The translations under genes and the position numbers were made by a program. 64,000 bases of DNA. Origin: Sphaerisporangium corydalis (lineage in GTDB: Bacteria > Actinomycetota > Actinomycetes > Streptosporangiales > Streptosporangiaceae). Each line of letters starts with the position of its first letter. Position 1 is the stretch's first letter. Below the pieces are notes generated by a model. It was given only the letters and a program-made list of their open reading frames with translations, did no database searches and was not told where the DNA came from. The stretch is from contig NZ_JANZYP010000017.1 of the NCBI RefSeq assembly GCF_025506355.1, forward strand, positions 1-64,000, written 5' to 3'. Below, piece after piece: positions 1 through 64,000 of this stretch.

Positions 1-361
<361 letters not shown>

Positions 362-443
362 TCACGGCAGGCCACCACCTCCGGATGAGGCGGCGGTCGG
401 TCGTTCACCGGCGAAGCGGGTGCGTCGGGCCGTCTGGGGATTC

Positions 444-472
444 AGTGTGAGAAAGTCGGCGAAATGTGTCAA
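444..472 (-). promoter_or_regulatory. Predicted promoter of the GH10 xylanase gene
   Basis: Read on the minus strand, a consensus -35 TTGACA (472-467) and a -10-like CACACT (449-444) are separated by exactly 17 bases. Transcription would start near 437 and leave a leader of about 147 nt before the xylanase ATG. The surrounding 430-660 stretch is visibly richer in A/T than the coding DNA. No gene is apparent in 291-787 apart from this promoter and the elements listed next. Confidence 0.6.
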
Positions 473-481
473 GCATATGGC

Positions 482-655
482 CGATATGTTTCGTTGGAGG
501 GGATGTCAATGGCGCTGCTGACGTGCGTGTATCAGATCCGAATATCAAAAACTATCGGAGTGTCCGCTGTTGAGGCCGCGCTTCGCGCCGTTCGGAGGGT
601 CTGGATCGAAAGGTTTCGGAAACATTCGCGGCTCGCGCGGGATGAATGTTTCATC
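482..655. promoter_or_regulatory. CGAAACA-type elements upstream of the xylanase promoter
   Basis: Three related elements lie here. 482-493 reads CGAAACATATCG on the minus strand, nine bases upstream of the -35 box. 607-628 contains CGAAAGGTTTCG overlapping CGGAAACATTCG. 641-655 is the perfect inverted repeat GATGAA-TGT-TTCATC, whose minus strand contains GAAACATTC. The shared core GAAACAT recurs in the GH43 promoter at 4219-4238, and CGAAACA occurs upstream of the GH54 gene at 3926-3932. From memory, Streptomyces xylanase promoters carry CGAAA..TTTCG elements. Binding by a regulator is inference. Confidence 0.45.
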
Positions 656-787
656 GGCCGGGCCGCCTTGAGGCGCGTCGGCGCGGCCTGAGGCGGCGTA
701 CGGATTTCAGGCGCGACGATGAGTTCGGGCACGGTCGGGAGTCGGTATCGGTGAGAACTCCGTACGAACGAGAGGAAGGGTCCTGTC

Positions 788-1120
788 GTGGCGAAATTCG
801 TGACCATCGGATATGGAGACCAGGACGGCTACGACCGCACCGACGCGGCGGTACGTAACCAGGCACACGCGCATGACGCCCGTCTGGTCGAGGGCGGGGC
901 GGTCGCCGGCATCGCCGGTTCGCCTGTGCGGGTGCGCAACCACGACGCGGCCGGCGTGAGTGTGGAGAACGGTCCCTTCATGTCCTCGGCACTCCCGGTG
1001 GCCGGGTTCGGGATCATCGAAGCCGCGACCATCGAGGAGGCCGTCGAACTCGTGTCGAAGACCCCATGCGCGGTCGCGCAGGGGGTGGTCGAGGTCTGGC
1101 CGTTGCGGGAGTCGTCGTAG
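788..1120 (+). CDS. YciI-like (DGPF-type) family protein
   Basis: A 110-residue protein with the ferredoxin-like dimeric alpha/beta-barrel layout of YCII-related proteins. These small cytosolic proteins are often linked to sigma-factor or oxidative clusters and have no fixed activity. The GTG start at 788 is preceded by AGGAAGG at suitable spacing. The central GPFMSSALPVAGFGIIEAAT block (gain-of-product strand followed by helix) and the ending VEVWPLRE, matching the family's typical E-V-R-P-[IL] end, support the assignment. It stands alone; the next gene, a nitronate monooxygenase, starts about 160 bases downstream in the same direction. Confidence 0.75.
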   Translation: MAKFVTIGYGDQDGYDRTDAAVRNQAHAHDARLVEGGAVAGIAGSPVRVRNHDAAGVSVENGPFMSSALPVAGFGIIEAATIEEAVELVSKTPCAVAQGVVEVWPLRESS

Positions 1121-1278
1121 ACGGTGGCGCGTTCGTGTCGCCGGGCGGGCCAGGGAGCCGGCGGGTTCCCGTCGGAGGCGGCGTTCAGGTGGACCACGGA
1201 ACGCACCCGCCGACGGGCTCCGCGCCTGTCCGGCGGTCGTGAGGGGACGCGCTCACCCCGACGGCCCGGACATCGGCG

Positions 1279-2274
1279 ATGATGGCGATCATGGCATTCT
1301 CGACGGCGTTCACGAAGTTGTTCGGTGTGCGGTACCCGATCGCCCTGGCGCCGATGGGCGGGTCGGCCGGGGGCGCCCTGGCGGCGGCGGTGTCCCTCGG
1401 GGGAGGGCTCGGGCTGGTGGGCGGTGGCAACGGGGACCGGGAGTGGCTGGCCCGCGAGCTGCCGCTCGTCGCGGAGGGCATCGATGGTCCGGAAGGCACC
1501 GGCGGGAGGCCGTGGGGGATCGGGTTCCTGACCTGGGCGATCGATGCCGGGGCGGTCGAGCGTGCGCTGGAGTACGCCCCTCGAGCGGTGATGTTGTCCT
1601 TCGGCGACCCGAGCCCGTTCGCCGGACGCGTCCGCGAGGCCGGGGCCGCGTTGATCATCCAGGTCACCGACCTGGAGGAGGCCAGGCGGGCGGTGGACCT
1701 GGGCGCCGACGTCATCGTGGCGCAGGGGACCGAGAGCGGTGGGCACGGCGCCCGGCGCGGACGGTCCACGTTGCCGTTCGTGCCGGTGGTAGTGGACCTG
1801 GCGGCACCGGTGCCGGTGCTGGCGGCCGGCGGGATCGCCGACGGCCGCGGCCTGGCCGCCGCCCTAGCCCTGGGGGCCGCAGGGGCGCTCATCGGCACCC
1901 GCTTCCAGGCCACGACCGAGGCACTGGTCGCCCCCTCGGTCGCCAGGGCGATCGTCGAGGGACGCGGGGAAGGCACAGAGCGCAGCAACGTGCTCGACAT
2001 CGCCCGAGGCTCGCCGTGGCCGGCGAAGTACACCGCCCGCACCCTCGGCCACCCCTTCCTTGATCGATGGCGCGGCCGGGAGGCGGAACTCGCGGACGAC
2101 GCCCAGGCCAAGCAGGCCTACCAGGACGGGGTGGCACGAGGCGAGCTGCCCGCACTGCCGGTGTGGGCCGGGGAGGCCGTCGATCTCATCAACGACCTCC
2201 CCTCCGCGGCCGATCTCGTCGGGACCCTCGCCGCGCAGGCCGAGGACGCGCTGGCCCGGGCGGGAAAGGGCTGA
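1279..2274 (+). CDS. Nitronate monooxygenase family flavoprotein
   Basis: FMN-dependent TIM-barrel enzyme expected to oxidise alkyl nitronates such as propionate 3-nitronate to the oxo-acid and nitrite. The family features are present: N-terminal YPIALAPMGG flavin-binding strand, GTESGGHG phosphate-side loop, VLAAGGIADGRG and ALGAAGALIGTRF in the C-terminal half of the barrel. At 331 residues it has the usual length. The GTESGGHG loop contains the conserved histidine of the family. No good ribosome site precedes the ATG pair at 1279/1282; the ATG at 1291 (MAFSTAFTKLFGV) is an equally plausible start. It ends 13 bases before the convergent GH54 gene. Confidence 0.88.
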   Translation: MMAIMAFSTAFTKLFGVRYPIALAPMGGSAGGALAAAVSLGGGLGLVGGGNGDREWLARELPLVAEGIDGPEGTGGRPWGIGFLTWAIDAGAVERALEYAPRAVMLSFGDPSPFAGRVREAGAALIIQVTDLEEARRAVDLGADVIVAQGTESGGHGARRGRSTLPFVPVVVDLAAPVPVLAAGGIADGRGLAAALALGAAGALIGTRFQATTEALVAPSVARAIVEGRGEGTERSNVLDIARGSPWPAKYTARTLGHPFLDRWRGREAELADDAQAKQAYQDGVARGELPALPVWAGEAVDLINDLPSAADLVGTLAAQAEDALARAGKG

Positions 2275-2287
2275 CCCGGGCCCGTCC

Positions 2288-3781
2288 CTACGGTGCGATC
2301 GACCAGAGCTGGCAGGTGTTGTTCAGCCACATCCACAGTCGCGCCGGGGTGCCGTTGGCCGTCCCGCAGTTCTCGTCGTCGAGCACCATGCCGCTGTTCT
2401 CGACCACGAGCTCGTACCGGCCGTTGCCGGCGGGGATGACCGCCCACTGCTGGCAGGTGTTGCCGAGCGGCTGCCACAGGTTGACGGCCGTGCCCAGCGC
2501 CAGCCCGCAGTTGACCGCGTCGAGCACCTTGCCCGCGTTGACGTTGGTGATCGTCCACTTATTGGCACCGACGCTGGTGAAGCGCCACTGCTGGCAGGTG
2601 TTGCCGAGCGCCTGCCACTGGTCGATCTGCGTGCCGTTCGCCGTGCCGCAGTTGACGGCGTCCAGGACCTTGCCGCTCGTGAGGTTCGTGAGCCGGTAGG
2701 TCGCACCGTTCACCGGGAAGGTGACGCTCTTGCCGTAGCCGACGGAGACGACGTTCGCCTGCACGGCGTTCTCGGTGGCGTCGCTCGGATAGCCGCTGGT
2801 CATGACGCCTTCGAAGAACGAGCCGACCGAGCCGTTGCTGTTGTCGCCGCCGATGCCGAGGATGATCGCGCCCTGCTTGGTCATCGGCCGGTAGCCCGCC
2901 TGGGTCGGCAGCGCCCCGTTGTACCGCGTCGCCAGGCCGCCGGACTGCGCGTTCCCGTCCTTGATGGCGTACGTGGAGGTGCCGTTGTTCTTCAGCGTCG
3001 CCGTCACGAACGCGGAGTTCCGGCCGGTGTTCGCGGTCCAGGAGCCGTTGCCGCCGGCGAACAGCCCGTTCTCGAGGTCCGCCGCGACGCGCGGCCCGCC
3101 CGCGCACGGGGAGAACCAGCACAGCGTGCCGAAGTAGATCGCGTCCATGTCACCGTTGCCGGTGTCCATGTTGTTGGTCTCGGCGTTGCCGTAGTCGAAG
3201 CAGCACCGGTCGTTGACGTGCGTGCCCTCGGTCACCATGTACATGCCCTCGGGCTGGCTGCCGGTGGCGATGCCGTTCGTCGAGTTGTCGCGGTAGCCGT
3301 TGCCCGCGGAGATGTAGACGCCGTAGACCTTGTGGCCACCCGCCGTCACGGGCAGCGCCGCCGCGTTCGAGCCCTGGTCGGCGGTGGGATTGGCGCCGCC
3401 GCCAGGAGCGATGGTGAGGTCGTTGTGGTGCGACGTCTGGTCGTAGATGCGGACGATCGTGCAGTACGTGCCCGAGCAGAAGGAGTCCTGGGTCGCGGCG
3501 TTCGCGTACCCTCCGGCGCTGAGCACGCCGATGGTGGTCGTGGCACCGTCGGACCAGCGCCGCACCTGGTAGAGCGACCCGTTGTAGGAGCCGAAGAGGG
3601 CACGGGTGGTGCTGTGGGCGGCGACGCACGGCGTGCCGCCGTTCGCGTAGATGTCGCAGGACAACGTGCCGGCCGCCTGCGCCGTGCCCTGGGCGGCGAC
3701 CAGCGCCGTGGCGACGAGCGCCGCGAAGGAGGCGACGGTGAGGGCCGTCCGCCGCCAACGGCGCAGAGACCAGAAACCCAT
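2288..3781 (-). CDS. GH54 alpha-L-arabinofuranosidase with C-terminal CBM13
   Basis: Secreted enzyme that removes arabinofuranosyl side chains from arabinoxylan or arabinogalactan. The chosen ATG (3781) follows GAAAGG; an upstream GTG in frame would spoil the signal peptide, which runs to about AQA-AG at residue 37. The catalytic domain spans roughly 38-350. It shows the vicinal cysteine pair C193-C194 of family 54, a likely nucleophile E201 (FDYGNAETN) and a likely acid/base D313 (GIGGDNS), by analogy with Aspergillus AbfB. In place of the usual AbfB module there is a ricin-type beta-trefoil (about 355-497) with three Q-x-W ends: CQQWRF, CQQWAV, CQLWSI. Two LacI-type operators lie upstream. 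Confidence 0.93.
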   Translation of the reverse strand: MGFWSLRRWRRTALTVASFAALVATALVAAQGTAQAAGTLSCDIYANGGTPCVAAHSTTRALFGSYNGSLYQVRRWSDGATTTIGVLSAGGYANAATQDSFCSGTYCTIVRIYDQTSHHNDLTIAPGGGANPTADQGSNAAALPVTAGGHKVYGVYISAGNGYRDNSTNGIATGSQPEGMYMVTEGTHVNDRCCFDYGNAETNNMDTGNGDMDAIYFGTLCWFSPCAGGPRVAADLENGLFAGGNGSWTANTGRNSAFVTATLKNNGTSTYAIKDGNAQSGGLATRYNGALPTQAGYRPMTKQGAIILGIGGDNSNGSVGSFFEGVMTSGYPSDATENAVQANVVSVGYGKSVTFPVNGATYRLTNLTSGKVLDAVNCGTANGTQIDQWQALGNTCQQWRFTSVGANKWTITNVNAGKVLDAVNCGLALGTAVNLWQPLGNTCQQWAVIPAGNGRYELVVENSGMVLDDENCGTANGTPARLWMWLNNTCQLWSIAP

Positions 3782-3846
3782 GGTGTGCCTTTCGTATGCG
3801 GGCGAGGCAGCGCGGTGCCCGGCGGTGACCATCGGGAGAGGTGATT

Positions 3847-3895
3847 TGTTAGCGCTATCACTTGTTTCTGGGGCTAATTTTTGTTAGCGCTAACA
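3847..3895. promoter_or_regulatory. Pair of LacI-type operators upstream of GH54
   Basis: 3882-3895 is a perfect 14-base palindrome TGTTAGCGCTAACA, and 3847-3860 is TGTTAGCGCTATCA with one mismatch in the repeat. The centres are 35 bp apart and lie 72 and 107 bp upstream of the GH54 start codon, where they would cover its promoter. The central AGCGCT is typical of LacI-family operators for carbohydrate genes. No LacI gene is adjacent. The only one in the window (54219-55220) fits the different TGTG..CACA sites at 58.4 kb better. Confidence 0.7.
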
Positions 3896-3925
3896 CAAAT
3901 GTCGTACTCGTGTTTCTGCCCGCTG

Positions 3926-3932
3926 TGTTTCG
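3926..3932 (-). promoter_or_regulatory. CGAAACA element upstream of GH54
   Basis: The minus strand reads CGAAACA here, about 145 bases upstream of the GH54 start, in the same orientation as the gene. It matches the core of the elements near the GH10 and GH43 genes. A 7-mer on its own is weak evidence; it counts only as part of that set. The rest of 3896-4180 shows no gene. Confidence 0.25.
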
Positions 3933-4182
3933 ACCAAAGTGTTATCAACGACGCTGCGGCTGTCAATACCCGGATAAGATCGACTTGTTCTCCTGCCGGA
4001 CATGGCGACAGGGGGACCCGCCCGCCGGGTGAAGCGTCCAAGCCGGCCGCCCAGCGGTGAAAAGTTCATCGCCCGCCACCGTTCCGGCACCGGGCGCCGC
4101 ACGGGCCGCCGCACATGAGATGCCATTACTCATCCTGGTGCGCGGCATTGACGATATCTCCGCCACCCGTTCGCGGAAGGTG

Positions 4183-4238
4183 TTGACGATCCCATTCATA
4201 ACGCCTACGTTGACGTCGCGAAACATTGAGCCGTTTCG
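4183..4238 (+). promoter_or_regulatory. Promoter and overlapping operator of the GH43 gene
   Basis: TTGACG (4183-4188) and TACGTT (4206-4211) are 17 bases apart, a good sigma70-like pair. Transcription would start near 4218. Directly at that point lies an inverted repeat CGAAAC-N8-GTTTCG (4219-4238) that contains CGAAACATT, the element also seen upstream of the xylanase. An operator at the start site suggests repression. The leader would be about 168 nt long, close to the 147 nt predicted for the xylanase mRNA. Nothing else was recognised in 4239-4385. Confidence 0.5.
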
Positions 4239-4286
4239 AGTCCGCTCACGCGCGGCGTAGTCGCTCAGGTCCATCAGCGCACCTGA

Positions 4287-5759
<1,473 letters not shown>

Positions 5760-5812
5760 GCACGGCCGGGTCCGCGGTGATCCCCGTCCCATCGACGTGA
5801 AGGGCAATGAGG

Positions 5813-7246
5813 ATGAAACGACTCCGGCGGGCGGCCGCCGCCCTCCTGGTCGCGGTCGCCGCGGTCGCGTGGAACGTGGCCGGCCCCACCCCGGCGCTCG
5901 CCGCGACCAGCGACTTCCGTGGCGTCAACTGGGCCGACGAACGTGACAACTTCGTCGACGGCACGCTGGTCCTGGGCGGGCTGAGCACGTCGGACGGTTA
6001 TGCGACGACGCAGGCGAAGGCGGACCGCATCCTGTCCGGTTTCCAGGGCAACCTCGGCGCCAACACCGTCCGGTTCCCGGTCAACTACCCCACCGTGTCC
6101 GGGTCGTACTGGAACTCCTACACCGGCGCCATCGACATGGCGGTCGGCAAGGGCATGAAGGTCGTCCTGAGCTACTGGGAGAGCGCCGCCTCCCGCAACG
6201 GGTCGGTGGACGACCTCTCCCAGTTCTGGTCGATGTGGCAGACCATCGTCGGCAGGTACGGCGGCACCGGCCTGGTGTACTTCGAGCCGATGAACGAGCC
6301 GTACGCTTACAGCGACGCGGACTGGAAGAACCTCGCCGCCGAGTGGCTGAGCAGGTACCCGGGCGTGCCACGGGGCAGGATCATCGTCAGCGGCGCCGGC
6401 TACAACCAGCGGCTCATCACGATCGGAAGCGACGGCCGTTTCGACGGCACCCTGATCTCCCGGCACATCTACCAGTTCTTCGACACCGGCCGGACCACCG
6501 AGGCCTCCTGGCGCGAGGCGCTGCGCACCAGCGTGGGCGGCTACGCCGGTCGTGTCGTGATCACCGAGTGGGGCGCGCCCATGACCGACGGGCGTGACTA
6601 CGGCGCCCCCGCCGGAAGTGACGGCTTCGTCGCGTTCATCCGCGGCGTGGCAGCCGAGGCGCGCGCGCTCCAGATCGGCACCGTCTACTGGCCCGGCGTC
6701 CGGCCCAACGACCACTACCGCATGCAGACCATCAACGGCAGCGGGACCGACCTCACCCTCTCCACCACGAGCGCGTCCGGCCGCGACCAGCTGCGGTACT
6801 CGTGGGGGTTCGACGGCGGCAACCCGACGCCGTACCACCGGATCACCGCCCGGCACAGCGGGAAGGTCATGGATGTGGTCGGCGCGTCCACGGCGGACAG
6901 CGCCGAGGTCAAGCAGTATCCGTGGAACGGCGGCGGCAACCAGAAGTGGCAGTTCGCCGACAACGGCGGCGGCTACTACCGGCTGATCAACCAGAACAGC
7001 GGCAAGTGCCTGGACGTGGCCGGCGCCTCCACCGCCGACGGCGCGAACATCGTGCAGTACACCTGCGGCTCCGGCACCAACCAGCAGTGGCAGTGGGTCG
7101 CCACCGGCGGCTACTTCCAGCTCAGGGCCCGCCACAGCGGCAAGTGCCTGGACGTCGTGGCGGCGAGCACCGCCGACGGGGCCGACATCCACCAGTACAC
7201 CTGCGGCACCGGCACCAACCAGCAATGGTCGCGCACCCAGTCCTGA
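5813..7246 (+). CDS. GH5 family glycoside hydrolase with CBM13, specificity unknown
   Basis: Secreted (beta/alpha)8 glycosidase. The ATG at 5813 has AAGGG eight bases upstream; the ATG at 5807 would be only two bases away. The signal peptide ends near ALA-ATS. GH5 catalytic residues are visible: acid/base E162 in FEPMNEPY and nucleophile E252 in ITEWGAP, with RFPVNYPT and SRHIYQFFD supplying the conserved Arg and His. A trefoil CBM13 (about 340-477) has three QxW repeats and CLDVAGAST-type sites. It lies 53 bases behind the GH43 gene, probably in the same transcript, so an arabinogalactan or arabinoxylan substrate is likely. The subfamily could not be assigned by eye. Confidence 0.85.
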   Translation: MKRLRRAAAALLVAVAAVAWNVAGPTPALAATSDFRGVNWADERDNFVDGTLVLGGLSTSDGYATTQAKADRILSGFQGNLGANTVRFPVNYPTVSGSYWNSYTGAIDMAVGKGMKVVLSYWESAASRNGSVDDLSQFWSMWQTIVGRYGGTGLVYFEPMNEPYAYSDADWKNLAAEWLSRYPGVPRGRIIVSGAGYNQRLITIGSDGRFDGTLISRHIYQFFDTGRTTEASWREALRTSVGGYAGRVVITEWGAPMTDGRDYGAPAGSDGFVAFIRGVAAEARALQIGTVYWPGVRPNDHYRMQTINGSGTDLTLSTTSASGRDQLRYSWGFDGGNPTPYHRITARHSGKVMDVVGASTADSAEVKQYPWNGGGNQKWQFADNGGGYYRLINQNSGKCLDVAGASTADGANIVQYTCGSGTNQQWQWVATGGYFQLRARHSGKCLDVVAASTADGADIHQYTCGTGTNQQWSRTQS

Positions 7247-7280
7247 ACCCAGGAAAGGGCCGCCCGCCGCCGGCGTGGCC

Positions 7281-9971
7281 TCAGGTTCCGAGTCCGGAAT
7301 GGTTCCTGAGCTGCCGGCGGGAGCTGATGCCGAGCTTGCGGAAGATGTTGCGCAGGTGGGCGTCGACGGTGCGCGGGCTCAGGAACAGCCGGGCGGCGAC
7401 CTCGTTGGAGGTGGCACCGGTGGCGACCAGCCGGGCGATGGACGTCTCCTGCTTCGTGAGCCGGTCGTAGGAGTCGCCGGACCGGCTGCGGGCCGTCTCG
7501 CCGGTGGCGCGCAGCTCGTCGGCGGCGCGCCGGGCGAACGCCTCGATCCCGGCCCCCGACAGCAGTTCGTGGGCGGCCCGCAGGTGCGGGCGGCAGTCCC
7601 GCCGGCGGCCCTCGCGCCGTAGCCATTCCCCGTACAGGAGGTGGGCCCGGGCCCGGTACAGGACCAGCGGGGTCTCGCCGAGGCGCGCGACGGCCTCCTG
7701 GTAGTGGTCCTCGACCCCGGTGACCAGCCCCCGCGCGTACGCCGCGACGCCCAGGCCGGTGGCGGTGGCGGTGGCCTCCGCGCGTTCGGTCAGCGATGCC
7801 AGGGCGGTGGCGGCGGCGCCGGGCTCGCCACAGCGGACGGCCGCCTCCACCAGCTCGGGCAGGGCGGCGCCGGCGAGGAACAGGTCGCCGTGCGCGACGG
7901 CCTGCCGGGCCGCGGCCAGCGCGGCGGGGTGATCGGTCAGGCCGTTGCGCAGCACGGCCGCCGCCCAGTGCACGTTCGCGATCAGGTGTCCCGCGCCGCT
8001 TTCCGCCGCGGTCGCCGTGGCCGTCCTGAACAGCTCGGCCGCCTCCGTGGGGCGGCCCCGCACCGCGGCCAGGTGCAGCCGGGGATACAGCACGGCGGGC
8101 CCGCCGATCGCGTCGGCGATCGCCTCCTCCTCGGCGACCGCCACGAGCGCCTTCTCCAGGTCGCCGGTCAGCGCGGCGATGGACGCCGTCTGGGCGAGGC
8201 CGAGGCGCAGCACGAGGGGCGAGCCCGACGCGCGACCGGTCTTCATCAGCCACTCGGCGATCGCCGCGTGGGTGTGCGGGTCCCACAGTTCGCTCGCGAG
8301 CACGCTGGCCAGGGCCGGGCGCCGCGTCCACATCGGGTCGTCGCCGTCGTGGAGCAGTTCCCTGAGCAGGGGGATCGCGGCCCGGTGCCCGTCCGTGGCC
8401 AGCAGGACCAGGGCGTCCAGCAGGTCGGGGGAGCGTGACGCCGGCGCGGTGGACCGGGCCTCGGCCAGGACCGTGTCCATCACGCCGCTGGCCCGGCCGA
8501 CGACCAGGCTCATCTCGAGCGCGTCCAGGAAGATCTCGCGCGACCGGTCCGGGTCCAGGACCGCGAGCCGCCGCGCGGCGCGCAGCATGAACATCGGGCC
8601 GTCGCCGTCGTTGTGCCGGACGAACGCGATCCGGCCCCTGAGCAGGTCGACCCGGGCGTGCCGGGGTTCGTCCAGCGCCATGTGCTCGACGGTCGTGAGC
8701 AGCCGCGCCGCGGTGTCGGTGGCACCCGCGTCGAGATGGGCCCGCACCGCCGTGAGGGTCCGTTCGATCCGCACCGAGACGTCCAGCGTCAACGCCGCCG
8801 CCCGTTCGGCGAAGGCCGCCGCGGCCGACACCCCTCCGCGCGTCTGGGCCCGTGACGCGCAGCGCTCCAGCTCGTCGGCGACGTCGTCGTCGGGTCCCGC
8901 GCAGGCCTGGGCACGGTGCCAGGCCCGCCGGTCGGGGTCCACGACCGGATCGGTGACCTCGGCGAGCACCCGGTGGGCGGTGTGGCGCTCACCCGGCTCC
9001 GCCGCCCGGTAGACCGCCGACCGGGCAAGCGGGTGGCAGAAGCGGACGCGGGCGGCGAACTCGACCAGCCCGGTGGCGGCCGCGGCGGCGCCGGCCGTCG
9101 CCACGTCGATGTCCAGGCGCCGCGCGGCGGCCCACAGCAGGCCGGGGTCGCCGGTCGGGTCGGCGCTCGCGATGGTCATCAGCGACCGGGCTCCTGCGGG
9201 CAGGCCGGCCAGCCGGGCCTGGAAGCCGTGCTCGACGCGGGTCGGCACCGCCGGGGTGTCCGGCGGGACGAAGCCACCGGCCCGGGGCAGTTCGAGCAGC
9301 GCCAGCGGGTTCCCCCGGGCCTCGGCGATGATCCGGTCGCGCACCTGCTCGTCGAGCGTGAGGTGGCTCTCGGTCAGCAACGCCCGTGCGTCCACGTCGC
9401 GCAACCCGCCGAGGAGCAGGCCCGGCAGCGCGTCCAGTTCGCTCGCGGCGCCGGGCGACCGGACGGCGAACACCATGCCCACCGGTTCGGCGCCGATCCG
9501 CCGGGCGACGAAGGCCAGCGCCGTCAGCGAGGCGGCGTCCAGCCACTGCGCGTCGTCGACCAGGCACATCAGCGGGCCCTCGCGGGCGGCGGCCGACAGC
9601 AGGTCCAGTGTCGCCAGGCCGGCCCTGAACAGGTCCGGCGTACCGTCGGCCAGCCCGAACGCGACCTGGAGCGCCTCGCGGTGCCGGACCGGCAGTTCGG
9701 CGAGACGGCCCATCATCGGCAGGCACAGCTGATGCAGGACGGCGAACGGCAGCTCCGCCTCGAACTGCGCCCCCGACACCTCGACCGGCCGCAGGTCCGG
9801 CGCGGCCCGCCGGGCGTGGTCCAGCAGGGCGCTCTTGCCGATGCCCGCTTCGCCGCGCAGGACCAGCGCCTCGCCCCGGCCCGCGCGCGCGGCCTCGGTC
9901 ACCTCACCGACGCGCCGTAGCTCGTCCCGCCGGCCGAGGAGCCGATCGGGGAGCCGCGCCGGCGTGGACAT
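7281..9971 (-). CDS. LuxR-family transcriptional regulator of the LAL type
   Basis: A cytosolic ATP-dependent regulator of 896 residues. An N-terminal AAA/STAND ATPase has Walker A GEAGIGKSALL and Walker B-like LMCLVDDAQWLD. A long TPR-like middle follows, and a C-terminal LuxR helix-turn-helix (LTKQETSIARLVATGATSNEVA, then RTVDAHLRNIFRKLG) completes it. Such regulators usually activate nearby catabolic or secondary-metabolite genes after binding an inducer. It is convergent with the GH5 gene (34 bases apart), so it could serve the glycosidase locus, but nothing in the sequence proves that. No clear ribosome site precedes the ATG; a -10-like TAACGT ends six bases before it, so a leaderless mRNA is possible. 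Confidence 0.92.
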   Translation of the reverse strand: MSTPARLPDRLLGRRDELRRVGEVTEAARAGRGEALVLRGEAGIGKSALLDHARRAAPDLRPVEVSGAQFEAELPFAVLHQLCLPMMGRLAELPVRHREALQVAFGLADGTPDLFRAGLATLDLLSAAAREGPLMCLVDDAQWLDAASLTALAFVARRIGAEPVGMVFAVRSPGAASELDALPGLLLGGLRDVDARALLTESHLTLDEQVRDRIIAEARGNPLALLELPRAGGFVPPDTPAVPTRVEHGFQARLAGLPAGARSLMTIASADPTGDPGLLWAAARRLDIDVATAGAAAAATGLVEFAARVRFCHPLARSAVYRAAEPGERHTAHRVLAEVTDPVVDPDRRAWHRAQACAGPDDDVADELERCASRAQTRGGVSAAAAFAERAAALTLDVSVRIERTLTAVRAHLDAGATDTAARLLTTVEHMALDEPRHARVDLLRGRIAFVRHNDGDGPMFMLRAARRLAVLDPDRSREIFLDALEMSLVVGRASGVMDTVLAEARSTAPASRSPDLLDALVLLATDGHRAAIPLLRELLHDGDDPMWTRRPALASVLASELWDPHTHAAIAEWLMKTGRASGSPLVLRLGLAQTASIAALTGDLEKALVAVAEEEAIADAIGGPAVLYPRLHLAAVRGRPTEAAELFRTATATAAESGAGHLIANVHWAAAVLRNGLTDHPAALAAARQAVAHGDLFLAGAALPELVEAAVRCGEPGAAATALASLTERAEATATATGLGVAAYARGLVTGVEDHYQEAVARLGETPLVLYRARAHLLYGEWLRREGRRRDCRPHLRAAHELLSGAGIEAFARRAADELRATGETARSRSGDSYDRLTKQETSIARLVATGATSNEVAARLFLSPRTVDAHLRNIFRKLGISSRRQLRNHSGLGT

Positions 9972-10095
9972 AGGCGAACGTTAGCCGATCACGCCGGAGT
10001 AGGTGATTCTCACCGACGCGAGCGATCGGGCCCTGGTGCGAACGTGAAGGCCAGCACAGCAGGGTACGAGCCGCCATCGACGCAGGAGATCACCG

Positions 10096-10515
10096 ATGAC
10101 CATCATGGACGCCCCACTCGCCGGCGGGACCGCTCGCCGGCTCGACCTGATCGGGCGGGGACTGCTCGCCATCGCCTCGGTCGCCACCGTCGGCGCGTTC
10201 GTCGAGGGCTGCACGGTCGTGGCCGCCGCCGGCGACGACCGGATCTGGGTGGACTTCTGGCGCACGACCGCCTACCTGGTCTTCGCGGGACTGTTCGCCA
10301 TGCTCGCCCTGGCGCCGCGGACGCGCTGGGGGGTGTGGGAGCTGGTCTTCGTCCAGAAGGTCTCGCTCGTGGTCTTCGGCGCGCTGGTCGGCGACGTCAA
10401 CGAGGCATCCCGGGCCACCCTGGTCGATCTCGGTTTGGTGGTCGTCCTCGCGGTGTCCTACCCGCTGTGCCGCGGCTGGTACACCTGGCGGTCGAGGGCG
10501 GTCGCGCCTGAGTGA
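10096..10515 (+). CDS. Small integral membrane protein, unknown function
   Basis: A 139-residue protein with four likely membrane segments: about 20-42, 54-72, 84-101 and 108-125. The first is followed by GCTVVAAAGDDR. The ATG has GGAGAT six bases upstream. It resembles uncharacterised actinobacterial membrane proteins, and I recognise no catalytic or transport motif. It is divergent from the LAL regulator; a 13-base inverted repeat GGTGA-TTC-TCACC at 10002-10014 lies between the two and could be an operator. It may therefore be a target of that regulator (inference). Confidence 0.7.
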   Translation: MTIMDAPLAGGTARRLDLIGRGLLAIASVATVGAFVEGCTVVAAAGDDRIWVDFWRTTAYLVFAGLFAMLALAPRTRWGVWELVFVQKVSLVVFGALVGDVNEASRATLVDLGLVVVLAVSYPLCRGWYTWRSRAVAPE

Positions 10516-10591
10516 GGTCACGCCGAAGGGCCGGCGAGCGGGCCCGGACCGTCAGGTGAGGGTCTGCCTGGAGAGTGGCACGCGTCGCAGG

Positions 10592-10627
10592 CGAAAGCCC
10601 GGCTCCGCATCGCGGAACCGGGCTTCG
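10592..10627. terminator. Bidirectional hairpin terminator
   Basis: An inverted repeat with a stem of about 16 pairs and one G-T mismatch (arms around AAGCCCGGCTCCGC and GCGGAACCGGGCTT, short loop). It lies between the ends of two convergent genes, the membrane protein ending at 10515 and the SRPBCC protein ending at 10640. There is no U-run, which is common in actinobacteria. Confidence 0.75.
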
Positions 10628-10639
10628 CGCGGCCTCGGC

Positions 10640-11287
10640 TCAGAGGGCGCCGCTCTCGATCGCCGCCTTCAGCCCCGCCTGCGTCGCCTTGTGCGACGAG
10701 ACGCCGCTCTCCAGGGCGACGTCGATCAGGGAGGTGTCGGTGTCGAAGATGAGCTGCTCGGTGATCTGCGTCTTGTTGCCGCTCAGCTTCTTGAAGACGA
10801 TCTTCTGGTGGGTGAAGACGCTGGGCAGCGACCAGGTGTCGGTCTCGTAGCGCAGGCCCTTGACGTCGATCCGCTGCTGGGCGTGCGTGTAGTTGGTCAC
10901 GATCGCGCCCTCGAACGGGATGTCCTCGATCGCGGTGAAGTTGTTGTAGGTCTTGCCGCCCGCGACCCCGGTCTTGTGGGTGACGATCCGCTTCAGGAAC
11001 GAGTGCAGACCGAGGTGATTCTTGAAGTTCGAGTAGACGGGAAAGACGTGCGTGATCGGGGCGTTGATCACGATGGAGATGGTGCCCTTGGCCCGGCTCC
11101 GCCCCGATCCGGGAGCGGGGGGCGGCGGTGTCACGGTGAACTTGTAGGTGTCCAGCGCCGTCTTCCACGCGGCGGCGAGCTGGGCGTCGGTCGGCGGGGT
11201 GTCGGCATGGGCGGCCACGGGCACGGCCACCAGAACGAGGGCCGCGGCGGACGCCTGCACGGCGAGAAGTCGGAGGAGATTCTTCAC
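10640..11287 (-). CDS. Secreted SRPBCC-fold (polyketide cyclase/START-like) protein
   Basis: The GTG at 11287 has GAGG five bases upstream; longer in-frame starts would bury the signal peptide, a hydrophobic run ending near AHA-DT. The mature domain (about 60-215) has the helix-grip pattern: ISIVINAPITHVFPVYSNF at the start, the alternating strands FEGAIVTNYTHAQQRIDV, and a long C-terminal helix. Such folds bind hydrophobic ligands. Secretion is unusual for the family. The mature part begins with a Pro-rich stretch (TPPPPAPGSG), possibly a spacer from the membrane or wall. It is probably monocistronic. The ligand is unknown. Confidence 0.72.
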   Translation of the reverse strand: MKNLLRLLAVQASAAALVLVAVPVAAHADTPPTDAQLAAAWKTALDTYKFTVTPPPPAPGSGRSRAKGTISIVINAPITHVFPVYSNFKNHLGLHSFLKRIVTHKTGVAGGKTYNNFTAIEDIPFEGAIVTNYTHAQQRIDVKGLRYETDTWSLPSVFTHQKIVFKKLSGNKTQITEQLIFDTDTSLIDVALESGVSSHKATQAGLKAAIESGAL

Positions 11288-11415
11288 GTATACCTCAACG
11301 AGAGGGACAAAAGGGGACGAGTGATCTTCTATCGCATCTGACCATGATCCGTGACACTTTTGCCGCATAAGTGAAGAATTCCAGCCCGCCGGACCACCTG
11401 TGGCGCGGGCATCGT

Positions 11416-12438
11416 CTAGGCCTCCGCGAGTTCCGCGACGTAGGGGCGGCCTTCGCGCCAGGCCGCGATCTGGTCCGGCCTGCCGAAGACCTGGAGGTAC
11501 TCCTCCACCTGTCCCTTAGCCTGGTCCCACAACAGGGTGGGCTCGTGATCGGTGCCCTCGTCGCCGACGAACGGGGCGAGGGGCTCGATCACCGTGTCGA
11601 GGCTGGGGTGCCAGAAGACGCCGGTGGAGCGCCGGGTCACGGTGCCTCCGGCGACGACGCGGTGCCGTCCCGGGCGGAGCCGCCCGTTGGTCCACTTCGC
11701 CAGGATGTGGCCGGAGAACACCTGCAGGGCGCCGGGCACGATGGGCACCGGGATCCAGCCGCCGTCGGGTGCCTGACCCTGCAGCCCCGCGTAGTCGCCG
11801 CGCTGGTGCAGGACGGTCAGCGCCGAGCCGTCGGCGTGCTCCAGCAGCAGCAGCTTGTCCTCGTCCCGCTCGCTGTCGTCATGGGTCCAGGTCGGGTAGT
11901 CGTTGACGACGAAGCTCGTGTAGTACGGCCGTCCCGAGATCGGGAACGTGGAGAGCGGGACGCCGAGCACGCGGGCGTACAGTTCGAGGACCCGCTCGGC
12001 CACCCCCACCGACGCGTCGTGGTAGAGGCCGGCCACCTCCTTCAGGCCCGGTTCCTGCGGCGGCCAGACGTTCGCGTGCGCGTACAGACCCGCGTACTCC
12101 TCCGGCAGCCCGGCCGCGCGGGCGTCGTCGGCCGAGTCGAACTGGCCGATGTTGAAACGCTCCAGCTCCAGCCGGCCGAAGTCGTCGGGCCACTGCCGCC
12201 AGCCCCGGTAGGGGTGACCCGTCGGGCTGGCCAGTCCGGCCTTCTCCCGCCTGGGCAGGGCGAGGATCCGGCCGATGCGGTCATGGAAGTCGTCGATCAG
12301 CTCCTCGGGAACGCCGTGGTTGACGACCTGGATGATCCCGACCTGCTCGGCCGCCTCACGGGCGGAGGCGAGGAGCTCCTCGGGGGCGTCGGCGGACAGG
12401 GCCAGTCCCAGGTCGATGACGGGGATGCGGGCGGTCAT
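11416..12438 (-). CDS. 2-oxoglutarate/Fe(II)-dependent oxygenase, IPNS-like
   Basis: A cytosolic non-heme iron enzyme of 340 residues with the isopenicillin N synthase-like fold. The N-terminal DIOX_N part (IPVIDLGLAL, VVNHGVP at 38-44) precedes the double-stranded helix with iron ligands H201 and D203 (LEHADGSALTVL) and H259 (GRHRVV), plus R270-S-T (or R269) as the 2-oxoglutarate carboxylate clamp. It would hydroxylate, desaturate or cyclise a small substrate. Its ATG overlaps the stop of the preceding alpha/beta-hydrolase homologue (ATGA), and it is the last gene of a peptide-type ABC importer operon, which suggests it acts on the imported compound. Confidence 0.88.
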   Translation of the reverse strand: MTARIPVIDLGLALSADAPEELLASAREAAEQVGIIQVVNHGVPEELIDDFHDRIGRILALPRREKAGLASPTGHPYRGWRQWPDDFGRLELERFNIGQFDSADDARAAGLPEEYAGLYAHANVWPPQEPGLKEVAGLYHDASVGVAERVLELYARVLGVPLSTFPISGRPYYTSFVVNDYPTWTHDDSERDEDKLLLLEHADGSALTVLHQRGDYAGLQGQAPDGGWIPVPIVPGALQVFSGHILAKWTNGRLRPGRHRVVAGGTVTRRSTGVFWHPSLDTVIEPLAPFVGDEGTDHEPTLLWDQAKGQVEEYLQVFGRPDQIAAWREGRPYVAELAEA

Positions 12439-13316
12439 GCGGTACTCCTTCGGGGGTCGTCGAGCAGTTCGCGCAGTAGTCCGGCGAGTTCCTTCTCGCC
12501 CGCCGTCACGATCCGGGCGTCCGGAGCGCGCCGCCGCAGCTCCGCGACGGCCGCCTCGCTGAGGAGGCCGCCCGTCTCGGGCCTGACGAGCACGATCGGG
12601 ACCCGGCGGCCGGCGAGGGCAGTGAGCTGGTCCCACAGGGTCGCGTCGTCGAGCCGCGCCGCCGCGTCGCCCGGCAGGTGGCCCAGGTGGTGACGCCAGG
12701 TCCAGGTCCCTTCCGGACCCCTGAGGGTCTCGTACCGGACGTCGGTGACCAGGTCCTCCTCCGGCGCCCCCGGCCGGGCCGCGCGCAGCGCCTCCAGCGC
12801 CTCCTCCTGCGAGGAGTAGGGCCCGGGTTCGGGGCCGGGGGCCGGCGGTGAGCCCGGCAGGGTGTCCAGCAGGACCAGGGCGCGCACCAGCTCGGGCGAG
12901 CGTACGGTGAGCGCGATCGCGGTCAGCGCGCCGAGTCCGGCACCGGCCACGACCTTGGAATTCGGGGCGAACGAGTGGACGGCCTCGCGCACCGCGGGGG
13001 CGAGCAGGCGCGGCGAGTAGACGCCGTTGCCCCGCCAGCCCGATCGGCCGTGGCCGGGCAGGTCCAGCGCGAGCGCGGGCCGGTCCAGGAGGATCAGCAG
13101 CCGGTCGAAGGACCGGGCGCTGCGGCGCGCGTCGTGCAGCAGGACCGTCTCGGCGGGACCGGCGCCCCAGGTGACACCGCTGACGTGGCCGCCGCTGACG
13201 GTGGTCACCCACCGGCGCTGGACGAGGTGGGGGTCGGGCGCGGAGGCCCTGAGGCTCTCGGCGAGTTCGGGAAGCGGTGCGAATTCATGATCGGGTACGG
13301 CGAGTTTCGATGACAA
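12435..13316 (-). CDS. Alpha/beta-hydrolase-fold protein, catalytic triad apparently lost
   Basis: A 293-residue protein starting with TTG (13316), four bases after GGAGG; a start-codon choice that may lower expression. The fold is clear: TVLLHD strand, LALDLPGHGRSGW, VVAGAGLGALTAI elbow, LVRALVLLDTLPG. At the nucleophile elbow the usual G-x-S-x-G reads G125-A-G127-L-G129, so the serine position is glycine. The C-terminal region, where GHxxxxD is expected, reads TAGEKELAGLL with no histidine. It may be a binding or chaperone-like partner or a pseudoenzyme. It lies 38 bases downstream of the ABC ATPase gene and overlaps the oxygenase gene. Confidence 0.82.
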   Translation of the reverse strand: MSSKLAVPDHEFAPLPELAESLRASAPDPHLVQRRWVTTVSGGHVSGVTWGAGPAETVLLHDARRSARSFDRLLILLDRPALALDLPGHGRSGWRGNGVYSPRLLAPAVREAVHSFAPNSKVVAGAGLGALTAIALTVRSPELVRALVLLDTLPGSPPAPGPEPGPYSSQEEALEALRAARPGAPEEDLVTDVRYETLRGPEGTWTWRHHLGHLPGDAAARLDDATLWDQLTALAGRRVPIVLVRPETGGLLSEAAVAELRRRAPDARIVTAGEKELAGLLRELLDDPRRSTA

Positions 13317-13353
13317 GGTGCCTCCAGGAGAGGGTCGGCCGGTGGTGGCGTCG

Positions 13354-15525
13354 CTATGCCGGGGAGTCCTCCTTCTGTTTCGCCGGGTCCGGGGCGGCGC
13401 CGGTCGCCGCCCCGGGGGTGCCCCGGGGGAGGTCGCCGGTGCCGAGATGGCAGCGGATCGTGTGGCCGCTCCCCTCGGTCCGCACCGGCGGGTCCTCGGT
13501 GTCGCACAGCCCGTCGATCCGCTGCGGGCAGCGGGCCGCGAACCGGCAGCCGGTCGCGCCGGAACGTCCCGGCGGGACCGTGCCGGGGTCCCCGCCGGGT
13601 TCGCCCAGGCGGGCGAGGGACGCGGCGACGAGCGAGGCGGTGTAGGGGTGGTGGGGGCCGTGGAGCACCTGACCGGCGGGCCCCTCCTCCACGATCTGTC
13701 CCCGGTACATGACCGCCACGCGGTCGGCCAGGTACCCCACGACCGCGAGGTCGTGCGAGATGAACAGATAGGACGTCCCGGACGTCCGCTGCCGGTCGGC
13801 CAGCAGCCGAAGGACGCCCGCCTGCACGCTCACGTCCAGGGCCGAGACCGGTTCGTCGCACACCACGAGGCCGGGGTCGCCGGCGAAGGCGCGGGCGATG
13901 GCGACCCGCTGCTTCTGGCCGCCGGAGAGGCGCCCGGGGCGGGAGTCCAGCAGGTGGGCCGCAAGGCCGGCGCGGGCGCCCAGCTCCTGCGGGCTCGACG
14001 AGCCGCGCAGGCTGCGCAGCGCCCTGGCCAGGATCGCGCGCACCGTGTGGCTCGGGTTCAGTGACGCGTCGGGGCTCTGGAAGACCATCTGGACGCGCCG
14101 CCTGGCCCGCGCGTCACGCCGTCCCACGCCGGCCGGCAGCACCTGCCCGTCCAGCCGGATCGTCCCGGGCCCCCGGGTGCCGAGCCCGGTGACGGCGCGC
14201 GCCAGCGTGGTCTTGCCGCTGCCGGACTCGCCGACCAGGCCAAGCACCTCGCCGTGCCCGATGGTCAGGTCGACGTCGTCCACGACGGTCGTCCTGCCGT
14301 ATCTCCTGGTCAGGCCGCGCACCTCGAGCAACGGCCCGCCGGGGACGGCCTCGCCCGGCGGAGTGCCGGCCTCCGCCAGGGAAGGCGCCGCGACGTCCAC
14401 CGGAGTGCCGGCCTCCGCCAGGGAAGGCGCCGCGACGTCCACCGGAGTGCCGGGCCCCGTCCGGGAGGGCGCCGCGACGTCCACCGGGACCGGCCGGTCC
14501 GGCAGCCGGTCGACGTGATGGCAGCGGACCTCGTGCTCCGCCCCGGCCGCTTCGGGCAGGGGCGCGCTTTCGGCGCAGAGGTCGTCGGCGAAGGCGCAGC
14601 GGGGAGCGAACGGGCATCCGGTGACCTGCTCGCCGGGGACGGGAGGATGCCCGGGGATGGCGGTGAGCGCGCGGGCGTGCCGGGATTCGCCGAGCCGGGG
14701 GACCGCGGCGAGCAGCGCCGCGGTGTAGGGGTGCCGAGGCCGGGTCAGCACGTCCCGCGCCGGGCCCTCCTCCGCCATGCGCCCCGCGTACAGCACGCCC
14801 ACCCGGTCGCACAGGCGGCCGACCAGGCCCAGGTCGTGGCTGATCAGCACGACGGCGGCGCCGATCTCCGAGCGCAGCCCCCAGATGAGGTCAAGGATCT
14901 CGCGTTCGACCGTCGCGTCCAGGCCCGTGGTCGGCTCGTCGAGGACGAGCAGGCGGGGCCGGGCCGTGAGGGCGGCGGCGATGACGACACGCTGCTGCTG
15001 GCCGCCGGAGAGCTGGTGGGGGTAGCGACGCGCGATCGACACCGGGTCGGGCAGCCGCACGCGGGCCAGGAGCCTCGGCACCTCCGCGCGCGCGGCGGCA
15101 CGGCTCAGCCCCCGCAGCCGGAAGATCTCCGCCAGTTGCGCGCCGACGCGCATCGTCGGATCCAGCGAGCCGCCGGCGTCCTGGTGGACGACGGCCAGGG
15201 ACGCGGCCCGCCACGACCTGAGGTCGGCGGGCGCGAGGTCGAGCACCTCGACGCCGTCGACCCGGACCCGCCCGCCGGTGACGGCACCGTTCCGGGGCAG
15301 GTGGCGGCCGAGTGCCCGGCTCAGCGTCGTCTTGCCGCATCCGGACTCGCCCACGATGCCGTAGGTCTCGCCCGGCGCGACGTGGAACGACACCCCGTCC
15401 ACCGCCGTGGCCGCGCCGCGTCCTGTCCGGTAGGCGACCGAGAGCCCTTCGACGCTCAGGCCCGCCGTACCTCCGTTCCCGGCGGCCGGCCCTTCGACGC
15501 CGCCCCCGTTCCCCGCGGTCGTCAT
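13354..15525 (-). CDS. Fused double ATPase of a peptide-class ABC importer (DppD-DppF)
   Basis: A 723-residue cytosolic energiser with two complete nucleotide-binding domains. The first (about 20-300) has GESGCGKTTL, LSGGQQQRV and LLVLDEP; the second (about 390-680) has GESGSGKTTL, LSGGQKQRV and LVVCDEP. Each is followed by the Cys-rich oligopeptide-transporter tail (CPFAPRCAFADDLC and CRFAARCPQRIDGLC), which in some relatives binds a 4Fe-4S cluster. The domains are joined by a linker with 14-residue repeats (VDVAAPSLAEAGTP). Its ATG overlaps the stop of the DppC-type permease gene. A single-chain ABC dimer is established for several actinobacterial peptide importers. Confidence 0.93.
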   Translation of the reverse strand: MTTAGNGGGVEGPAAGNGGTAGLSVEGLSVAYRTGRGAATAVDGVSFHVAPGETYGIVGESGCGKTTLSRALGRHLPRNGAVTGGRVRVDGVEVLDLAPADLRSWRAASLAVVHQDAGGSLDPTMRVGAQLAEIFRLRGLSRAAARAEVPRLLARVRLPDPVSIARRYPHQLSGGQQQRVVIAAALTARPRLLVLDEPTTGLDATVEREILDLIWGLRSEIGAAVVLISHDLGLVGRLCDRVGVLYAGRMAEEGPARDVLTRPRHPYTAALLAAVPRLGESRHARALTAIPGHPPVPGEQVTGCPFAPRCAFADDLCAESAPLPEAAGAEHEVRCHHVDRLPDRPVPVDVAAPSRTGPGTPVDVAAPSLAEAGTPVDVAAPSLAEAGTPPGEAVPGGPLLEVRGLTRRYGRTTVVDDVDLTIGHGEVLGLVGESGSGKTTLARAVTGLGTRGPGTIRLDGQVLPAGVGRRDARARRRVQMVFQSPDASLNPSHTVRAILARALRSLRGSSSPQELGARAGLAAHLLDSRPGRLSGGQKQRVAIARAFAGDPGLVVCDEPVSALDVSVQAGVLRLLADRQRTSGTSYLFISHDLAVVGYLADRVAVMYRGQIVEEGPAGQVLHGPHHPYTASLVAASLARLGEPGGDPGTVPPGRSGATGCRFAARCPQRIDGLCDTEDPPVRTEGSGHTIRCHLGTGDLPRGTPGAATGAAPDPAKQKEDSPA
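14359..14484. repeat. 42-bp tandem repeat in the ABC ATPase linker
   Basis: 14359-14400 and 14401-14442 are identical 42-base units. 14443-14484 is a third, diverged copy. The unit is a multiple of three, so it adds 14 linker residues per copy without a frameshift. Copy number is likely to vary between strains. Confidence 0.92.
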
Positions 15526-16364
15526 GAGGCCTCCCAGCGACCGCGGAGCGAGTCGGCGGCCAGCGCGACGCCCACGACTAGCGAGGCGATGGCCAGCGCG
15601 GGCGCGAGCACGGTCCAGGGGGCGAGCTGCAGCCAGAGCCGGTTGTCCGAGACCGAGGCCCCCCAGTCGGGCGAGCCCGGCGGCTGGCCGAGGCCGAGGA
15701 ACGACAGCGTGGCCGCCGCGAAGATGGCGTCGCCGAACCGTGAGGTCGCCTCGACGAGGACCGTCGTGACGACATTGGGGAAGATCTCCCGGACCATCAG
15801 CGACCAGGACGGCTCGCCGCGCAGCCGGGCCGCCTCGACGTAGGACCTCTCCCGCTCGACGAGCGTCGCCGCCCGGACGCTGCGGGCCACGATGGGCACG
15901 AAGGACCCCGCGATGACCAGCACCAGGACGGTCACCGAACGGCCCGCGAGCGCCACGAAGAGCACCGCCGCGATGATCGCCGGGAAGACCACGAGCGCGT
16001 CGAGCACCCGCATGACGATCTCGTCGGCGAGGCCGCCGCGACTTCCCGCGACCAGGCCCACCAGGGTCCCGGCGACCACGGCGAGCGCGGTCGCGGGCGG
16101 GGCGACCAGCAGCACGGGACGGGCCCCCGCGAGCATCCGCGAGAAGGTGTCCCGGCCGAACTGGTCGGTGCCCAGCCAGTGGCCCGCGCCGGGCGCCGCG
16201 AAACGGTGCAGGGGGTCCTGGAGTTCGGGGTCGTAGGGCGCCAGGTGCGGCCAGAACAGGGCCACGACCACCCAGGCGGCCACGATCGCGGTGCCGGCGG
16301 CGAGGGCGACGGGGACGCGCGGCCGCGTGGCACGACGCGGCGCGAGGACGGTGGCCGCGCTCAC
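15522..16364 (-). CDS. ABC transporter permease, DppC/OppC type
   Basis: Inner-membrane half of a peptide-class importer, 280 residues with about six membrane segments. The N-terminal OppC part (one helix, then YDPELQDPLHRF and GTDQFGRDTFSR) is followed by the BPD_transp_1 domain with the EAA loop EAARLRGEPSWSLMVREIFPN and the signature TLSFLGLGQPPGSPDWG. The GTG start (16364) overlaps the DppB stop (GTGA), and the gene's own stop overlaps the ATPase start (ATGA), pointing to tight co-translation within the operon. Confidence 0.92.
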   Translation of the reverse strand: MSAATVLAPRRATRPRVPVALAAGTAIVAAWVVVALFWPHLAPYDPELQDPLHRFAAPGAGHWLGTDQFGRDTFSRMLAGARPVLLVAPPATALAVVAGTLVGLVAGSRGGLADEIVMRVLDALVVFPAIIAAVLFVALAGRSVTVLVLVIAGSFVPIVARSVRAATLVERERSYVEAARLRGEPSWSLMVREIFPNVVTTVLVEATSRFGDAIFAAATLSFLGLGQPPGSPDWGASVSDNRLWLQLAPWTVLAPALAIASLVVGVALAADSLRGRWEAS

Positions 16365-17317
16365 GAGGCGCCCGCCCCGAGACGGACCCGCGGATCCAGG
16401 AGCCGGTAGGCCAGGTCGGCGGCCAGGACGATCAGCATGTACAGCACGCCGAGCACCATCGCCGTGGCCTGCAGGGTGGGCAGGTCCTTCTCGACCGCCG
16501 ACCGCAGCAGCAGGGCGCCGACGCCGGGGTAGTTGTACAGCAGCTCGACGGCGACCAGGCCGCCCAGCAGGAACTGCAGCTGCACCCCGAGCGCGCTGGT
16601 GGCGGGGATCGTGGAGTTGCGCAGCACGTGCCGGCGGACGACCTGGCCCCGGGTGAAGCCGCGCAGTTCGATGGCCTGGGCGTACGGGCTCTCCACGGCG
16701 TTCACCGTGCTCGCCCGGACGTGCCGGGCGACGTAGCCCGTGCACAGCAGGACCAGGGAGAGCGCGGGGAGCAGCAGGTGCCCGAGCCGGGTGAGCGGGG
16801 ACGCGCCGTCCGGGGCCTGCGCGGAGGCGGGGAACCAGCGCAGCCGCACCGCGAACACGACCAGCAGGATCACCCCCGTCACGAACTCGGGGATGGCGCC
16901 CAGGGTCAGGCCGGCGACGCTGATGATCCGGTCGGCGGGCCGGTCGTGGTTGACGCCGGCCACCAGCCCGAGCGTCAGCGCGACCGGCACCAGCAGCGCG
17001 AACGCCAGCGCCCCGAGGATCAGAGAGTCCCCGAGCCGCGTGAGCACGAGGTCGCGGACCGGCACGCGCAGCAGGGTGGAGTCGCCCCACTGGCCGGTGA
17101 CGAAGCCCCGCAGCCAGCCGAAGTAGCGGGTCATGATCGGGCGGTCCAGCCCGAGTTCGGCCCGCAGCCGGGCCACCGCGGCGTCGCCGGCCTCGCGGCC
17201 GAGGATCGTCCGGGCGACGTCGCCGGGGATGAGTTCCGTCGCCGTGAAGATGAGCACGGACACGGCGAGCAGGGTGAGCGGGATCGCCGCCAGGCGCCGG
17301 AGCAGGAATCGTCTCAT
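16361..17317 (-). CDS. ABC transporter permease, DppB/OppB type
   Basis: Partner permease of 318 residues with six membrane segments. The N-terminal motif MRRFLLRRLAAIPLTLLAVS and IPGD are typical of OppB. The EAA loop reads ALRG-like ELRGFTRGQVVRRHVLRN, and the C-terminal half has ELLYNYPGVGALL. The start lies seven bases after the stop of the substrate-binding protein gene, in the order SBP-B-C-ATPase that is usual for family 5 importers. Confidence 0.93.
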   Translation of the reverse strand: MRRFLLRRLAAIPLTLLAVSVLIFTATELIPGDVARTILGREAGDAAVARLRAELGLDRPIMTRYFGWLRGFVTGQWGDSTLLRVPVRDLVLTRLGDSLILGALAFALLVPVALTLGLVAGVNHDRPADRIISVAGLTLGAIPEFVTGVILLVVFAVRLRWFPASAQAPDGASPLTRLGHLLLPALSLVLLCTGYVARHVRASTVNAVESPYAQAIELRGFTRGQVVRRHVLRNSTIPATSALGVQLQFLLGGLVAVELLYNYPGVGALLLRSAVEKDLPTLQATAMVLGVLYMLIVLAADLAYRLLDPRVRLGAGAS

Positions 17318-17323
17318 GCCGGC

Positions 17324-18958
17324 CTACAGCTGGGAGACCGAGGTGAAGTCGACATAACTGGCCGGATGCGCCGCGATTCCGGTGAAGCGCCTGCCGTTGT
17401 AGGCCCGGACCGTGCCGCTCCAGACCGTGATGATCACGGGGGCGTCCTCGTTGAGCGCCTTGGCGATGATCTCGGCCTGCGCCTTGCGCTCGGCGTCGCC
17501 GGTGGCCGCGTCGTACGCCTTCGCCGCCGCGTCCAGGGCGGGGTTGGCGTACTTGGAGCCGTTCCACACGCCGCCGCTCTTGACCATGGGGATGATGAAC
17601 TGGCTGGGCACCGCGCGACCGGCCCAGCCCACGAGGTTGGCGTCGGTGAACAGCCACGGCGTGTCCTTGGCCTGGTCGCCCCCGTAGAATTCCGCGGACG
17701 TGCGCTGGTCGAGAACGACCTCGATGCCGACCTGTTTGAGCTGGTTCTGGATGGTCAGGGCGTAGTCCTTGCTGGGCGGGTCGTAGGTCAGGGTGAACGA
17801 CAGCTTCCGCCCGCCGAGCAGCGCCGCGACCTTCGCCGGGTCCTTCGCCCGCTGGGCGATGTCCTTCGGGGCGGCGGGGAACAGCGAGGCGAGCAGGTGG
17901 TCGTTGCCCAGGGCCCCGACGCCGTCGTAGACGGTGGCGTTCACCCCGGGCCGGTCCAGGGCGTACGCGATCGCCTGCCGCACCTGTCCGTCGTCGAAGG
18001 GCGGCTTGTCGACGCGCAGGGTGAAGGCGGTGAGCCCGGTGCCGGCCACCTGGTCGACGGTGATGTCGGCGAGGCCTTTGAGCGGGCCCGTCAGGGAGGC
18101 CCGGCTGAGGATCTGGACGTCGATCTCGCCGCTCTGCAGCGCCAGCAGATCCGCCTGGTCGTCGGCGTAGAACTTGATCTCCACGCCGTCGAGGTAGGGC
18201 CTGCCCGGTTCCCAGTACTTCGGATTGCGCGTGAACGTGGCCCCCGCGGACGGGTCGTAGGACTCCAGCAGGAACGGGCCGGTGCCGATCGGCTTCTCGG
18301 TGAAGCCGCCCTTGTAGTCCTTCTTGAGGATCAGCGTGTTGTAGTTGCCGGCCGAGACCAGGTACGGGAAGTCGGAGAAGGCGCGTTCCAGCGTGAACAC
18401 GACCGTCGTGGCGTCCCGCACGCTGACGCCCCCCTTGGCGAGGACGGTGTCGAACGCCGAGAGCGCGGCGGACTTGCCGTCCGGGTCGAGGAGCCGGTCG
18501 AAGGAGGCCTTGACCGTCTCGGCGTCCAAGGGAGTGCCGTCGGAGAAGGTCACGCCCTGCCGTAGCGTGAAGGCCCACTTCTTGCCGCCTTCCTCGGCGG
18601 CCCACTTCTCGGCCAGGCGCGGCACCAGCTTGAAATCCCTGTCGAGCCAGATCAGGTAGTCCGCCACGAGCTGGACGATGGCGATCGCGGAACCGTCGTA
18701 CATCGTGAGCGGGTCCACGGCGGTCGGCGGCGGGGGAGAACCGGCGCGCAGGGTCCCGCCGCGCTTGGGCGCCGTGGGAGTGGCGGCCACGGGGGCCTGT
18801 ACGGTCCCGCTCGTGCCGCCTTCCCCCGCGCAGGCGGCCAGCAGGCCGGCCAGCGCGGCACCGCCCGCTCCGCCGAGGAACAGGCGCCGGGACAGCTCGC
18901 CGCCGAGACGACCCGAGGGGGAGAGGGCGAAGGTGGTCCGCTCGGAGGGTGCCGGCAT
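17324..18958 (-). CDS. Substrate-binding lipoprotein of a peptide-class ABC importer (SBP family 5)
   Basis: Extracytoplasmic receptor of 544 residues and first gene of the six-gene operon. The ATG has AGGAG eight bases upstream. The N-terminus carries a Tat-like motif (SRRLFLGG) and a lipobox LAAC, so it is likely an exported lipoprotein. The mature part shows SBP_bac_5 features: KRGGTLRAGSPPPPTAVDP, LAEKWAAEEGGKKWAFTLR with GVTFSDGTPLDAETVKASFDR, IGTGPFLLESY and VRQAIAYALDR. The ligand may be a peptide, opine or other small molecule; the oxygenase in the operon hints at a non-peptide ligand (inference). Confidence 0.92.
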   Translation of the reverse strand: MPAPSERTTFALSPSGRLGGELSRRLFLGGAGGAALAGLLAACAGEGGTSGTVQAPVAATPTAPKRGGTLRAGSPPPPTAVDPLTMYDGSAIAIVQLVADYLIWLDRDFKLVPRLAEKWAAEEGGKKWAFTLRQGVTFSDGTPLDAETVKASFDRLLDPDGKSAALSAFDTVLAKGGVSVRDATTVVFTLERAFSDFPYLVSAGNYNTLILKKDYKGGFTEKPIGTGPFLLESYDPSAGATFTRNPKYWEPGRPYLDGVEIKFYADDQADLLALQSGEIDVQILSRASLTGPLKGLADITVDQVAGTGLTAFTLRVDKPPFDDGQVRQAIAYALDRPGVNATVYDGVGALGNDHLLASLFPAAPKDIAQRAKDPAKVAALLGGRKLSFTLTYDPPSKDYALTIQNQLKQVGIEVVLDQRTSAEFYGGDQAKDTPWLFTDANLVGWAGRAVPSQFIIPMVKSGGVWNGSKYANPALDAAAKAYDAATGDAERKAQAEIIAKALNEDAPVIITVWSGTVRAYNGRRFTGIAAHPASYVDFTSVSQL

Positions 18959-19025
18959 CGGGGGATCTCCTCGTGTTCACGGGTGAGGAATCGTGCAACC
19001 CGGCCACATCGGAGCGACCGTATTC

Positions 19026-19057
19026 ATACTATTCAGGTAGGGATAATAGGTTGTCAA
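19026..19057 (-). promoter_or_regulatory. Candidate promoter of the ABC importer-oxygenase operon
   Basis: On the minus strand a perfect TTGACA (19057-19052) precedes TAGTAT (19031-19026) by 20 bases; other -10 registers within the A/T-rich ATTCATACTATTCA stretch give 17 to 19. The whole 19020-19057 segment is strikingly A/T-rich for this genome. The leader to the SBP gene would be about 60 nt. No gene is evident in 19058-19479. Confidence 0.45.
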
Positions 19058-19479
19058 CACGCGCGAGGGCCTGATCCCGGCGGCGCGGTCCGAGCGGGCC
19101 GGGGATGGGCGGCCCGTGTTCGGGGTGCGATCTGGAAAAGAATGCCCATCACCCGGACCCAGGTGAATCGGTGGAGAATGGACCGGAAAGAATATCGCCC
19201 CGCGCGGCAAGGACATTGATTTCCCCGCCGGCCCGAAATCCCGATCGCGCCCACGATGACATGTCCTCGCAGGTCAGAAACCCGTTGAATGCGTCAGAGC
19301 GGCACGTCACAAAGTCGTAAGGGTCGATGAATGCCGTTCCGCTGTAGCGTCGGGACCGTGATCGATCATCTCTCCCCGAATCGCCCGCCGGAATCACCCG
19401 CGGCGACCGGCCGGCCCCGCGGCGGCCATTGTTCTCACGGCCGTCCGGCCACCGGCGACGGCGAGCGCGGGGACGCCGC

Positions 19480-20091
19480 GTGATCGGCGCCTTCTACGAG
19501 GACGCCTTGATGGGAGGGGACGTGGACGTCGAGTACTCCGACGGACGGGTCAGGCCCCTGGCCGCCGAGCGGTGGCTGCGGCCCATCGAGGGGGACGGGG
19601 AACTGCTGGCCAGGTGCGGCGGGCCGACGCTCGACGTCGGCTCGGGCCCCGGCCGGCTGACGGCGGCCCTGGCTCGGATGGGCGTGCCGGTCCTCGGCAT
19701 CGACATCACCCCGCTGGCGGTGACGCTGACGCGGCGCTCCGGCGCTCCGGCGCTGCGCAGAAGCGTCTTCGAGCGGCTGCCCGGCACCGGCCGCTGGGCC
19801 GTGGCGCTGCTGGCCGACGGGAACATCGGGATCGGCGGCGACCCGGGGACCCTGCTGCGCCGGCTGCGCGAGCTGGTGCGGCCCGGCGGCGCGGTGATCG
19901 CGGAGCTGGCGCCGCCCGGGTCGCCGAGCGGAGTGGAACGGGTGCGGCTGCGCCGCGACGGGCAGGCGGCCGACTGGTTCCCCTGGGCGACGGTCTCCGC
20001 CGACGACGTCGGACCGCTCGCCCGGAGCTGCGGCTTCCCGTCATCGGGCCTGTGGAGTGAGGCGGGACGATGGTTCGCCACCCTGACGTGA
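19480..20091 (+). CDS. Class I SAM-dependent methyltransferase
   Basis: A cytosolic methyltransferase of about 203 residues. The SAM-binding motif TLDVGSGPGRLTAALA, then VLGIDIT and the later LRELVRPGGAVIAEL, follow the Rossmann order. The GTG at 19480 (VIGAFYEDALMGG) is preferred over the upstream start at 19429, whose added residues are all Arg-rich and not family-like. The last 22 bases overlap the start of the molybdopterin oxidoreductase gene, so the two are co-expressed. The substrate is unknown; the neighbours suggest a cell-envelope or glycolipid target. Confidence 0.82.
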   Translation: MIGAFYEDALMGGDVDVEYSDGRVRPLAAERWLRPIEGDGELLARCGGPTLDVGSGPGRLTAALARMGVPVLGIDITPLAVTLTRRSGAPALRRSVFERLPGTGRWAVALLADGNIGIGGDPGTLLRRLRELVRPGGAVIAELAPPGSPSGVERVRLRRDGQAADWFPWATVSADDVGPLARSCGFPSSGLWSEAGRWFATLT

Positions 20092-21236
20092 AGGGCCTGA
20101 GCGCCCGGGCCGAAGGGTTCGTGCGAGGCGTGTCCGCGCGTTTCGGCAGCGGGCTGCACTCCGAGGGGGTGGCCGCGCGGCTCGGCGTGTGGCTCGGCGT
20201 CAGCTTCACGGTCGCCTTCGCCACCGGACTGGTCAGCCACTTCATGCAGCATCCCCCCGGCTGGCTGCTGTGGCCGTCCCGGCCGGTCAACCTGTACCGG
20301 GTCACCCAGGGCCTGCACGTCATCGGCGGGCTGGCGGCGATCCCGCTGCTGCTGGCCAAGCTGTGGACCGTCTACCCGAAGTTGTTCCAGTGGCCGCCCT
20401 TCCGGTCGGCCGCGCACGCGGTGGAACGCGCGCTCGTGCTCGTGCTCGTCGGCGGCTCGCTGTTCCAGCTCGTCACCGGGCTGCTGAACATCTCCTACGC
20501 CTACCTGTGGCCGTTCTCCTTCACCACCGCGCACTACTGGACGGCCTACCTCGTCTACGGCGCCCTGGTCATCCACGTGGCCAACGAGTGGGCGAAGGTG
20601 CGCGCCGCGCTGTGGACGCGGGAGCGGGTGGAGCCGGACGCCGCGGCCAGGCGCCGGTTCCTCGGCACGGTGGCCGCCGCGTCCGGGCTCACCGTCCTGG
20701 TCACGGTGGGGGAGACGTACGCGCCCCTGGCCCCGCTGGCCGTGCTCGCTCCGCGTGACCCGCGCACCGGCCCGCAGGGGATCCCGGTGAACAAGTCGGC
20801 GCTCGCGGCGGGCGTGACCGGGATCATCCTCGACCCGGGCTACCGGCTCACGGTGACCGGCGCGGTCCGCGCCGAGCTGTCGCTGGCCTACGCCGACCTG
20901 GTACGGCTGCCGCAGCACACCGTGCGGCTGCCGATCTCCTGCGTGGAGGGCTGGAGCGCGGACGCCGAGTGGACCGGGATACGCCTGCGCGACCTGCTCG
21001 CCCTGGTGGGCGCGGCCCCGGACGCCACGGTCGAGGTCGAGTCGCTGGAACGCGGCGGCGCCTACCGGACCAGCGAGGTGCGCCCGCCGCACTGGAGCGA
21101 CCCGCTCACCCTGCTGGCCCTGCGGCTCAACGGCTCGCCGCTCGCCCCCGACCACGGCTTCCCGCTGCGCCTCATCGCGCCCGACCGGCCCGGGGTGCTG
21201 CAGACCAAATGGGTCACCAAGGTGGTGGTGTCATGA
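20070..21236 (+). CDS. Membrane b-type cytochrome/molybdopterin oxidoreductase fusion
   Basis: A 388-residue protein in two parts. Residues about 38-185 form four membrane helices with intramembrane or near-membrane histidines H57, H83, H155 and H169, like a diheme cytochrome b. Then comes RRRFLG (195-200), followed by a fifth hydrophobic helix, and then a sulfite-oxidase-type Mo-binding domain (about 250-388) with the Mo-ligand cysteine C291 in ISCVEGW. The twin arginine before the last helix suggests that the folded Mo domain is exported by Tat while the earlier helices use Sec. The redox substrate is unknown. It overlaps the genes on both sides. Confidence 0.86.
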   Translation: MVRHPDVKGLSARAEGFVRGVSARFGSGLHSEGVAARLGVWLGVSFTVAFATGLVSHFMQHPPGWLLWPSRPVNLYRVTQGLHVIGGLAAIPLLLAKLWTVYPKLFQWPPFRSAAHAVERALVLVLVGGSLFQLVTGLLNISYAYLWPFSFTTAHYWTAYLVYGALVIHVANEWAKVRAALWTRERVEPDAAARRRFLGTVAAASGLTVLVTVGETYAPLAPLAVLAPRDPRTGPQGIPVNKSALAAGVTGIILDPGYRLTVTGAVRAELSLAYADLVRLPQHTVRLPISCVEGWSADAEWTGIRLRDLLALVGAAPDATVEVESLERGGAYRTSEVRPPHWSDPLTLLALRLNGSPLAPDHGFPLRLIAPDRPGVLQTKWVTKVVVS

Positions 21237-21745
21237 ACGAGCCCGCCGAGCCCGCCGAGCCCGCCGAGCCCGCGGTCGTGCGCGAGACGGCCGTGCCCTC
21301 CCGCCGGGGGTGGTGGCGTCTTGCGGCGTACGGCGCCGGCGGTGTCCTGGTCGCCGTCGGCCTCACCGGCCTGCTGGTGGACGCCCGCCGCACCGACCCG
21401 CTCGGCTGGGCCTTGTGGTTCGGCGGCCTGGTCGCGGCGCACGACGGCGTCGTGCTGCCGTTGGCGCTCGCGGCCGGCGCGCTGGCGGGGGCGGTGCGCG
21501 AGCCCTACCGGTTCTGGGTCCGCGCGGCGCTGGGCGTGGCGGCCGTGCTCTCCCTGGTGGCGCTGCCCATGGTGCTGGGCATCGGCCGGCGGGCCGACGA
21601 CCCGTCGCTGCTGCCGCGGGACTACGGTCGCGGCCTGCTCCTGGTCCTCGCGGTGATCGCGGTCGCCGCCGCGACGGCCGTGCTCACGGTCCGGCTGAGA
21701 CGGCGGCGTCGCGGACCGTCATCGCCTGCGGCTTCTGAGGAGTGA
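21233..21745 (+). CDS. Small membrane protein with N-terminal EPA repeats
   Basis: A 170-residue protein. Its ATG overlaps the stop of the Mo oxidoreductase gene (ATGA). It opens with four EPA units encoded by a 9-base repeat (21239-21274), then has about four membrane helices (29-49, 59-79, 93-112, 130-152) and a basic tail (RLRRRRRG). The coupling suggests a partner of the cytochrome/Mo protein, perhaps a subunit or quinol-site protein. I recognise no motif. Its 3' end overlaps the convergent DUF2064 gene by 62 bases. Confidence 0.75.
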   Translation: MNEPAEPAEPAEPAVVRETAVPSRRGWWRLAAYGAGGVLVAVGLTGLLVDARRTDPLGWALWFGGLVAAHDGVVLPLALAAGALAGAVREPYRFWVRAALGVAAVLSLVALPMVLGIGRRADDPSLLPRDYGRGLLLVLAVIAVAAATAVLTVRLRRRRRGPSSPAASEE

Positions 21746-22451
21746 GCACGGCCCTCGGGTCCGGCGGACCCGCCGGCCGGGACTCCGCGCCGGCGTCACC
21801 CTCCCCGGCGTGACCGGCGGCCATGCTCCCGCGTACGGCGGCCAGCGTCGCCGCGAACCGGGTGGCGGGCGCCCGCGCGGCGACGTGGCAGGCGTCGGCG
21901 AAGGTGTCGACGTCGCGCAGTTCGGGGAGGAAGGCCGTGGTCAGCCCGGCCTGACGCAGCCGCCCGAGCTGGGCCGCCCCGGTGCCCGGTTGCGACATGG
22001 GCACGCCGAGCAGCAGCGCGGGGTCGGGGCGGCGCAGGCCGAGCAGCCAGAAGCCGCCGTCCTCGGCGGGGCCGTACACCGCGTCATGCCAGGTCAGCGC
22101 GTCGGAGGCGGCGTGGAGCAGGGACGGGGTGAGCTGGGGGGTGTCCATCCCGACGAGCACGGTCGGCACGGGGTGCAGCCGGTGGGCGTCGGTGAAGGCG
22201 GCCGCGAGCCGCTCGTCCAGGCCGCGTCCCCGTTGCGGGATCACCGTGAAACCGGGAGGCAGCCAGGGCCCCGGCAGCCCTTGGAGGGCGAGGACCCGAT
22301 ACGGCGCGCGCGTCGCCGCGACCGTGCGCAGGGTGTCCTCCAGGGCGGCGGCCGCGAGCCGGGCGGCCTGTTCCCCGGTGCAGGGCGGGCAGAGCCGGGT
22401 CTTCACCCGGCCGGGTAGCGGTTCCTTGGCGATGACCAGGATCTGCGTCAC
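21684..22451 (-). CDS. TIGR04282/DUF2064 family GT-A-fold glycosyltransferase-like protein
   Basis: A cytosolic protein of 255 residues. Family marks are the N-terminal ILVIAKEPLPGRVKTRLCPP, the central VLVGMDTPQLTPSLL (metal/nucleotide-binding MDTP in place of DxD) and AVYGPAEDGGFWLLGL. These resemble nucleotidyl- or glycosyl-transferases of GT-A fold; in other organisms they are paired with a family 2 glycosyltransferase, as here. The C-terminal 50 residues are low-complexity (Gly/Ala/Pro-rich) and encode the antisense overlap with the membrane protein gene. It overlaps the GT2 gene by four bases. Confidence 0.85.
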   Translation of the reverse strand: MTQILVIAKEPLPGRVKTRLCPPCTGEQAARLAAAALEDTLRTVAATRAPYRVLALQGLPGPWLPPGFTVIPQRGRGLDERLAAAFTDAHRLHPVPTVLVGMDTPQLTPSLLHAASDALTWHDAVYGPAEDGGFWLLGLRRPDPALLLGVPMSQPGTGAAQLGRLRQAGLTTAFLPELRDVDTFADACHVAARAPATRFAATLAAVRGSMAAGHAGEGDAGAESRPAGPPDPRAVLTPQKPQAMTVRDAAVSAGP

Positions 22452-23104
22452 GCGGTCTCCCTGATGACCCGGCGCATGTCGCCGATGGCGCGGACGGTGC
22501 CGCGTACCGTCCCGGTGACCTTGGAGCGGCCCGCGCGCGGCAGGTAGTCCACCTCCGCCTCGCCGATCCGCAGACCGGCCGCCGCGGCGCGCAGCACCAT
22601 CTCCAGCGGGTAGCCGAACCTGCGGTCGCGCAGCGCTAGGGCGATGAGCCCGGTACGGCGCGCGGCGCGCATCGGGCCGAGATCGTGCAGCGCGGCCCCG
22701 GTGCGGCGGCGCAGCCGGTGGGCCAGCAGGGCGTTGGCGGCGCGCGCGTGCGGCGGCCAGGCGCCCGCCGACCGGGCGATCCGCCGGCCGAGCATCAGGT
22801 CGGCGTCGCCGGCCTCCACCGGCCCGGTCACCCTGGACAGCTGCCGGGGGTCGAGGGAGGCGTCGGCGTCCATGAAGGCGACGATGTCGGAGGTCGCGGC
22901 CAGCAGCCCGGCGTGGCAGGCGGCGCCGAACCCGCGCCGGGGCTCCACGATCACCCGGGCCCCGAGGCCGGTGGCGATCTTCACCGAGTCGTCCGACGAC
23001 CCGTTGTCCACCACGATGGGCCGGCAGCCGGCCGGCATGCGCTCCAGGACCCAGGGAAGCGCGGCCTCCTCGTCGAGGCAGGGCAGCACCACGTCGATCT
23101 CCAT
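22448..23104 (-). CDS. Family 2 glycosyltransferase (dolichol-phosphate mannosyltransferase-like)
   Basis: A 218-residue GT2 enzyme. EIDVVLPCLDEEAALPWVLE starts the GT-A fold, VVDNGSSDDS binds the nucleotide, and FMDADASLDP is the D-x-D region. A conserved C-terminal part, YPLEMVLRAAAAGLRIGEAEVDY with RAGRSKVTG, is like polyprenyl-phosphate sugar synthases. It would transfer a sugar from a nucleotide donor, probably to a lipid carrier. It is divergent from the multipass transferase gene at 23196, which could use such a lipid-linked sugar. Confidence 0.87.
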   Translation of the reverse strand: MEIDVVLPCLDEEAALPWVLERMPAGCRPIVVDNGSSDDSVKIATGLGARVIVEPRRGFGAACHAGLLAATSDIVAFMDADASLDPRQLSRVTGPVEAGDADLMLGRRIARSAGAWPPHARAANALLAHRLRRRTGAALHDLGPMRAARRTGLIALALRDRRFGYPLEMVLRAAAAGLRIGEAEVDYLPRAGRSKVTGTVRGTVRAIGDMRRVIRETA

Positions 23105-23195
23105 GGGTCCGACGCTAGGGCAGCGCGGGCCTGAAGATTCTTACGGTGCGGTGACGCCCTCTTCGAAAAGCCCAGCTCAGAACTACTGTTACGGT

Positions 23196-24581
23196 GTGGC
23201 GCAAAGATCGGGCCTGGGAACGGCCGCCCCTGCCGCCCAGTCGCGGGAGACGGGCGGAAGGGCCGGCCGCGGGGCGCTCGCCGGATGGGCGGCGCTGGTC
23301 GCCGGCTGTTTCGCGGTGGGCGCGGTCCTGCACGGGCTGGGCGTGCTGCGGATCGACCACCTGCCGCCGCTGCACGCGCACTTCCGGGTGCTCACGGTCA
23401 CGCTGCTGCCCGCGGCCGCCTTCGCGGTGGTCGCCGTACGGAACCTGCCGCGGTGGGTGGGCCGGGGCGGTTTCCGGCGGGCCCTGTTCATCGCTTACGG
23501 GTTCGCGCTGGCATGGACGTTCCTGCTGGCGATCTCGGCCGACGGGCCGGCCGCGCCGCTCACGCACCCCCAGGAGTACCTGGCGGTGCTGCCCTCGGTG
23601 GGCCAGGATCCGCTCGGCTGGCTGGCGGGCTTCACTGAGCGGCTGCCGGGGTACCCGACGCACGTGCGGGGGCATCCGCCGCTGCCGGTGCTGGTGGTCT
23701 GGGCGTCGGCCGCGGTGGGTCTGGGCGGGCCGTTGTGGGCCGCGATCGAGGTGATCCTCGTCGGATGCTCGGCGACGGTGGCGATCGGGCTGACCGTGCG
23801 CCGCCTGGCGGGGGAGGCGGCGGCCCGGCGGGCGTTGCCGTACCTCGCCCTCACCCCGGTCTCGGTCTGGATCGCCACCACGATGGACGCCTTCTTCGCC
23901 GGTGTCGGCGCGTGGGGCGTCGCGCTCCTGCTGCTCGGCCGGGGCACCACGGCGAGGACGTGGTGCGCGGCGGGGGCGGGGGTGCTGCTCGGCGCCCTGC
24001 CGTACCTGAGCTACGGGCTGGTGCCCTACCTGGTGATCCCGGTGACCGCCGCCCTGCTGGTACGGCTGCCGCGCCAGGCGGTGCTCGCCGCCCTGGCCGG
24101 CGCGGCGGCGGTGACCTGCGCGTTCGCGATAGCCGGTTTCTCCTGGCTCGCCGGGGTGGCGGCCACCCACGCGCAGTGGGCCGGCGACCCGGGCGCGGCC
24201 CGCCCCTACCTGTACTTCCTGGTGGCGAACGTGGGCGTCCTCGCCCTGGTCACCGGGCCGGCCACCACCGCGGGCCTCGTCCGCGCGGGGCGCCATCTCC
24301 TCCGCTGCCCGGCCGGCGGGCGCGTCCCCCTGCCTGGGATCGTGTCCGCCGTGCCGGACCTGGCACGCCGCCACGGCGCCGCGGCCGTCGTGGCCGCGGC
24401 CCTGGTGGCGGTGCTGGCGCTGGACGTCAGCGGGGTGACGCGGGGCGAGGTGGAGCGCATCTGGGTGCCGTTCGCCGTGTGGATCGGCCTGGCGGCGGCG
24501 TACGCGCCCGGGCGCCGCACGCTCGCCGCCCAGGTGGTCACCGGCCTGCTGCTGCAGGGGCTGGTCCTCTCCCCCTGGTGA
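23196..24581 (+). CDS. Multipass membrane glycosyltransferase-like protein
   Basis: A 461-residue integral membrane protein with about eleven helices, resembling GT39/GT87-type polyprenyl-phosphate-sugar-dependent mannosyltransferases. The GTG at 23196 precedes a cytosolic N-terminus (AQRSGLGTAAPAAQSRETGG) and the first helix; no other start fits. The first extracytoplasmic stretch (LGVLRIDHLPPLHAH), TERLPGYPTHVRGHPPLP before the third helix and LTPVSVWIATTMDAFFAGV further on are typical of this class. Together with the GT2 gene it suggests transfer of a lipid-linked sugar to an envelope acceptor. The acceptor is unknown. Confidence 0.78.
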   Translation: MAQRSGLGTAAPAAQSRETGGRAGRGALAGWAALVAGCFAVGAVLHGLGVLRIDHLPPLHAHFRVLTVTLLPAAAFAVVAVRNLPRWVGRGGFRRALFIAYGFALAWTFLLAISADGPAAPLTHPQEYLAVLPSVGQDPLGWLAGFTERLPGYPTHVRGHPPLPVLVVWASAAVGLGGPLWAAIEVILVGCSATVAIGLTVRRLAGEAAARRALPYLALTPVSVWIATTMDAFFAGVGAWGVALLLLGRGTTARTWCAAGAGVLLGALPYLSYGLVPYLVIPVTAALLVRLPRQAVLAALAGAAAVTCAFAIAGFSWLAGVAATHAQWAGDPGAARPYLYFLVANVGVLALVTGPATTAGLVRAGRHLLRCPAGGRVPLPGIVSAVPDLARRHGAAAVVAAALVAVLALDVSGVTRGEVERIWVPFAVWIGLAAAYAPGRRTLAAQVVTGLLLQGLVLSPW

Positions 24582-24617
24582 CGGGCTCGGAAGCGACCGT
24601 CAGACCGGCACCAGGAG

Positions 24618-24698
24618 GGATCGCCGGGCCGTCACCGGGGGATCGTCAGGCGGGCACGGGATCGCCAGGCGGGCGCCGGGGGGATCGTCAGGCCAGGG
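24618..24698. repeat. Imperfect 19-23 bp tandem repeat at the ends of convergent genes
   Basis: Four units beginning GGATCG at 24618, 24640, 24659 and 24682 share the pattern GGATCGYCRGGC followed by a G/C tail. The last unit overlaps the stop codon of the epimerase gene. The array fills the gap between the convergent transferase and epimerase genes. Its role is unknown; it could be a degenerate transcription-end structure. Confidence 0.7.
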
Positions 24699-25674
24699 GG
24701 GCGCCGGCGAACTCCTTCATGCCCTCGGCGAAGCCCACGCTCGCCCGGAAGCCCAGCTCCGCCGCGGCCCGGCCGGGCGCGGCCATGATGTGCCGGACGT
24801 CGCCGAGCCGGTACTCGCCGGTGACCACCGGATCCGGGCCGCCCCGCTCGGCGGCCAGCGCGACGGCCATCTCGCCGACCGTGCGCGGCTCACCGCTGGC
24901 GATGTTGTACGCGGCCAGGACGCCCGGCGCGCCGCCGGACAGGGCGGCGGCGTTCGCCCAGGCGACGTCGCGGACGTGCACGAAGTCACGCCGTTGCCCG
25001 CCGTCCTCGAACACCTTCGGCGCACGGCCGGCCGCCAGCGCGGACCGGAAGATCGCGGCCACGCCGGAGTACGGCGTGTCCCTGGGCATCCTCGGCCCGT
25101 ACACGTTGTGGTAGCGCAGCGCGACCGCGGTGCCCCCGGTCTCCCTGGCCCAGTTGGCGCTCAGGTGTTCCTGGGCGAGCTTGGTGGTGGCGTATGCGTT
25201 GCGCGGGTCGGCGGGCGCGTCCTCGGCGATGGCGGCGGACGCCACCGGGGAGCCGCACGCGGGACAGCGGGGTTCGAACAGCCCCCGTGACAGGTCCGCC
25301 GCAGCGCGCGGACCCGGCCGTACCCGCCCGTGCGCGGGGCACTCGTACGCCCCTTCCCCGTAGACGACCATCGAGGACGCCAGCACCAGCCGTCCCACGC
25401 CGTGCCCGGCCATCGCCGCCAGCAGCACGGCCGTGCCGTGGGCGTTGACCGACGTGTACTCGGGCAGGTCGGCGACGTCGACGCCGAGCCCCACCTTGGC
25501 CGCCTGGTGGACCACCGCCTCCATTCCGGGCAGCGCCCGGCCGAGCGCGGCGGCGTCGCGCACGTCCTGCCCGCCGCGCAGGTCGAAACTCCTCACCTCA
25601 TGCCCGGCCTCCTCCAGCGCCTCGACGACATGACTTCCGATGAACCCGGCCGAACCGGTCACGAGTACCCTCAC
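24688..25674 (-). CDS. NAD-dependent epimerase/dehydratase with Cys/His-rich insert
   Basis: Extended short-chain dehydrogenase of 328 residues acting on a nucleotide sugar. The Rossmann motif VTGSAGFIGSHVVEALE, the active-site pair Y161-x3-K165 (YATTK) and the serine region LASSMVVYGEG are present. Between the serine and the YxxxK lies an insert with C112-P-A-H115 and C137-P-A-C140, a candidate zinc ribbon. The GTG at 25674 begins directly at the Rossmann strand; longer starts add only low-complexity sequence. It probably supplies the sugar donor for the neighbouring transferases. Confidence 0.88.
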   Translation of the reverse strand: MRVLVTGSAGFIGSHVVEALEEAGHEVRSFDLRGGQDVRDAAALGRALPGMEAVVHQAAKVGLGVDVADLPEYTSVNAHGTAVLLAAMAGHGVGRLVLASSMVVYGEGAYECPAHGRVRPGPRAAADLSRGLFEPRCPACGSPVASAAIAEDAPADPRNAYATTKLAQEHLSANWARETGGTAVALRYHNVYGPRMPRDTPYSGVAAIFRSALAAGRAPKVFEDGGQRRDFVHVRDVAWANAAALSGGAPGVLAAYNIASGEPRTVGEMAVALAAERGGPDPVVTGEYRLGDVRHIMAAPGRAAAELGFRASVGFAEGMKEFAGAPLA

Positions 25675-25804
25675 CCGGCCGACGGTAGGCCCCCTCCCAC
25701 CGGCTGCGGCGAAACCACCCGGGACCGTTCGCGAGCCGTAAGAACCGGCGGCCGGCGCGGCCGGGCGGGTGCCCGGCATCGGCCGGTGGGGTGCGCCGGG
25801 TGGC

Positions 25805-26806
25805 TCACGCGGCGGCCGTGCCCGGGCGCGCCCCGGCGAGGGCCGCGTCGGTGTCGGCGGTCACCAGGTCGGCGTTGATGTGCGCCCCCGCCAGGGCGCC
25901 GGCCGCGGCGGCCCCGCCGACCTGCGCGGACAGGTCGGTGGCGTTGCCCGCCACCCACACGCCCGGCACGGAGGTGCTTCCCGCCGGGCCGGTGACGAAG
26001 TGGCGGCCCATGCCCTTGGGCAGGTCCGCCATCGGCAGGGCAAGACCGGTGACGCCGTCGGTGCGGGCCAGCATGGTGGTGGCGACCGCGATCACACGGC
26101 GGGGCACGATCCGCCCGTCGGCCAGCCGTACGCCCGTGATGCCCTTCTCGTCGGACTCGACCCCGGCCACCGGCGTGTCCACGACCCGGACGCCGCGTGC
26201 GGCGAAACGCGCGCGGGTGTCCTCGTCCAGGCCGGTGCCGCGGGTGAAGTAGACCAGGTCGTCGGTCAGCTGCCGGAACAGCAGCGCGTGGTGGACGGAG
26301 GCCGGGCCCACGGCCAGGATCCCGATGGGTTCGTCGCGCACCTCCCAGCCGTGGCAGTACGGGCAGTGCACGACGCCGTGTCCCCAGTGCCGGGCCAGCC
26401 CCGGGACGTCGGGCAGCTGATCGCGCAGCCCGGTGGCGACCAGTATCCGCCGCGTGCGCAGGACGCCGCCGCCGGCCAGGGTGACGGTGAAGCGAGGGTC
26501 GCTCCCGGCGGGGGAGGCGGCCGGGACGGCGGAGGTCACCTCGCCGGCCATGATCCGCCCGCCGTAGCGGGTCACGTTCTCGCGGCCGATGCTCAGCAGC
26601 TCCGCCGGTGCGATGCCTTCCAGGCCGAGCAGGCCGTGCACGCCGTCGGCCGGCGCGTTGCGGGGTGTGCCGCCGTCGACCACGATGACCGAGCGGCGGG
26701 AGCGGGCGAGCATCAGCGCGCCGTTCAGCCCGGCGGCGCCGCCGCCGATCACCACGGCGTCGACGGTCTCAGGAGGCGGTTCGTCGGTCGGGTATCCGGT
26801 GGTCAT
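25805..26806 (-). CDS. Thioredoxin reductase-like FAD/NAD(P)H oxidoreductase
   Basis: A 333-residue two-dinucleotide-fold flavoprotein. It has the FAD motif VVIGGGAAGLNGALMLARS, the active-site dithiol C148-P-Y-C151 in VVHCPYCHGWEV, and a C-terminal FAD motif VPGVWVAGNATD. The second NADPH-binding motif is weak (IGILAVGPASVHHA), as in ferredoxin- or low-molecular-weight-thiol-linked relatives. The natural partner is unknown. The ATG at 26806 follows AAGGG; in-frame codons upstream cross the operator-like repeats and are unlikely to be coding. It lies 263 bases from the divergent SLC13-type permease gene. Confidence 0.87.
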   Translation of the reverse strand: MTTGYPTDEPPPETVDAVVIGGGAAGLNGALMLARSRRSVIVVDGGTPRNAPADGVHGLLGLEGIAPAELLSIGRENVTRYGGRIMAGEVTSAVPAASPAGSDPRFTVTLAGGGVLRTRRILVATGLRDQLPDVPGLARHWGHGVVHCPYCHGWEVRDEPIGILAVGPASVHHALLFRQLTDDLVYFTRGTGLDEDTRARFAARGVRVVDTPVAGVESDEKGITGVRLADGRIVPRRVIAVATTMLARTDGVTGLALPMADLPKGMGRHFVTGPAGSTSVPGVWVAGNATDLSAQVGGAAAAGALAGAHINADLVTADTDAALAGARPGTAAA

Positions 26807-26863
26807 GGTCGTGGCCCTTCGTGTGGCTGAGAGAACTGCGCTGTCTACGACACTAAGCACCGT

Positions 26864-26899
26864 TTGCGATTGACGCATTCCCTCTTGCGTATGACGCAA
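26864..26899. promoter_or_regulatory. Two 15-bp operator-like repeats upstream of the flavoprotein gene
   Basis: 26885-26899 is a perfect inverted repeat TTGCGT-ATG-ACGCAA. 26864-26878, TTGCGATTGACGCAT, matches it at 12 of 15 positions in direct orientation. The two are 21 bp apart, about two helical turns, and sit 58-93 bases upstream of the flavoprotein start. This arrangement suits cooperative binding of a dimeric regulator. No regulator gene is adjacent. Confidence 0.6.
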
Positions 26900-27069
26900 G
26901 GAACGACCGTGCCGCCGTCGGCCGATCGTCAGCTCTCACGTTGTTGATAGGCTCGTCGGCAGGTGAGCCGGGAAGTCTGGTCGGCAGTTCCGCCGTCGAC
27001 CTCGCAGGAGCCCGCCGTGTGTCCTCGTGACCCCCTCACCGTCCTTTCCACCGGCACCTCCGGCTCCGC

Positions 27070-28362
27070 GTGAGCCCGCAGGCCTGGCTGTCGGTCGCGG
27101 TCTTCCTCGGCGCGTACGCGCTGATCGCCACCGAGCGCGTCCACCGGGTGGCCGCCGCCCTCGGTGGTGCCGCCCTCATGCTGCTGATCCATGCCACCGA
27201 CGCCGGCGCAGCGTTCTTCTCCGAGACAAGCGGCGTGGACTGGAACGTCATCTTCCTGCTGATGGGCATGATGGTCATCGTCGGCGTGCTCAAGCGCACC
27301 GGCGTGTTCGCGTACCTGGCGATCTGGGCGGCCAAGAGGGCGCGGGGCCGGCCGTACCGGCTGATGGTGCTGCTGGTGATCATCACCGCGGCGGCCTCGG
27401 CGCTGCTGGACAACGTCACCACGGTGCTGCTGGTCGCGCCGGTGACGTTCCTGGTGTGTGAACGACTGGCGCTGCCGGTGGTGCCCTATCTGATCGCCGA
27501 GGCGATGGCCTCCAACATCGGCGGTACGTCCACGCTGGTGGGCGATCCGCCCAACATCATCATCGCGAGCCGGGGGGGCCTGTCGTTCAACGACTTCCTG
27601 GTCCACATGGCGCCCATGGTGGTCATCTTGATGGTGGCGTTCATCGGGCTGTGCCGGGTGATGTTCCGCAAGGCGTTCGTCTACGACCCTGAGCGCGTCG
27701 CCGAGATCATGCGGCTCGACGAACGGGAGGCGATCACCGACCGCACCCTGCTGTGGCAGGGCCTGGCCGTGCTCGGCCTGGTGCTGGCCGGCTTCGTGCT
27801 GCACCCGATCCTGCACTACGAGCCGTCGGTGGTGGCGATCCTGGGCGCGGGGATCTTGGTGGCCGCCACCAAGGTGACCACCGAGCAGGCCATCGAAGAG
27901 GTGGAATGGGAGACGCTGATCTTCTTCATGGGGTTGTTCGTCATGGTCGGCGCCCTGGTGGAGACCGGTGTCATCGGGCGCGTCGCCGAACTGGCGGTCA
28001 CCGCCACCGACGGGCGGCTCGGGCTCGCCACCATGGTGATCCTCTGGGCGTCGGCCGCGCTGTCGGCGATCGTGGACAACATCCCGTACGTGGCGACGAT
28101 GAGCCCGATCGTGGCCGACCTGGTGCAGGCGAACGGCGGCGGTCAGCACGCCCGAGTGCTGTGGTGGGCGCTGGCCTTCGGCGCCGACCTGGGCGGCAAC
28201 GCCACCGCCGTGGGCGCCGCGGCCAACGTGGTCGTGCTGGGCATCGCCGCCAGGAACGGCCATCCGATCAGCTTCTGGACCTTCACCAAGTACGGGCTGA
28301 TCGTCACCCTCGTCACCGTCACGCTGGTGACGCCCTACCTGTGGCTCCGCTACCTGACCTGA
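27070..28362 (+). CDS. SLC13/ArsB-NhaD-type ion transporter
   Basis: A 430-residue permease with about eleven membrane segments and the internal duplication of the ion transporter superfamily: SALLDNVTTVLLVAPVTF in the first half and SAIVDNIPYVATMSPI in the second. Each half also has the hairpin signature, SNIGGTSTLVGDPPN and ADLGGNATAVGAAANVV. The ion or organic anion moved is not clear; relatives carry arsenite, Na+ or dicarboxylates. The GTG at 27070 has no obvious ribosome site; residues MSPQAWLSVAVFLGAYA suit an N-terminal helix. Confidence 0.85.
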   Translation: MSPQAWLSVAVFLGAYALIATERVHRVAAALGGAALMLLIHATDAGAAFFSETSGVDWNVIFLLMGMMVIVGVLKRTGVFAYLAIWAAKRARGRPYRLMVLLVIITAAASALLDNVTTVLLVAPVTFLVCERLALPVVPYLIAEAMASNIGGTSTLVGDPPNIIIASRGGLSFNDFLVHMAPMVVILMVAFIGLCRVMFRKAFVYDPERVAEIMRLDEREAITDRTLLWQGLAVLGLVLAGFVLHPILHYEPSVVAILGAGILVAATKVTTEQAIEEVEWETLIFFMGLFVMVGALVETGVIGRVAELAVTATDGRLGLATMVILWASAALSAIVDNIPYVATMSPIVADLVQANGGGQHARVLWWALAFGADLGGNATAVGAAANVVVLGIAARNGHPISFWTFTKYGLIVTLVTVTLVTPYLWLRYLT

Positions 28363-28401
28363 GACCACCGGCCGCCGCGAACGGCTCGCCCCGCGCGGCC
28401 C

Positions 28402-28454
28402 GGATCACGCGCCGGCAGGTGGTGGGCGCCTTGGCCGGCCGGAGGGCGTGATCC
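28402..28454. terminator. Possible convergent terminator
   Basis: A 9-base inverted repeat GGATCACGC (28402-28410) and GCGTGATCC (28446-28454) frames a GC-rich loop that holds two further GCCGGC copies. It lies between the stops of the SLC13-type gene and the convergent VOC gene. The loop is long, so this is a weak call. Confidence 0.35.
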
Positions 28455-28480
28455 TGACGATCCGGTGGACGGGCCCGTCG

Positions 28481-28879
28481 TCAGCGGGTGAACTTCGCGA
28501 TGGCGTCGGGGGTGACGGGGGTGAAGAAGTTGACGAGGTTGCCGTCAGGGTCGCGGAACAGCAGGGAGCGGTTGCCCCAGGGCATCGTGGTGGGCCGGTT
28601 GACGAAGTCCTCCACCAGGCCGGCCAGCTTCTCGTACACCACGTCCACGTCGTCGACGAGGAACTCGATGATGACGCTGTGGTTGTCGGCGGGGCGGGCC
28701 GAGCCCGGCGCGAACAAAGGGACGGTGCGGGTGGCGGCGATCGCGAGGGTGGCCGAGGCGGTCCTGATCTCGGCGAAATCCTCGTTGGCCCAGCTCGCCT
28801 CCACTCCGGTGACGCGCTCGTAGAACCCGGCGAGGCGGGCGACGTCGCCGGTGATGAGGCGGATCGAGATGAAGTCCAT
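28481..28879 (-). CDS. VOC (glyoxalase/bleomycin-resistance fold) protein
   Basis: A 132-residue protein with two beta-alpha-beta-beta-beta units: ISIRLITGDVARLAGFYERVTGV starts the first, and HSVIIEFLVDDVDVVYEKL with SLLFRDPDGNLVNFFTP forms the second. Typical metal positions are partly kept (H in NHSVIIEF, N in place of the final acidic residue). It may be a dioxygenase, an isomerase or a binding protein. It is divergent from the WYL regulator gene, 93 bases away, the usual arrangement for a regulator and its target. Confidence 0.83.
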   Translation of the reverse strand: MDFISIRLITGDVARLAGFYERVTGVEASWANEDFAEIRTASATLAIAATRTVPLFAPGSARPADNHSVIIEFLVDDVDVVYEKLAGLVEDFVNRPTTMPWGNRSLLFRDPDGNLVNFFTPVTPDAIAKFTR

Positions 28880-28972
28880 GGTGCTCTCCTGGCCGGTCGG
28901 CGGTGGTGGTGACCACACGCTACGACCGATACTGGACACAATCCGCCCACTATCTGCGGCAGACTTCCAGGC

Positions 28973-29965
28973 ATGTCCCGACCCACCGCCCGCGTGCTCG
29001 CCCTGCTGGAGCTCCTGCAGTCCGGAGACGTCAGGACCAGGGCCGAACTGGCCGATCGGCTGGAGGTCGACGAGCGCACGGTGCGCCGCTACGTCGGCCA
29101 TCTGGTCGACCTCGACGTGCCGGTCGAGTCGGTGCGCGGACGCTACGGCGGCTACCGGCTCGCCCCCGGCTTCCGTATGCCTCCGCTCATGCTGACCGAC
29201 GACGAGGCGCTCGCCGTGCTCCTCGGCCTGGTCGCGGGCCGGCGGGCCGGCCTGATGACGGCCACCGGCACCGCGAGCGAGACCGCGGCGGCCAAGGTCC
29301 GGCGCGTGCTGCCCGACCGGCTCGGCCGCAGGCTCGACGCCGTCCTCGGCACCCTGGTCTTCACGACCCCGCCGGGCGAGCCGGCCGCCCCCGAGACGGT
29401 CGTCCTGCTCTCCATCGCCGACGCGGTACGCCACCACCGGCCGATCGCGGTCCGGTACACCGCCGCCGACGGCCGGCGCAGCCACCGCACCCTGCACCCC
29501 TACGGGCTCGTCGCCCACGCGGGCAGGTGGTACGTGACGGGCGCGGATCCGGCGATCGGCGAGGACCGGACCTTCCGGCTGGATCGCATCACCAGCGCCA
29601 GGACCCTGCCCGGCTCGTTCGACCCGCCCGCCGAGCTCGATCCGGCGCGGCGCGTCCTCGCGGGGCTCGCCGCGACCCCGTACCGGCACGAGGTGACGCT
29701 GCTGATCCAGGGGACGGCCGAGCGGATCCGCACCCGGCTCCCGGCCGGCGTCGCGCGCGTGGAAGAGCCGCCGGGCGCGGACTCCCCGGCCGGGCAGTGG
29801 TCGCGCGTCGAACTGCGCGTGGAACGGCTCGACTGGCTGCCCGGCGTGCTCGCCTCGCTGGACCTGCCCTTCGTCGTCGAGCGGCCGGCCGAACTGCGCG
29901 ACCTGGTGGCGGCGCTCGCCGACCGGCTCCTGCGCTCGGCCCGGCGGGACTCGCCTCGCCCATGA
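28973..29965 (+). CDS. YafY-type transcriptional regulator with WYL domain
   Basis: A 330-residue DNA-binding protein. An N-terminal HTH_11-type winged helix (about 5-58: VLALLELLQSGDVRTRAELAD, DERTVRRYVGHL) is followed by the ligand-sensing WYL domain (about 135-215: HHRPIAVRYTAADGR, LHPYGLVAHAGRWYVTG, FRLDRI) and a C-terminal WCX-like part. Family members respond to nucleotides or small molecules and commonly repress a divergent gene, here probably the VOC gene. The stop codon lies inside the first unit of a tandem repeat. Confidence 0.9.
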   Translation: MSRPTARVLALLELLQSGDVRTRAELADRLEVDERTVRRYVGHLVDLDVPVESVRGRYGGYRLAPGFRMPPLMLTDDEALAVLLGLVAGRRAGLMTATGTASETAAAKVRRVLPDRLGRRLDAVLGTLVFTTPPGEPAAPETVVLLSIADAVRHHRPIAVRYTAADGRRSHRTLHPYGLVAHAGRWYVTGADPAIGEDRTFRLDRITSARTLPGSFDPPAELDPARRVLAGLAATPYRHEVTLLIQGTAERIRTRLPAGVARVEEPPGADSPAGQWSRVELRVERLDWLPGVLASLDLPFVVERPAELRDLVAALADRLLRSARRDSPRP

Positions 29966-30023
29966 CAGATCGCCTCGCCCATGACGGATCGCCTCGCCCA
30001 TGGCGCGAATCGCCTCGCCCATG
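29951..30023. repeat. Tandem repeat TCGCCTCGCCCATG, four copies
   Basis: Copies begin at 29951, 29970, 29989 and 30010 (spacing 19, 19, 21). Each has the identical 14-base core; the 5-7 base tails vary. The first copy encodes the end of the WYL regulator and its stop; the last ends 17 bases before the stop of the convergent PucR gene. Confidence 0.9.
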
Positions 30024-30039
30024 AGGCGGATCTACGGGT

Positions 30040-31674
30040 TCAGCGTGGCGCCAGGATGCGCAGTTGCAGCATCGCCGCGAACCGCTGCTCGGGGTCGTCC
30101 AGGTCGATCTCGCCCACCTCGGTGACACGCCTGAGCCGGTAGCGCAGGGTGTTGGCGTGGATGAACAGGGCGCCGGCCGCCTTGGCCACGTCGCCGTGGG
30201 CGTCCAGCCAGGCCTCCAGGGACTCGACCAGGCCGGCGCCGTTCCGCTCGTCGTACTCCATCAGGCGGGCGATCGCGCCGCCCGGCCGCTCGTCGCGCGC
30301 GGCCGCGAGGTCACGCAGTTCCAGGATCAGGGCGAGCGTCTGCACGTCATCGAGCCGGGCCACCCGGAGGGTGGTGTGCCCCTCCCGCATCACCCGGAGC
30401 ACCCGGTCGGCCTGGGCCCTGCCGCGGACGATCCCGCTGATCTCCGATTCCGCGGGGCCCACCGCCACGATCGCGCGAAGGCCGCCGCCGACCCGGTCCA
30501 CGAAGTCGGACGCCAGCCGGACGGCGCGCTGTTCGGGGGCGCCCGTCGAGACGACCACGGGCAGCAGGCCGTAGACCGTGCCGCCGACGGTCCCCATCGC
30601 CGAGGACGGCACCGTCACCGACAGGTGGACCGACAGCGCGTCCGCGAGCCGTTCGAGGTCGGCGGCCCTGCTCTGGTCGGCGCGGGCGTGATCGTCGTCG
30701 GCCAGCAGGCCCGCGCTGACGATGACGAGGCGGCGACCGGCCAGGCCGAGCCGCACGAGCGCGTCCCGTGCCCCGGCGCCCCCTTCGAGTACCGTCCCGA
30801 TCAGGTCGGTGCGCAGCCGTCGCTGGACGTCGGCGCCGGCGCGGATCCGCAGCAGGTGCAGCGCGACGAGCTTGGAGACGTCGAGCAGCGCCTGCGTGCG
30901 CTCGGCGTCGATGTCGCCGTCCATGGCCGCCCAGATCGAGCCGAGGATCTCGTCGCCGGCGCGGACCGCGATGGCGACGCGCTGCACCGTCATCCCCTCG
31001 TACCCCAGGTCCTCCGGCGTGACGACGACCGGCCGCTGGGAGCGGTACAGGTCGCGGAAGACGCCCAGTTCCGTCAGCCGCGTGGCGTACCGCTCGGGCA
31101 CCTGACGGCCGATGACCGTCTCCACGCGGGAGGGGTCGGCCTCGTCCTGGCGGCCGGAGAAGGCGAGCACCCGGGAGTTGCGGTCCTCGATGGTGATGGG
31201 GGCGTTCAGCAGCGCGGCCACGGCGTTGGCCACCGCGAACAGGTCACCGGAGGGGAGCCCGCCGAGCGACTCGTGGCCGGTGACACCGATGTCCCCCTCG
31301 GCGAGCATCGCCCGCATGAGGGCCGTGAGCTGCGCCCACGTGGCACCCCGGCGCAGGCCGATCACCGCCACGCCGCTCTCCTGGACCGCCTCCCGCACCT
31401 CGGCCGTCAGGGTCACCGGGGCCCGGACGACGAGCCCCACCGCGCCGTGGCCGCCGAGTGAGCGGAGCAGGCCCGGCAGCGTGCCGCCGGCCGGGTCGAC
31501 GCCGACCCCGAGCACGAGCGAGCGCGGCGGCGGCACGGGTTCGTCCAGCGGGTCGAAGATGACGAGCCCGCTGATCTCTCCGGGCCGGCCGACGTCGCCG
31601 GCGACCAGTTCGAGGAGCGTCGTCCCGAGGTCGTCCAGCACTCGCCCGAGGCTGGCACGCGGACGCTGGCTCAC
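30040..31674 (-). CDS. PucR-family transcriptional regulator
   Basis: A 544-residue regulator that begins at GTG 31674 (SQRPRASLGRVLDDLG). The N-terminal PucR-type sensing domain (about 1-150) carries GLVIFDPLDEPVPPPRSLVLG and ends near LRRGATWAQLTALMRAML. A GAF/GGDEF-like middle follows, and then the C-terminal HTH_30 helix-turn-helix (WLDAHGDVAKAAGALFIHAN, TLRYRLRRV). PucR proteins usually control nitrogen or amino-acid catabolic genes. Its gene is last in a run of same-strand genes for peptide uptake and N-acyl amino-acid metabolism, so it is the likely regulator of that island. Confidence 0.9.
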   Translation of the reverse strand: MSQRPRASLGRVLDDLGTTLLELVAGDVGRPGEISGLVIFDPLDEPVPPPRSLVLGVGVDPAGGTLPGLLRSLGGHGAVGLVVRAPVTLTAEVREAVQESGVAVIGLRRGATWAQLTALMRAMLAEGDIGVTGHESLGGLPSGDLFAVANAVAALLNAPITIEDRNSRVLAFSGRQDEADPSRVETVIGRQVPERYATRLTELGVFRDLYRSQRPVVVTPEDLGYEGMTVQRVAIAVRAGDEILGSIWAAMDGDIDAERTQALLDVSKLVALHLLRIRAGADVQRRLRTDLIGTVLEGGAGARDALVRLGLAGRRLVIVSAGLLADDDHARADQSRAADLERLADALSVHLSVTVPSSAMGTVGGTVYGLLPVVVSTGAPEQRAVRLASDFVDRVGGGLRAIVAVGPAESEISGIVRGRAQADRVLRVMREGHTTLRVARLDDVQTLALILELRDLAAARDERPGGAIARLMEYDERNGAGLVESLEAWLDAHGDVAKAAGALFIHANTLRYRLRRVTEVGEIDLDDPEQRFAAMLQLRILAPR

Positions 31675-31793
31675 GCCCGGCAGTATAGGCGGCCGGCCCC
31701 ACGCCCGATCCGGCCTGGTCACACGGAGGTCCTCACCTCGCCCGCCGGTGATCGGAAGGGCGTCAGCACCGCGCGGACGCGGCCCGCCGACGG

Positions 31794-32918
31794 TCAGAAG
31801 GCGATCCACTCGGTCGACGTCGTCACCGCGTCGAGCAGGTCAGGGATGGGCGTGACCCCGAGCCCAGGGCCGGTCGGCACGGCGATGTGACCGTCCTCGA
31901 TGACGATCGGCTCCGTGATGTCGGTTTTGTAGAAGCGGTCGGAGGCGGAGACGTCCCCCGGCAGCGTGAATCCCGGCAGGGCGGCCAGGGCCACGTTCGC
32001 CGCCCGGCCGATGCCCGTCTCCAGCATCCCCCCGCACCAGACCGCGAGCCCGTGGGCCGCGGCCAGGTCGTGGATCTTCCGGGCCTCCAGGTAGCCGCCG
32101 ACCCGGCCGGGCTTGATGTTGATGATCTGGCAGGCGCCGAGCGTGATCGCCGCGGCGGCGGTCTGCGCGGAGACGATGGACTCGTCCAGGCAGATCGGCG
32201 TCGCCATCCGCCGTGCCAGCTCAGCGTGCCCGAGGACGTCCTCCTCCTCCAGCGGCTGCTCGATCAGGAGCAGGTCGAACTCGTCGAGCCTCGCCAGGTG
32301 GCGCGCGTCGCGCAGCGTGTAGGCCGTGTTGGCGTCGACCTGGAGCGGCACGTCCGCGCCGAACCGCTCGCGTACGGCGGCCACCGGGACCAGGTCCCAC
32401 CCCGGTTCGATCTTCAGCTTGATCCGCATGTACCCCGCGTCCAGGTAGCCCTCGACGACCTCCAGCAGGTGCGGGACCGTGTCGTGGATGCCCACGGAGA
32501 CGCCGCTGGGGACCCGGTCGGCGACCGCGCCGAGCTCGCGGCCGAACGAGCGGCCGAGCGCGCGGAGCTCGGCGTCCAGGACCGCCATCTCCACGGCCGC
32601 CTTGGCCATGCGGTGCCCCTTGAACGGGTGGAGCAGGCCGGCGACGGCCGCCGCGCCCGAGCGCGCGACCGCGTCACGTCCCTCGGCCGAGGCCAGCTTC
32701 GGGAGCAGGAAGCGCCGCAGCACGTCCGCCTGGGAGTCGGCGTACTCGCTCGAGTAGAGCGGGTCGGTCATCGCGACGCACTCGCCCCAGCCTTCGGCGT
32801 CGTCCGTCACGGCCTTGAGGATGAGGATGTCGCGCCCGGTCTGCGTGCCGAACGAGGTCCGGAACGGTGACACGAGCGGCATCGAGATACGGCGAAGTTC
32901 GACTCCGCGGAGCTTCAT
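31794..32918 (-). CDS. N-succinylamino acid racemase / o-succinylbenzoate synthase family
   Basis: Enolase-superfamily enzyme of 374 residues that interconverts N-succinyl D- and L-amino acids through an enediolate. The catalytic set is complete: K167-x-K169 (RIKLKI) and K269 (NIKPGR) as the acid/base pair, and Mg2+ ligands D195 (VDANT), E220 (IEQPL) and D245 (CLDES). The spacing matches, as I recall, the Amycolatopsis NSAR/OSBS. The ATG follows GGAG. No menaquinone genes are nearby, and the next two genes encode a COG3375-type GNAT and an M20 deacylase, so the racemase role in D- to L-amino acid conversion is far more likely than OSBS activity. Confidence 0.9.
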   Translation of the reverse strand: MKLRGVELRRISMPLVSPFRTSFGTQTGRDILILKAVTDDAEGWGECVAMTDPLYSSEYADSQADVLRRFLLPKLASAEGRDAVARSGAAAVAGLLHPFKGHRMAKAAVEMAVLDAELRALGRSFGRELGAVADRVPSGVSVGIHDTVPHLLEVVEGYLDAGYMRIKLKIEPGWDLVPVAAVRERFGADVPLQVDANTAYTLRDARHLARLDEFDLLLIEQPLEEEDVLGHAELARRMATPICLDESIVSAQTAAAAITLGACQIINIKPGRVGGYLEARKIHDLAAAHGLAVWCGGMLETGIGRAANVALAALPGFTLPGDVSASDRFYKTDITEPIVIEDGHIAVPTGPGLGVTPIPDLLDAVTTSTEWIAF

Positions 32919-32943
32919 GACTTTTCTCCGGATCTGTTCGATG

Positions 32944-33735
32944 TCACGGTCGGGCGAGCTCGACGAGGTAGCCGAAGCCGGCGTCGAAGTCGACGACGCG
33001 GCCGCCGGAGGCCATCAGCGGCTCCAGCTCGTCGCGGAGCCGGAGGCGCCAGGCCGCCGCGGCGGCGGCGTCGCCGGCCCGCAGGGCCTCGATGTCGGCC
33101 GGCGCCGCGACCTTCCGGTACGGCGCGCCGCCGATCGGGCGCTCGAACGGCGTCCCGGAGCAGGCGGCGAGGGCGCGCGGCGACAGCAGGTCCCAGCGCA
33201 CCAGAAGCCGGTCGGTGTCGTCGCCACCGTTGATCGCGTCGTGCATCACGCCGTAGAAGTTGGTGAGGTACTCCACGGGGAGCGCCCCCAGCTTGACGAT
33301 GTTGAAGTAGGCGTTGCGGCTGACCAGCGGATCGAAGGTCCACTCGATCGTGACGATGCCGCGGGCGAGCGCCCACGCCCGCTGGTGCAGCTTGATCGCC
33401 CGCCCGACGCCGCGGCCGGCCAGCCCCGGCGCCACCCCGGCGATGTGGCTGTGCAGGGTGCGTGCCGCCGGCTCCGCGTGGAAGCCGATGCACACGCCGA
33501 CGAGCCGGTCCCCGGCGTAGGCGCCGGTGACGTAGTTGCCCGCCTTCGTCAGCGCGCGGAGGAACTCGACGGTGATGAGCGGGTTCTCCGGCCGGCCCCA
33601 GATGCCCACGAGCAGGTCGATCACGGCGCGGGCCTCGTGCAGGTCCCGTACCTCCCGGATCACCACCGCCGCCTTCGCGGCCCACCTCGCCGCGTCCTCC
33701 GCCGCCAGGTCGAGGGAAGAAGCCTCGATGCTCAC
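32944..33735 (-). CDS. GNAT acyltransferase of the COG3375 type (D-amino acid N-succinyltransferase candidate)
   Basis: A 263-residue GNAT protein. The acetyl-/succinyl-CoA loop lies in VAPGLAGRGVGRAIKLHQR, and TIEWTFDPLVSRNAYFNIVKLGA is the hallmark of the COG3375 branch. In Geobacillus a protein of this branch was reported to succinylate D-amino acids from succinyl-CoA, with an NSAR and an L-desuccinylase encoded alongside. The GTG start overlaps the stop of the M20 gene (GTGA), and the racemase gene starts 25 bases downstream. The gene set around it is the strongest argument for the specific function; the acyl donor itself is not visible in sequence. Confidence 0.82.
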   Translation of the reverse strand: MSIEASSLDLAAEDAARWAAKAAVVIREVRDLHEARAVIDLLVGIWGRPENPLITVEFLRALTKAGNYVTGAYAGDRLVGVCIGFHAEPAARTLHSHIAGVAPGLAGRGVGRAIKLHQRAWALARGIVTIEWTFDPLVSRNAYFNIVKLGALPVEYLTNFYGVMHDAINGGDDTDRLLVRWDLLSPRALAACSGTPFERPIGGAPYRKVAAPADIEALRAGDAAAAAAWRLRLRDELEPLMASGGRVVDFDAGFGYLVELARP

Positions 33736-34856
33736 GCCCCGTCCTCCCGAAGTTCGGCGACCAGCTCGCGCACCAGCACGGTGCGGTCCAGCAGTCTGGC
33801 GACGACGACGTGCTCGTCGTCGGCGTGGGCGCCGCCGCCCACCGCTCCCAGGCCGTCGAGCGTCGGGGTCCCGACGCCCGCGGTGAAGTTGCCGTCCGAG
33901 GCGCCGCCCACGCTCGCGCCGGACACCGGCGGCAGACCGAGCCGCGCCGCGAGGGCGATGGCCCGTTCGAGCAGCGAGCGGCTCGCCGACTCCTCCAGCG
34001 GCGGCCGGTTGACACCGCCCCTGATCTCGATCACCGCGCCGGGGACGGTCGGCGTCAGATCGCGCAGCTCGCGGTCGACCCGCAGCTGCTCGTCGTGGCT
34101 TCGCGCGCGCACGTCCACGGCGAACGACCCGGAGGCGGGCACCGTGTTCGTCGTGGTGCCCGCCGCGATCACGGTCGGCGTGACGGACGTGCCGGCCGCC
34201 GGATCACTCAGGGCGCTCGCCGCGATCGCGAGGTGGGCCAGTTCGAGCGTGGTGTTGACGCCCTTCTCCGGCTCCAGCCCGGCGTGCGCCGCGCGGCCGG
34301 TGACCCCGACCTCGTACAGCGACACGCCTTTGCGCGCCACCTTGAGCGCGCCGCCGGCGGCCGATCCCTCCAGCACGAGCACCGCCTTGGAGCGGCGGGC
34401 CTCCTGCTCGATCAGCGCGCGCGAGCTGGGCGACCCGATCTCCTCGTCCCCGGTCACCAGCAGGGTGACGCCGGCGCGCACGGGCAGGCCGGCGACGGCG
34501 TGGATCGCCATGACCAGGCCGGTGAGCATGTCGAAGCAGCCCGGGCCGCGCAGCACGCCGCCGGCGATCCCGTACGGGTGGGTCGCCAGGGTGCCGAGCG
34601 GCCAGACGGTGTCGTGGTGGGCCAGGAGCAGCACCTGGCGGTCGCCGTCGCCGAAGCGCCACCGCAGGTGCGCGCACCCGTCGATGGTGATCCGCTCCGG
34701 TTCGGCGCCGAGCCGCGCGGCGCCGACGCGGGCGACCAGATCGGCCGACCTCGCGACCGCGGCCTGGTCGGAGGAGGGCGACTCGCACTCGACGAGTTCC
34801 CTGAGGTCGGCGAGGAACGTGTCGAGGCCGAGGGAGCCATGTGAGATGCCGGGCAC
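33732..34856 (-). CDS. M20-family metallopeptidase (N-acyl-L-amino acid deacylase candidate)
   Basis: A dizinc hydrolase of 374 residues. The ligand motifs occur in order: LLLAHHDTVWP (His, then the supporting Asp), GPGCFDMLTG (bridging Asp), VTGDEEIGS (general base and Glu ligand) and GGGAHADDEHV (last His). The lid domain (GRAAHAGLEPEKGVNTTLELAHL) follows the ArgE/CPG2 pattern. The GTG at 34856 lies two bases after the stop of the serine hydrolase gene; no ATG is available in this frame. In the proposed pathway it would release free L-amino acid from the N-succinyl-L form, making the inversion irreversible. Confidence 0.88.
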   Translation of the reverse strand: MPGISHGSLGLDTFLADLRELVECESPSSDQAAVARSADLVARVGAARLGAEPERITIDGCAHLRWRFGDGDRQVLLLAHHDTVWPLGTLATHPYGIAGGVLRGPGCFDMLTGLVMAIHAVAGLPVRAGVTLLVTGDEEIGSPSSRALIEQEARRSKAVLVLEGSAAGGALKVARKGVSLYEVGVTGRAAHAGLEPEKGVNTTLELAHLAIAASALSDPAAGTSVTPTVIAAGTTTNTVPASGSFAVDVRARSHDEQLRVDRELRDLTPTVPGAVIEIRGGVNRPPLEESASRSLLERAIALAARLGLPPVSGASVGGASDGNFTAGVGTPTLDGLGAVGGGAHADDEHVVVARLLDRTVLVRELVAELREDGA

Positions 34857-34858
34857 GG

Positions 34859-36250
34859 TCAGCCGAGCTTCTTCGGGGTCGCGCGGGCGCCGTAGTGGAC
34901 GTACTCCTCGCCCGAGGGCAGCGAGTAGAACGTCACCGGCGCCCACGACTCCATGCCTTCGGGACGGACCGCGTACACGCCCTGCGAGACCGGGATCATC
35001 TCGTAGGTCTCGACGGGGGTGACCTCGAGTTCGGCCAGCGGGCCCATCACCGTGACACGCAGGCTCGGCTTGCCGTCGTCCTCGAACACCTCCATGCGCA
35101 CCGACTCGCGCTCGTAGGTGCCGGCGTACGGCGCCACGTCGGTCGCGGACGGCTCGGCGGGCGGCTCGAACGGCTCGGGCAGCCGCACGCCGGTGAGCTC
35201 GCCGAAGATCTCGTCGTAGAGGTCGATGTAGAGGTCGTGGGTGTGGCCGCCGTTGGTGTTGAGCGAGACCGCGACGCCGGCCTCCGGCAGGATGCGCAGG
35301 AACGCCGCCTGCCCGATGGTGTTGCCGTCGTGCCCGTAGGCCCGGTGGCCGTGCCAGTCGCAGCGGAACCAGCCAAGACCCCACGAGTCGCCGAGCAGGT
35401 GCTTCTCGGGGCAGTCGGTCTGGTAGGCCGACATCGCCTCGGCGCTCTCCGGCGTCAGCACCCGCGTGCCGTCGGCGGCGGCCCCGCCGGACATGTGCAT
35501 GCGGGCGAAGGCGAGCACGTCGGTGACGGTCGCCGTGATCAGGCCGGCCGGGCCGACCGCGCGGGGCAGGCCCCACACGGGCGCGGGCACCGTGCCGTCG
35601 GCGCCCTTGACGTGGCCCATCGCGTGCGCGAAGACCATGGCCTCCTCGGGCAGGGTCGAGGTGTGGGTCAGGCCGAGCGGGGCGAAGAGCATCTCCCTGA
35701 TCGCCGCGTCCCAGGTCTGGCCGGTGACGACCTCGATGATCCGGCCGAGCACGGAGTATCCGGCGTTGCAGTAGGACCAGGTGGCGCCGATCGGGTGGTT
35801 CTGCGCGGAGTCGGCCACCAGCGTGACGTACTTCTCCAGCGCGTCGTCACCGCGGCCGGTGTCGGTGAACAGGTCGCCGTCGATGCCGCTGGTGTGGGTG
35901 AGCAGGTGCCAGACGCTCACCGCCGCGGTGGCCTCGGGGTCGCGCAGCCGGAACTCCGGCAGGACCTCCACGACCGGGGTGCGGAGGGTGAACCGGCCCT
36001 CGTCGACGAGCCGCATGACGACGGTCGCGGTCCACACCTTGGAGATCGAGCCGATCTGCCAGACCGAGTCCGTACCGGCGGGCTGACCGGTGCCGGTGTG
36101 CAGGACGCCCGTCGCGGCGGTGACGAGCTCGTCGTCCGCGCCGTCGGCGCCGAGCCGGAGGATGCCCAGCTGGGCGCCCGGGATGCCGTGCTTCGCCGCG
36201 AGTTCGTCGAGGCGGTTCTGCCAGTGGACCTGGTCGATGGTGGTGGTCAC
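34859..36250 (-). CDS. Penicillin-recognising serine hydrolase (beta-lactamase family), copy 1
   Basis: A 463-residue class C beta-lactamase/D-peptidase fold protein. The catalytic S68-x-x-K71 (GSISKVW), Y160-C-N162 and H-D-G (YGHDGNTIG) are present, followed by an extra C-terminal beta-rich domain (about 370-463). There is no signal peptide, so it acts in the cytosol on what the adjacent transporter brings in. Likely activities are D-aminopeptidase, D-esterase or DD-peptidase on D-residue peptides. The GTG start overlaps the DppF stop (GTGA). It is a paralogue of the gene at 41634-43013, sharing the TDTGRGDDAxEKYVT stretch. Confidence 0.88.
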   Translation of the reverse strand: MTTTIDQVHWQNRLDELAAKHGIPGAQLGILRLGADGADDELVTAATGVLHTGTGQPAGTDSVWQIGSISKVWTATVVMRLVDEGRFTLRTPVVEVLPEFRLRDPEATAAVSVWHLLTHTSGIDGDLFTDTGRGDDALEKYVTLVADSAQNHPIGATWSYCNAGYSVLGRIIEVVTGQTWDAAIREMLFAPLGLTHTSTLPEEAMVFAHAMGHVKGADGTVPAPVWGLPRAVGPAGLITATVTDVLAFARMHMSGGAAADGTRVLTPESAEAMSAYQTDCPEKHLLGDSWGLGWFRCDWHGHRAYGHDGNTIGQAAFLRILPEAGVAVSLNTNGGHTHDLYIDLYDEIFGELTGVRLPEPFEPPAEPSATDVAPYAGTYERESVRMEVFEDDGKPSLRVTVMGPLAELEVTPVETYEMIPVSQGVYAVRPEGMESWAPVTFYSLPSGEEYVHYGARATPKKLG

Positions 36251-37035
36251 GTCTGCTCCTTCAGGGCCGAGGTGGGGGCGGGCCGCCCGTTTCCCGATGA
36301 GGTGCGGCGCACGGCTCCGGGCAGGGCGGCGAGAAGATGGCGGGTGTAGTCGTGCTGTGGCGCGCCGAGCACTCGCGCGGTCGGGCCGTACTCGACGATC
36401 TCTCCGGCGTACAGCACCGCCACGTGGTCGGCGACGTAGCGGACGACCGCCAGGTTGTGGGAGATGAACAACATGGACAGGCCCAGTTCGCGGCGCATGT
36501 CCCGGACGAGGTTGAGCACGGCGCCCTGCACCGAGACGTCCAGCGCCGAGGTGATCTCGTCGGCGAGGATCACCTCGGGCCGGGCGGCGAGCGCCCGGGC
36601 CAGCGCGACCCGCTGACGCTGGCCGCCGGAGAGCCGCACGGGAAGGTCGTCGGCGCGTGAGGCGTCCAGGTGGACCAGCGCGAGCAGGCGCGCGATCTCC
36701 GCACGCCGTGCCTCCTTGCCGAGGCGTTCCCGCATGGCCTCCGCGATGCTCTCGCCCACGGTCATCCGCGGGTCGAGCGAGGAGTACGGGTCCTGGAAGA
36801 CCATCTGCACCGGGCGCGCGCGGCCCCGGTTCGGCACCGGCCGCCCGTCCAGCAGGATCTCGCCGGTCGTCACGGGCGCCAGGCCGACGGCGGCCCGCGC
36901 CAGCGTCGACTTCCCCGAGCCCGACTCGCCGACCAGGCCCACGACCTCGCCGCCGGCGACGTCGAGGCTGACGTCCTTCAGCACGGTGTGCGAGCCGTAG
37001 CGCACCGAGACGCCGCGGAAGCTGAGCAGGCTCAT
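36247..37035 (-). CDS. ABC transporter ATPase, DppF/OppF type
   Basis: A 262-residue ATPase. Walker A GESGSGKSTL, signature LSGGQRQRV, Walker B VILADEITSALD and the switch histidine in LFISHNLAVV are intact. It lacks the Cys-containing tail of the partner ATPase and ends in a short basic tail. The ATG overlaps the stop of the permease-ATPase fusion (ATGA). It forms the second nucleotide-binding half of the importer. Confidence 0.92.
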   Translation of the reverse strand: MSLLSFRGVSVRYGSHTVLKDVSLDVAGGEVVGLVGESGSGKSTLARAAVGLAPVTTGEILLDGRPVPNRGRARPVQMVFQDPYSSLDPRMTVGESIAEAMRERLGKEARRAEIARLLALVHLDASRADDLPVRLSGGQRQRVALARALAARPEVILADEITSALDVSVQGAVLNLVRDMRRELGLSMLFISHNLAVVRYVADHVAVLYAGEIVEYGPTARVLGAPQHDYTRHLLAALPGAVRRTSSGNGRPAPTSALKEQT

Positions 37036-38936
37036 ACGGTGACCTCCGCGCTGTCGGCGGGAAGCGGCCACCCGGCCTTGTGGCAGGCCACGCGGTTGCC
37101 CGCCGCGTCGGCCTGGAGCGGGGGTTCGACGGCGCGGCAGTGGTCGTCGGCGAGCGGGCAGCGTGCCGCGAAGGCACAGCCGGCCGGGACGTCGGAGGGG
37201 TCGACCGGCGTGCCGGGGATGACGGCGAGCGGCCGCGTCAGGTCGGTCTCCATGTCCGGCACGGCCGCGACCAGCGCCCGCGTGTACGGGTGCCGGGCGA
37301 GGGTCCCGAGGTCGCGGGCCGGCAGTTCCTCGACGATGAGGCCGGCGTACATCACCAGCACCCGGTCGCACACCTCCGTCACCACCGAGACGTCGTGACT
37401 GATGAGCAGGAGGGCGGCACCGGTGTCGCCGCGCACCTCGCCGAGGAGCGCGAGGACCTGCCGCTGGACCGTGACGTCCAGGGCGGTGGTCGGCTCGTCG
37501 GCGATGATGAGCCGCGGCGTCCCCATCAGGCCCATGCCGATCATCGCCCGCTGGCGCATCCCCCCGGAGAACTCGAAGGGGTACTGCCGCGCGCGCCGCT
37601 CGGGCTCGCGGAGCTTGACCGCGTGGAGGCGGTCGACCGCGCGGGCGAAGGCCGCCCTGCGGCCCAGCCCCTGGTGGAAGCGGCCCACCTCGGCCAGTTG
37701 CGGCCCGACCCGGTGGGCCGGGTTGAAGGACGTCATGGGGTCCTGGAAGACGACGACCAGCGACGTGCCGAGGCGTTTGCGCAACGACGCGGGATCGTCG
37801 GCGGCCATGAGGTCCTCTCCGGCGAAGACCAGGTGGTTGGCGTCGACGCGGACCGGCTCCTCGATGAGCCGGGCCACGGCCAGCGCCGTCACCGACTTGC
37901 CCGAGCCGGACTCGCCGACCACGCCGACGGCCTCGCCGTCCCGGATGGCGAACGTGACGCCCCGCACCGCGTGGATCGGGCGCCGGGCGCCGGGGATCGT
38001 CACCCGCAGGCCGTCCACCGACAGGACCGTGCCGGGCTCGGGGTCCGGCGCCGCGACCGCGGGCCCGGCGGACTCGCCGGCGGCGCCGCGGACCGCGCGG
38101 ACGCGCGCCACGCCGGGGATCACGTCGATGCCGAAGGCGGCCGCGAAGGCCTCGCCGGTGAGGTTGAACGCCAGGCCCGCGAGGACGACGGCGATGCCCG
38201 GCCCGAGCGCGGCGAGGGGGTGGACGTAGATGCCGTTGAGCCCGTCCTGCATGAGCTTGCCCCAGTCGTAGGACGGGGCCTGGACGCCCAGCCCGAGGAA
38301 CGAGAGCCCGGAGAACGTGAGCAGCACCCCGCCCGCGGCCATGGTCGCGTTCACGATCAGCGGTTCGGCGATGTTCGGCAGGGCGTGGCGGACCAGGATG
38401 CGGAATTTGCTCACGCCCGCGATACGGGCGGCGGCGATGTAGTCCCGCTCCGAGACGCCGGACAGGAGCGTGTGGCACAGCCGGGCGAACGCGGGCGCCC
38501 CGGCGAGGCCCACCGCCAGCGCCGCCCCCCGCGCGCCGACGCCGAAGACGACGGCGAAGAACAGGACGAGCAGCAGGCCGGGGAAGGCGACCAGCACGTT
38601 GACCGCCGAGGTGATGAAGCGGGCCACCCGCCGTCCGGTCAGCATCGGCGCGGCGCCGAGGACGACGCCCAGCACCATGCCGATCGCCGTCGCCGCCAGG
38701 GCCAGCGTGATCGAGAGCCGGGTGGCCACCAGCACCCGGAAGAACAGGTCCCTGCCGAGGTTGTCGGTGCCGATCCAGTGCTCGCCTGAGGGGCCGGCGA
38801 GCAGGTCACCGGTGTCGATGACCGTGGCACGGCCGTCCCACAGGACCGGTCCGAACACCGCGACCAGCAAGACGACGGTGAGGAGGCCGAAACCGGCGAA
38901 GCCGACGGGCCTGAGCAGGACGCGTGCCGCGCGCAT
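37032..38936 (-). CDS. Fused permease-ATPase of a peptide ABC importer (DppC-DppD)
   Basis: A 634-residue fusion. Residues 1 to about 280 form a DppC permease with six helices: GTDNLGRDLFFRVL, EAA-type loop ARIAGVSKFRILVRHALPN, and LTFSGLSFLGLGVQAPSYDWG. A 30-residue Ala/Pro/Gly linker joins it to a DppD ATPase (about 310-625) with GESGSGKSVTALAV, FSGGMRQRAMI, LIIADEPTTALD and the Cys-rich tail CAFAARCPLADDHC. Fusion of membrane and ATPase parts fixes their ratio and orientation. Transport polarity and ligand class follow from the family 5 binding protein gene upstream. Confidence 0.92.
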   Translation of the reverse strand: MRAARVLLRPVGFAGFGLLTVVLLVAVFGPVLWDGRATVIDTGDLLAGPSGEHWIGTDNLGRDLFFRVLVATRLSITLALAATAIGMVLGVVLGAAPMLTGRRVARFITSAVNVLVAFPGLLLVLFFAVVFGVGARGAALAVGLAGAPAFARLCHTLLSGVSERDYIAAARIAGVSKFRILVRHALPNIAEPLIVNATMAAGGVLLTFSGLSFLGLGVQAPSYDWGKLMQDGLNGIYVHPLAALGPGIAVVLAGLAFNLTGEAFAAAFGIDVIPGVARVRAVRGAAGESAGPAVAAPDPEPGTVLSVDGLRVTIPGARRPIHAVRGVTFAIRDGEAVGVVGESGSGKSVTALAVARLIEEPVRVDANHLVFAGEDLMAADDPASLRKRLGTSLVVVFQDPMTSFNPAHRVGPQLAEVGRFHQGLGRRAAFARAVDRLHAVKLREPERRARQYPFEFSGGMRQRAMIGMGLMGTPRLIIADEPTTALDVTVQRQVLALLGEVRGDTGAALLLISHDVSVVTEVCDRVLVMYAGLIVEELPARDLGTLARHPYTRALVAAVPDMETDLTRPLAVIPGTPVDPSDVPAGCAFAARCPLADDHCRAVEPPLQADAAGNRVACHKAGWPLPADSAEVTV

Positions 38937-38937
38937 C

Positions 38938-39960
38938 TCAGCTTTCTCCGATCGTCGAACGCGGGTCGAGCAGCGCGAGCACCACGTCGACGAGGGTGTT
39001 GATCAGCAGGACGCCGACGCCGTAGATCAGGACGGTCCCCTGCACCAGCGGGTAGTCCTTCGACACGATCGAGGAGACGATCGTGGAGCCGAGCCCCGGC
39101 CAGGCGAAGACGTTCTCCACCAGCACGGTCCCGGCCACGAGCGAGCTCAGCAGCAGGCCGCCGAGCGTCAGGCTCGCCGTCACGGCGTTCGGCAGGGCGT
39201 GCACGAGCTGGACCCGCCACGGCGTGAGCCGCTTGGCCCGCGCGGTGCGGATGTAGTCGGCCTCCATCACGGCGAGCATCTCCACGCGGACGATGCGCGA
39301 CAGCACCGCGCAGGGGCCGATCGCCAGCGCGAGCACCGGGAGCACGTAGGAGTCCGGGCCGGCGCGGCCCGCCACCGGGAACAGGTGGGTCTGCACCGCC
39401 AGCAGGTAGACGAGCCCGACGCCGACCAGGAAGTCGGGGATCGCCCCGAGCACGACGTTGGTCCCGGTGAACGCCAGCTCCGTACGCCGCCCCTTACCGC
39501 GGCGGGTGATCACCGCCATCACGACGCCCACGGGCACGGCGACGAGCACCGAGAGCAGGAACGCCGCCACCGCGAGCTGGGCCGTCGCGGGCAGACGCTG
39601 GGCGATCGTCTCGCCCACGGGCAGCCGGGTCGAGATCGAGACGCCCAGCTCCCCGCGGAGCAGGTTTCCGAGGAAACCGGCGTACTGCCGCCAGAGCGGG
39701 TCGAGCAGGCCGAGGTCCCGTGTGCGGGCCAGCACCAGCTCCGCGGGAGCGGTCGGTCCGAGCGCGGCCCGCACCGGATCGCCCGGGACCAGGTGGATCA
39801 TCAGGAACGAGGCGGTCACCAGGACCCAGAGCGAGACCAGCAGGCGTCCCGCCCGCCGCAGCGCGAAGCGGAGCCATCTGTGCGACCACAGATCGCCCGC
39901 CCGGCCGCGCAGGCCCCGCGCGGCCGAGGGCGGGACGGCCGCCGGCGTCCAGCCCCCCAT
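38938..39960 (-). CDS. ABC transporter permease, DppB type
   Basis: A 340-residue permease with six helices. A basic cytosolic N-terminus of about 35 residues precedes the OppB-type start RFALRRAGRLLVSLWVLVTA and IHLVPGDPVR. The EAA loop reads RTARAKRLTPWRVQLVHALPN, followed by VENVFAWPGLGSTIV. The ATG (39960) lies two bases after the SBP stop; its own stop is one base before the next gene's ATG. Longer in-frame starts would run back into the SBP coding region. Confidence 0.92.
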   Translation of the reverse strand: MGGWTPAAVPPSAARGLRGRAGDLWSHRWLRFALRRAGRLLVSLWVLVTASFLMIHLVPGDPVRAALGPTAPAELVLARTRDLGLLDPLWRQYAGFLGNLLRGELGVSISTRLPVGETIAQRLPATAQLAVAAFLLSVLVAVPVGVVMAVITRRGKGRRTELAFTGTNVVLGAIPDFLVGVGLVYLLAVQTHLFPVAGRAGPDSYVLPVLALAIGPCAVLSRIVRVEMLAVMEADYIRTARAKRLTPWRVQLVHALPNAVTASLTLGGLLLSSLVAGTVLVENVFAWPGLGSTIVSSIVSKDYPLVQGTVLIYGVGVLLINTLVDVVLALLDPRSTIGES

Positions 39961-39962
39961 CG

Positions 39963-41564
39963 TCACCCGAGCATCCGGATGCTGGTCGGGACGATGCTGC
40001 CGACGATGGAGAGCTTCGCGCCCTTGAGGAAGGTCGGGATCACGTTGTTGGCGAACGGCACCACGTCCGCGGCCTTGTAGAGCGCCTGCTCGGCCGCGAA
40101 CCAGTCCGCGCACCCGTCGGCGCCCTTGGCGCTCATCGCCTTGGTGGCCAGGGTGAGGTAGTCGGCGTTCTCGATGGCGGCGAAGTTCGTGCCCTTCGGG
40201 GCCGTGGTGCCGGAGAGGAACGGAATGAGCTGGTCGGGGGTACTGACGTTGAGCGGCACCCAGGCGATGTCCCAGTCACCGGTGCTGAAGAGCGCGGCGG
40301 AGACCTGGGTCGGGTTCAGCTGGGTGACCTTGGCGTCGATCCCCACCGCCTTCCAGGCCGCCAGGGCGAGTTCCGCGGCGGCGCTTCCGCCGCTTCCGAG
40401 CGTGTTGCCGTAGATGAGGGAGACCGAGAGCCTCTTTCCGCCCTTGGCGCGGACGCCGTCCGAGCCCTTCGCCCAACCGGCGGCGTCCAGGGCGGCCCCC
40501 GCGGCGGCGGCGTCGAACGACGGCACGTGGCCGGTCACGGCGTCGCCGACGCAGCCCGTCGGCTCCAGGACGGCCAGCTGGGTCGCGGCGGCGCCCTTGC
40601 CGGAGGTCAGCGCCACCTGAAGCTGCTTGAGATCGAGCGCCTGGGTCAGCGCCATGCGGACCGCCTTGTCGGAGGTGAGGTGGCCGGACGCGTGGTTGTA
40701 CCACTGCTCACCGACCACCGTCTGCGTGCCCACGGAGGCCAGCCCCGCCGCGGCGAGGCGGCCGGCGTCGGGGCCGGCGATCGTGACGGCGTTGACGGTG
40801 CCGGCGAGCAGTTCGTTGCCGGCGGTGGTCTCGTTCGCGACGATCTTGACGGTCACCTTGGCCGGCATTCCCTGCTCGGCGGTGGTGGCGCCGCCCGGCC
40901 CCCACGTGTAGCCCTTGCGGAGCTCGTAGGTGTAGTGGTCCGACGGGACCGCCTCGGTGAGGACGTAGGGGCCGGTGCCGCTGGTGCCGGCCTTGAGGGT
41001 GGCGCGGTCCTTCATGCCGGCGTCGCACACCATCGGCAGGTTCGCGAACGAGTTCAGCGCGAACGGGGCCGGTGCGGCCAGTTTGACGGTGACCGTCGAG
41101 CCTGAGGCCGAGGCGGTCGCGCCGGCGGGGATGAAGACCCCGAGGAACGGGCTCTTGTTGGCCGGGGCCTCCACATAGGTGATGTTGTCCACCACGGTCT
41201 TGGCCGTGAACGCCGTGCCGTCGGAGCAGGTGACGCCGTCCTTGAGCGTGAAGGTGAGCGTGGTGTCGCCGACGGTCCAGGACGCGGCCAGCTGCGGGAG
41301 GATCTTGCCGTCATCGGCGACGGCCACCAGCTTGTCGTAGGCGTACTGCGTCATGCCGAACAGGGTGCTGTCGACCGAACCCTGCGGGTCCAGGGCGCCC
41401 GGGTCCGAGGAGCCGTCCATGGTGAAGGTCTTGCCGTTGACGTAGGCGGCGGCACCCGGCGAGGCGGAGTCGGACGTGCCGCCGCCGCCACAGGCGGCGA
41501 GACCGGCCGTACCGGTCAGTGCCAGGGCGAGCGCCGCGAGGGTCCTCGTGCGTATGGGGGACAT
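39963..41564 (-). CDS. Substrate-binding lipoprotein, peptide class (SBP family 5)
   Basis: A 533-residue lipoprotein receptor with lipobox LAAC and a Gly/Ser-rich tether. SBP_bac_5 marks are DPGALDPQGSVDST, LAASWTVGDTTLTFTLKDGVTCSDGTAFTA, SGTGPYVL and KAVRMALTQALDLKQL. The ATG follows AAAAGGAA. It should deliver peptides or related amino-acid derivatives to the DppB/DppCD/DppF complex. The hydrolases on both sides indicate peptides containing D-residues or N-acylated residues (inference). Confidence 0.92.
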   Translation of the reverse strand: MSPIRTRTLAALALALTGTAGLAACGGGGTSDSASPGAAAYVNGKTFTMDGSSDPGALDPQGSVDSTLFGMTQYAYDKLVAVADDGKILPQLAASWTVGDTTLTFTLKDGVTCSDGTAFTAKTVVDNITYVEAPANKSPFLGVFIPAGATASASGSTVTVKLAAPAPFALNSFANLPMVCDAGMKDRATLKAGTSGTGPYVLTEAVPSDHYTYELRKGYTWGPGGATTAEQGMPAKVTVKIVANETTAGNELLAGTVNAVTIAGPDAGRLAAAGLASVGTQTVVGEQWYNHASGHLTSDKAVRMALTQALDLKQLQVALTSGKGAAATQLAVLEPTGCVGDAVTGHVPSFDAAAAGAALDAAGWAKGSDGVRAKGGKRLSVSLIYGNTLGSGGSAAAELALAAWKAVGIDAKVTQLNPTQVSAALFSTGDWDIAWVPLNVSTPDQLIPFLSGTTAPKGTNFAAIENADYLTLATKAMSAKGADGCADWFAAEQALYKAADVVPFANNVIPTFLKGAKLSIVGSIVPTSIRMLG

Positions 41565-41633
41565 GCGGTTCCTTTTCTGGGGGGTGAGCGGGATCCGCCC
41601 GGGCTCTCGGACACGGGCGAACCGCCCGGGCTC

Positions 41634-43013
41634 TCAGGCGCGGGCGACCACACGGCCGTAGTGGATGTACTTCGCCCGGTCCGTCGCGTCGCGTCCGATG
41701 AAGGCGAAGATGAGGTGGATGCCGTGCGTCGGTTCGAGAGAGATCAGCGAGTCGCCCTCGAAGTGCACGAGCCGGCTGCGCTCGGGCCTCCCGCCGATCT
41801 CGGCGATGACGTCCTTGGGCACCCGGTCGAGCCAGATCGCGCCCTCGGCGTCCTGGCTGACGGTGATGTCGTAGATCGTGTCCGCGTAGTGGCCCAGGTA
41901 GGGCGCCGGGTCGATCGTCTGCGGCTCGGCGGGCGGCACCGGACGGCCCGGCAGGGTGACGCCGGTGAGCTCCTTGAGCAGGTACGCCGGCACGTCGTTG
42001 AAGATGCCGAAGAAGTCGCCGCCGTTGGTCAGCAGCGCGATCGCGACGCCGTGCTCGGGGACGAACCTGAGGAAGGCCACCTGGCCGATGGTCCCGCCGT
42101 CGTGGCCGATCACGGTGTGGCCGTCGTGCTCGTCCATCTCCCAGCCCAGGCCCCACGAGCCGCCCATGCCGCTGAGCCGGGGCACCTTCACCTGCGGGCG
42201 CCGCATCGCGGCCACGGTCTCCGGCCTGAGCACGACCGAGCCGTCGGGCGCCGTGCCGCCCGCCAGGTGCATGGCGACGAAGCCGAGCAGGTCGCGGGGG
42301 GTCATGGCGAGCATCGACCCGGCGGGGCCGTTGGACTTCGCGAGCGCCCAGACCGGCGCGGGCGCCAGGGAACCGTCCTCGCCGGGCACGTGGCCGACGG
42401 CGGCCCGGTGCAGGATCGCCTCGTAGGGGCTCGGGGAGACGTGGGTGAGGCCGAGCGGGGCGGCCAGGCGCTCGACCAGCACCTCGTCGAAGGGCTTGCC
42501 GCGCAGCACCTCGACCAGGCGGCCGAGCACCACGAAGCCGGTGTTGTTGTAGGAGAAGACCTCGCCCGGCTCGAAGAGCTGCGGGATGTCATGGAGCGAG
42601 GTGACGTACTTCTCGATGGCGTCGTCGCCTCGGCCGGTGTCGGTGAAGATGTCGCCCTCGAAGCCGGCGACGTGGCACAGCAGCTGGCGGGTGGTGATCG
42701 TGTCGGCGGCGGCCTCGTCACCGATGGTGAACTCCGGCAGGTAGGCGCGCAGCGGCTTGTCGAGGTCCACCAGGCCGTCGTCCACGAGCTGCATGACCAG
42801 GGCGCTGGTCCAGAGCTTGGTGATCGACCCGATCTGGAAGACCGAGTCGGTCGTCGCCTCGACACCGGTGGCCTGGCTGAGGACACCGGCGGCGGCGGTG
42901 AGCACCCGGCCTCCGGCGAGGACGGCGACCGAGGCGCCGGGCACGCCGCGCTCGGCCACGATCCGGGCGAAGTGCTCGTCGAGCCAGCTCTGGACACTTT
43001 CCGGCGACATCAT
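41634..43013 (-). CDS. Penicillin-recognising serine hydrolase (beta-lactamase family), copy 2
   Basis: A 459-residue paralogue of the protein at 34859-36250, with the same cytosolic layout. Catalytic S63-x-x-K66 (GSITKLW), Y155-N-N157 and HDGGT are intact, and an extra C-terminal domain covers about 365-459. No ribosome site precedes the ATG pair at 43013/43010; a -10-like TAGCCT ends six bases upstream, so the mRNA may be leaderless and start here. Repeated TCCGATCGGACAA sites lie 38-81 bases upstream. It heads the run of genes for the importer, which starts 69 bases after its stop. Confidence 0.88.
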   Translation of the reverse strand: MMSPESVQSWLDEHFARIVAERGVPGASVAVLAGGRVLTAAAGVLSQATGVEATTDSVFQIGSITKLWTSALVMQLVDDGLVDLDKPLRAYLPEFTIGDEAAADTITTRQLLCHVAGFEGDIFTDTGRGDDAIEKYVTSLHDIPQLFEPGEVFSYNNTGFVVLGRLVEVLRGKPFDEVLVERLAAPLGLTHVSPSPYEAILHRAAVGHVPGEDGSLAPAPVWALAKSNGPAGSMLAMTPRDLLGFVAMHLAGGTAPDGSVVLRPETVAAMRRPQVKVPRLSGMGGSWGLGWEMDEHDGHTVIGHDGGTIGQVAFLRFVPEHGVAIALLTNGGDFFGIFNDVPAYLLKELTGVTLPGRPVPPAEPQTIDPAPYLGHYADTIYDITVSQDAEGAIWLDRVPKDVIAEIGGRPERSRLVHFEGDSLISLEPTHGIHLIFAFIGRDATDRAKYIHYGRVVARA

Positions 43014-43049
43014 GTGCTGAGGCTAAGGGGCGGGCCCGCTGCCGTACTC

Positions 43050-43094
43050 GTCCGATCGGACAACCTTGCCCGTCGCGGTCATCCGATCGGACAA
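43050..43094. promoter_or_regulatory. Paired operator-like sites upstream of the D-peptide operon
   Basis: TCCGATCGGACAA occurs twice in direct orientation, at 43051-43063 and 43082-43094. The core TCCGATCGGA is a perfect palindrome, extended to GTCCGATCGGAC in the first copy. The spacing is 31 bp, about three helical turns. The pair is just upstream of the serine hydrolase gene that heads the importer genes, so it is a candidate PucR-regulator binding site. Confidence 0.6.
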
Positions 43095-43134
43095 GCCCGC
43101 CCCGCGCCCCTTCGGGTGAGCCGCCCGCACCGCG

Positions 43135-44097
43135 TCATTTCCAGACCTGACCGGCCACCCGCCGGAAGTTGCCGCCCAGGATGCCGCGCACGGCCTCGTC
43201 CGGGTAGCCGCGCCCGACCAGCTCCCGCTCGATCAGCAGCGTGACCTCCGGCTCGACGAACCGGATCACGCCCCAGCGGGTGTACTCCTCGGGGAACAGG
43301 TCGGGGTTGGCCTCGAGGTCCACCTGCAGGTCGTCGGCGTCGAAGGAGAAGTCGCTGCCGATGCCGACGTGCTCGGGCCCGACCAGTTCGACGGCGTAGT
43401 CGATGTGGGCGACGAAGGCGTCGAGGGTCGCGGTGTTCGGGCCGAGGAAGATCCCGACGCCGGGGATGCCGATGACGCCGCCGGTCGCGGCGCACTCGCG
43501 CGCCTGCTCGTCGGTGACGTTGCGGACGTGGTCCCACAGCCCGCGCATCGCGGAATGGGAGTAGATCATCGGCTGCTCGGAGACCGCCGAGAGGTCGAGC
43601 CCGGTACGCGTGCCGCAGTGCGAGCCGTCGACCAGCATGCCGACCTCGTTCATCCGCCTGACCAGGTCGCGGCCGTACGCCGTCAGGCCGGTGTCGGTCG
43701 TGTCCAGGCAGCCGCCGCCGGCGGCGTTGCCGTTGTTGTAACTCGGCAGCAGCGACTTCACGCCCAGGTCGTAGAAGGTGCCCACCATGTCGAGGTCACC
43801 GGCGAGCGGGTTGGAGTCCTCCAGGTCGAACGCCACCACGACACGGTCGCCGGGGACCGCGGCGTCGATCTCCCCGATGGTCGTCGCGATCTCCAGGGCG
43901 GGGTGGGCCTCGATCGAGCGGGTGAAATGGTCGATATAGGAGAGCGCGTCCTCGCGTGAGTGCGGCGCGTAGCCGACGTTGACGCTCACGTACGCGCCGC
44001 CCGGCCGGCGGTACCGCAGGAGGTCGCTGACGTCGGCGTCGAGGGTGAGGGGCAGGCAGGTGTGCTGCTCCCAGAAGGCGCGGCTCGCTGTGGTCAT
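43135..44097 (-). CDS. M19 (renal dipeptidase) family protein with altered N-terminal metal site
   Basis: A 320-residue barrel hydrolase. Conserved M19 positions are visible: E93 (VVAFDLEDSNP), H160 (LVDGSHCG), H181 (MIYSHSAMR) and R192-N-V, plus the C-terminal GGNFRRV. At the N-terminus, where the family has D-G-H-x-D, it reads LTLDADVSDLL, so the first zinc-ligand histidine is missing or replaced. M19 enzymes cleave L-D dipeptides and D-peptide bonds, which fits the adjacent D-peptide genes. The ATG has AGGA upstream. It is 34 bases after the hydrolase-methyltransferase fusion gene, so it may be co-transcribed with that. Confidence 0.8.
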   Translation of the reverse strand: MTTASRAFWEQHTCLPLTLDADVSDLLRYRRPGGAYVSVNVGYAPHSREDALSYIDHFTRSIEAHPALEIATTIGEIDAAVPGDRVVVAFDLEDSNPLAGDLDMVGTFYDLGVKSLLPSYNNGNAAGGGCLDTTDTGLTAYGRDLVRRMNEVGMLVDGSHCGTRTGLDLSAVSEQPMIYSHSAMRGLWDHVRNVTDEQARECAATGGVIGIPGVGIFLGPNTATLDAFVAHIDYAVELVGPEHVGIGSDFSFDADDLQVDLEANPDLFPEEYTRWGVIRFVEPEVTLLIERELVGRGYPDEAVRGILGGNFRRVAGQVWK

Positions 44098-44131
44098 GGC
44101 GACATCCTGGCCCATCCCCGGACGGGCGCGT

Positions 44132-45640
44132 CTACCCGAGGGCGGGGTCGTCCCGCCGGAACTCCGCCCGCCAGAGCCGCGGATCCTGGAGTTCCTCCAG
44201 CCGGACCAGGGAGAGGCCGCCGGTGGCGAAGGACTCCATTTCGGCGCGGGTGAGCGGCCACGGCGGCCCGTCCTCGTCGCCGTCATCGGCGTCCCTGGCG
44301 GCCATGACGGTGATGAGCGTGCCGCCCGGCCCGACCAGGCGGCGGACGGCGGCGACGGCCTCGCGGCGCAGGCTCACCGGCAGGGCCTGGACGGTGAAGA
44401 TCTCCACCACCAGGTCGAAGGCGGCGATCCATTCGGCGGGCGGGGCGAGCAGGTCGGCGGTGCGGTAGCGCACCGGCGAGGCGGGGTGGCGGGCCTTTGC
44501 GGTCCGGATCGCGGTCCCGGAGATGTCGAAGGCGTCGGTGTCGAAGCCGAGGCCGGCGACGTACTCGGAGTCCGCGCCCAGCCCGCAGCCGATCACCAGC
44601 GCGCGTCGTCCCGCGCCGGTGAGCGCCTTGGCCGAGGCCCACTCCCGGAGCGGTTCGCGCGGGCCCTCGCGGTCCCACGGCATCGGCACCTCCCCGGCGT
44701 CCGCGGCGGCGTACAGCCGCTCGAACCATCCCGTCGGGTCGTCGCCGGCCAGGGCCTTGGTGGCGAGCACGTCGGCCTGCCGGCCCCAGCCGCCGGAGGT
44801 GTGCCACAGGATCGCCGGGACGACCACGTCCCACGCCGCGCGGGGCAGTTCGTGGCCGACCGCCGCGAGGGGCAGCAGCCGCGCGCCCGGGATCTCCCTG
44901 GCCAGGGCGCGGCCGTGGCCGAGCGGGAACAAGGGGTCCTCGGCGCCGTGCAGGACCAGCGTCGGCACCGAGATCTCGCCCAGCCGCGCGCGCCACCGGC
45001 CGGGGCCGCCGATCATGTGGTGGTTCTTCATCGCCGACTCGACGCCGGTCGTGCGGCCGACCGCCCGGGTGGCGACGGCGCGCACCTCGGCCTCCTCGAA
45101 CGGGCGGCCGGGCGCCGCGCAGGACCGGCAGCCGGCCACGATGTGGTCGACGACGGCGTCGCGGTCCGACCAGTCCGGTTCCGGCGGCGCGGCGGCGAAG
45201 GCGGCCCGGAGCGCGTCCGTCATGCCCGGCAGGTCGGGGTCGCCCGGCCCGCCGCTCGTGCTGATCAGGGTCAGCGACGCCACCCGCTCGGCGTGGTCCA
45301 GCCCGATGACCTGGGCCATCCCGCCGCCCATCGAGATGCCCACGATGTGCGCCCGCGACACGCCGAGCCCGTCCAGCACGCCGAGCGCGTCCGCGATCAG
45401 GTCGTGCCCGGTGTACGCCGGGGCGCCCGCCGGGTACCGGGCCGACCGCCCGGTGTCCCGGTGGTCGTACCGGATGACATAGCGGGATCCGGCGGCCAGC
45501 CGCTCGCAGAACTCCGGCTCCCACCAGTCCATCGAGGCCGTCGCGCCCGCGATCAGCAGCACCGCCGGGTCACCCGGCTCACCGAACGCCTCCACGCACA
45601 GGTCCACCCCGTTGACCCGGAGCATCTTCTCGTTGGTCAC
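44132..45640 (-). CDS. Alpha/beta hydrolase-SAM methyltransferase fusion
   Basis: A 502-residue two-domain protein. Residues 1 to about 270 form an alpha/beta hydrolase with nucleophile elbow VGISMGGGMA, oxyanion region LLIAGATASMDWW, Asp in LHGAEDPLFPLGH and His in VGHELP. About 300-500 form a class I methyltransferase (ALVIGCGLGADSEYVA, DAFDISGTAI, FDLVVEIFTVQALP, LVGPGGTLITVMAA), similar to thiopurine/thiocyanate-type small-molecule methyltransferases. The GTG at 45640 begins TNEKMLRVNGVDLC. Both active sites look intact, which suggests sequential steps on one substrate or two unlinked roles. Confidence 0.85.
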   Translation of the reverse strand: MTNEKMLRVNGVDLCVEAFGEPGDPAVLLIAGATASMDWWEPEFCERLAAGSRYVIRYDHRDTGRSARYPAGAPAYTGHDLIADALGVLDGLGVSRAHIVGISMGGGMAQVIGLDHAERVASLTLISTSGGPGDPDLPGMTDALRAAFAAAPPEPDWSDRDAVVDHIVAGCRSCAAPGRPFEEAEVRAVATRAVGRTTGVESAMKNHHMIGGPGRWRARLGEISVPTLVLHGAEDPLFPLGHGRALAREIPGARLLPLAAVGHELPRAAWDVVVPAILWHTSGGWGRQADVLATKALAGDDPTGWFERLYAAADAGEVPMPWDREGPREPLREWASAKALTGAGRRALVIGCGLGADSEYVAGLGFDTDAFDISGTAIRTAKARHPASPVRYRTADLLAPPAEWIAAFDLVVEIFTVQALPVSLRREAVAAVRRLVGPGGTLITVMAARDADDGDEDGPPWPLTRAEMESFATGGLSLVRLEELQDPRLWRAEFRRDDPALG

Positions 45641-45764
45641 ACCGGCGACCCTAGTTCGCCGCACCGACAGATCCACGGCCGGATCGCCCGGACGTCCACG
45701 GGGTGAAGGACCTCCCGGTCACCTGGGACGCGTGACCGCCCTCGGCGCCGGGGTGGTCCGGCGT

Positions 45765-46127
45765 TCACGGCAGCAGGATCACCTTTCCGCTGACCGTGCG
45801 GGACTCGGCGAGGGCCAGCGCGGCGGCCGCCTCGCCGAGGGGGAAGCGAGCGGCGATGGCGGGCTTCAGGGTCCCGTCGGCGACCAGGGCGAACAGGCCG
45901 GCCGCCCTCAGCGCGTCGTGGTGGCGGGGGGAGGCTCCTTCGATGACCCGGATCCCGGCGTGCCGCGCGAGCTGGATGAGGGTTCCGCCCACGCCGCCGC
46001 CGGCGCCGTGCACGAGGATCGTCTGGCCGGATCGGACGCGCGCCGACCGGTGCAGCATCTGCCACGCGGTCACTCCGTTGACCAGGACGGCCTCCGCGTC
46101 GGCCGGGTCGACACCGGCCGGCACCAC
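45765..46127 (-). pseudogene. Remnant of a zinc-type quinone oxidoreductase/alcohol dehydrogenase
   Basis: Only 120 residues of a normally 320-340 residue MDR enzyme remain. The sequence starts in the middle (VDPADAEAVLVNGVTAWQML), keeps the nucleotide motif LVHGAGGGVGGTLIQLARHAG, then jumps after ASPRHHDALRAAG straight to the C-terminal end LFALVADGTLKP and VSGKVILLP. The GroES-like N-terminus and about 110 residues of the Rossmann half are missing, both in frame. Catalysis is not possible. It lies right behind a TetR-type operator, so it may be the decayed target of the adjacent TetR regulator. Confidence 0.85.
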
Positions 46128-46137
46128 GACAAGTTAC

Positions 46138-46151
46138 TGACTGATCAGTCA
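46138..46151. promoter_or_regulatory. TetR-type operator
   Basis: Perfect 14-base palindrome TGACTGATCAGTCA, eleven bases upstream of the remnant oxidoreductase frame. Its half-site TGACTGAT recurs at 46767-46774, two bases upstream of the start codon of the tetR gene and next to TGAGTGCTCA (minus strand). This fits one TetR protein controlling both itself and the remnant gene. Confidence 0.7.
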
Positions 46152-46192
46152 CATCTGGGGCGAAAAAACGGCCGCCGTGACCCGGCGGCGCG

Positions 46193-46765
46193 TCAGTGGC
46201 TGATTCCGGCGCTCACCGTGCGCGCCCAGCTTTCGTCGACGGCCCCGAGGTCGGCCTGGACGATGAGGTGGCAGAGCTGGCCGTAGGCGAGGAAGCGCTG
46301 CACCGCGCCCGGGTCCGCGCCGGACACCCGTGAGACGGCCCGCACGACCCTCGCGACCCCCCGTCGGACGGCGTCCCGGATCTCCGGGACGTCGCAGGCG
46401 CTCTGCGCGTGCACCTGCAACATGATCAGGTTCCGGTCGCGGATCAGGTTCACGTACGCGGCCGACATCGCGGCCAGCACGTCGTCGGGGGCGGCGGGCC
46501 CCACGGCCTCGCCGCCCCTGACGAGGGTGGCGGTGACCTGGTCGTAGCAGTGGTCGACCGTCGCGACGAACAGGCCGAGCTTGCCGGGGAACAGGCGGAA
46601 CACATAAGCGGGCGACACCCCGGCCGCCTCGGCGACCTCGGAGACGGGGGTGGCGTGGTAGCCGGCGTGCGCGAACGCCGCGACGGCACGGGACACGATC
46701 TTCACGCGCTGGTCCTCGGCGGTGGAGCGTGACCCGCCGGCGGGCCGAACCGGACTCGGTGCCAT
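46193..46765 (-). CDS. TetR-family transcriptional regulator
   Basis: A 190-residue repressor. The N-terminal helix-turn-helix (about 18-62: RVKIVSRAVAAFAHAGYHAT, VSEVAEAAGVSPAYVFRLFPGK) is typical, with an Ala-rich all-helical ligand domain behind it. The ATG at 46765 has no visible ribosome site, and operator half-sites reach to two bases before it, so translation may be leaderless and autorepressed. Targets inferred from operator similarity are itself and the remnant at 45765-46127. The epoxide hydrolase gene lies upstream on the same strand. Confidence 0.9.
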   Translation of the reverse strand: MAPSPVRPAGGSRSTAEDQRVKIVSRAVAAFAHAGYHATPVSEVAEAAGVSPAYVFRLFPGKLGLFVATVDHCYDQVTATLVRGGEAVGPAAPDDVLAAMSAAYVNLIRDRNLIMLQVHAQSACDVPEIRDAVRRGVARVVRAVSRVSGADPGAVQRFLAYGQLCHLIVQADLGAVDESWARTVSAGISH

Positions 46766-46878
46766 GTGACTGATTGAGCACTCACAAATGTGCGTCTGTC
46801 AAGCCGCCGGGGCCGCTTGGGCGTGGATCCCGGCGGCGCTCTCACCACCGCGGGGCCGCCGGCGCCGTGCCGGTGCGC

Positions 46879-48063
46879 TCAGCCCGTCACCGGCGTCCGG
46901 TAGGGACGGAAGAACGCGCGCAGCTCCTCCGCGTACAGCTCGGGCACCTCGAACGGCGCGAAGTGCCCGCCGTGCGGGGGCTCGGTCACGCGCGCGACGT
47001 TCGCCGTGCGCTCCAGCCACGCCCGGGGCGGCCGGACGACGTCACCGGCAAAGATCGAGAAACCGGACGGGACCTCGACCCGGCGGGCGAGCTGCTCCGG
47101 GGCGATCGCGGCGTTCGCGTGGTACATGCGCATCGACGAGCCGATCGTCCCGGTGAGCCAGTAGATCGTGATGTTCGTGAGGATCTCGTCCTTGGTGAAG
47201 CGCTTCTCGACGTCGCCGTCACCGTCGCTCCACGACCGGAGCTTCTCCACGATCCACGCGGCCAGCCCGGCGGGTGAGTCGTTGAGCCCGAAGGCCGCGG
47301 TCTGCGGCTTGGTGCGGTGCATGGCCGCGTAGGCGCCCTCGTCCCGGCCCCAGGCCGCGGCGCCGGCGATCCAATCGCGCTCCTCGGGCTCCAGGTCCGC
47401 CGGGTCGCCGTGGTGGATCGGCAGGCCCGCGTCGGTGCGGTGGACGGCCACGACCCGCTCGGGGTGGTCGAGCGCGAGGTAGCGGCTCACGTGGCTGCCG
47501 ATGTCCCCGCCCGCGGCACCGAACCGGGGGTATCCGAGGACGTCCATGAGCCCGGCCCACAGCCCGGCCACGGCGATGGAGTCCAGGGGCGGGCCGACGG
47601 GAGGGTCGGAGTACCCGAAGCCCGGCACGTCGGGCACCACGACGTCGAACGCGTCGGCGGGATCGGCGCCGTGCGCGCCGGGGTCGATCAGGAGCGGGAT
47701 GACCTTCTGGTACCGCCAGAAGGAGTCCGGCCAGCCGTGGGTGAGGACCAGCGGCAGCACCGGCCCCGCCGGCGCGACGGCCCTGGCGTGCACGAAGTGG
47801 ATCCCGAGGCCGCCCACGGCGACGCGGAAACGGGGGAGCCGCGCGAGGGCCGCCTCCTGGGCCGGCCAGTCGAACCCGTCCGCCCAGTAGGCCAGGAGCT
47901 CGCGCAGGTAGGCGAGGTCGGTCCCGAGCGCCCACCCGGCGTCCTCGGGCGCGTCGGGCCAGCGGGTCGCGCGCACCCGCGCCCGGAGGTCCTCGATCGC
48001 CGCCGAGGTGGCCCGAGGAGCGAACGGTTCGGGGCGGGGCGGGGCGTCCGTCATGGGCCGCAT
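46879..48063 (-). CDS. Epoxide hydrolase with N-terminal EHN domain
   Basis: A 394-residue soluble epoxide hydrolase-like alpha/beta enzyme. The EHN domain (about 12-115: TRWPDAPEDAGWALGTDLAYL, REL..YWADGFDWPAQEAAL) precedes the core with oxyanion motif HGWPDSFW, nucleophile Asp in AAGGDIGSHV and His in PPHGGHFAPFE. Lid tyrosines probably lie in IYWLTGT and MRMYHANA. It opens epoxides to diols. The start may be 48063 or the ATG at 48054 (MTDAPPRPEP). The TetR gene is 113 bases downstream; the gene may belong to its detoxification regulon. Confidence 0.9.
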   Translation of the reverse strand: MRPMTDAPPRPEPFAPRATSAAIEDLRARVRATRWPDAPEDAGWALGTDLAYLRELLAYWADGFDWPAQEAALARLPRFRVAVGGLGIHFVHARAVAPAGPVLPLVLTHGWPDSFWRYQKVIPLLIDPGAHGADPADAFDVVVPDVPGFGYSDPPVGPPLDSIAVAGLWAGLMDVLGYPRFGAAGGDIGSHVSRYLALDHPERVVAVHRTDAGLPIHHGDPADLEPEERDWIAGAAAWGRDEGAYAAMHRTKPQTAAFGLNDSPAGLAAWIVEKLRSWSDGDGDVEKRFTKDEILTNITIYWLTGTIGSSMRMYHANAAIAPEQLARRVEVPSGFSIFAGDVVRPPRAWLERTANVARVTEPPHGGHFAPFEVPELYAEELRAFFRPYRTPVTG

Positions 48064-48097
48064 GCTACTGAACCACCCCGGCCCGCCCTCGCGCGGG

Positions 48098-50899
48098 TCA
48101 GCCGGGTGGCGGGTCGGTGAGGGCGTCGCGGAGTGCGGCGCGGGAGGTGATGCCGAGTTTGGGGAACACCTGGTAGAGGTGGGTGGAGACGGTGCGGGGC
48201 GACAGGAACAGGCGCTCGGCGATCTGCTTGTTGGTGTGACCGGCGGCGGCGAGCAGGGCGATCTGGCGTTGCTGCGGGGTCAGGGAGGCCAGCCCCTGGT
48301 CGGCGGTGGTGCTGATCGTGACGCCGGTGGCCCGCAGCTCCTGGTCGGCTCGGGCGGTCCAGGGGCGGGCGCCCAGGCGCCCGAAGAGCGCCGAGGCGGC
48401 GGACAGGTGCCGGCGGGCGTGGGTGGTGTTCCTGGTGCGGCGCAGGTGGGCGCCGTAGATGAGGTGGATGCGGGCCAGGTCGAACGGCCAGCGGTCGTTG
48501 CCCGGCTCGTCGATCGCCCGCTCGAGGGTGGCGGCGTCGGCGCCGGGCTCGGTGAGGGCGGCACAGGCGAGGACGACCAGGCGCAGCCGGGGGGAGACCC
48601 GGTCGAGGCGGGCCTCGCGAGCGGCGGCGACGTGCGCGGCGGCCTCGGCGCGCCGGCCGGTGTGGATGGCGGCCTCGACGAGGTCGAGGAACACCCACAG
48701 CGCGTGGGGGGCGCAGGGGGCGAGGACGCCGGGCGGGCTGACCGCCGAGGCGTTCTGGAAGGCGGTCTCGAAGTCGGCGTGGGCCAGGGCGGTGAGGCCG
48801 AGGATGTGCGCGGCGTAGGTCGTGACGATGCCGGCGCGGCGGGGCGCGGCCCAGGCGCTCATGTCGTCAGCGATCGCCGTGGCCGTGGGGGCGTCACCAC
48901 GGGCGGCGGCCAGCAGGGCCGAGGTGAGCCGGCCCGGCCAGGTCAGGAGCCGGTAGCCGTGGGCGTCGCACAGCCGCAGTCCCTCGTCGGCCAGCAGTTG
49001 TGCCCGCTCCCACTGGCCGGTGTGGAAGGCGTCCTGGGCGAGCAGGAACAGCGCCTCGATGGCGGAGGTGACCGCGCCGCCCTCGCGGCCGTGCCGTACG
49101 GCGCGCCGGAGCGGCTCGCGGCAGTGGGACAGACGGTCGAGGTAGGCGACGGCGATGCCCGTGCGGATGATCCGGGCGGGGCTGACCTGCCGGTCCAGTC
49201 CCGCGACCGAGGCGTCCACCCGGGCGAGCATGGCCGGGGTGAGGCGGGCCGGGTCGCCGAACGTCTCGGCCAGGATCGCCAGGAGTTCGGGTGGGCGGGG
49301 GAGGAGCCGGTCGACGGCGGTGCGCAGGGGGGCCCACAGCTCGGCCCGGCCGCCGAAGAAGCAGATCATCAGCAGGGTGTAGAGCGCCTCGACCAGGACC
49401 TTGTCGTGGGCGTCGCGGGGGTCGTCCAGGTCGTCGACGGCGGCGGTCAGCAGCCGGTGGGCGGCGTCGATGTCGCCTTCGCCGTGCAGGAGGTGGTAGG
49501 CGCCGGCGACGGCGGTGGACAGCGGCCCGCCGGGGCCGGGGTGGGCGCGGCGGGCCTGGTCCAGCAGGCGGGGCGCGTCGCGCAGGTCACCGGTCACGAT
49601 GGACCCCAGGTACGCGGCCTCGGCCAGCCGCCCGCTGCGGTCGGCGCCGGAGGGGCTCAGCTCGGCGGCGCGCAGCAGTTCGGTGACCGCGCCGACGGAG
49701 TCGCCGCGCCGCAGGTTGGTGTGGGCGACGTCCTGCAGCAGCGACGCGACCCGCTCGTCCGGCTCCTCGGTGGCCTCGGCCAGGTGCCAGGCGTGCCGCT
49801 CGGGCCGGTCGGCGAGCCGGGCGGCGAGTTCGGCGTGCGCGCGGCGGCGTTGCCCGCTGGTCGACAGCTCCACCACCGCCGACCGGATGAGCGGGTGACG
49901 GAACGACAGCCGTTCGGTGGTCTCGTCGGCCCGCACCAGGCCCGCGCGTTCGGCGGGCGCCAGGCCCTCCCCGGGATGGTCGGCGGCGATCTTGTGCACG
50001 AGCCGCAGGTCGCCGGTGCCGTCCAGCACCGCCAGCAGCAGCAGGTCGAAGGTGGTCGGCGGGAGTCCACGGATCCGGGAGGCGAACACCGACTGGAGCC
50101 GCCGGCCGAGCGGCAGCGTCGCGGGCAGTGCCCCGGAGACCGTGTGCCTCGGGTCGGTCAGGGCGACCGGGAGCTCCAGCAGGGCCAGCGGGTTGCCCAT
50201 CGCGTCGGCCAGCAGCCGCCGCCGCACCCGCGGCGTCATCGCCGGATAGCGGCTGACCAGCAGCGAGGTCGCCGCCTGCTCCGTCAGCGGCTCCACCTGC
50301 GCGACGGGAAAGTCCCCCTGGTCGAAGAAGGTGGGCTCGCCGGTACGGCACGCCGCCAGCAGCGCCACCCGGTGACCGGTCAGGCGGCGCGCCACCATGC
50401 CGAGCACGAGCGCGCTCGCCCGGTCCAGCCACGGCAGATCGTCCACCACCAGCAGCAGCGGCCCCTGGCCCGCGGTGTGCCGCAGCAACGCCAGCACCGC
50501 TCCGGCGATGAGCAGCCGCCCGGGTGGCGGGCCCTGCCCCAGGGACAGCGCCACGCCCAACGCCTGCGCGTGCATGGGAAGCAGTCGCGGAAGGTCGCCC
50601 AGGCACGGCTCGATGAGCTGGTGGAGGGCGGCGAAGCTCACCTCGGCCTCGAACTCGGCCCCGGTCGCCCGCAGCACCCGCACCCCGCGGGCGTCCGCCC
50701 GCGTGGCCGCGTGGTCCAGCAGGGCGGTCTTGCCGACCCCGGCCTCGCCCGCCAGCAGCAGCACACCACCGGCGCCCTCGGCGATCCGGCCGACGAACAG
50801 CCGCAGGCGCTCGCTTTCCCGGTCCCGGCCGATCAGGTCCGTCCGCCGCCCGGCGGGGGGCGGACCCGCCCGCTCGTGCTCCGCGCCGCGCGCCTCCAC
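48098..50899 (-). CDS. Second LuxR-family LAL regulator
   Basis: A 933-residue ATP-dependent regulator. The GTG at 50899 follows GGAAGG; upstream in-frame sequence belongs to another gene on this strand. Walker A GEAGVGKTALL and Walker B-like LLLVVDDLPWLD mark the N-terminal ATPase; TPR-like helices fill the middle. The C-terminal HTH (LTPQQRQIALLAAAGHTNKQIA, RTVSTHLYQVFPKLGI) is of the LuxR type. It shares architecture but modest identity with the regulator at 7281-9971. It lies between the epoxide hydrolase and an alpha/beta hydrolase gene, either of which could be a target. Confidence 0.92.
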   Translation of the reverse strand: MEARGAEHERAGPPPAGRRTDLIGRDRESERLRLFVGRIAEGAGGVLLLAGEAGVGKTALLDHAATRADARGVRVLRATGAEFEAEVSFAALHQLIEPCLGDLPRLLPMHAQALGVALSLGQGPPPGRLLIAGAVLALLRHTAGQGPLLLVVDDLPWLDRASALVLGMVARRLTGHRVALLAACRTGEPTFFDQGDFPVAQVEPLTEQAATSLLVSRYPAMTPRVRRRLLADAMGNPLALLELPVALTDPRHTVSGALPATLPLGRRLQSVFASRIRGLPPTTFDLLLLAVLDGTGDLRLVHKIAADHPGEGLAPAERAGLVRADETTERLSFRHPLIRSAVVELSTSGQRRRAHAELAARLADRPERHAWHLAEATEEPDERVASLLQDVAHTNLRRGDSVGAVTELLRAAELSPSGADRSGRLAEAAYLGSIVTGDLRDAPRLLDQARRAHPGPGGPLSTAVAGAYHLLHGEGDIDAAHRLLTAAVDDLDDPRDAHDKVLVEALYTLLMICFFGGRAELWAPLRTAVDRLLPRPPELLAILAETFGDPARLTPAMLARVDASVAGLDRQVSPARIIRTGIAVAYLDRLSHCREPLRRAVRHGREGGAVTSAIEALFLLAQDAFHTGQWERAQLLADEGLRLCDAHGYRLLTWPGRLTSALLAAARGDAPTATAIADDMSAWAAPRRAGIVTTYAAHILGLTALAHADFETAFQNASAVSPPGVLAPCAPHALWVFLDLVEAAIHTGRRAEAAAHVAAAREARLDRVSPRLRLVVLACAALTEPGADAATLERAIDEPGNDRWPFDLARIHLIYGAHLRRTRNTTHARRHLSAASALFGRLGARPWTARADQELRATGVTISTTADQGLASLTPQQRQIALLAAAGHTNKQIAERLFLSPRTVSTHLYQVFPKLGITSRAALRDALTDPPPG

Positions 50900-51024
50900 G
50901 CTCCGACCTTCCCCCACGCGCCACGCCCTGTCCAGCCGGGCTCCCGTGCTCCAGCCGGGCTCCCGTGCGAAGCCGTCGCTGGGAGCCCGGTCCGTTCCGT
51001 CGCCGGGAGCCCGGCCGCGCTGCT

Positions 51025-51729
51025 CTACGGCCGGCCGGTGGAGGCGGCGGCCTGGGCGATGACGGCGGCGACCGCGGCCGGGTTGGACACGTACACCGCG
51101 TGGCTCCCCGCGGTCTCGGTGACGACCGAACCGGCCCGTTCGGACATGGCGCGCTGGGCCGGCGGCGGGATCATCCGGTCGTCGGTGGCGACCAGGTACC
51201 ACGACGGCTTGACCCGCCAGGCCGGTTCGGAGACGACGCCGCCCAGGGCGTCCAGGCCCCAGGGGAGCTGGGAGTCGGCCATGAACGCGGCCTGCGCAGG
51301 GGGGAGGTCGGCCGCGAAGGACGCGGCGAACTTCTCCCGGTCCAGGAACAGGAACCCGTCCTTGGGCGGCAGGATCGGCGGCACCGGCGCGCCCGGCGGC
51401 GGGTCGGCGATCAGCGTGTTGACCGACTCGCCCTTGTCGGGGGCGAACGCCGCGATGTAGGCCAGCGCGACCACGCTGGGGTGGTTGCCGGCCTCGGTGA
51501 TCACGACGCCACCGTAGGAGTGACCCACCAGCACGGCCGGGCCGTCGAGGCCGTCGAGGACCTGGTGGGTCGCGGTCACGTCGCCGGCCAGCGACACGGT
51601 CGGGTTCTGCACGACGGCGACCCGGTAGCCGTCCGCGGTCAGGTGCTCGTAGACCCCCTGCCAGCCGGACCCGTCGACGAACCCGCCGTGGACCAACACG
51701 ATGTTCTTCACTTCCGGACCTGCGTTCAC
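51025..51729 (-). CDS. Alpha/beta hydrolase (haloperoxidase/esterase-like)
   Basis: A 234-residue hydrolase. The oxyanion motif VLVHGGFVDGSGW, nucleophile S in VGHSYGG, Asp in YLVATDDRMIPPPAQR and His in AGSHAVYVSNP complete the triad. The type is common near LuxR regulators in actinobacteria and is usually annotated as an esterase without known substrate. The GTG at 51729 has GGAGG seven bases upstream. The gene precedes the LAL regulator in the same direction with a 125-base gap. Confidence 0.87.
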   Translation of the reverse strand: MNAGPEVKNIVLVHGGFVDGSGWQGVYEHLTADGYRVAVVQNPTVSLAGDVTATHQVLDGLDGPAVLVGHSYGGVVITEAGNHPSVVALAYIAAFAPDKGESVNTLIADPPPGAPVPPILPPKDGFLFLDREKFAASFAADLPPAQAAFMADSQLPWGLDALGGVVSEPAWRVKPSWYLVATDDRMIPPPAQRAMSERAGSVVTETAGSHAVYVSNPAAVAAVIAQAAASTGRP

Positions 51730-51814
51730 CGCACTGCCTCCTTCGCCCGCGAGCCCCGCCCGCGAGCACGGTCGGTACGTCCGAGACGCTAGAACGGCCG
51801 GTCCGACTGCCGAT

Positions 51815-51830
51815 TGCGTCAAATGACGTA
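51815..51830. promoter_or_regulatory. Palindromic operator-like site upstream of the alpha/beta hydrolase
   Basis: TGCGTCA-AA-TGACGTA is a 16-base inverted repeat with one mismatch, about 85 bases upstream of the hydrolase start. Its TGACG half resembles the sites upstream of the flavoprotein gene (26864-26899), but the spacing differs. Confidence 0.4.
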
Positions 51831-51865
51831 GATAGCCGCCCTCGTCCGCATGCGGCCACGACCAC

Positions 51866-51970
51866 TCCGACGACCACGGCAGGACGATCACGGCCCCGGG
51901 CCCCGACGACCACGGCTAAGACGACCACGGCCCCGAGGGTCACGGCCAGGACGGTCACGGCCCTCAGGGT
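51866..51970. repeat. Degenerate GACGACCACGGC repeat, intergenic
   Basis: About six imperfect copies of GACGACCACGGCC or GACGGTCACGGCC lie in tandem at roughly 16-21 base steps in the gap between the divergent hydrolase and SnoaL-like genes. No gene and no clear promoter were seen in this stretch. Confidence 0.6.
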
Positions 51971-52064
51971 TCCGACGGTACCGCTCCCGTGGTCCGGCAC
52001 CGGTCCTGGCTACCATCGGTCGTGCGAGCCGGCGACATTCCTTCTGGTCATTGGGGGCCGACGG

Positions 52065-52481
52065 GTGGACAGCGCGACCGATCCAGAAGCGGACATCCGT
52101 GCCCGGATCCAGCGGCACTGGGACGCCTCCGAACGCGGGGACGTCGAGACCGAGCACGCCATCTACGCCGCGGACGCGGTCCTGGACTACCCGCAGTCGG
52201 GCGAGCGCTTCACCGGCCGGTCGAAGATCCAGGCCCAGCGCGGCGGGCACCCGGCGGAACGCCACTTCACCGTCCGCCGGATCACGGGCGGTGGCGGCCT
52301 CTGGGTGAGCGAGTGCGTGATCACCTACGACGGGGTGCCCACCTACTCGATCAGCGTCATGGAGCTCACCGACGGTCTCGTGACCCACGAGACCCAGTAC
52401 TTCGCCGACCCCTTCCCCGCCCTTCCTGCCCGCGCCACCCTGGCCGACCCCATCCCACCCCCCGACCGTCGACCCGACTGA
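52065..52481 (+). CDS. SnoaL/NTF2-like protein
   Basis: A 138-residue cone-shaped alpha+beta-barrel protein. The helix IRARIQRHWDASERGDVETEHAIYA is followed by AVLDYPQSGERFTGRSKI, the typical strand and turn, and by the strands VSECVITYDGVPTYSISVMELTDGLVTHETQYF. Relatives are isomerases, dehydratases or small ligand binders. Asp/His pairs are present, but the active residues cannot be fixed by eye. The GTG start follows GGGGGCC. The Pro-rich tail is probably disordered. Confidence 0.8.
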   Translation: MDSATDPEADIRARIQRHWDASERGDVETEHAIYAADAVLDYPQSGERFTGRSKIQAQRGGHPAERHFTVRRITGGGGLWVSECVITYDGVPTYSISVMELTDGLVTHETQYFADPFPALPARATLADPIPPPDRRPD

Positions 52482-52507
52482 CCCGCCGGGCCCGATTTCG
52501 GGGAGGC

Positions 52508-53638
52508 TCAGGGTCGTGTTCGGTGGAAGTGCCAGTGGCGGCCCTCGGAGCGGCCCTCCAGGAGGAGCATTCCCGACAGGACGACGACCAGCGCGGCCAC
52601 CTGGGCGAGGGCGCTGAGGGTTCCGAGGGGGACGGTGGCCAGGGCCGCGAGCGCGGCGACCGCCCGGAAGCGGATCCGCCCGATGCGGAGCATCCGCCGG
52701 AACGCCGCTTCTGACAGCAGGTACACCGCCAGGCCGCCGGCCAGGAACGCCGCCTGGGGCACTTCGAGGTGGCCGGAGGCGTGGCCGACCGCCTTCTTCA
52801 TGCCGGCCGCCACCGCGACGATGCCGAGCAGCAGCCCGAGGTAGGCCCAGCCGTAGGCGTTGAACGCGGCCCAGACCCGCTGCCGTGGCCCGGCCGCGTC
52901 GAGGGCGGCCTCGGCCCGCGCGTCGTCGCCGCCGAAGTAGACCCACCACATCATGTACGCGATCGACAGGCCGAGGGAGGCGACCAGCACCACCGGCAGG
53001 TCCAGTTCGACCCCGGACGCCCCTACCCCGATGGCCACCAGCGACTCGCCGAGGGCGATGATGATGATCAGGCCGTGCCGCTCCACGAAGTGCGACGGCG
53101 AGATGGTGAACCGGTCGATCGGGTCGATGTACGGGGCCGCCCGCTGGAGCAGGACGGCCAGCAGCCACAGGCCCCACCGCCACCCGCCCGGGGCGAACGC
53201 GCCGACCAGGATGATCGTCGCGCTCGCCAGGTTCAGCGGCGCCAGCGTACGGAACGCCCGGACCATCTCGCGGCCGCCGGCGAACGCGAACAGCCCGGTG
53301 TGCACGGCGATGGCCGTGAAGTACCCGAGCCCGAACGCCCACCCGGTCGAGGTGAACGCGCCGGGGATGGCCAGTGCGATGACGAGGAAGCCGCCCATGC
53401 CGACCAGCATGAGCGCCCGCCTGGCCGGGCTGTCGGGGACGATCGCGTTGGTCAGCCAGGCGTACCCGCCGTACATCCACATGATCATCGCCAGCACCAG
53501 CACGACCTCGGCGACGCCGGTCCAGGTCAGATGGCCGGCCAGCACGGCGGACAACTGGGTCGCCGCGAACACGAAGACCAGGTCGAAGAAGAGCTCGAGG
53601 GTGCTCACTCTCGCCGCGGGCACCGAGGCGGCGGCCAT
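52508..53638 (-). CDS. LtrA-family (low temperature requirement A) membrane protein
   Basis: A 376-residue protein with about eleven membrane helices. The opening VSTLELFFDLVFVFAATQLSA is the diagnostic LtrA start, followed by YGGYAWLTN and the later VERHGLIIIIALGESLVAIG. The function of LtrA is not established; it is widespread in actinobacteria. The ATG is at 53638, followed by a 128-base gap to the GerW gene. No partner is evident. Confidence 0.92.
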   Translation of the reverse strand: MAAASVPAARVSTLELFFDLVFVFAATQLSAVLAGHLTWTGVAEVVLVLAMIMWMYGGYAWLTNAIVPDSPARRALMLVGMGGFLVIALAIPGAFTSTGWAFGLGYFTAIAVHTGLFAFAGGREMVRAFRTLAPLNLASATIILVGAFAPGGWRWGLWLLAVLLQRAAPYIDPIDRFTISPSHFVERHGLIIIIALGESLVAIGVGASGVELDLPVVLVASLGLSIAYMMWWVYFGGDDARAEAALDAAGPRQRVWAAFNAYGWAYLGLLLGIVAVAAGMKKAVGHASGHLEVPQAAFLAGGLAVYLLSEAAFRRMLRIGRIRFRAVAALAALATVPLGTLSALAQVAALVVVLSGMLLLEGRSEGRHWHFHRTRP

Positions 53639-53766
53639 GTCGGTCCTCTCCGTCTCGCCAGACCCGGTCAGGATGGGGTGAATCTTGGCACAGTCATCGG
53701 CCGGACGGGCCGCCGCCCCCGGCCCGGGTCCTCACGGGGCCGGGGCGCGCGGCGGCGTACCGGCGG

Positions 53767-54120
53767 TCACGACCTGCGGCGGGCCCGAAGGCGCACGAAC
53801 GCGCGCAGGGTGAGCAGCGCGACGACGGCCACGACCTGCCCGCCCAGGATGATCTTGTTGTAGTCGATCACGGGCTGCCAGCGGACCTGGCCGTCCTTGA
53901 TGATGAAGACCCCCACCGGGGTCGCCCCCGCGCCGAACCCGCCGCCGGAGCCCTCGCCCGCCTTCTCGCCGCCCTCCTGCCTGCCGCCCCCGGCGCCGCC
54001 GCCCCCGCCGACGCGGGCCACGGGGATGACCGTCACCCCGTCCTGCGTGATCGGCGCGCCGAAGACGCGGGTGACGGTGGCGGAGTCGCGTACCTTGTCG
54101 ATCATTCCGATGACGTCCAT
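53767..54120 (-). CDS. GerW/YtfJ family spore-associated protein
   Basis: A 117-residue protein. The start VRDSATVTRVFGAPITQDGVTVIPVARV and the following Gly-rich stretch (GGGGGAGGGRQEGGEKAGEGSGGG is too long for a motif; it spans about 38-63) match the GerW family. GVFIIKDGQVRWQPVID is the conserved second half. Bacillus GerW is a spore-cortex related protein; actinobacterial copies may act in aerial-hypha spores (inference). A C-terminal membrane helix (about 90-107) ends in a basic tail RLRARRRS. It sits alone between the ltrA and lacI genes. Confidence 0.87.
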   Translation of the reverse strand: MDVIGMIDKVRDSATVTRVFGAPITQDGVTVIPVARVGGGGGAGGGRQEGGEKAGEGSGGGFGAGATPVGVFIIKDGQVRWQPVIDYNKIILGGQVVAVVALLTLRAFVRLRARRRS

Positions 54121-54218
54121 GTTCGCCCTTCGTCACGTGACGGCCGCGGCCGTCGTCCGGTAACGGCCATCGTCCAGTAAAGCGCCGCCCGCCGCGCGCG
54201 GCGGCCATGGGGGCGGGG

Positions 54219-55220
54219 TCAGGTGGACTCCCGGGTGATCAGGCGGGTGGGCAGGACCACCGACGGGACGTGGCCGGCGCCGTCTATGAGGGCCAGGAGC
54301 AGCCGCACGGTCTCCTCGGCGACCTGGGCGAGCGGCTGGCGGATCGTGGTCAGCGGGGGATGGGTGGAGACGGCCACCGAGGAGTCGTCGAACCCGCCCA
54401 CCGCGACGTCGCCGGGCACCCGGCGTCCGGCGGCGCGGAGCGCGGCCAGGGCGCCCGCGGCCATCAGGTCGGAGGCCACGAACACCGCGTCGAGATCGGG
54501 GACGCGCTCGAGCAACCGGGCCATGGCGCCCTCCCCGCCGGCCTGGGTCCAGTCGCCGTGCTCGATGAGCTTCTTGGACGCCTTGCGGCCCAGCACGTCG
54601 GCGAACCCCTCCAGGCGCTGGATGCCGCCGGGGGTGTCCATCGGGCCGGTGATGGTGGCGATCTTCCTGCGGCCGCGTTCGATCAGGTGCCGGGTCATCT
54701 GCCTGGCCCCCTCGCGGTCGTCGGCCGCGGCGTAGGGGATCACCTGCTCCCTGCCGATGACCGCTCCCAGCGCGACCGTGGGGACCGCGATGTCCACCAG
54801 GGAGTCGATCATGCGGTCGCCGGCGTGCGTGGACAGCAGGAACACGCCGTCGGCGTGGCCGCCGCGCACGTAGCGGACCACCCGGTCGCGGTCGCCGTCG
54901 TCCCCGGCCACCATCATGACCAGCGAGATGTCCCGGTCCGCCAGGCGCCGCACCGCCGTGCGGATGGTCACGCTGTAGTTGGGGTCCTCGAACAGCTTCT
55001 CGTGGGGTTCCGACAGCACCATCACGACCGACCCGGTGCGCTGCGTCACCAGGCTGCGGGCGTTGCGGTTGACGATGTATCCGGTCTCGGCGATGGCGCG
55101 GCGCACGGCGGCGTGGGCGACCGTGCTGACGTACCGGTTGTCGTTGAGCACCCGGGAGACCGTCCCCCGGGACACGCCTGCCGCCGCCGCGACATCGTGG
55201 ATGGTCGGACGTTTCGTCAT
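54219..55220 (-). CDS. LacI-family regulator of the galactan regulon
   Basis: A 333-residue repressor. The N-terminal helix-turn-helix (TIHDVAAAAGVSRGTVSRVLND) and hinge (VNRNARSLV) are followed by a periplasmic-binding-like sugar domain ending LTTIRQPLAQVAEETVRLLL. The adjacent genes for a sugar ABC importer, GH42 and GH53 make it the likely galactan- or galactose-responsive repressor. Its probable operators are TGTGCACGTTCACA and a related site at 58.4-58.5 kb. A 56-base gap separates it from the stop of the permease gene, so it may be the last gene of the operon. Confidence 0.9.
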   Translation of the reverse strand: MTKRPTIHDVAAAAGVSRGTVSRVLNDNRYVSTVAHAAVRRAIAETGYIVNRNARSLVTQRTGSVVMVLSEPHEKLFEDPNYSVTIRTAVRRLADRDISLVMMVAGDDGDRDRVVRYVRGGHADGVFLLSTHAGDRMIDSLVDIAVPTVALGAVIGREQVIPYAAADDREGARQMTRHLIERGRRKIATITGPMDTPGGIQRLEGFADVLGRKASKKLIEHGDWTQAGGEGAMARLLERVPDLDAVFVASDLMAAGALAALRAAGRRVPGDVAVGGFDDSSVAVSTHPPLTTIRQPLAQVAEETVRLLLALIDGAGHVPSVVLPTRLITREST

Positions 55221-55276
55221 GCCCCTATTGTTCCCTCGACGTGGGCTCGCCATGGTCTCGCGGCGCCGCCCTGGCC

Positions 55277-56161
55277 CTAGCTTTTCACGGCGCCGCCGGA
55301 CAGGTCGGTGCGCCAGTAGCGCTGCATGGTCAGGAACAACGCGATCAGCGGGACCAGCGACAGCATCGTGCCCGTGATGATCAGGTTGTACAGCGAGGGC
55401 TGGTTGGCCCCGGCGGCCAGCAGTGTGTACAGGCCGACCGTCAGGGGGAACTTGTGGTCGTCGCCCAGCATGATGAACGGCAGCAGGAAGTTGTTCCAGA
55501 TCGCGACGAACTGGAACAGGAAGATCGTCACCATCCCGGGGGTCAGCATCGGCAGGGCCACCTGGCGGAACAGGCGCCACTCGCCCGCGCCGTCCAGCCG
55601 GCCCGCCTCCAGCAGCGAGCCGGGGATCGCGGCCTGGGTGTAGATCCTGGCCAGGTAGATGCCGTACGGGTGCAGGATCTGGGGCAGCAGCACCGCCCAG
55701 TAGGTGTCGGCCAGGCCGATCTCGGAGAACAGCAGGTACTGGGGGATCGCCAGTACGACGGACGGCACCAGGATGCCGCCGATGAGCAGGTTGAAGATGA
55801 GGTCCCGGCCGGGGAAGGCGTACTTGGCCAGGGTGTACCCCGAGATCGTGGACACCGCGGTGGACAGCACGGCGCCGCCTCCGGCGTACACGACCGTGTT
55901 GAGCAGCCAGAGCCAGAACACGCCGTCGCGGTAGGCGAACAGGTCGGTGAGGTTGGACAGCAGGCCGGTGCCGGGGGCGAAGGTCGGGGTGGAGAACAGT
56001 TCGGCCTTGGACTTGGTGGCCGCGACGACCACCCAGCCGACCGGGAACAGGGTGTAGATCGCGCCGAGCACGAGCACGGCGGTCGGCGCGATCCCGAACG
56101 GCCGGCGCGTCGCGGCACGGGCGTGGCCCTCGGGCCTGGTCAGGGTGGTCACGGCCGTCAC
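55277..56161 (-). CDS. Sugar ABC transporter permease, MalG type
   Basis: A 294-residue permease with six helices. The EAA loop LEAGRLDGAGEWRLFRQVALPML and the C-terminal MQRYWRTDLSGGAVKS are typical of the carbohydrate uptake transporter 1 family. The GTG start overlaps the MalF stop (GTGA); a GTG three codons in is also possible. The ATPase subunit is not encoded here; such importers in actinobacteria often share the MsiK ATPase, encoded elsewhere (established for Streptomyces). Confidence 0.93.
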   Translation of the reverse strand: MTAVTTLTRPEGHARAATRRPFGIAPTAVLVLGAIYTLFPVGWVVVAATKSKAELFSTPTFAPGTGLLSNLTDLFAYRDGVFWLWLLNTVVYAGGGAVLSTAVSTISGYTLAKYAFPGRDLIFNLLIGGILVPSVVLAIPQYLLFSEIGLADTYWAVLLPQILHPYGIYLARIYTQAAIPGSLLEAGRLDGAGEWRLFRQVALPMLTPGMVTIFLFQFVAIWNNFLLPFIMLGDDHKFPLTVGLYTLLAAGANQPSLYNLIITGTMLSLVPLIALFLTMQRYWRTDLSGGAVKS

Positions 56162-57045
56162 GTCTCTCCGAAGGCGCGGTTCTTCACCACGCGCAGGAAA
56201 CCGAATGACAGGACAAGGGAGATGGCGGCGATCACCATGGACGTCGCCGCGGCGGAGTACAGGTCGCCGGTGACGAACGCGTCGCGGTAGATCTTCATCA
56301 GCGGGCTCCAGGTCGAGCTGATCGTGTTCGTGAGCGGCCGCAGCGTGGTCGGCTCGGTGAAGACCTGGATGGTCGCGATGACGGAGAACACGCCGGTCAG
56401 GATGATCGCCGGGATCAGCATCGGGATCTTGATCTTCAGCGCGATCTGCAGTTCGCCCGCGCCGTCGATCCTGGCCGCCTCGTAGTAGTCGCGGGGCACG
56501 GCGCGCAACGTCGTGTACAGCACGAGCATGTTGAAGCCGGTGCCGCCCCAGACCGCCACGTTGGCCATCGAGAACGTCACCGCGCCCGCGCTCAGGAAGG
56601 GCCGGTCGCCGAACGGGCTGAGGCTGGGCAGGTAGAGGAAGCCCCACATCAGCGTCGCCGCGACGCCTGGCACCGCGTACGGGAGGAAGATGGAGATCCG
56701 GGTGAACCGGGCGAGGTGGACGTGCTTGGTGTCGAGCATCAGGGCGAACAGCAGGGCGAATCCCAGCATGACCGCCAGCACGAGCGCGCCGTAGCCGATC
56801 ACCCGCAGCCAGCCCGCCCACAGTTCGCCGTCACCGATGGCCGCGGCGTAGTTGTCGAGCCCGGCGAAGATCTCCTTGCGGGCCCCCCTGCCCAGCCCGA
56901 GGCCGGAGACCTTGGTCCGCCGCACGCTCAGGTACGCGGTGTACCCGATCGGCACCGCCATGAACAGGACGAACAGCACGATGGCCGGGGCGAGGAACAC
57001 GTAGGGCACGGCGCGGGGGCGGGAGACGCGTTCGGGCATGGTCAC
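56158..57045 (-). CDS. Sugar ABC transporter permease, MalF type
   Basis: A 295-residue permease. After a basic N-terminus (MPERVSRPRAVPY) come six helices and the EAA loop YEAARIDGAGELQIALKIKIPML. It starts at GTG 57045 overlapping the binding-protein stop (GTGA), or at the ATG six bases further in. It pairs with the MalG-type permease to import galacto-oligosaccharides, as judged from the GH42 and GH53 genes next door. Confidence 0.93.
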   Translation of the reverse strand: MTMPERVSRPRAVPYVFLAPAIVLFVLFMAVPIGYTAYLSVRRTKVSGLGLGRGARKEIFAGLDNYAAAIGDGELWAGWLRVIGYGALVLAVMLGFALLFALMLDTKHVHLARFTRISIFLPYAVPGVAATLMWGFLYLPSLSPFGDRPFLSAGAVTFSMANVAVWGGTGFNMLVLYTTLRAVPRDYYEAARIDGAGELQIALKIKIPMLIPAIILTGVFSVIATIQVFTEPTTLRPLTNTISSTWSPLMKIYRDAFVTGDLYSAAATSMVIAAISLVLSFGFLRVVKNRAFGET

Positions 57046-58358
57046 TGCGCCAGGGTGAAGCCGGACTTGCGCATGTCCGCGATCGTGACGTCCTGCATGG
57101 TCCGGACGGCGGCCGTGAAGTCGGACTTGGTGGCGACGGCCTTGTCGAACGCGTCCTTGTAGGCGTTGTAGGTCACGTTGACGTCCGGGCCGAAGGTGAA
57201 GCCCCGGGCGGTGGCGCCGATCGCGGCCGCCTGCTGCCAGAAGTCGGGCTGGTTGGCGAAGTAGTCGGGCGTGGTGGTGAGCAGCGCGCCGCCCTTGGTG
57301 GAGGCGGGGTAGATCGCGCCCTCCTTGATCAGCGCCGTGAGGGCCTCGGGGTCGGTGTTCAGCCAGTCGGCGAACTCGGCGGCGGCCGCCTTGTTCGGCG
57401 ACTTCGCGGCGACGGCGGTGGAGGAGCCGCCCCAGAACCCGCTGAGACTCTCACCGGCGTTCCACTGCGGCAGTGGGGCGACGGCCCATTTGCCCTTGCC
57501 CTTCGGCGCGTTGCTGGACAGCACGCCCGGCCCCCACACGGCCGACGGCCAGGTGAGGAGCGTGCCGTCGTTGAGGGCCTTGTTCCACTCCGGGGTGAAG
57601 TACGGCATCGAGTCGATGACGCCCTCCTTCACCAGGCCGCCCCAGTAGCCGGCGACCTTGCCGGTGGCCGCGTCGTCGATGGCGACCTTCCAGGCGTCGC
57701 CGCTGATCGACCACCACTGGGCGCCCGCCTGCTGGGCGAGCCCGGTGAACCAGCCCGGGTCCTTGCTGGAGAACGTGCCGAGGAAGACCTTGGGGTCCTT
57801 CTTGCGCACGGTCCTGGCCGCCTGGGCGTACTCCTCCCAGGTCTTCGGGACCTCGATGCCGTACTTCTCGAACAGGTCCCGCCGGTAGTAGAGCATCATC
57901 GGCCCGCTGTCCTGGGGGACCGCGTAGACGGCGTCGGTGCCGAGGGTGACCAGTCCCCAGATCCCCTCGCCGAACTCGCCCTTGACCTTCGCCGTCTCCG
58001 CCTTGATGTCGGCCACGGCGTCGGCGGCGACGAAGGAGGGCAGCATCTGGTACTCGGCCTGGACCAGGTCCGGCGGGTTGCCCGCCTTGGCGGCGGTCAG
58101 GAACTTGGCCGCCGCGTCGTCGCCGCCCGCCTGCTTGCTCACCGTCACCTGGATGCCGGGATGGGCCTGGTTCCACACCGCGGCGATCTTGTCCATGTTC
58201 GGGACCCAGCTCCAGTACGTCAGCTTGACCGGCGCCGCGGGCGCCGCGCTGCTGCCGGCGGCGGGCGAGGACGGCTCGGCCGAGCCGCCCGAGCAGGCCG
58301 TGAGGAGTGTGGTGGCGAGGATCGCCGCAGCCGTCGCTGCTAACCGATTGGTGCGCAT
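57042..58358 (-). CDS. Sugar-binding lipoprotein, SBP family 1
   Basis: A 438-residue receptor. The N-terminus has a lipobox LLTACSG and a Ser/Ala/Pro-rich tether. YWSWVPNMDKIAAVWNQAHPGI, DLVQAEYQMLPSFV, YYRRDLFEKYGIEVPKTWEEYA and the aromatic-rich C-terminal half fit the family 1 sugar-binding proteins. It heads the operon of importer and lacI genes. One operator-like site (58407-58420) lies about 50 bases upstream. The expected ligand is beta-1,4-galacto-oligosaccharide released by the GH53 enzyme (inference). Confidence 0.93.
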   Translation of the reverse strand: MRTNRLAATAAAILATTLLTACSGGSAEPSSPAAGSSAAPAAPVKLTYWSWVPNMDKIAAVWNQAHPGIQVTVSKQAGGDDAAAKFLTAAKAGNPPDLVQAEYQMLPSFVAADAVADIKAETAKVKGEFGEGIWGLVTLGTDAVYAVPQDSGPMMLYYRRDLFEKYGIEVPKTWEEYAQAARTVRKKDPKVFLGTFSSKDPGWFTGLAQQAGAQWWSISGDAWKVAIDDAATGKVAGYWGGLVKEGVIDSMPYFTPEWNKALNDGTLLTWPSAVWGPGVLSSNAPKGKGKWAVAPLPQWNAGESLSGFWGGSSTAVAAKSPNKAAAAEFADWLNTDPEALTALIKEGAIYPASTKGGALLTTTPDYFANQPDFWQQAAAIGATARGFTFGPDVNVTYNAYKDAFDKAVATKSDFTAAVRTMQDVTIADMRKSGFTLAQ

Positions 58359-58406
58359 GTGTTCCTCCAGGCGGATGGCGAGGGGACGCCAGAGGCGGTG
58401 AGCTTC

Positions 58407-58543
58407 TGGGAACGCTCACAGAGTGGGAGAAGCGCCCAGTGGCGTCAATGACCGTTACGCGGTTGTTAACGTGCCGCATCCATCAGGGAAGCCATTCAGC
58501 ACCTTCTCGGGCGGACGCCTGTGCGTTACTGTGCACGTTCACA
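58407..58543. promoter_or_regulatory. Two LacI-type operators in the divergent galactan promoter
   Basis: 58530-58543 is TGTGCACGTTCACA, a near-palindrome 24 bases before the GH42 start; 58407-58420 is TGGGAACGCTCACA, about 50 bases before the sugar-binding protein start. Both share ACG.TCACAGA in the same orientation. One site in front of each divergent transcript is what a single LacI repressor needs to control uptake and hydrolysis together. The 58421-58529 interval holds no gene. Confidence 0.7.
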
Positions 58544-58566
58544 GAAGTCTTTCCGAAGGGGGAGCT

Positions 58567-60597
58567 GTGCCCGGATACCCCGTCCTGCCCGAGGGTCTCG
58601 CGTACGGCGGGGACTACAACCCCGAGCAGTGGCCGGAGGAGGTGTGGCGGGAGGACGTCCGGCTGATGCGCGAGGCCGGCGTGAACCTGGTCACCGTCGG
58701 CGTCTTCAACTGGGGGCTGATCGAGCCGGCGGAGGGCGAGTACGACTTCTCCAGGCTCGACCGGATCCTCGACCTGCTCCACTCGGCGGGCGTGCGCGTC
58801 GACCTGGCCACCCCGACCTCCTCACCGCCCGTGTGGTTCCGGCACCGCTACCCCGCCGGCCGCCTGGTGGACCACGAGGGCCGCGTGCTCGGCGGGGGGT
58901 CACGCCACAGCTTCTGCCCCAGTTCGCCGGACTACGCCGTGGCGTCGGAGCGGATCGTCACGGCCCTGGCCGCCCGGTACGGCGGCCACCCCGCCCTGGC
59001 CATGTGGCACGTGCACAACGAGTACGGCTGGGCCAACGCGCACTGCTACTGCCCGGTCTCGGCGGCGGCGTTCCGCGCGTGGCTGGAGCACCGGTACGGC
59101 GGGATCGACGCGCTCAACACCGCCTGGGGCACCACCTTCTGGGGGCTGACCTACGGCTCGTTCGAGGAGATCGAGCCGCCCGCGACGGCGCCGCCCGGCC
59201 TGCTCAACGGGCTGCGGCTCGACTTCATGCGCTTCTCCGTCGACGCGCACATCGCCTGCTTCCGCAGGGAACGCGAGGTGATCCGGCGGCACGGCGACCT
59301 GCCCGTCACCACCAATTTCATGATCCCGAACTGCAAGCCGATGGACTACTGGCGCTGGGCGCCGGAGGTCGACGTGGTCGCCAACGACCACTACCTGGAC
59401 TCCGAGCGGGCCGACCCGCACATCGGGCTGGCGCTGGCCGCCGACCTGACCCGCTCGGTCGCCGGAGGCCGCCCGTGGATGCTGATCGAGCACTCCACCG
59501 GCGCGGTCAACTGGCAGCCGCGCAACCTCGCCAAGCGGCCGGGGGAGATGCGCCGCAACAGCCTGGCCCACGTGGCGCGCGGGTCGGACTCGGTGCTGTT
59601 CTTCCAGTGGCGCGCCTCGCGCTACGGCGCCGAGAAGTTCCACTCCGCCATGGTCCCCCAGGCCGGCACCGACTCCCGGATCTGGCGGGAGGTCGTGGAG
59701 CTGGGCGCCGACCTGCGCAGGCTGGCGCCGGCCCGAGGGTCGCGGGTCGAGGCCGAGGTGGCCGTCGTGTGGGACTGGGAGTCGTACTGGGCGCTCGAAC
59801 TGGAGTGGCGCCCCTCGGCCGACCTGCGGTTCCGTGAGCGGGTGGAGGCCTTCTACGAGGCGCTGTGGCGCGAGCACGTCACCGTCGACTTCGCGCATCC
59901 CTCGGCGGACCTGTCCCCGTACAAGCTGGTCGTCCTGCCCAGCGCCTACCTGCTCAGCGAGGCGTCGGCCAAGAACCTGCACCGCTACGTCCAGGCCGGC
60001 GGCCACCTGCTCGTGTCGTACTTCTCCGGCATCGTCGACGAGAACGACACCATCCACGCTGGCCCCTACCCCGGAGCGCTGCGCGAGGTGCTCGGCCTCT
60101 CGGTCGAGGAGTTCCACCCGCTGCGCGAGCACGAGACGGTCACCTTCCGCCCGCCGGGCACGCCCCCGGACCAGGCGCGGCCACGGCCCACCGGCCGCGT
60201 GTGGTCCGAGCGCGTACGTCTGGCGGGGGCACGGGCCCTGTACGACTTCGCCGACGGGCCCGACGCCGGGCACCCCGCGATCACCCGGCACGACCTCGGC
60301 GCGGGCACCGCGTGGTACGTCGCCACCGCCCTGGACCCGCGCGGCGAGGGCGCCGCGCACGCGCCCGGCCTGCGCGGGCTGGTCGCCCTGGCCCTGGACC
60401 ACGCGGGCGTGTCCCGGCCCCGCGACCTGCCCGACACCCTGGAGGTCGTCCGGCGCGGCGACCACCTCTTCCTGATCAACCACGCGGACGAGCCGGCGAC
60501 GGTCGGCGGGGTGACCGGCACGGGGGTGCTCGACGGCGCCGCCTACGCGGGGTCGGCGACGGTGCCCGCCGGAGGGGTCACCGTCATCCGCACATGA
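58567..60597 (+). CDS. GH42 beta-galactosidase
   Basis: Cytosolic enzyme of 676 residues, no signal peptide, that hydrolyses imported galacto-oligosaccharides to galactose. GLAYGGDYNPEQWPEEVW opens the TIM barrel; the acid/base is E152 in WHVHNEYG and the nucleophile E308 in MLIEHSTGAVNW. The trimerisation domain (about 390-600) starts near VEAEVAVVWDWESYW, and a short beta-sandwich closes the chain. The GTG start has AAGGGGG upstream. The C-terminal metal-site cysteines seen in some GH42 enzymes are present at about C117, C159 and C161 (CYC). Confidence 0.94.
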   Translation: MPGYPVLPEGLAYGGDYNPEQWPEEVWREDVRLMREAGVNLVTVGVFNWGLIEPAEGEYDFSRLDRILDLLHSAGVRVDLATPTSSPPVWFRHRYPAGRLVDHEGRVLGGGSRHSFCPSSPDYAVASERIVTALAARYGGHPALAMWHVHNEYGWANAHCYCPVSAAAFRAWLEHRYGGIDALNTAWGTTFWGLTYGSFEEIEPPATAPPGLLNGLRLDFMRFSVDAHIACFRREREVIRRHGDLPVTTNFMIPNCKPMDYWRWAPEVDVVANDHYLDSERADPHIGLALAADLTRSVAGGRPWMLIEHSTGAVNWQPRNLAKRPGEMRRNSLAHVARGSDSVLFFQWRASRYGAEKFHSAMVPQAGTDSRIWREVVELGADLRRLAPARGSRVEAEVAVVWDWESYWALELEWRPSADLRFRERVEAFYEALWREHVTVDFAHPSADLSPYKLVVLPSAYLLSEASAKNLHRYVQAGGHLLVSYFSGIVDENDTIHAGPYPGALREVLGLSVEEFHPLREHETVTFRPPGTPPDQARPRPTGRVWSERVRLAGARALYDFADGPDAGHPAITRHDLGAGTAWYVATALDPRGEGAAHAPGLRGLVALALDHAGVSRPRDLPDTLEVVRRGDHLFLINHADEPATVGGVTGTGVLDGAAYAGSATVPAGGVTVIRT

Positions 60598-60678
60598 GCT
60601 CCCTCGGCGCCGCCGTCACGCGCGGCGCCGAGGGGAAACCGGGGGCCGTCCGCAACTCCTCTCCTGACCGGAGGAACC

Positions 60679-61776
60679 ATGAAGAAGATCCTGGCGGCGC
60701 TTCTCCTGTGCGCCGCCGCGGTACTCCCCGCGGGACCGACGGCGCACGCCGCGTCCGCCGCATCGCTGACCATGCTGGGCGCCGACGTCTCCACGGCGCA
60801 GCGCGCCCTGGACCTGGGCGCCAGGTACTACGACGCGAGCGGCGCCCAGCGGGACCCGCTGGACATCCTCAAGGGCATCGGCGTCAACTACATCCGCCTG
60901 CGCGTCTGGAACAACCCGGCCAGCGGCTACAACAACCGGGCCAAGGTCCTGGCCTACGCGAGGACGGTGAAGGCCAAGGGCCTGAAGCTGCTGGTCGACT
61001 TCCACTACTCCGACACCTGGGCGGACCCCGGCAAGCAGTTCAAGCCGGCCGCCTGGTCCAGTCACGGCATCGGCCAGTTGCAGACCGACGTCTACAACTA
61101 CACCTACGACGTGTGCTCCAGCCTAAAGGCGCAGGGCACCACGCCCGACAGCGTGCAGATCGGCAACGAGATCAACGTCGGCATGCTGTGGAACGACGGC
61201 AAGGTCGTCAACAACGACTTCACCAACCTGAGCCTGCTGCTCAAGGCCGGGTACAACGCCACCAAGGCCTGCAACGGCGGCACCCAGGTGATGATCCACA
61301 CCGCCGACGCGGACAGCGACGCCAACGCCCGCTGGTTCTACGACGGCATCAGGGCCAAAGGCGTGTCCTGGGACATCACCGGCCTGTCGTACTACTGCAT
61401 GTGGCACGGCACGCTGTCCAACCTGTCCAGCGTGATCGCCGACGTGCGGTCCCGCTACGGCAAGCCGGTCGTCCTCGCCGAGACGGCCTACCCGTTCACC
61501 TCCGCCAACGCCGACTCCACCGGCAACTCGATCACCACGGGCTGCTCGGGATACCCTCTCACCTGGCAGGGGCAGGGCGCGGAGTTCACCGCGGTGCAGA
61601 ACACCGCGAGGAGCGCCGGGGCCGTCGGCGTCTTCTACTGGGAGCCCACCTGGTACGCGGTGCCCGGCAACGGCTGGGACCCCGCGAACATCGGCGGCAG
61701 CGGCGACGGCTGGGACAACATGGCCGTCTTCGACTGGACCGGCCATCTCAACCCCAACGTCAGATGGACCCCCTGA
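60679..61776 (+). CDS. GH53 arabinogalactan endo-beta-1,4-galactanase, secreted
   Basis: Secreted 365-residue (beta/alpha)8 enzyme that cuts the beta-1,4-galactan of pectin type I arabinogalactan. The ATG has GGAGG five bases upstream, and the signal peptide ends near AHA-ASA. MLGADVST, NYIRLRVWNNP and LVDFHYSDTWADPGKQ are family 53 hallmarks; catalytic residues are acid/base E164 (IGNEIN) and nucleophile E268 (LAETAYP). The family's WWE-like ending reads FYWEPTWYAVPGNGW. It follows the GH42 gene in the same direction, 81 bases apart, so secretion, uptake and hydrolysis are one regulon. Confidence 0.95.
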   Translation: MKKILAALLLCAAAVLPAGPTAHAASAASLTMLGADVSTAQRALDLGARYYDASGAQRDPLDILKGIGVNYIRLRVWNNPASGYNNRAKVLAYARTVKAKGLKLLVDFHYSDTWADPGKQFKPAAWSSHGIGQLQTDVYNYTYDVCSSLKAQGTTPDSVQIGNEINVGMLWNDGKVVNNDFTNLSLLLKAGYNATKACNGGTQVMIHTADADSDANARWFYDGIRAKGVSWDITGLSYYCMWHGTLSNLSSVIADVRSRYGKPVVLAETAYPFTSANADSTGNSITTGCSGYPLTWQGQGAEFTAVQNTARSAGAVGVFYWEPTWYAVPGNGWDPANIGGSGDGWDNMAVFDWTGHLNPNVRWTP

Positions 61777-61788
61777 CCCGGCGGTGAT

Positions 61789-61825
61789 CCGGTGGCGGGG
61801 AGGCGCGACGCCTCCCCGCCACCGG
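61789..61825. terminator. Strong hairpin terminator
   Basis: A perfect 17-pair stem (arm CCGGTGGCGGGGAGGCG) around a CGA loop. It starts 13 bases after the GH53 stop and ends six bases before the stop of the convergent CoA-binding protein gene, so it can serve both directions. No U-run follows. Confidence 0.88.
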
Positions 61826-61831
61826 CGGGCG

Positions 61832-62314
61832 TTACTGGAGCCCGGCGCGGACCGAGGTGATGCGCTGGGTGTTGAAGCCGAGCCAGTGCATGCGGCCCAC
61901 GTAGCGCGCGTGCTCGACCTTGATGCAGCGGTCCATGATCACCGTCACGCCGCCGTCCTCCGCGATGCGCGCGCCCTCCTCGTTGATCACGCCGAACTGG
62001 CACCACAGGGCGCCGGCGCCGATCGCCACCGCGTCCCGCGCGATCCCCGGCAGCGCGTCCGGCGCGCGGAAGACGTTCACCACGTCCACCGGCACGGTCA
62101 CGTCCAGCAGGCTCGCGTAGCTCGTCTCCCCGAGAATCCGCTCCTCGCGGGGGTTCACCGGGATCACGCGGTAGCCACGCCGCTTGAGGTAGTAGCCGAC
62201 GAAGTGGCTGGCTCGCAGGTCGTTGCCCGACAGGCCCACGATCGCGACGGTCCGCGCGGTGTGGAGCACGCGCTGGATCGCCGACGGGTCCTGGTAGCGC
62301 CCGAGATCGGTCAT
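61832..62314 (-). CDS. CoA-binding domain protein (YccU family)
   Basis: A 160-residue single Rossmann-like domain as in succinyl-CoA synthetase alpha. TVAIVGLSGNDLRASHFVGYYL is the CoA-binding loop, then YRVIPVNPREERILG and VDVVNVFRAPD, with the family's ALWCQFGVINEEGARIAEDGG and VIMDRCIKVEH. Its precise role is unknown; it is probably regulatory or stores CoA adducts. The ATG at 62314 lies four bases after the stop of metY, so it is translated from the methionine operon. Confidence 0.92.
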   Translation of the reverse strand: MTDLGRYQDPSAIQRVLHTARTVAIVGLSGNDLRASHFVGYYLKRRGYRVIPVNPREERILGETSYASLLDVTVPVDVVNVFRAPDALPGIARDAVAIGAGALWCQFGVINEEGARIAEDGGVTVIMDRCIKVEHARYVGRMHWLGFNTQRITSVRAGLQ

Positions 62315-62318
62315 GCCC

Positions 62319-63647
62319 TCACTCCCTCTTCCCCGCCGTCGCGGCGACGTGCGCGAAACCCTGCTCCAGGTCCCAGATCAGGTCCTCGACCGATTCGGTG
62401 CCGACCGACAGCCGCACCGTCCCGGGCGCGATGCCGGCCCCCCGCAGCTCGTCGTCGCCGAGCTGGCGGTGCGTCGTGCTGGCGGGGTGGATGATCAGGC
62501 TCTTGGCGTCGCCGACGTTCGCCAGGTGGGACCAGAGCGTCACGCCGCGGATGAGGTCCTGCCCGCCCGCCCGGCCGCCGGCGCAGTCGAACGAGAACAC
62601 CGCGCCCGCGCCGAGCGGCAGGTACTTGTCCACCAGCGCCCGGTACTTGCTCCCCGGCAGGCCAGGGTGGGTGACGTTCGCCGCCAGCTCGTGGGACTCC
62701 AGGAACGCCGCGACGGCGCGCGCGTTGGCGACGTGCCGGTCCATCCGCAGCGACAGTGTCTCCAGCCCCTGCAGGAACAGGAACGCGTTGAGCGGGGCGA
62801 GCGCCGCGCCGAGATCGCGCAGGGTCTCGGCGCGCAGCTTCATCAGGTAGCCGTAGGTCCCGAACGTCTCGTGGAACTGCAGGCCGTGGTAGGCGGGCGA
62901 CGGGTCAGCGATCACGGGGAACCGCCCGTTGGACCAGTTGAACGTGCCGGCCTCGACGACGACGCCGCCGATGCTCGTGCCGTGGCCGCCGATGAACTTG
63001 GTCGCCGAGTGGATCACGATGTCGGCGCCCCACTCGATCGGGCGGCACAGGTACGGCGTCGCGAAGGTGTTGTCCACGATCAGCGGCAGCTCGTGCTCGT
63101 GGGCGATGGCCGCCACGGTCTCGATGTCCAGCACGTTCCCGGCGGGGTTGCCGATCGTCTCGCCGAAGAAGGCCTTGGTCGTGGGGCGGACGGCCTGCCG
63201 CCACGCCTCGGGGTCGTCGGGGTCGACCCAGGTCAGCTCGACGCTCATCTTGCCCAGGAGGTGCTTGAGCTGGTTCACCGTCCCGCCGTACAGGGCCGAG
63301 GACGACACGATGTGGTCGCCGGGCCGCAGCAGCGTGAACAGCGCGGCCGCCTGCGCGGCGATCCCGCTGGCGAACGCCACCGCGCCGCAGCCGCCCTCCA
63401 GGTTCGCCACCCGCTCCTCGAACACCGCGACGGTCGGGTTCATGATGCGCGAGTAGGTGTTCCCGTACTCCTGCAGGTTGAAGTACGCCGCCGCCGACTC
63501 CGGGTCCTCGAACACGTAGCTGGTCGTCTGGAAGATCGGCACCGCGCGGGCGCCGGTGTTCGGGTCGGGCCGCTGCCCGGCGTGCAGCTGCCGGGTCTCG
63601 AACCCGAACGCGCGGGCCTCCTCGGCGCGGGGGAACTGGTCGCTCAC
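62319..63647 (-). CDS. metY: O-acetylhomoserine aminocarboxypropyltransferase (sulfhydrylase)
   Basis: Cytosolic PLP enzyme of 442 residues that makes homocysteine (or methionine) from O-acetylhomoserine and sulfide or methanethiol. Cys/Met metabolism family marks: [21 protein letters not shown], the phosphate-binding [26 protein letters not shown], and the PLP lysine in [12 protein letters not shown]. The GTG at 63647 has AGGAAGAG upstream; an earlier GTG overlaps metX and adds an acidic stretch that relatives lack. It lies 44 bases after metX and supplies the second step of direct sulfhydrylation. Confidence 0.93.
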
Positions 63648-63691
63648 CACAGTCTCTTCCTCGTCACGGTCACCCGGGTCGTTCCTCGGCA

Positions 63692-64000
63692 TCACCCGCC
63701 GGCCCCGCCCTCGGCCAGGAACCGGCGGATGATGGGCGTCTGGCGCGCTTCCTCGAGCAGGAAGCAGTCATGGCCGTACGGTGCCTCGATCACCTGGAAC
63801 TCTACCGGCTTGCCGAGGGCGCGAAGCGCGTCCTCGACCTCCTTGGACGCCGACGGCGGGTACAGCCAGTCGGAGCTGAACGCGATCAGCAGCGTCCGCG
63901 CCGCGACCCCTTCCAGCGCCCGTTCGAGCGATCCGCCGCCGTGCTGCCGCGCGAGATCGAAGTAGGTCAGCGCCCGGGAGGTGAACAGGTAGGTGTTGGG
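63692..64000 (-). CDS. metX: Homoserine O-acetyltransferase, C-terminal part (5' end outside window)
   Basis: The last 102 codons of metX. The alpha/beta-hydrolase enzyme transfers acetyl from acetyl-CoA to homoserine. Visible are the C-terminal catalytic residues: Asp in FSSDWLYPPSASKEVEDAL and His in APYGHDCFLLE. YLFTSRALTYFDLARQHGGG and the closing PIIRRFLAEG also fit. The stop at 63692 is followed by metY. Start, promoter and any methionine riboswitch lie beyond the window edge. Confidence 0.93.
   Translation of the reverse strand, partial: PNTYLFTSRALTYFDLARQHGGGSLERALEGVAARTLLIAFSSDWLYPPSASKEVEDALRALGKPVEFQVIEAPYGHDCFLLEEARQTPIIRRFLAEGGAGG

Follow-up and report, generated by a model that had tools for sequence, protein, structure and literature searches.

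An actinomycete operon linking a predicted peptide importer to the enzyme families of N-succinyl-amino-acid inversion

Gene content of the operon

The stretch of DNA analysed here (the window, 64,000 nucleotides from Sphaerisporangium corydalis) carries eleven tightly packed genes at positions 30040-44097, all on the minus strand, as located from open reading frame positions and profile matches. Pfam matches were judged against gathering cut-offs, and NCBIfam models against their own cut-offs. From the upstream end, the genes are:

43135..44097, minus strand: M19, membrane dipeptidase family homologue, 320 aa (PF01244, 238 bits)
41634..43013, minus strand: SH1, S12 serine hydrolase (PF00144, Beta-lactamase, 218 bits)
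39963..41564, minus strand: SBP, family 5 solute-binding protein of the importer (PF00496, SBP_bac_5, 156.4 bits)
38938..39960, minus strand: DppB-type permease (PF00528, BPD_transp_1, 119.2 bits)
37032..38936, minus strand: DppC-DppD fusion, permease and ATPase with an oligo_HPY tail (PF00528, PF00005 and PF08352, over cut-off)
36247..37035, minus strand: DppF-type ATPase (PF00005, ABC_tran, 113.2 bits), with a 4-bp overlap with each neighbour
34859..36250, minus strand: SH2, second S12 serine hydrolase (PF00144, 202.5 bits)
33732..34856, minus strand: M20 hydrolase, putative L-specific N-succinyl-amino-acid desuccinylase (PF01546, Peptidase_M20, and PF07687, M20_dimer)
32944..33735, minus strand: GNAT, putative succinyl-CoA:D-amino-acid N-succinyltransferase (PF13480, weak)
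31794..32918, minus strand: NSAR, N-succinylamino acid racemase, enolase superfamily, NSAR/OSBS family (1SJA, 586 bits; MR_MLE_N/C)
30040..31722, minus strand: PucR-type regulator (PF13556, HTH_30, 73.9 bits); a longer open reading frame from 31809 is also possible

A preliminary description had placed these eleven same-strand genes here, with a peptide ABC importer encoded by four of them and a PucR regulator closing the run, and each was found in its place with the expected domains over the Pfam cut-offs. Nine of the ten junctions measure at most 71 bp, and seven are of 25 bp or less or overlap, if M20 starts at GTG 34856; with this start, the SH2-M20 gap is 2 bp. GNAT and NSAR are separated by 25 bp. 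The regulator matches the AdeR model weakly (135.4 bits, cut-off 700). An alpha/beta hydrolase-methyltransferase gene (44132-45676) lies on the same strand, 34 bp upstream; we rejected it as a member of the operon, since it was matched in none of the 40 GNAT-anchored loci described below. Its single match, 38% identical, is found in locus L013, on the opposite strand.

The importer has the content of a Dpp/Opp-type system: an SBP_bac_5 protein, two BPD permeases and two ATPases. Oligo_HPY falls below cut-off in DppF (22.5 versus 27.1 bits), as does every score of DppB on the NCBIfam Opp/Nik/Dpp permease models. The solute-binding protein has a lipobox-like LAAC, judged by eye; its nearest solved structures are 6LU2 and NikA-like proteins, and family 5 also holds nickel and other non-peptide binders, which counts against peptide uptake. 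From its domain composition, the importer is most likely of Dpp type, with peptide uptake as the predicted function.

Active sites of the encoded enzymes

The two S12 hydrolases had been described as D-peptidase-type enzymes, and their family assignment holds. SxxK, YxN and HxG, which we take to be the S12 catalytic motifs, are intact in SH1 (S63xxK66, Y155xN157, H304xG306) and SH2 (S68xxK71, Y160xN162, H307xG309), and conserved in 29/29 and 41/41 sequences, respectively (in all our motif and residue counts, identical proteins are collapsed and near-duplicates still included). Both hydrolases are probably cytoplasmic; in SH1, a hydrophobic N-terminus is not apparent by eye. Their closest solved relative, 7SPN (IS11), is not named a D-peptidase. 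After it, the solved neighbours of both include a D-peptidase, a DD-carboxypeptidase and a PBP-type cyclase, among them, for SH1, the alkaline D-peptidase 4Y7P and the D-alanyl-D-alanine carboxypeptidase 1CEF. The S12 family is catalytically broad, with esterases and beta-lactamases among its members, and a D-specificity of SH1 and SH2 can be proposed from family neighbours only.

As announced, the first gene encodes an M19 homologue, yet its metal site departs from that of a canonical dipeptidase: alignment A1 places His12-x-Cys14 where His-x-Asp is expected, while the other ligands (E93, H160, H181 and D249) are kept. Loss of the entire His-x-Asp motif was considered and rejected, since the His remains and only the Asp is replaced. 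His-x-Cys is found in 13/13 orthologues of the cluster type, versus His-x-Asp in 22/22 sequences of the other M19 type. The absence of a canonical ligand counts against a dipeptidase role in peptide cleavage.

GNAT is recognized weakly by Acetyltransf_6 (24.2 bits, cut-off 22), and no sequence relative was found in the PDB up to an E-value of 1. Its AlphaFold2 model (mean pLDDT 90.3) matches solved GNAT N-acetyltransferases in Foldseek. Its putative activity, N-succinylation of D-amino acids with succinyl-CoA, is assigned from the family (alignment A2 omits locus L020 because of a stop within its translation). M20 retains its metal ligands and general base in 60/60 sequences; its best solved relative is carboxypeptidase G2, and its best NCBIfam models are glutamate carboxypeptidase-like, below cut-off. 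The presence of GNAT and an M20 deacylase-family gene beside NSAR is thus borne out.

NSAR aligns end to end with the Amycolatopsis NSAR/OSBS, an N-acylamino acid racemase (1SJA), and shares its active-site residues. The five catalytic residues claimed beforehand, Lys163, Asp189, Glu214, Asp239 and Lys263 by their usual names, are all present and, together with Arg266, identical in 83/83 relatives drawn from the fetched loci. NSAR exceeds the cut-off of TIGR01928 (menC_lowGC_arch; 296 bits versus 200.65), a model that we read as covering both NSAR and OSBS activities, and falls under that of the o-succinylbenzoate synthase model PRK02901 MenC (71.5 bits versus 288).

Conservation and linkage in other genomes

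The scan for relatives by short peptide patterns covered close relatives. The 18 close orthologous loci (the window, L009-L014, L145-L154 and L232) contain SH2 and PucR in 18/18 cases, NSAR and a complete importer in 17/18 (the importer is missing from L154), and M20 in 7/18. All 11 genomes without M20 in the cluster have a homologue elsewhere, with an in-frame TGA in that of L014. The inversion pathway described as complete is so in the window; for the cluster type, completeness in place does not hold.

We then compared 40 loci anchored on GNAT with 40 control windows at arbitrarily chosen positions in 23 of the same 39 genomes. The anchored loci were picked by hand down a longer GNAT match list, passing over loci already in the set and, for some genomes, a second match; further matches were left out. 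They contain NSAR in 35 cases, M20 in 25, S12 in 23, DppB in 22, PucR in 21 and M19 in 20, versus two DppB and none of the other five in the controls; these counts retain L166, which is identical in extent to L017, and L172, which overlaps L039. At least one gene for a Dpp permease, an S12 protein or an M19 protein is near GNAT in 35/40 anchored loci versus 2/40 controls, the Fisher tests treating related loci as independent. When ten close orthologues are removed, S12 is found in 13/30 loci versus 0/40 controls, and DppB in 13/30 versus 2/40. There are exceptions: five of the 40 loci have neither peptide importer, S12 nor M19, five have no NSAR, and NSAR is missing from the fetched DNA in 8/31 named loci. 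The linkage of GNAT-NSAR-M20 with genes for peptide uptake and cleavage exceeds chance. The proposed tie between the trio and these genes is therefore well supported by gene order, which is kept in relatives; the opposite outcome, no conserved order, did not occur.

The same enzymes recur in other layouts. A canonical His-x-Asp M19 lies beside M20-GNAT-NSAR in this genome (at C73), in L118 and L129, and in 8/40 anchored loci. GNAT-NSAR is linked to an amino-acid importer on a Sulfitobacter plasmid, an SBP gene neighbours the module on two Deinococcus plasmids, and the neighbours are a peptide importer and serine hydrolases in Streptomyces, and a dipeptidase and serine hydrolases in Arthrobacter. 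Across genomes, the neighbouring transporters appear to match the expected form of the substrate.

Compared with three same-genus genomes, MenD of this genome shows 88-89% identity, and with eight others 77-83%; for GNAT, the values are 78% with the same-genus genome G197, 87% with two genomes that lie outside the genus, and 77-82% with ten more such outside genomes. With MenD as the one marker, these identities are suggestive only of a possible horizontal exchange.

Proposed function and its alternatives

From the genes observed, their retained catalytic residues, their conserved linkage and their recurrence in other layouts, we consider it likely that the operon serves the catabolism of peptides containing D-amino acids, with N-succinyl inversion to L-amino acids as the last stage. 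Each reaction is assigned from protein families. The solute-binding protein and the DppB/DppCD/DppF importer would bring D-residue peptides into the cell, where the S12 hydrolases and the M19-like enzyme would cut them and release D-amino acids. GNAT would N-succinylate these from succinyl-CoA, NSAR would interconvert the N-succinyl-D and N-succinyl-L forms, and M20 would strip succinate from the L form and so make the overall conversion to the L-amino acid irreversible, with PucR as the regulator of the run. Hydrophobic D-residues of non-ribosomal peptides would fit the substrate preference of NSAR, and cell-wall peptides are possible substrates.

The imported ligand could instead be another amide or ester (N-acyl amino acids, hydrazides, beta-lactam side chains or opine-like compounds), GNAT-NSAR-M20 handling one released D-amino acid. 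The structural neighbours of the solute-binding protein and the catalytic breadth of S12 enzymes would allow this, as would an island of Streptomyces NBC_00826 that adds an amidohydrolase (over the PRK09061 cut-off) and a protein with a below-cut-off class A beta-lactamase match. However, M19 and S12 genes alongside a Dpp/Opp-type importer indicate peptides as the substrate, and M19 is found again in two separate layouts; we regard this explanation as unlikely. Still less probable is a role in resistance or detoxification, in which the purpose would be to N-acylate D-amino acids or to cleave antibiotics containing D-residues, rather than nutrition. L010, L017 and the first of the L039 clusters retain GNAT and PucR with importer and/or S12 genes, and NSAR and M20 are missing in place, which suggests a possible independent role for GNAT. 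Yet these genomes hold NSAR and M20 homologues elsewhere (one NSAR of L039 is only about 8.5 kb beyond the first cluster), and an importer would carry a toxic compound inward. The S12 proteins also score far below the cut-offs of the NCBIfam class C beta-lactamase models, and the antibiotic resistance route considered in the preliminary description is not supported by the profile matches and gene neighbourhoods covered here.

Between these two in plausibility, and improbable in our view, is that NSAR has its main role in menaquinone synthesis, as o-succinylbenzoate synthase (MenC), its position in the cluster being incidental. The profile search found MenD, isochorismate synthase and a below-cut-off MenE-like protein in this genome, and no dedicated PRK02901 MenC over cut-off; only its two NSARs exceed TIGR01928. 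Among plasmid entries listed with a gene name, NSAR is called menC, and in Microbispora hainanensis an M19-M20-NSAR cluster lies about 4 kb from MenD. On the other hand, a dedicated MenC over cut-off adjoins MenD in the genomes of L009, L011 and L012, all of which still keep an in-cluster NSAR, 87-91% identical; this makes OSBS as the only activity of NSAR unlikely for the family. GNAT neighbours NSAR in 35/40 anchored loci, and Arg266 is invariant. Since MenD is present here and no dedicated MenC passes the cut-off, a second, OSBS role is possible for one of the two NSARs of this genome.

Salvage of D-residue peptides would join elements of known systems. A route of the same three enzyme families in Geobacillus kaustophilus, the work of Sakai et al. 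in 2006, reportedly converts D- to L-amino acids irreversibly, and the same conversion is expected here; the difference is that here the enzymes are encoded in a single operon alongside a peptide importer, the two S12 hydrolases, the M19 homologue and PucR. The inversion chemistry is already known; the novelty lies in its coupling to peptide uptake. The dpp-ykf genes of Bacillus subtilis, which act on cell-wall peptides, likewise place an enolase-superfamily epimerase, for L-Ala-D/L-Glu, beside a peptide importer and peptidases. That epimerase, however, acts on the intact dipeptide, whereas here the amino acid must be N-succinylated before the racemase can act and desuccinylated afterwards.

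A D-amino acid is also first N-acylated, and then racemized in its N-acyl form, in the DgcN-DgcA route for D-glutamate (PMC10845958); PMC11747546 names a D-glutamate N-acetyltransferase together with an N-acetyl-D-glutamate racemase. There the substrate is D-glutamate and the acylation is N-acetylation, and our NSAR reaches 88.8 bits on the NCBIfam DgcA model (cut-off 400). Ours also resembles a published operon whose authors propose that D-residue peptides are taken up and hydrolysed inside the cell; the accessible part of its description makes no mention of the GNAT-NSAR-M20 trio. In a literature search that had most subscription journals outside it, no title or abstract opening among the entries listed described the present operon.

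A wider reading can be offered tentatively, and we hold it to be rather doubtful as a whole: a horizontally exchanged family of actinomycete operons that salvages hydrophobic D-amino acids of non-ribosomal peptides, in which the Cys-ligand M19 would be a new kind of peptidase and the shared GNAT-NSAR-M20 module would be rewired to importers of amino acids or of peptides, depending on which form of D-amino acid is available.

Nitrogen in the D-amino acids of cell walls and of peptide antibiotics turns over slowly, and NSAR is mainly familiar as an example of enzyme promiscuity and as a biocatalyst. If our proposal is true, an operon coupling uptake, cleavage and inversion would account for the purpose of NSAR in actinomycetes, and would offer a ready gene set with candidate enzymes to cleave D-residue peptides.

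The operon and its recurrence in the family

The window lies within contig C72 of an assembly of 9.48 Mb in 162 contigs that is 99.37% complete. The eleven same-strand genes of the preliminary description were all found, on the minus strand and with plausible starts. From the substrate-binding protein (SBP) of the importer to the N-succinylamino acid racemase (NSAR), the genes at seven junctions either overlap or stand no more than 25 bp apart, the M20 gene, a putative desuccinylase, being counted from the GTG at 34856. One further gene of the same orientation precedes the operon by 34 bp, an adjacency that is not conserved:
44132-45676, minus strand: alpha/beta hydrolase-methyltransferase domain fusion

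A GNAT match at E 1e-20 is present in 110 of 200 family genomes. We compared 40 GNAT-anchored stretches of at most 20 kb, taken from 39 genomes, with 40 arbitrary stretches from 23 of these same genomes. NSAR was found in 35 anchored versus 0 control stretches, M20 in 25 versus 0, S12 serine hydrolases in 23 versus 0, M19 in 20 versus 0, PucR in 21 versus 0 and the permease DppB in 22 versus 2; at least one of DppB, S12 and M19 was present in 35 versus 2, the p-values for all these comparisons being too small owing to the relatedness of the loci. The excess persists once ten close orthologues are removed (S12 in 13/30 and DppB in 13/30 anchored loci).

The preliminary description had asked for a check of gene order in relatives, and conservation was borne out both by this comparison and by counts across 18 close orthologous loci (the window, L009-L014, L145-L154 and L232). 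The second S12 hydrolase (SH2) and PucR are present in 18/18, the complete importer in 17 (all except L154), NSAR in 17 (all except L010), the first hydrolase (SH1) in 15 (missing in L147, L148 and L150) and the in-cluster M19 in 14 (missing in L010, L013, L154 and L232). In one locus the order is shortened:
L154, 9661-12460: SH2 directly after SH1, the four importer genes gone from between

The cluster genes resemble their counterparts in Nonomuraea, Microbispora and Acrocarpospora more closely than those in a same-genus genome (G197), whereas MenD shows the reverse, a pattern that suggests horizontal exchange.

The enzymes and their proposed sequence of reactions

Among solved proteins, NSAR has its best match in the N-acylamino acid racemase 1SJA (586 bits, residues 1-373). 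The claim that all five catalytic residues are kept holds well beyond the window: the equivalents of K163, D189, E214, D239 and K263 are identical in 83/83 relatives from the fetched loci, as is that of R266. The GNAT gives a weak Pfam match, and a sequence search of the PDB found no relative of it; its AlphaFold2 model is confident (mean pLDDT 90.3, from a 32-row alignment), and the top Foldseek matches of this predicted structure are GNAT N-acetyltransferases. M20, whose closest solved enzyme is carboxypeptidase G2, keeps its metal ligands and general base in 60/60 sequences.

S12 motifs are present in 29/29 SH1 and 41/41 SH2 sequences. Because neither protein has a hydrophobic N-terminus, as judged by eye, both are probably cytoplasmic. 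The SBP carries a lipobox-like LAAC. The M19 of the cluster matches its profile, but His-x-Cys replaces His-x-Asp in 13/13 orthologues.

The best reading of the cluster is that D-residue peptides would be imported into the cell and cleaved in the cytoplasm, that the freed D-amino acid would be N-succinylated and the product racemised, and that an L-selective desuccinylation would follow. The inversion route was reportedly demonstrated for Geobacillus by Sakai and colleagues in 2006. Nothing in the present comparisons of gene content, catalytic residues and gene neighbourhoods supports a resistance role.

The whereabouts of M20 and the menaquinone question

The inversion pathway had been described as complete. 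This is so in the window, but not across the close orthologous loci, where M20 is in place in only 7/18 (the window, L011, L012, L147, L148, L150 and L232). Since more distant loci of similar order mostly carry M20 (L156, L157, L160, L161 and L164, though not L162), its absence from the close orthologues is probably a loss, a reading made from gene content. All 11 genomes without an in-cluster M20 have a homologue elsewhere (58-63% identity); one of these M20 copies contains an in-frame TGA. The genome of L010 has two NSARs outside the cluster. A GNAT pattern scan of one genome per species (84,980 species) gave 31 named loci, with NSAR within the fetched DNA of 23; among 15 genomes of named loci searched, NSAR was found in 14 and M20 in 14, that of L029 being the exception for both. 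The pathway is therefore distributed between loci in many genomes.

NSAR might also serve as the o-succinylbenzoate synthase (OSBS, MenC) of menaquinone synthesis. In the window's own genome, locus L111 (C1:71500-91000) encodes a MenD and an isochorismate synthase that exceed their cut-offs (TIGR00543 for the latter), as well as a MenE-like protein that falls short of its own; a profile search of the assembly for PRK02901 MenC gave none over cut-off, and TIGR01928 was passed only by the two NSARs. One of these two may double as OSBS; the Amycolatopsis enzyme is capable of OSBS activity as well. A dedicated MenC is present in 7/15 genomes of named loci, and in those of the seven in which MenD was located (the genomes of L009, L011 and L012) it adjoins MenD. 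Since these three also keep the in-cluster NSAR, the latter is retained for more than a MenC role. Two further loci were noted:
L139 (own genome, C44), 178-1542, minus strand: ORF whose product, an enolase-superfamily protein, matches TIGR01928 at 102 bits, short of the cut-off
L114 (Microbispora hainanensis, G002:C210): MenD and an M19-M20-NSAR cluster lie about 4 kb apart

By eye, the L139 protein has other residues in place of the catalytic lysines and of one metal ligand, and it is possibly a non-catalytic paralogue. The M. hainanensis genome has no PRK02901 MenC over cut-off, which hints that its NSAR acts as OSBS.

Other layouts

In a second layout, an M19 of canonical type (His-x-Asp in 22/22 sequences) is followed by M20, GNAT and NSAR. 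It occurs in 8/40 anchored loci (L155, L158, L163, L171, L177, L178, L180, L181), in L118 and L129, and in the window's own genome, with partial versions in, for example, L112, L114, L123, L126 and L128:
L110 (C73:54500-74000), 6986-11245 and 16316-19500: second inversion cluster of the own genome (M19, M20, GNAT, NSAR)

Some 5 kb downstream of this cluster on C73, after genes of the opposite strand, come genes that by eye resemble an SBP and permeases.

Plasmid records; the NSAR gene is annotated menC in all seven
Sulfitobacter mediterraneus: GNAT-NSAR pair with an amino-acid ABC system and MurR/RpiR
Sulfitobacter sp. W027: permeases and ATPase preceding menC; GNAT not among the listed genes
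Deinococcus radiodurans: GNAT and menC with an SBP gene
D. ficus: SBP gene, GNAT and menC, plus MurR/RpiR and M20
Priestia megaterium: GNAT-NSAR pair with a MurR/RpiR regulator and an amidohydrolase
Arthrobacter: GNAT-NSAR pair with dipeptidase, serine hydrolases and M20
Streptomyces sp. NBC_00826: long island of PucR-MFS-hydrolases-M20-GNAT-menC-regulator-serine hydrolases-importer

The Streptomyces island further encodes an amidohydrolase that passes the PRK09061 cut-off and a protein that matches class A beta-lactamase at a score below cut-off (L188, 8405-10933).

The inversion chemistry and every protein family involved are already known. Among the titles and abstract starts listed in searches of an open-access library, and in selected passages, we found no description of an operon joining inversion to peptide uptake, nor of M20 sharing between loci, the two M19 types or the change of transporter.
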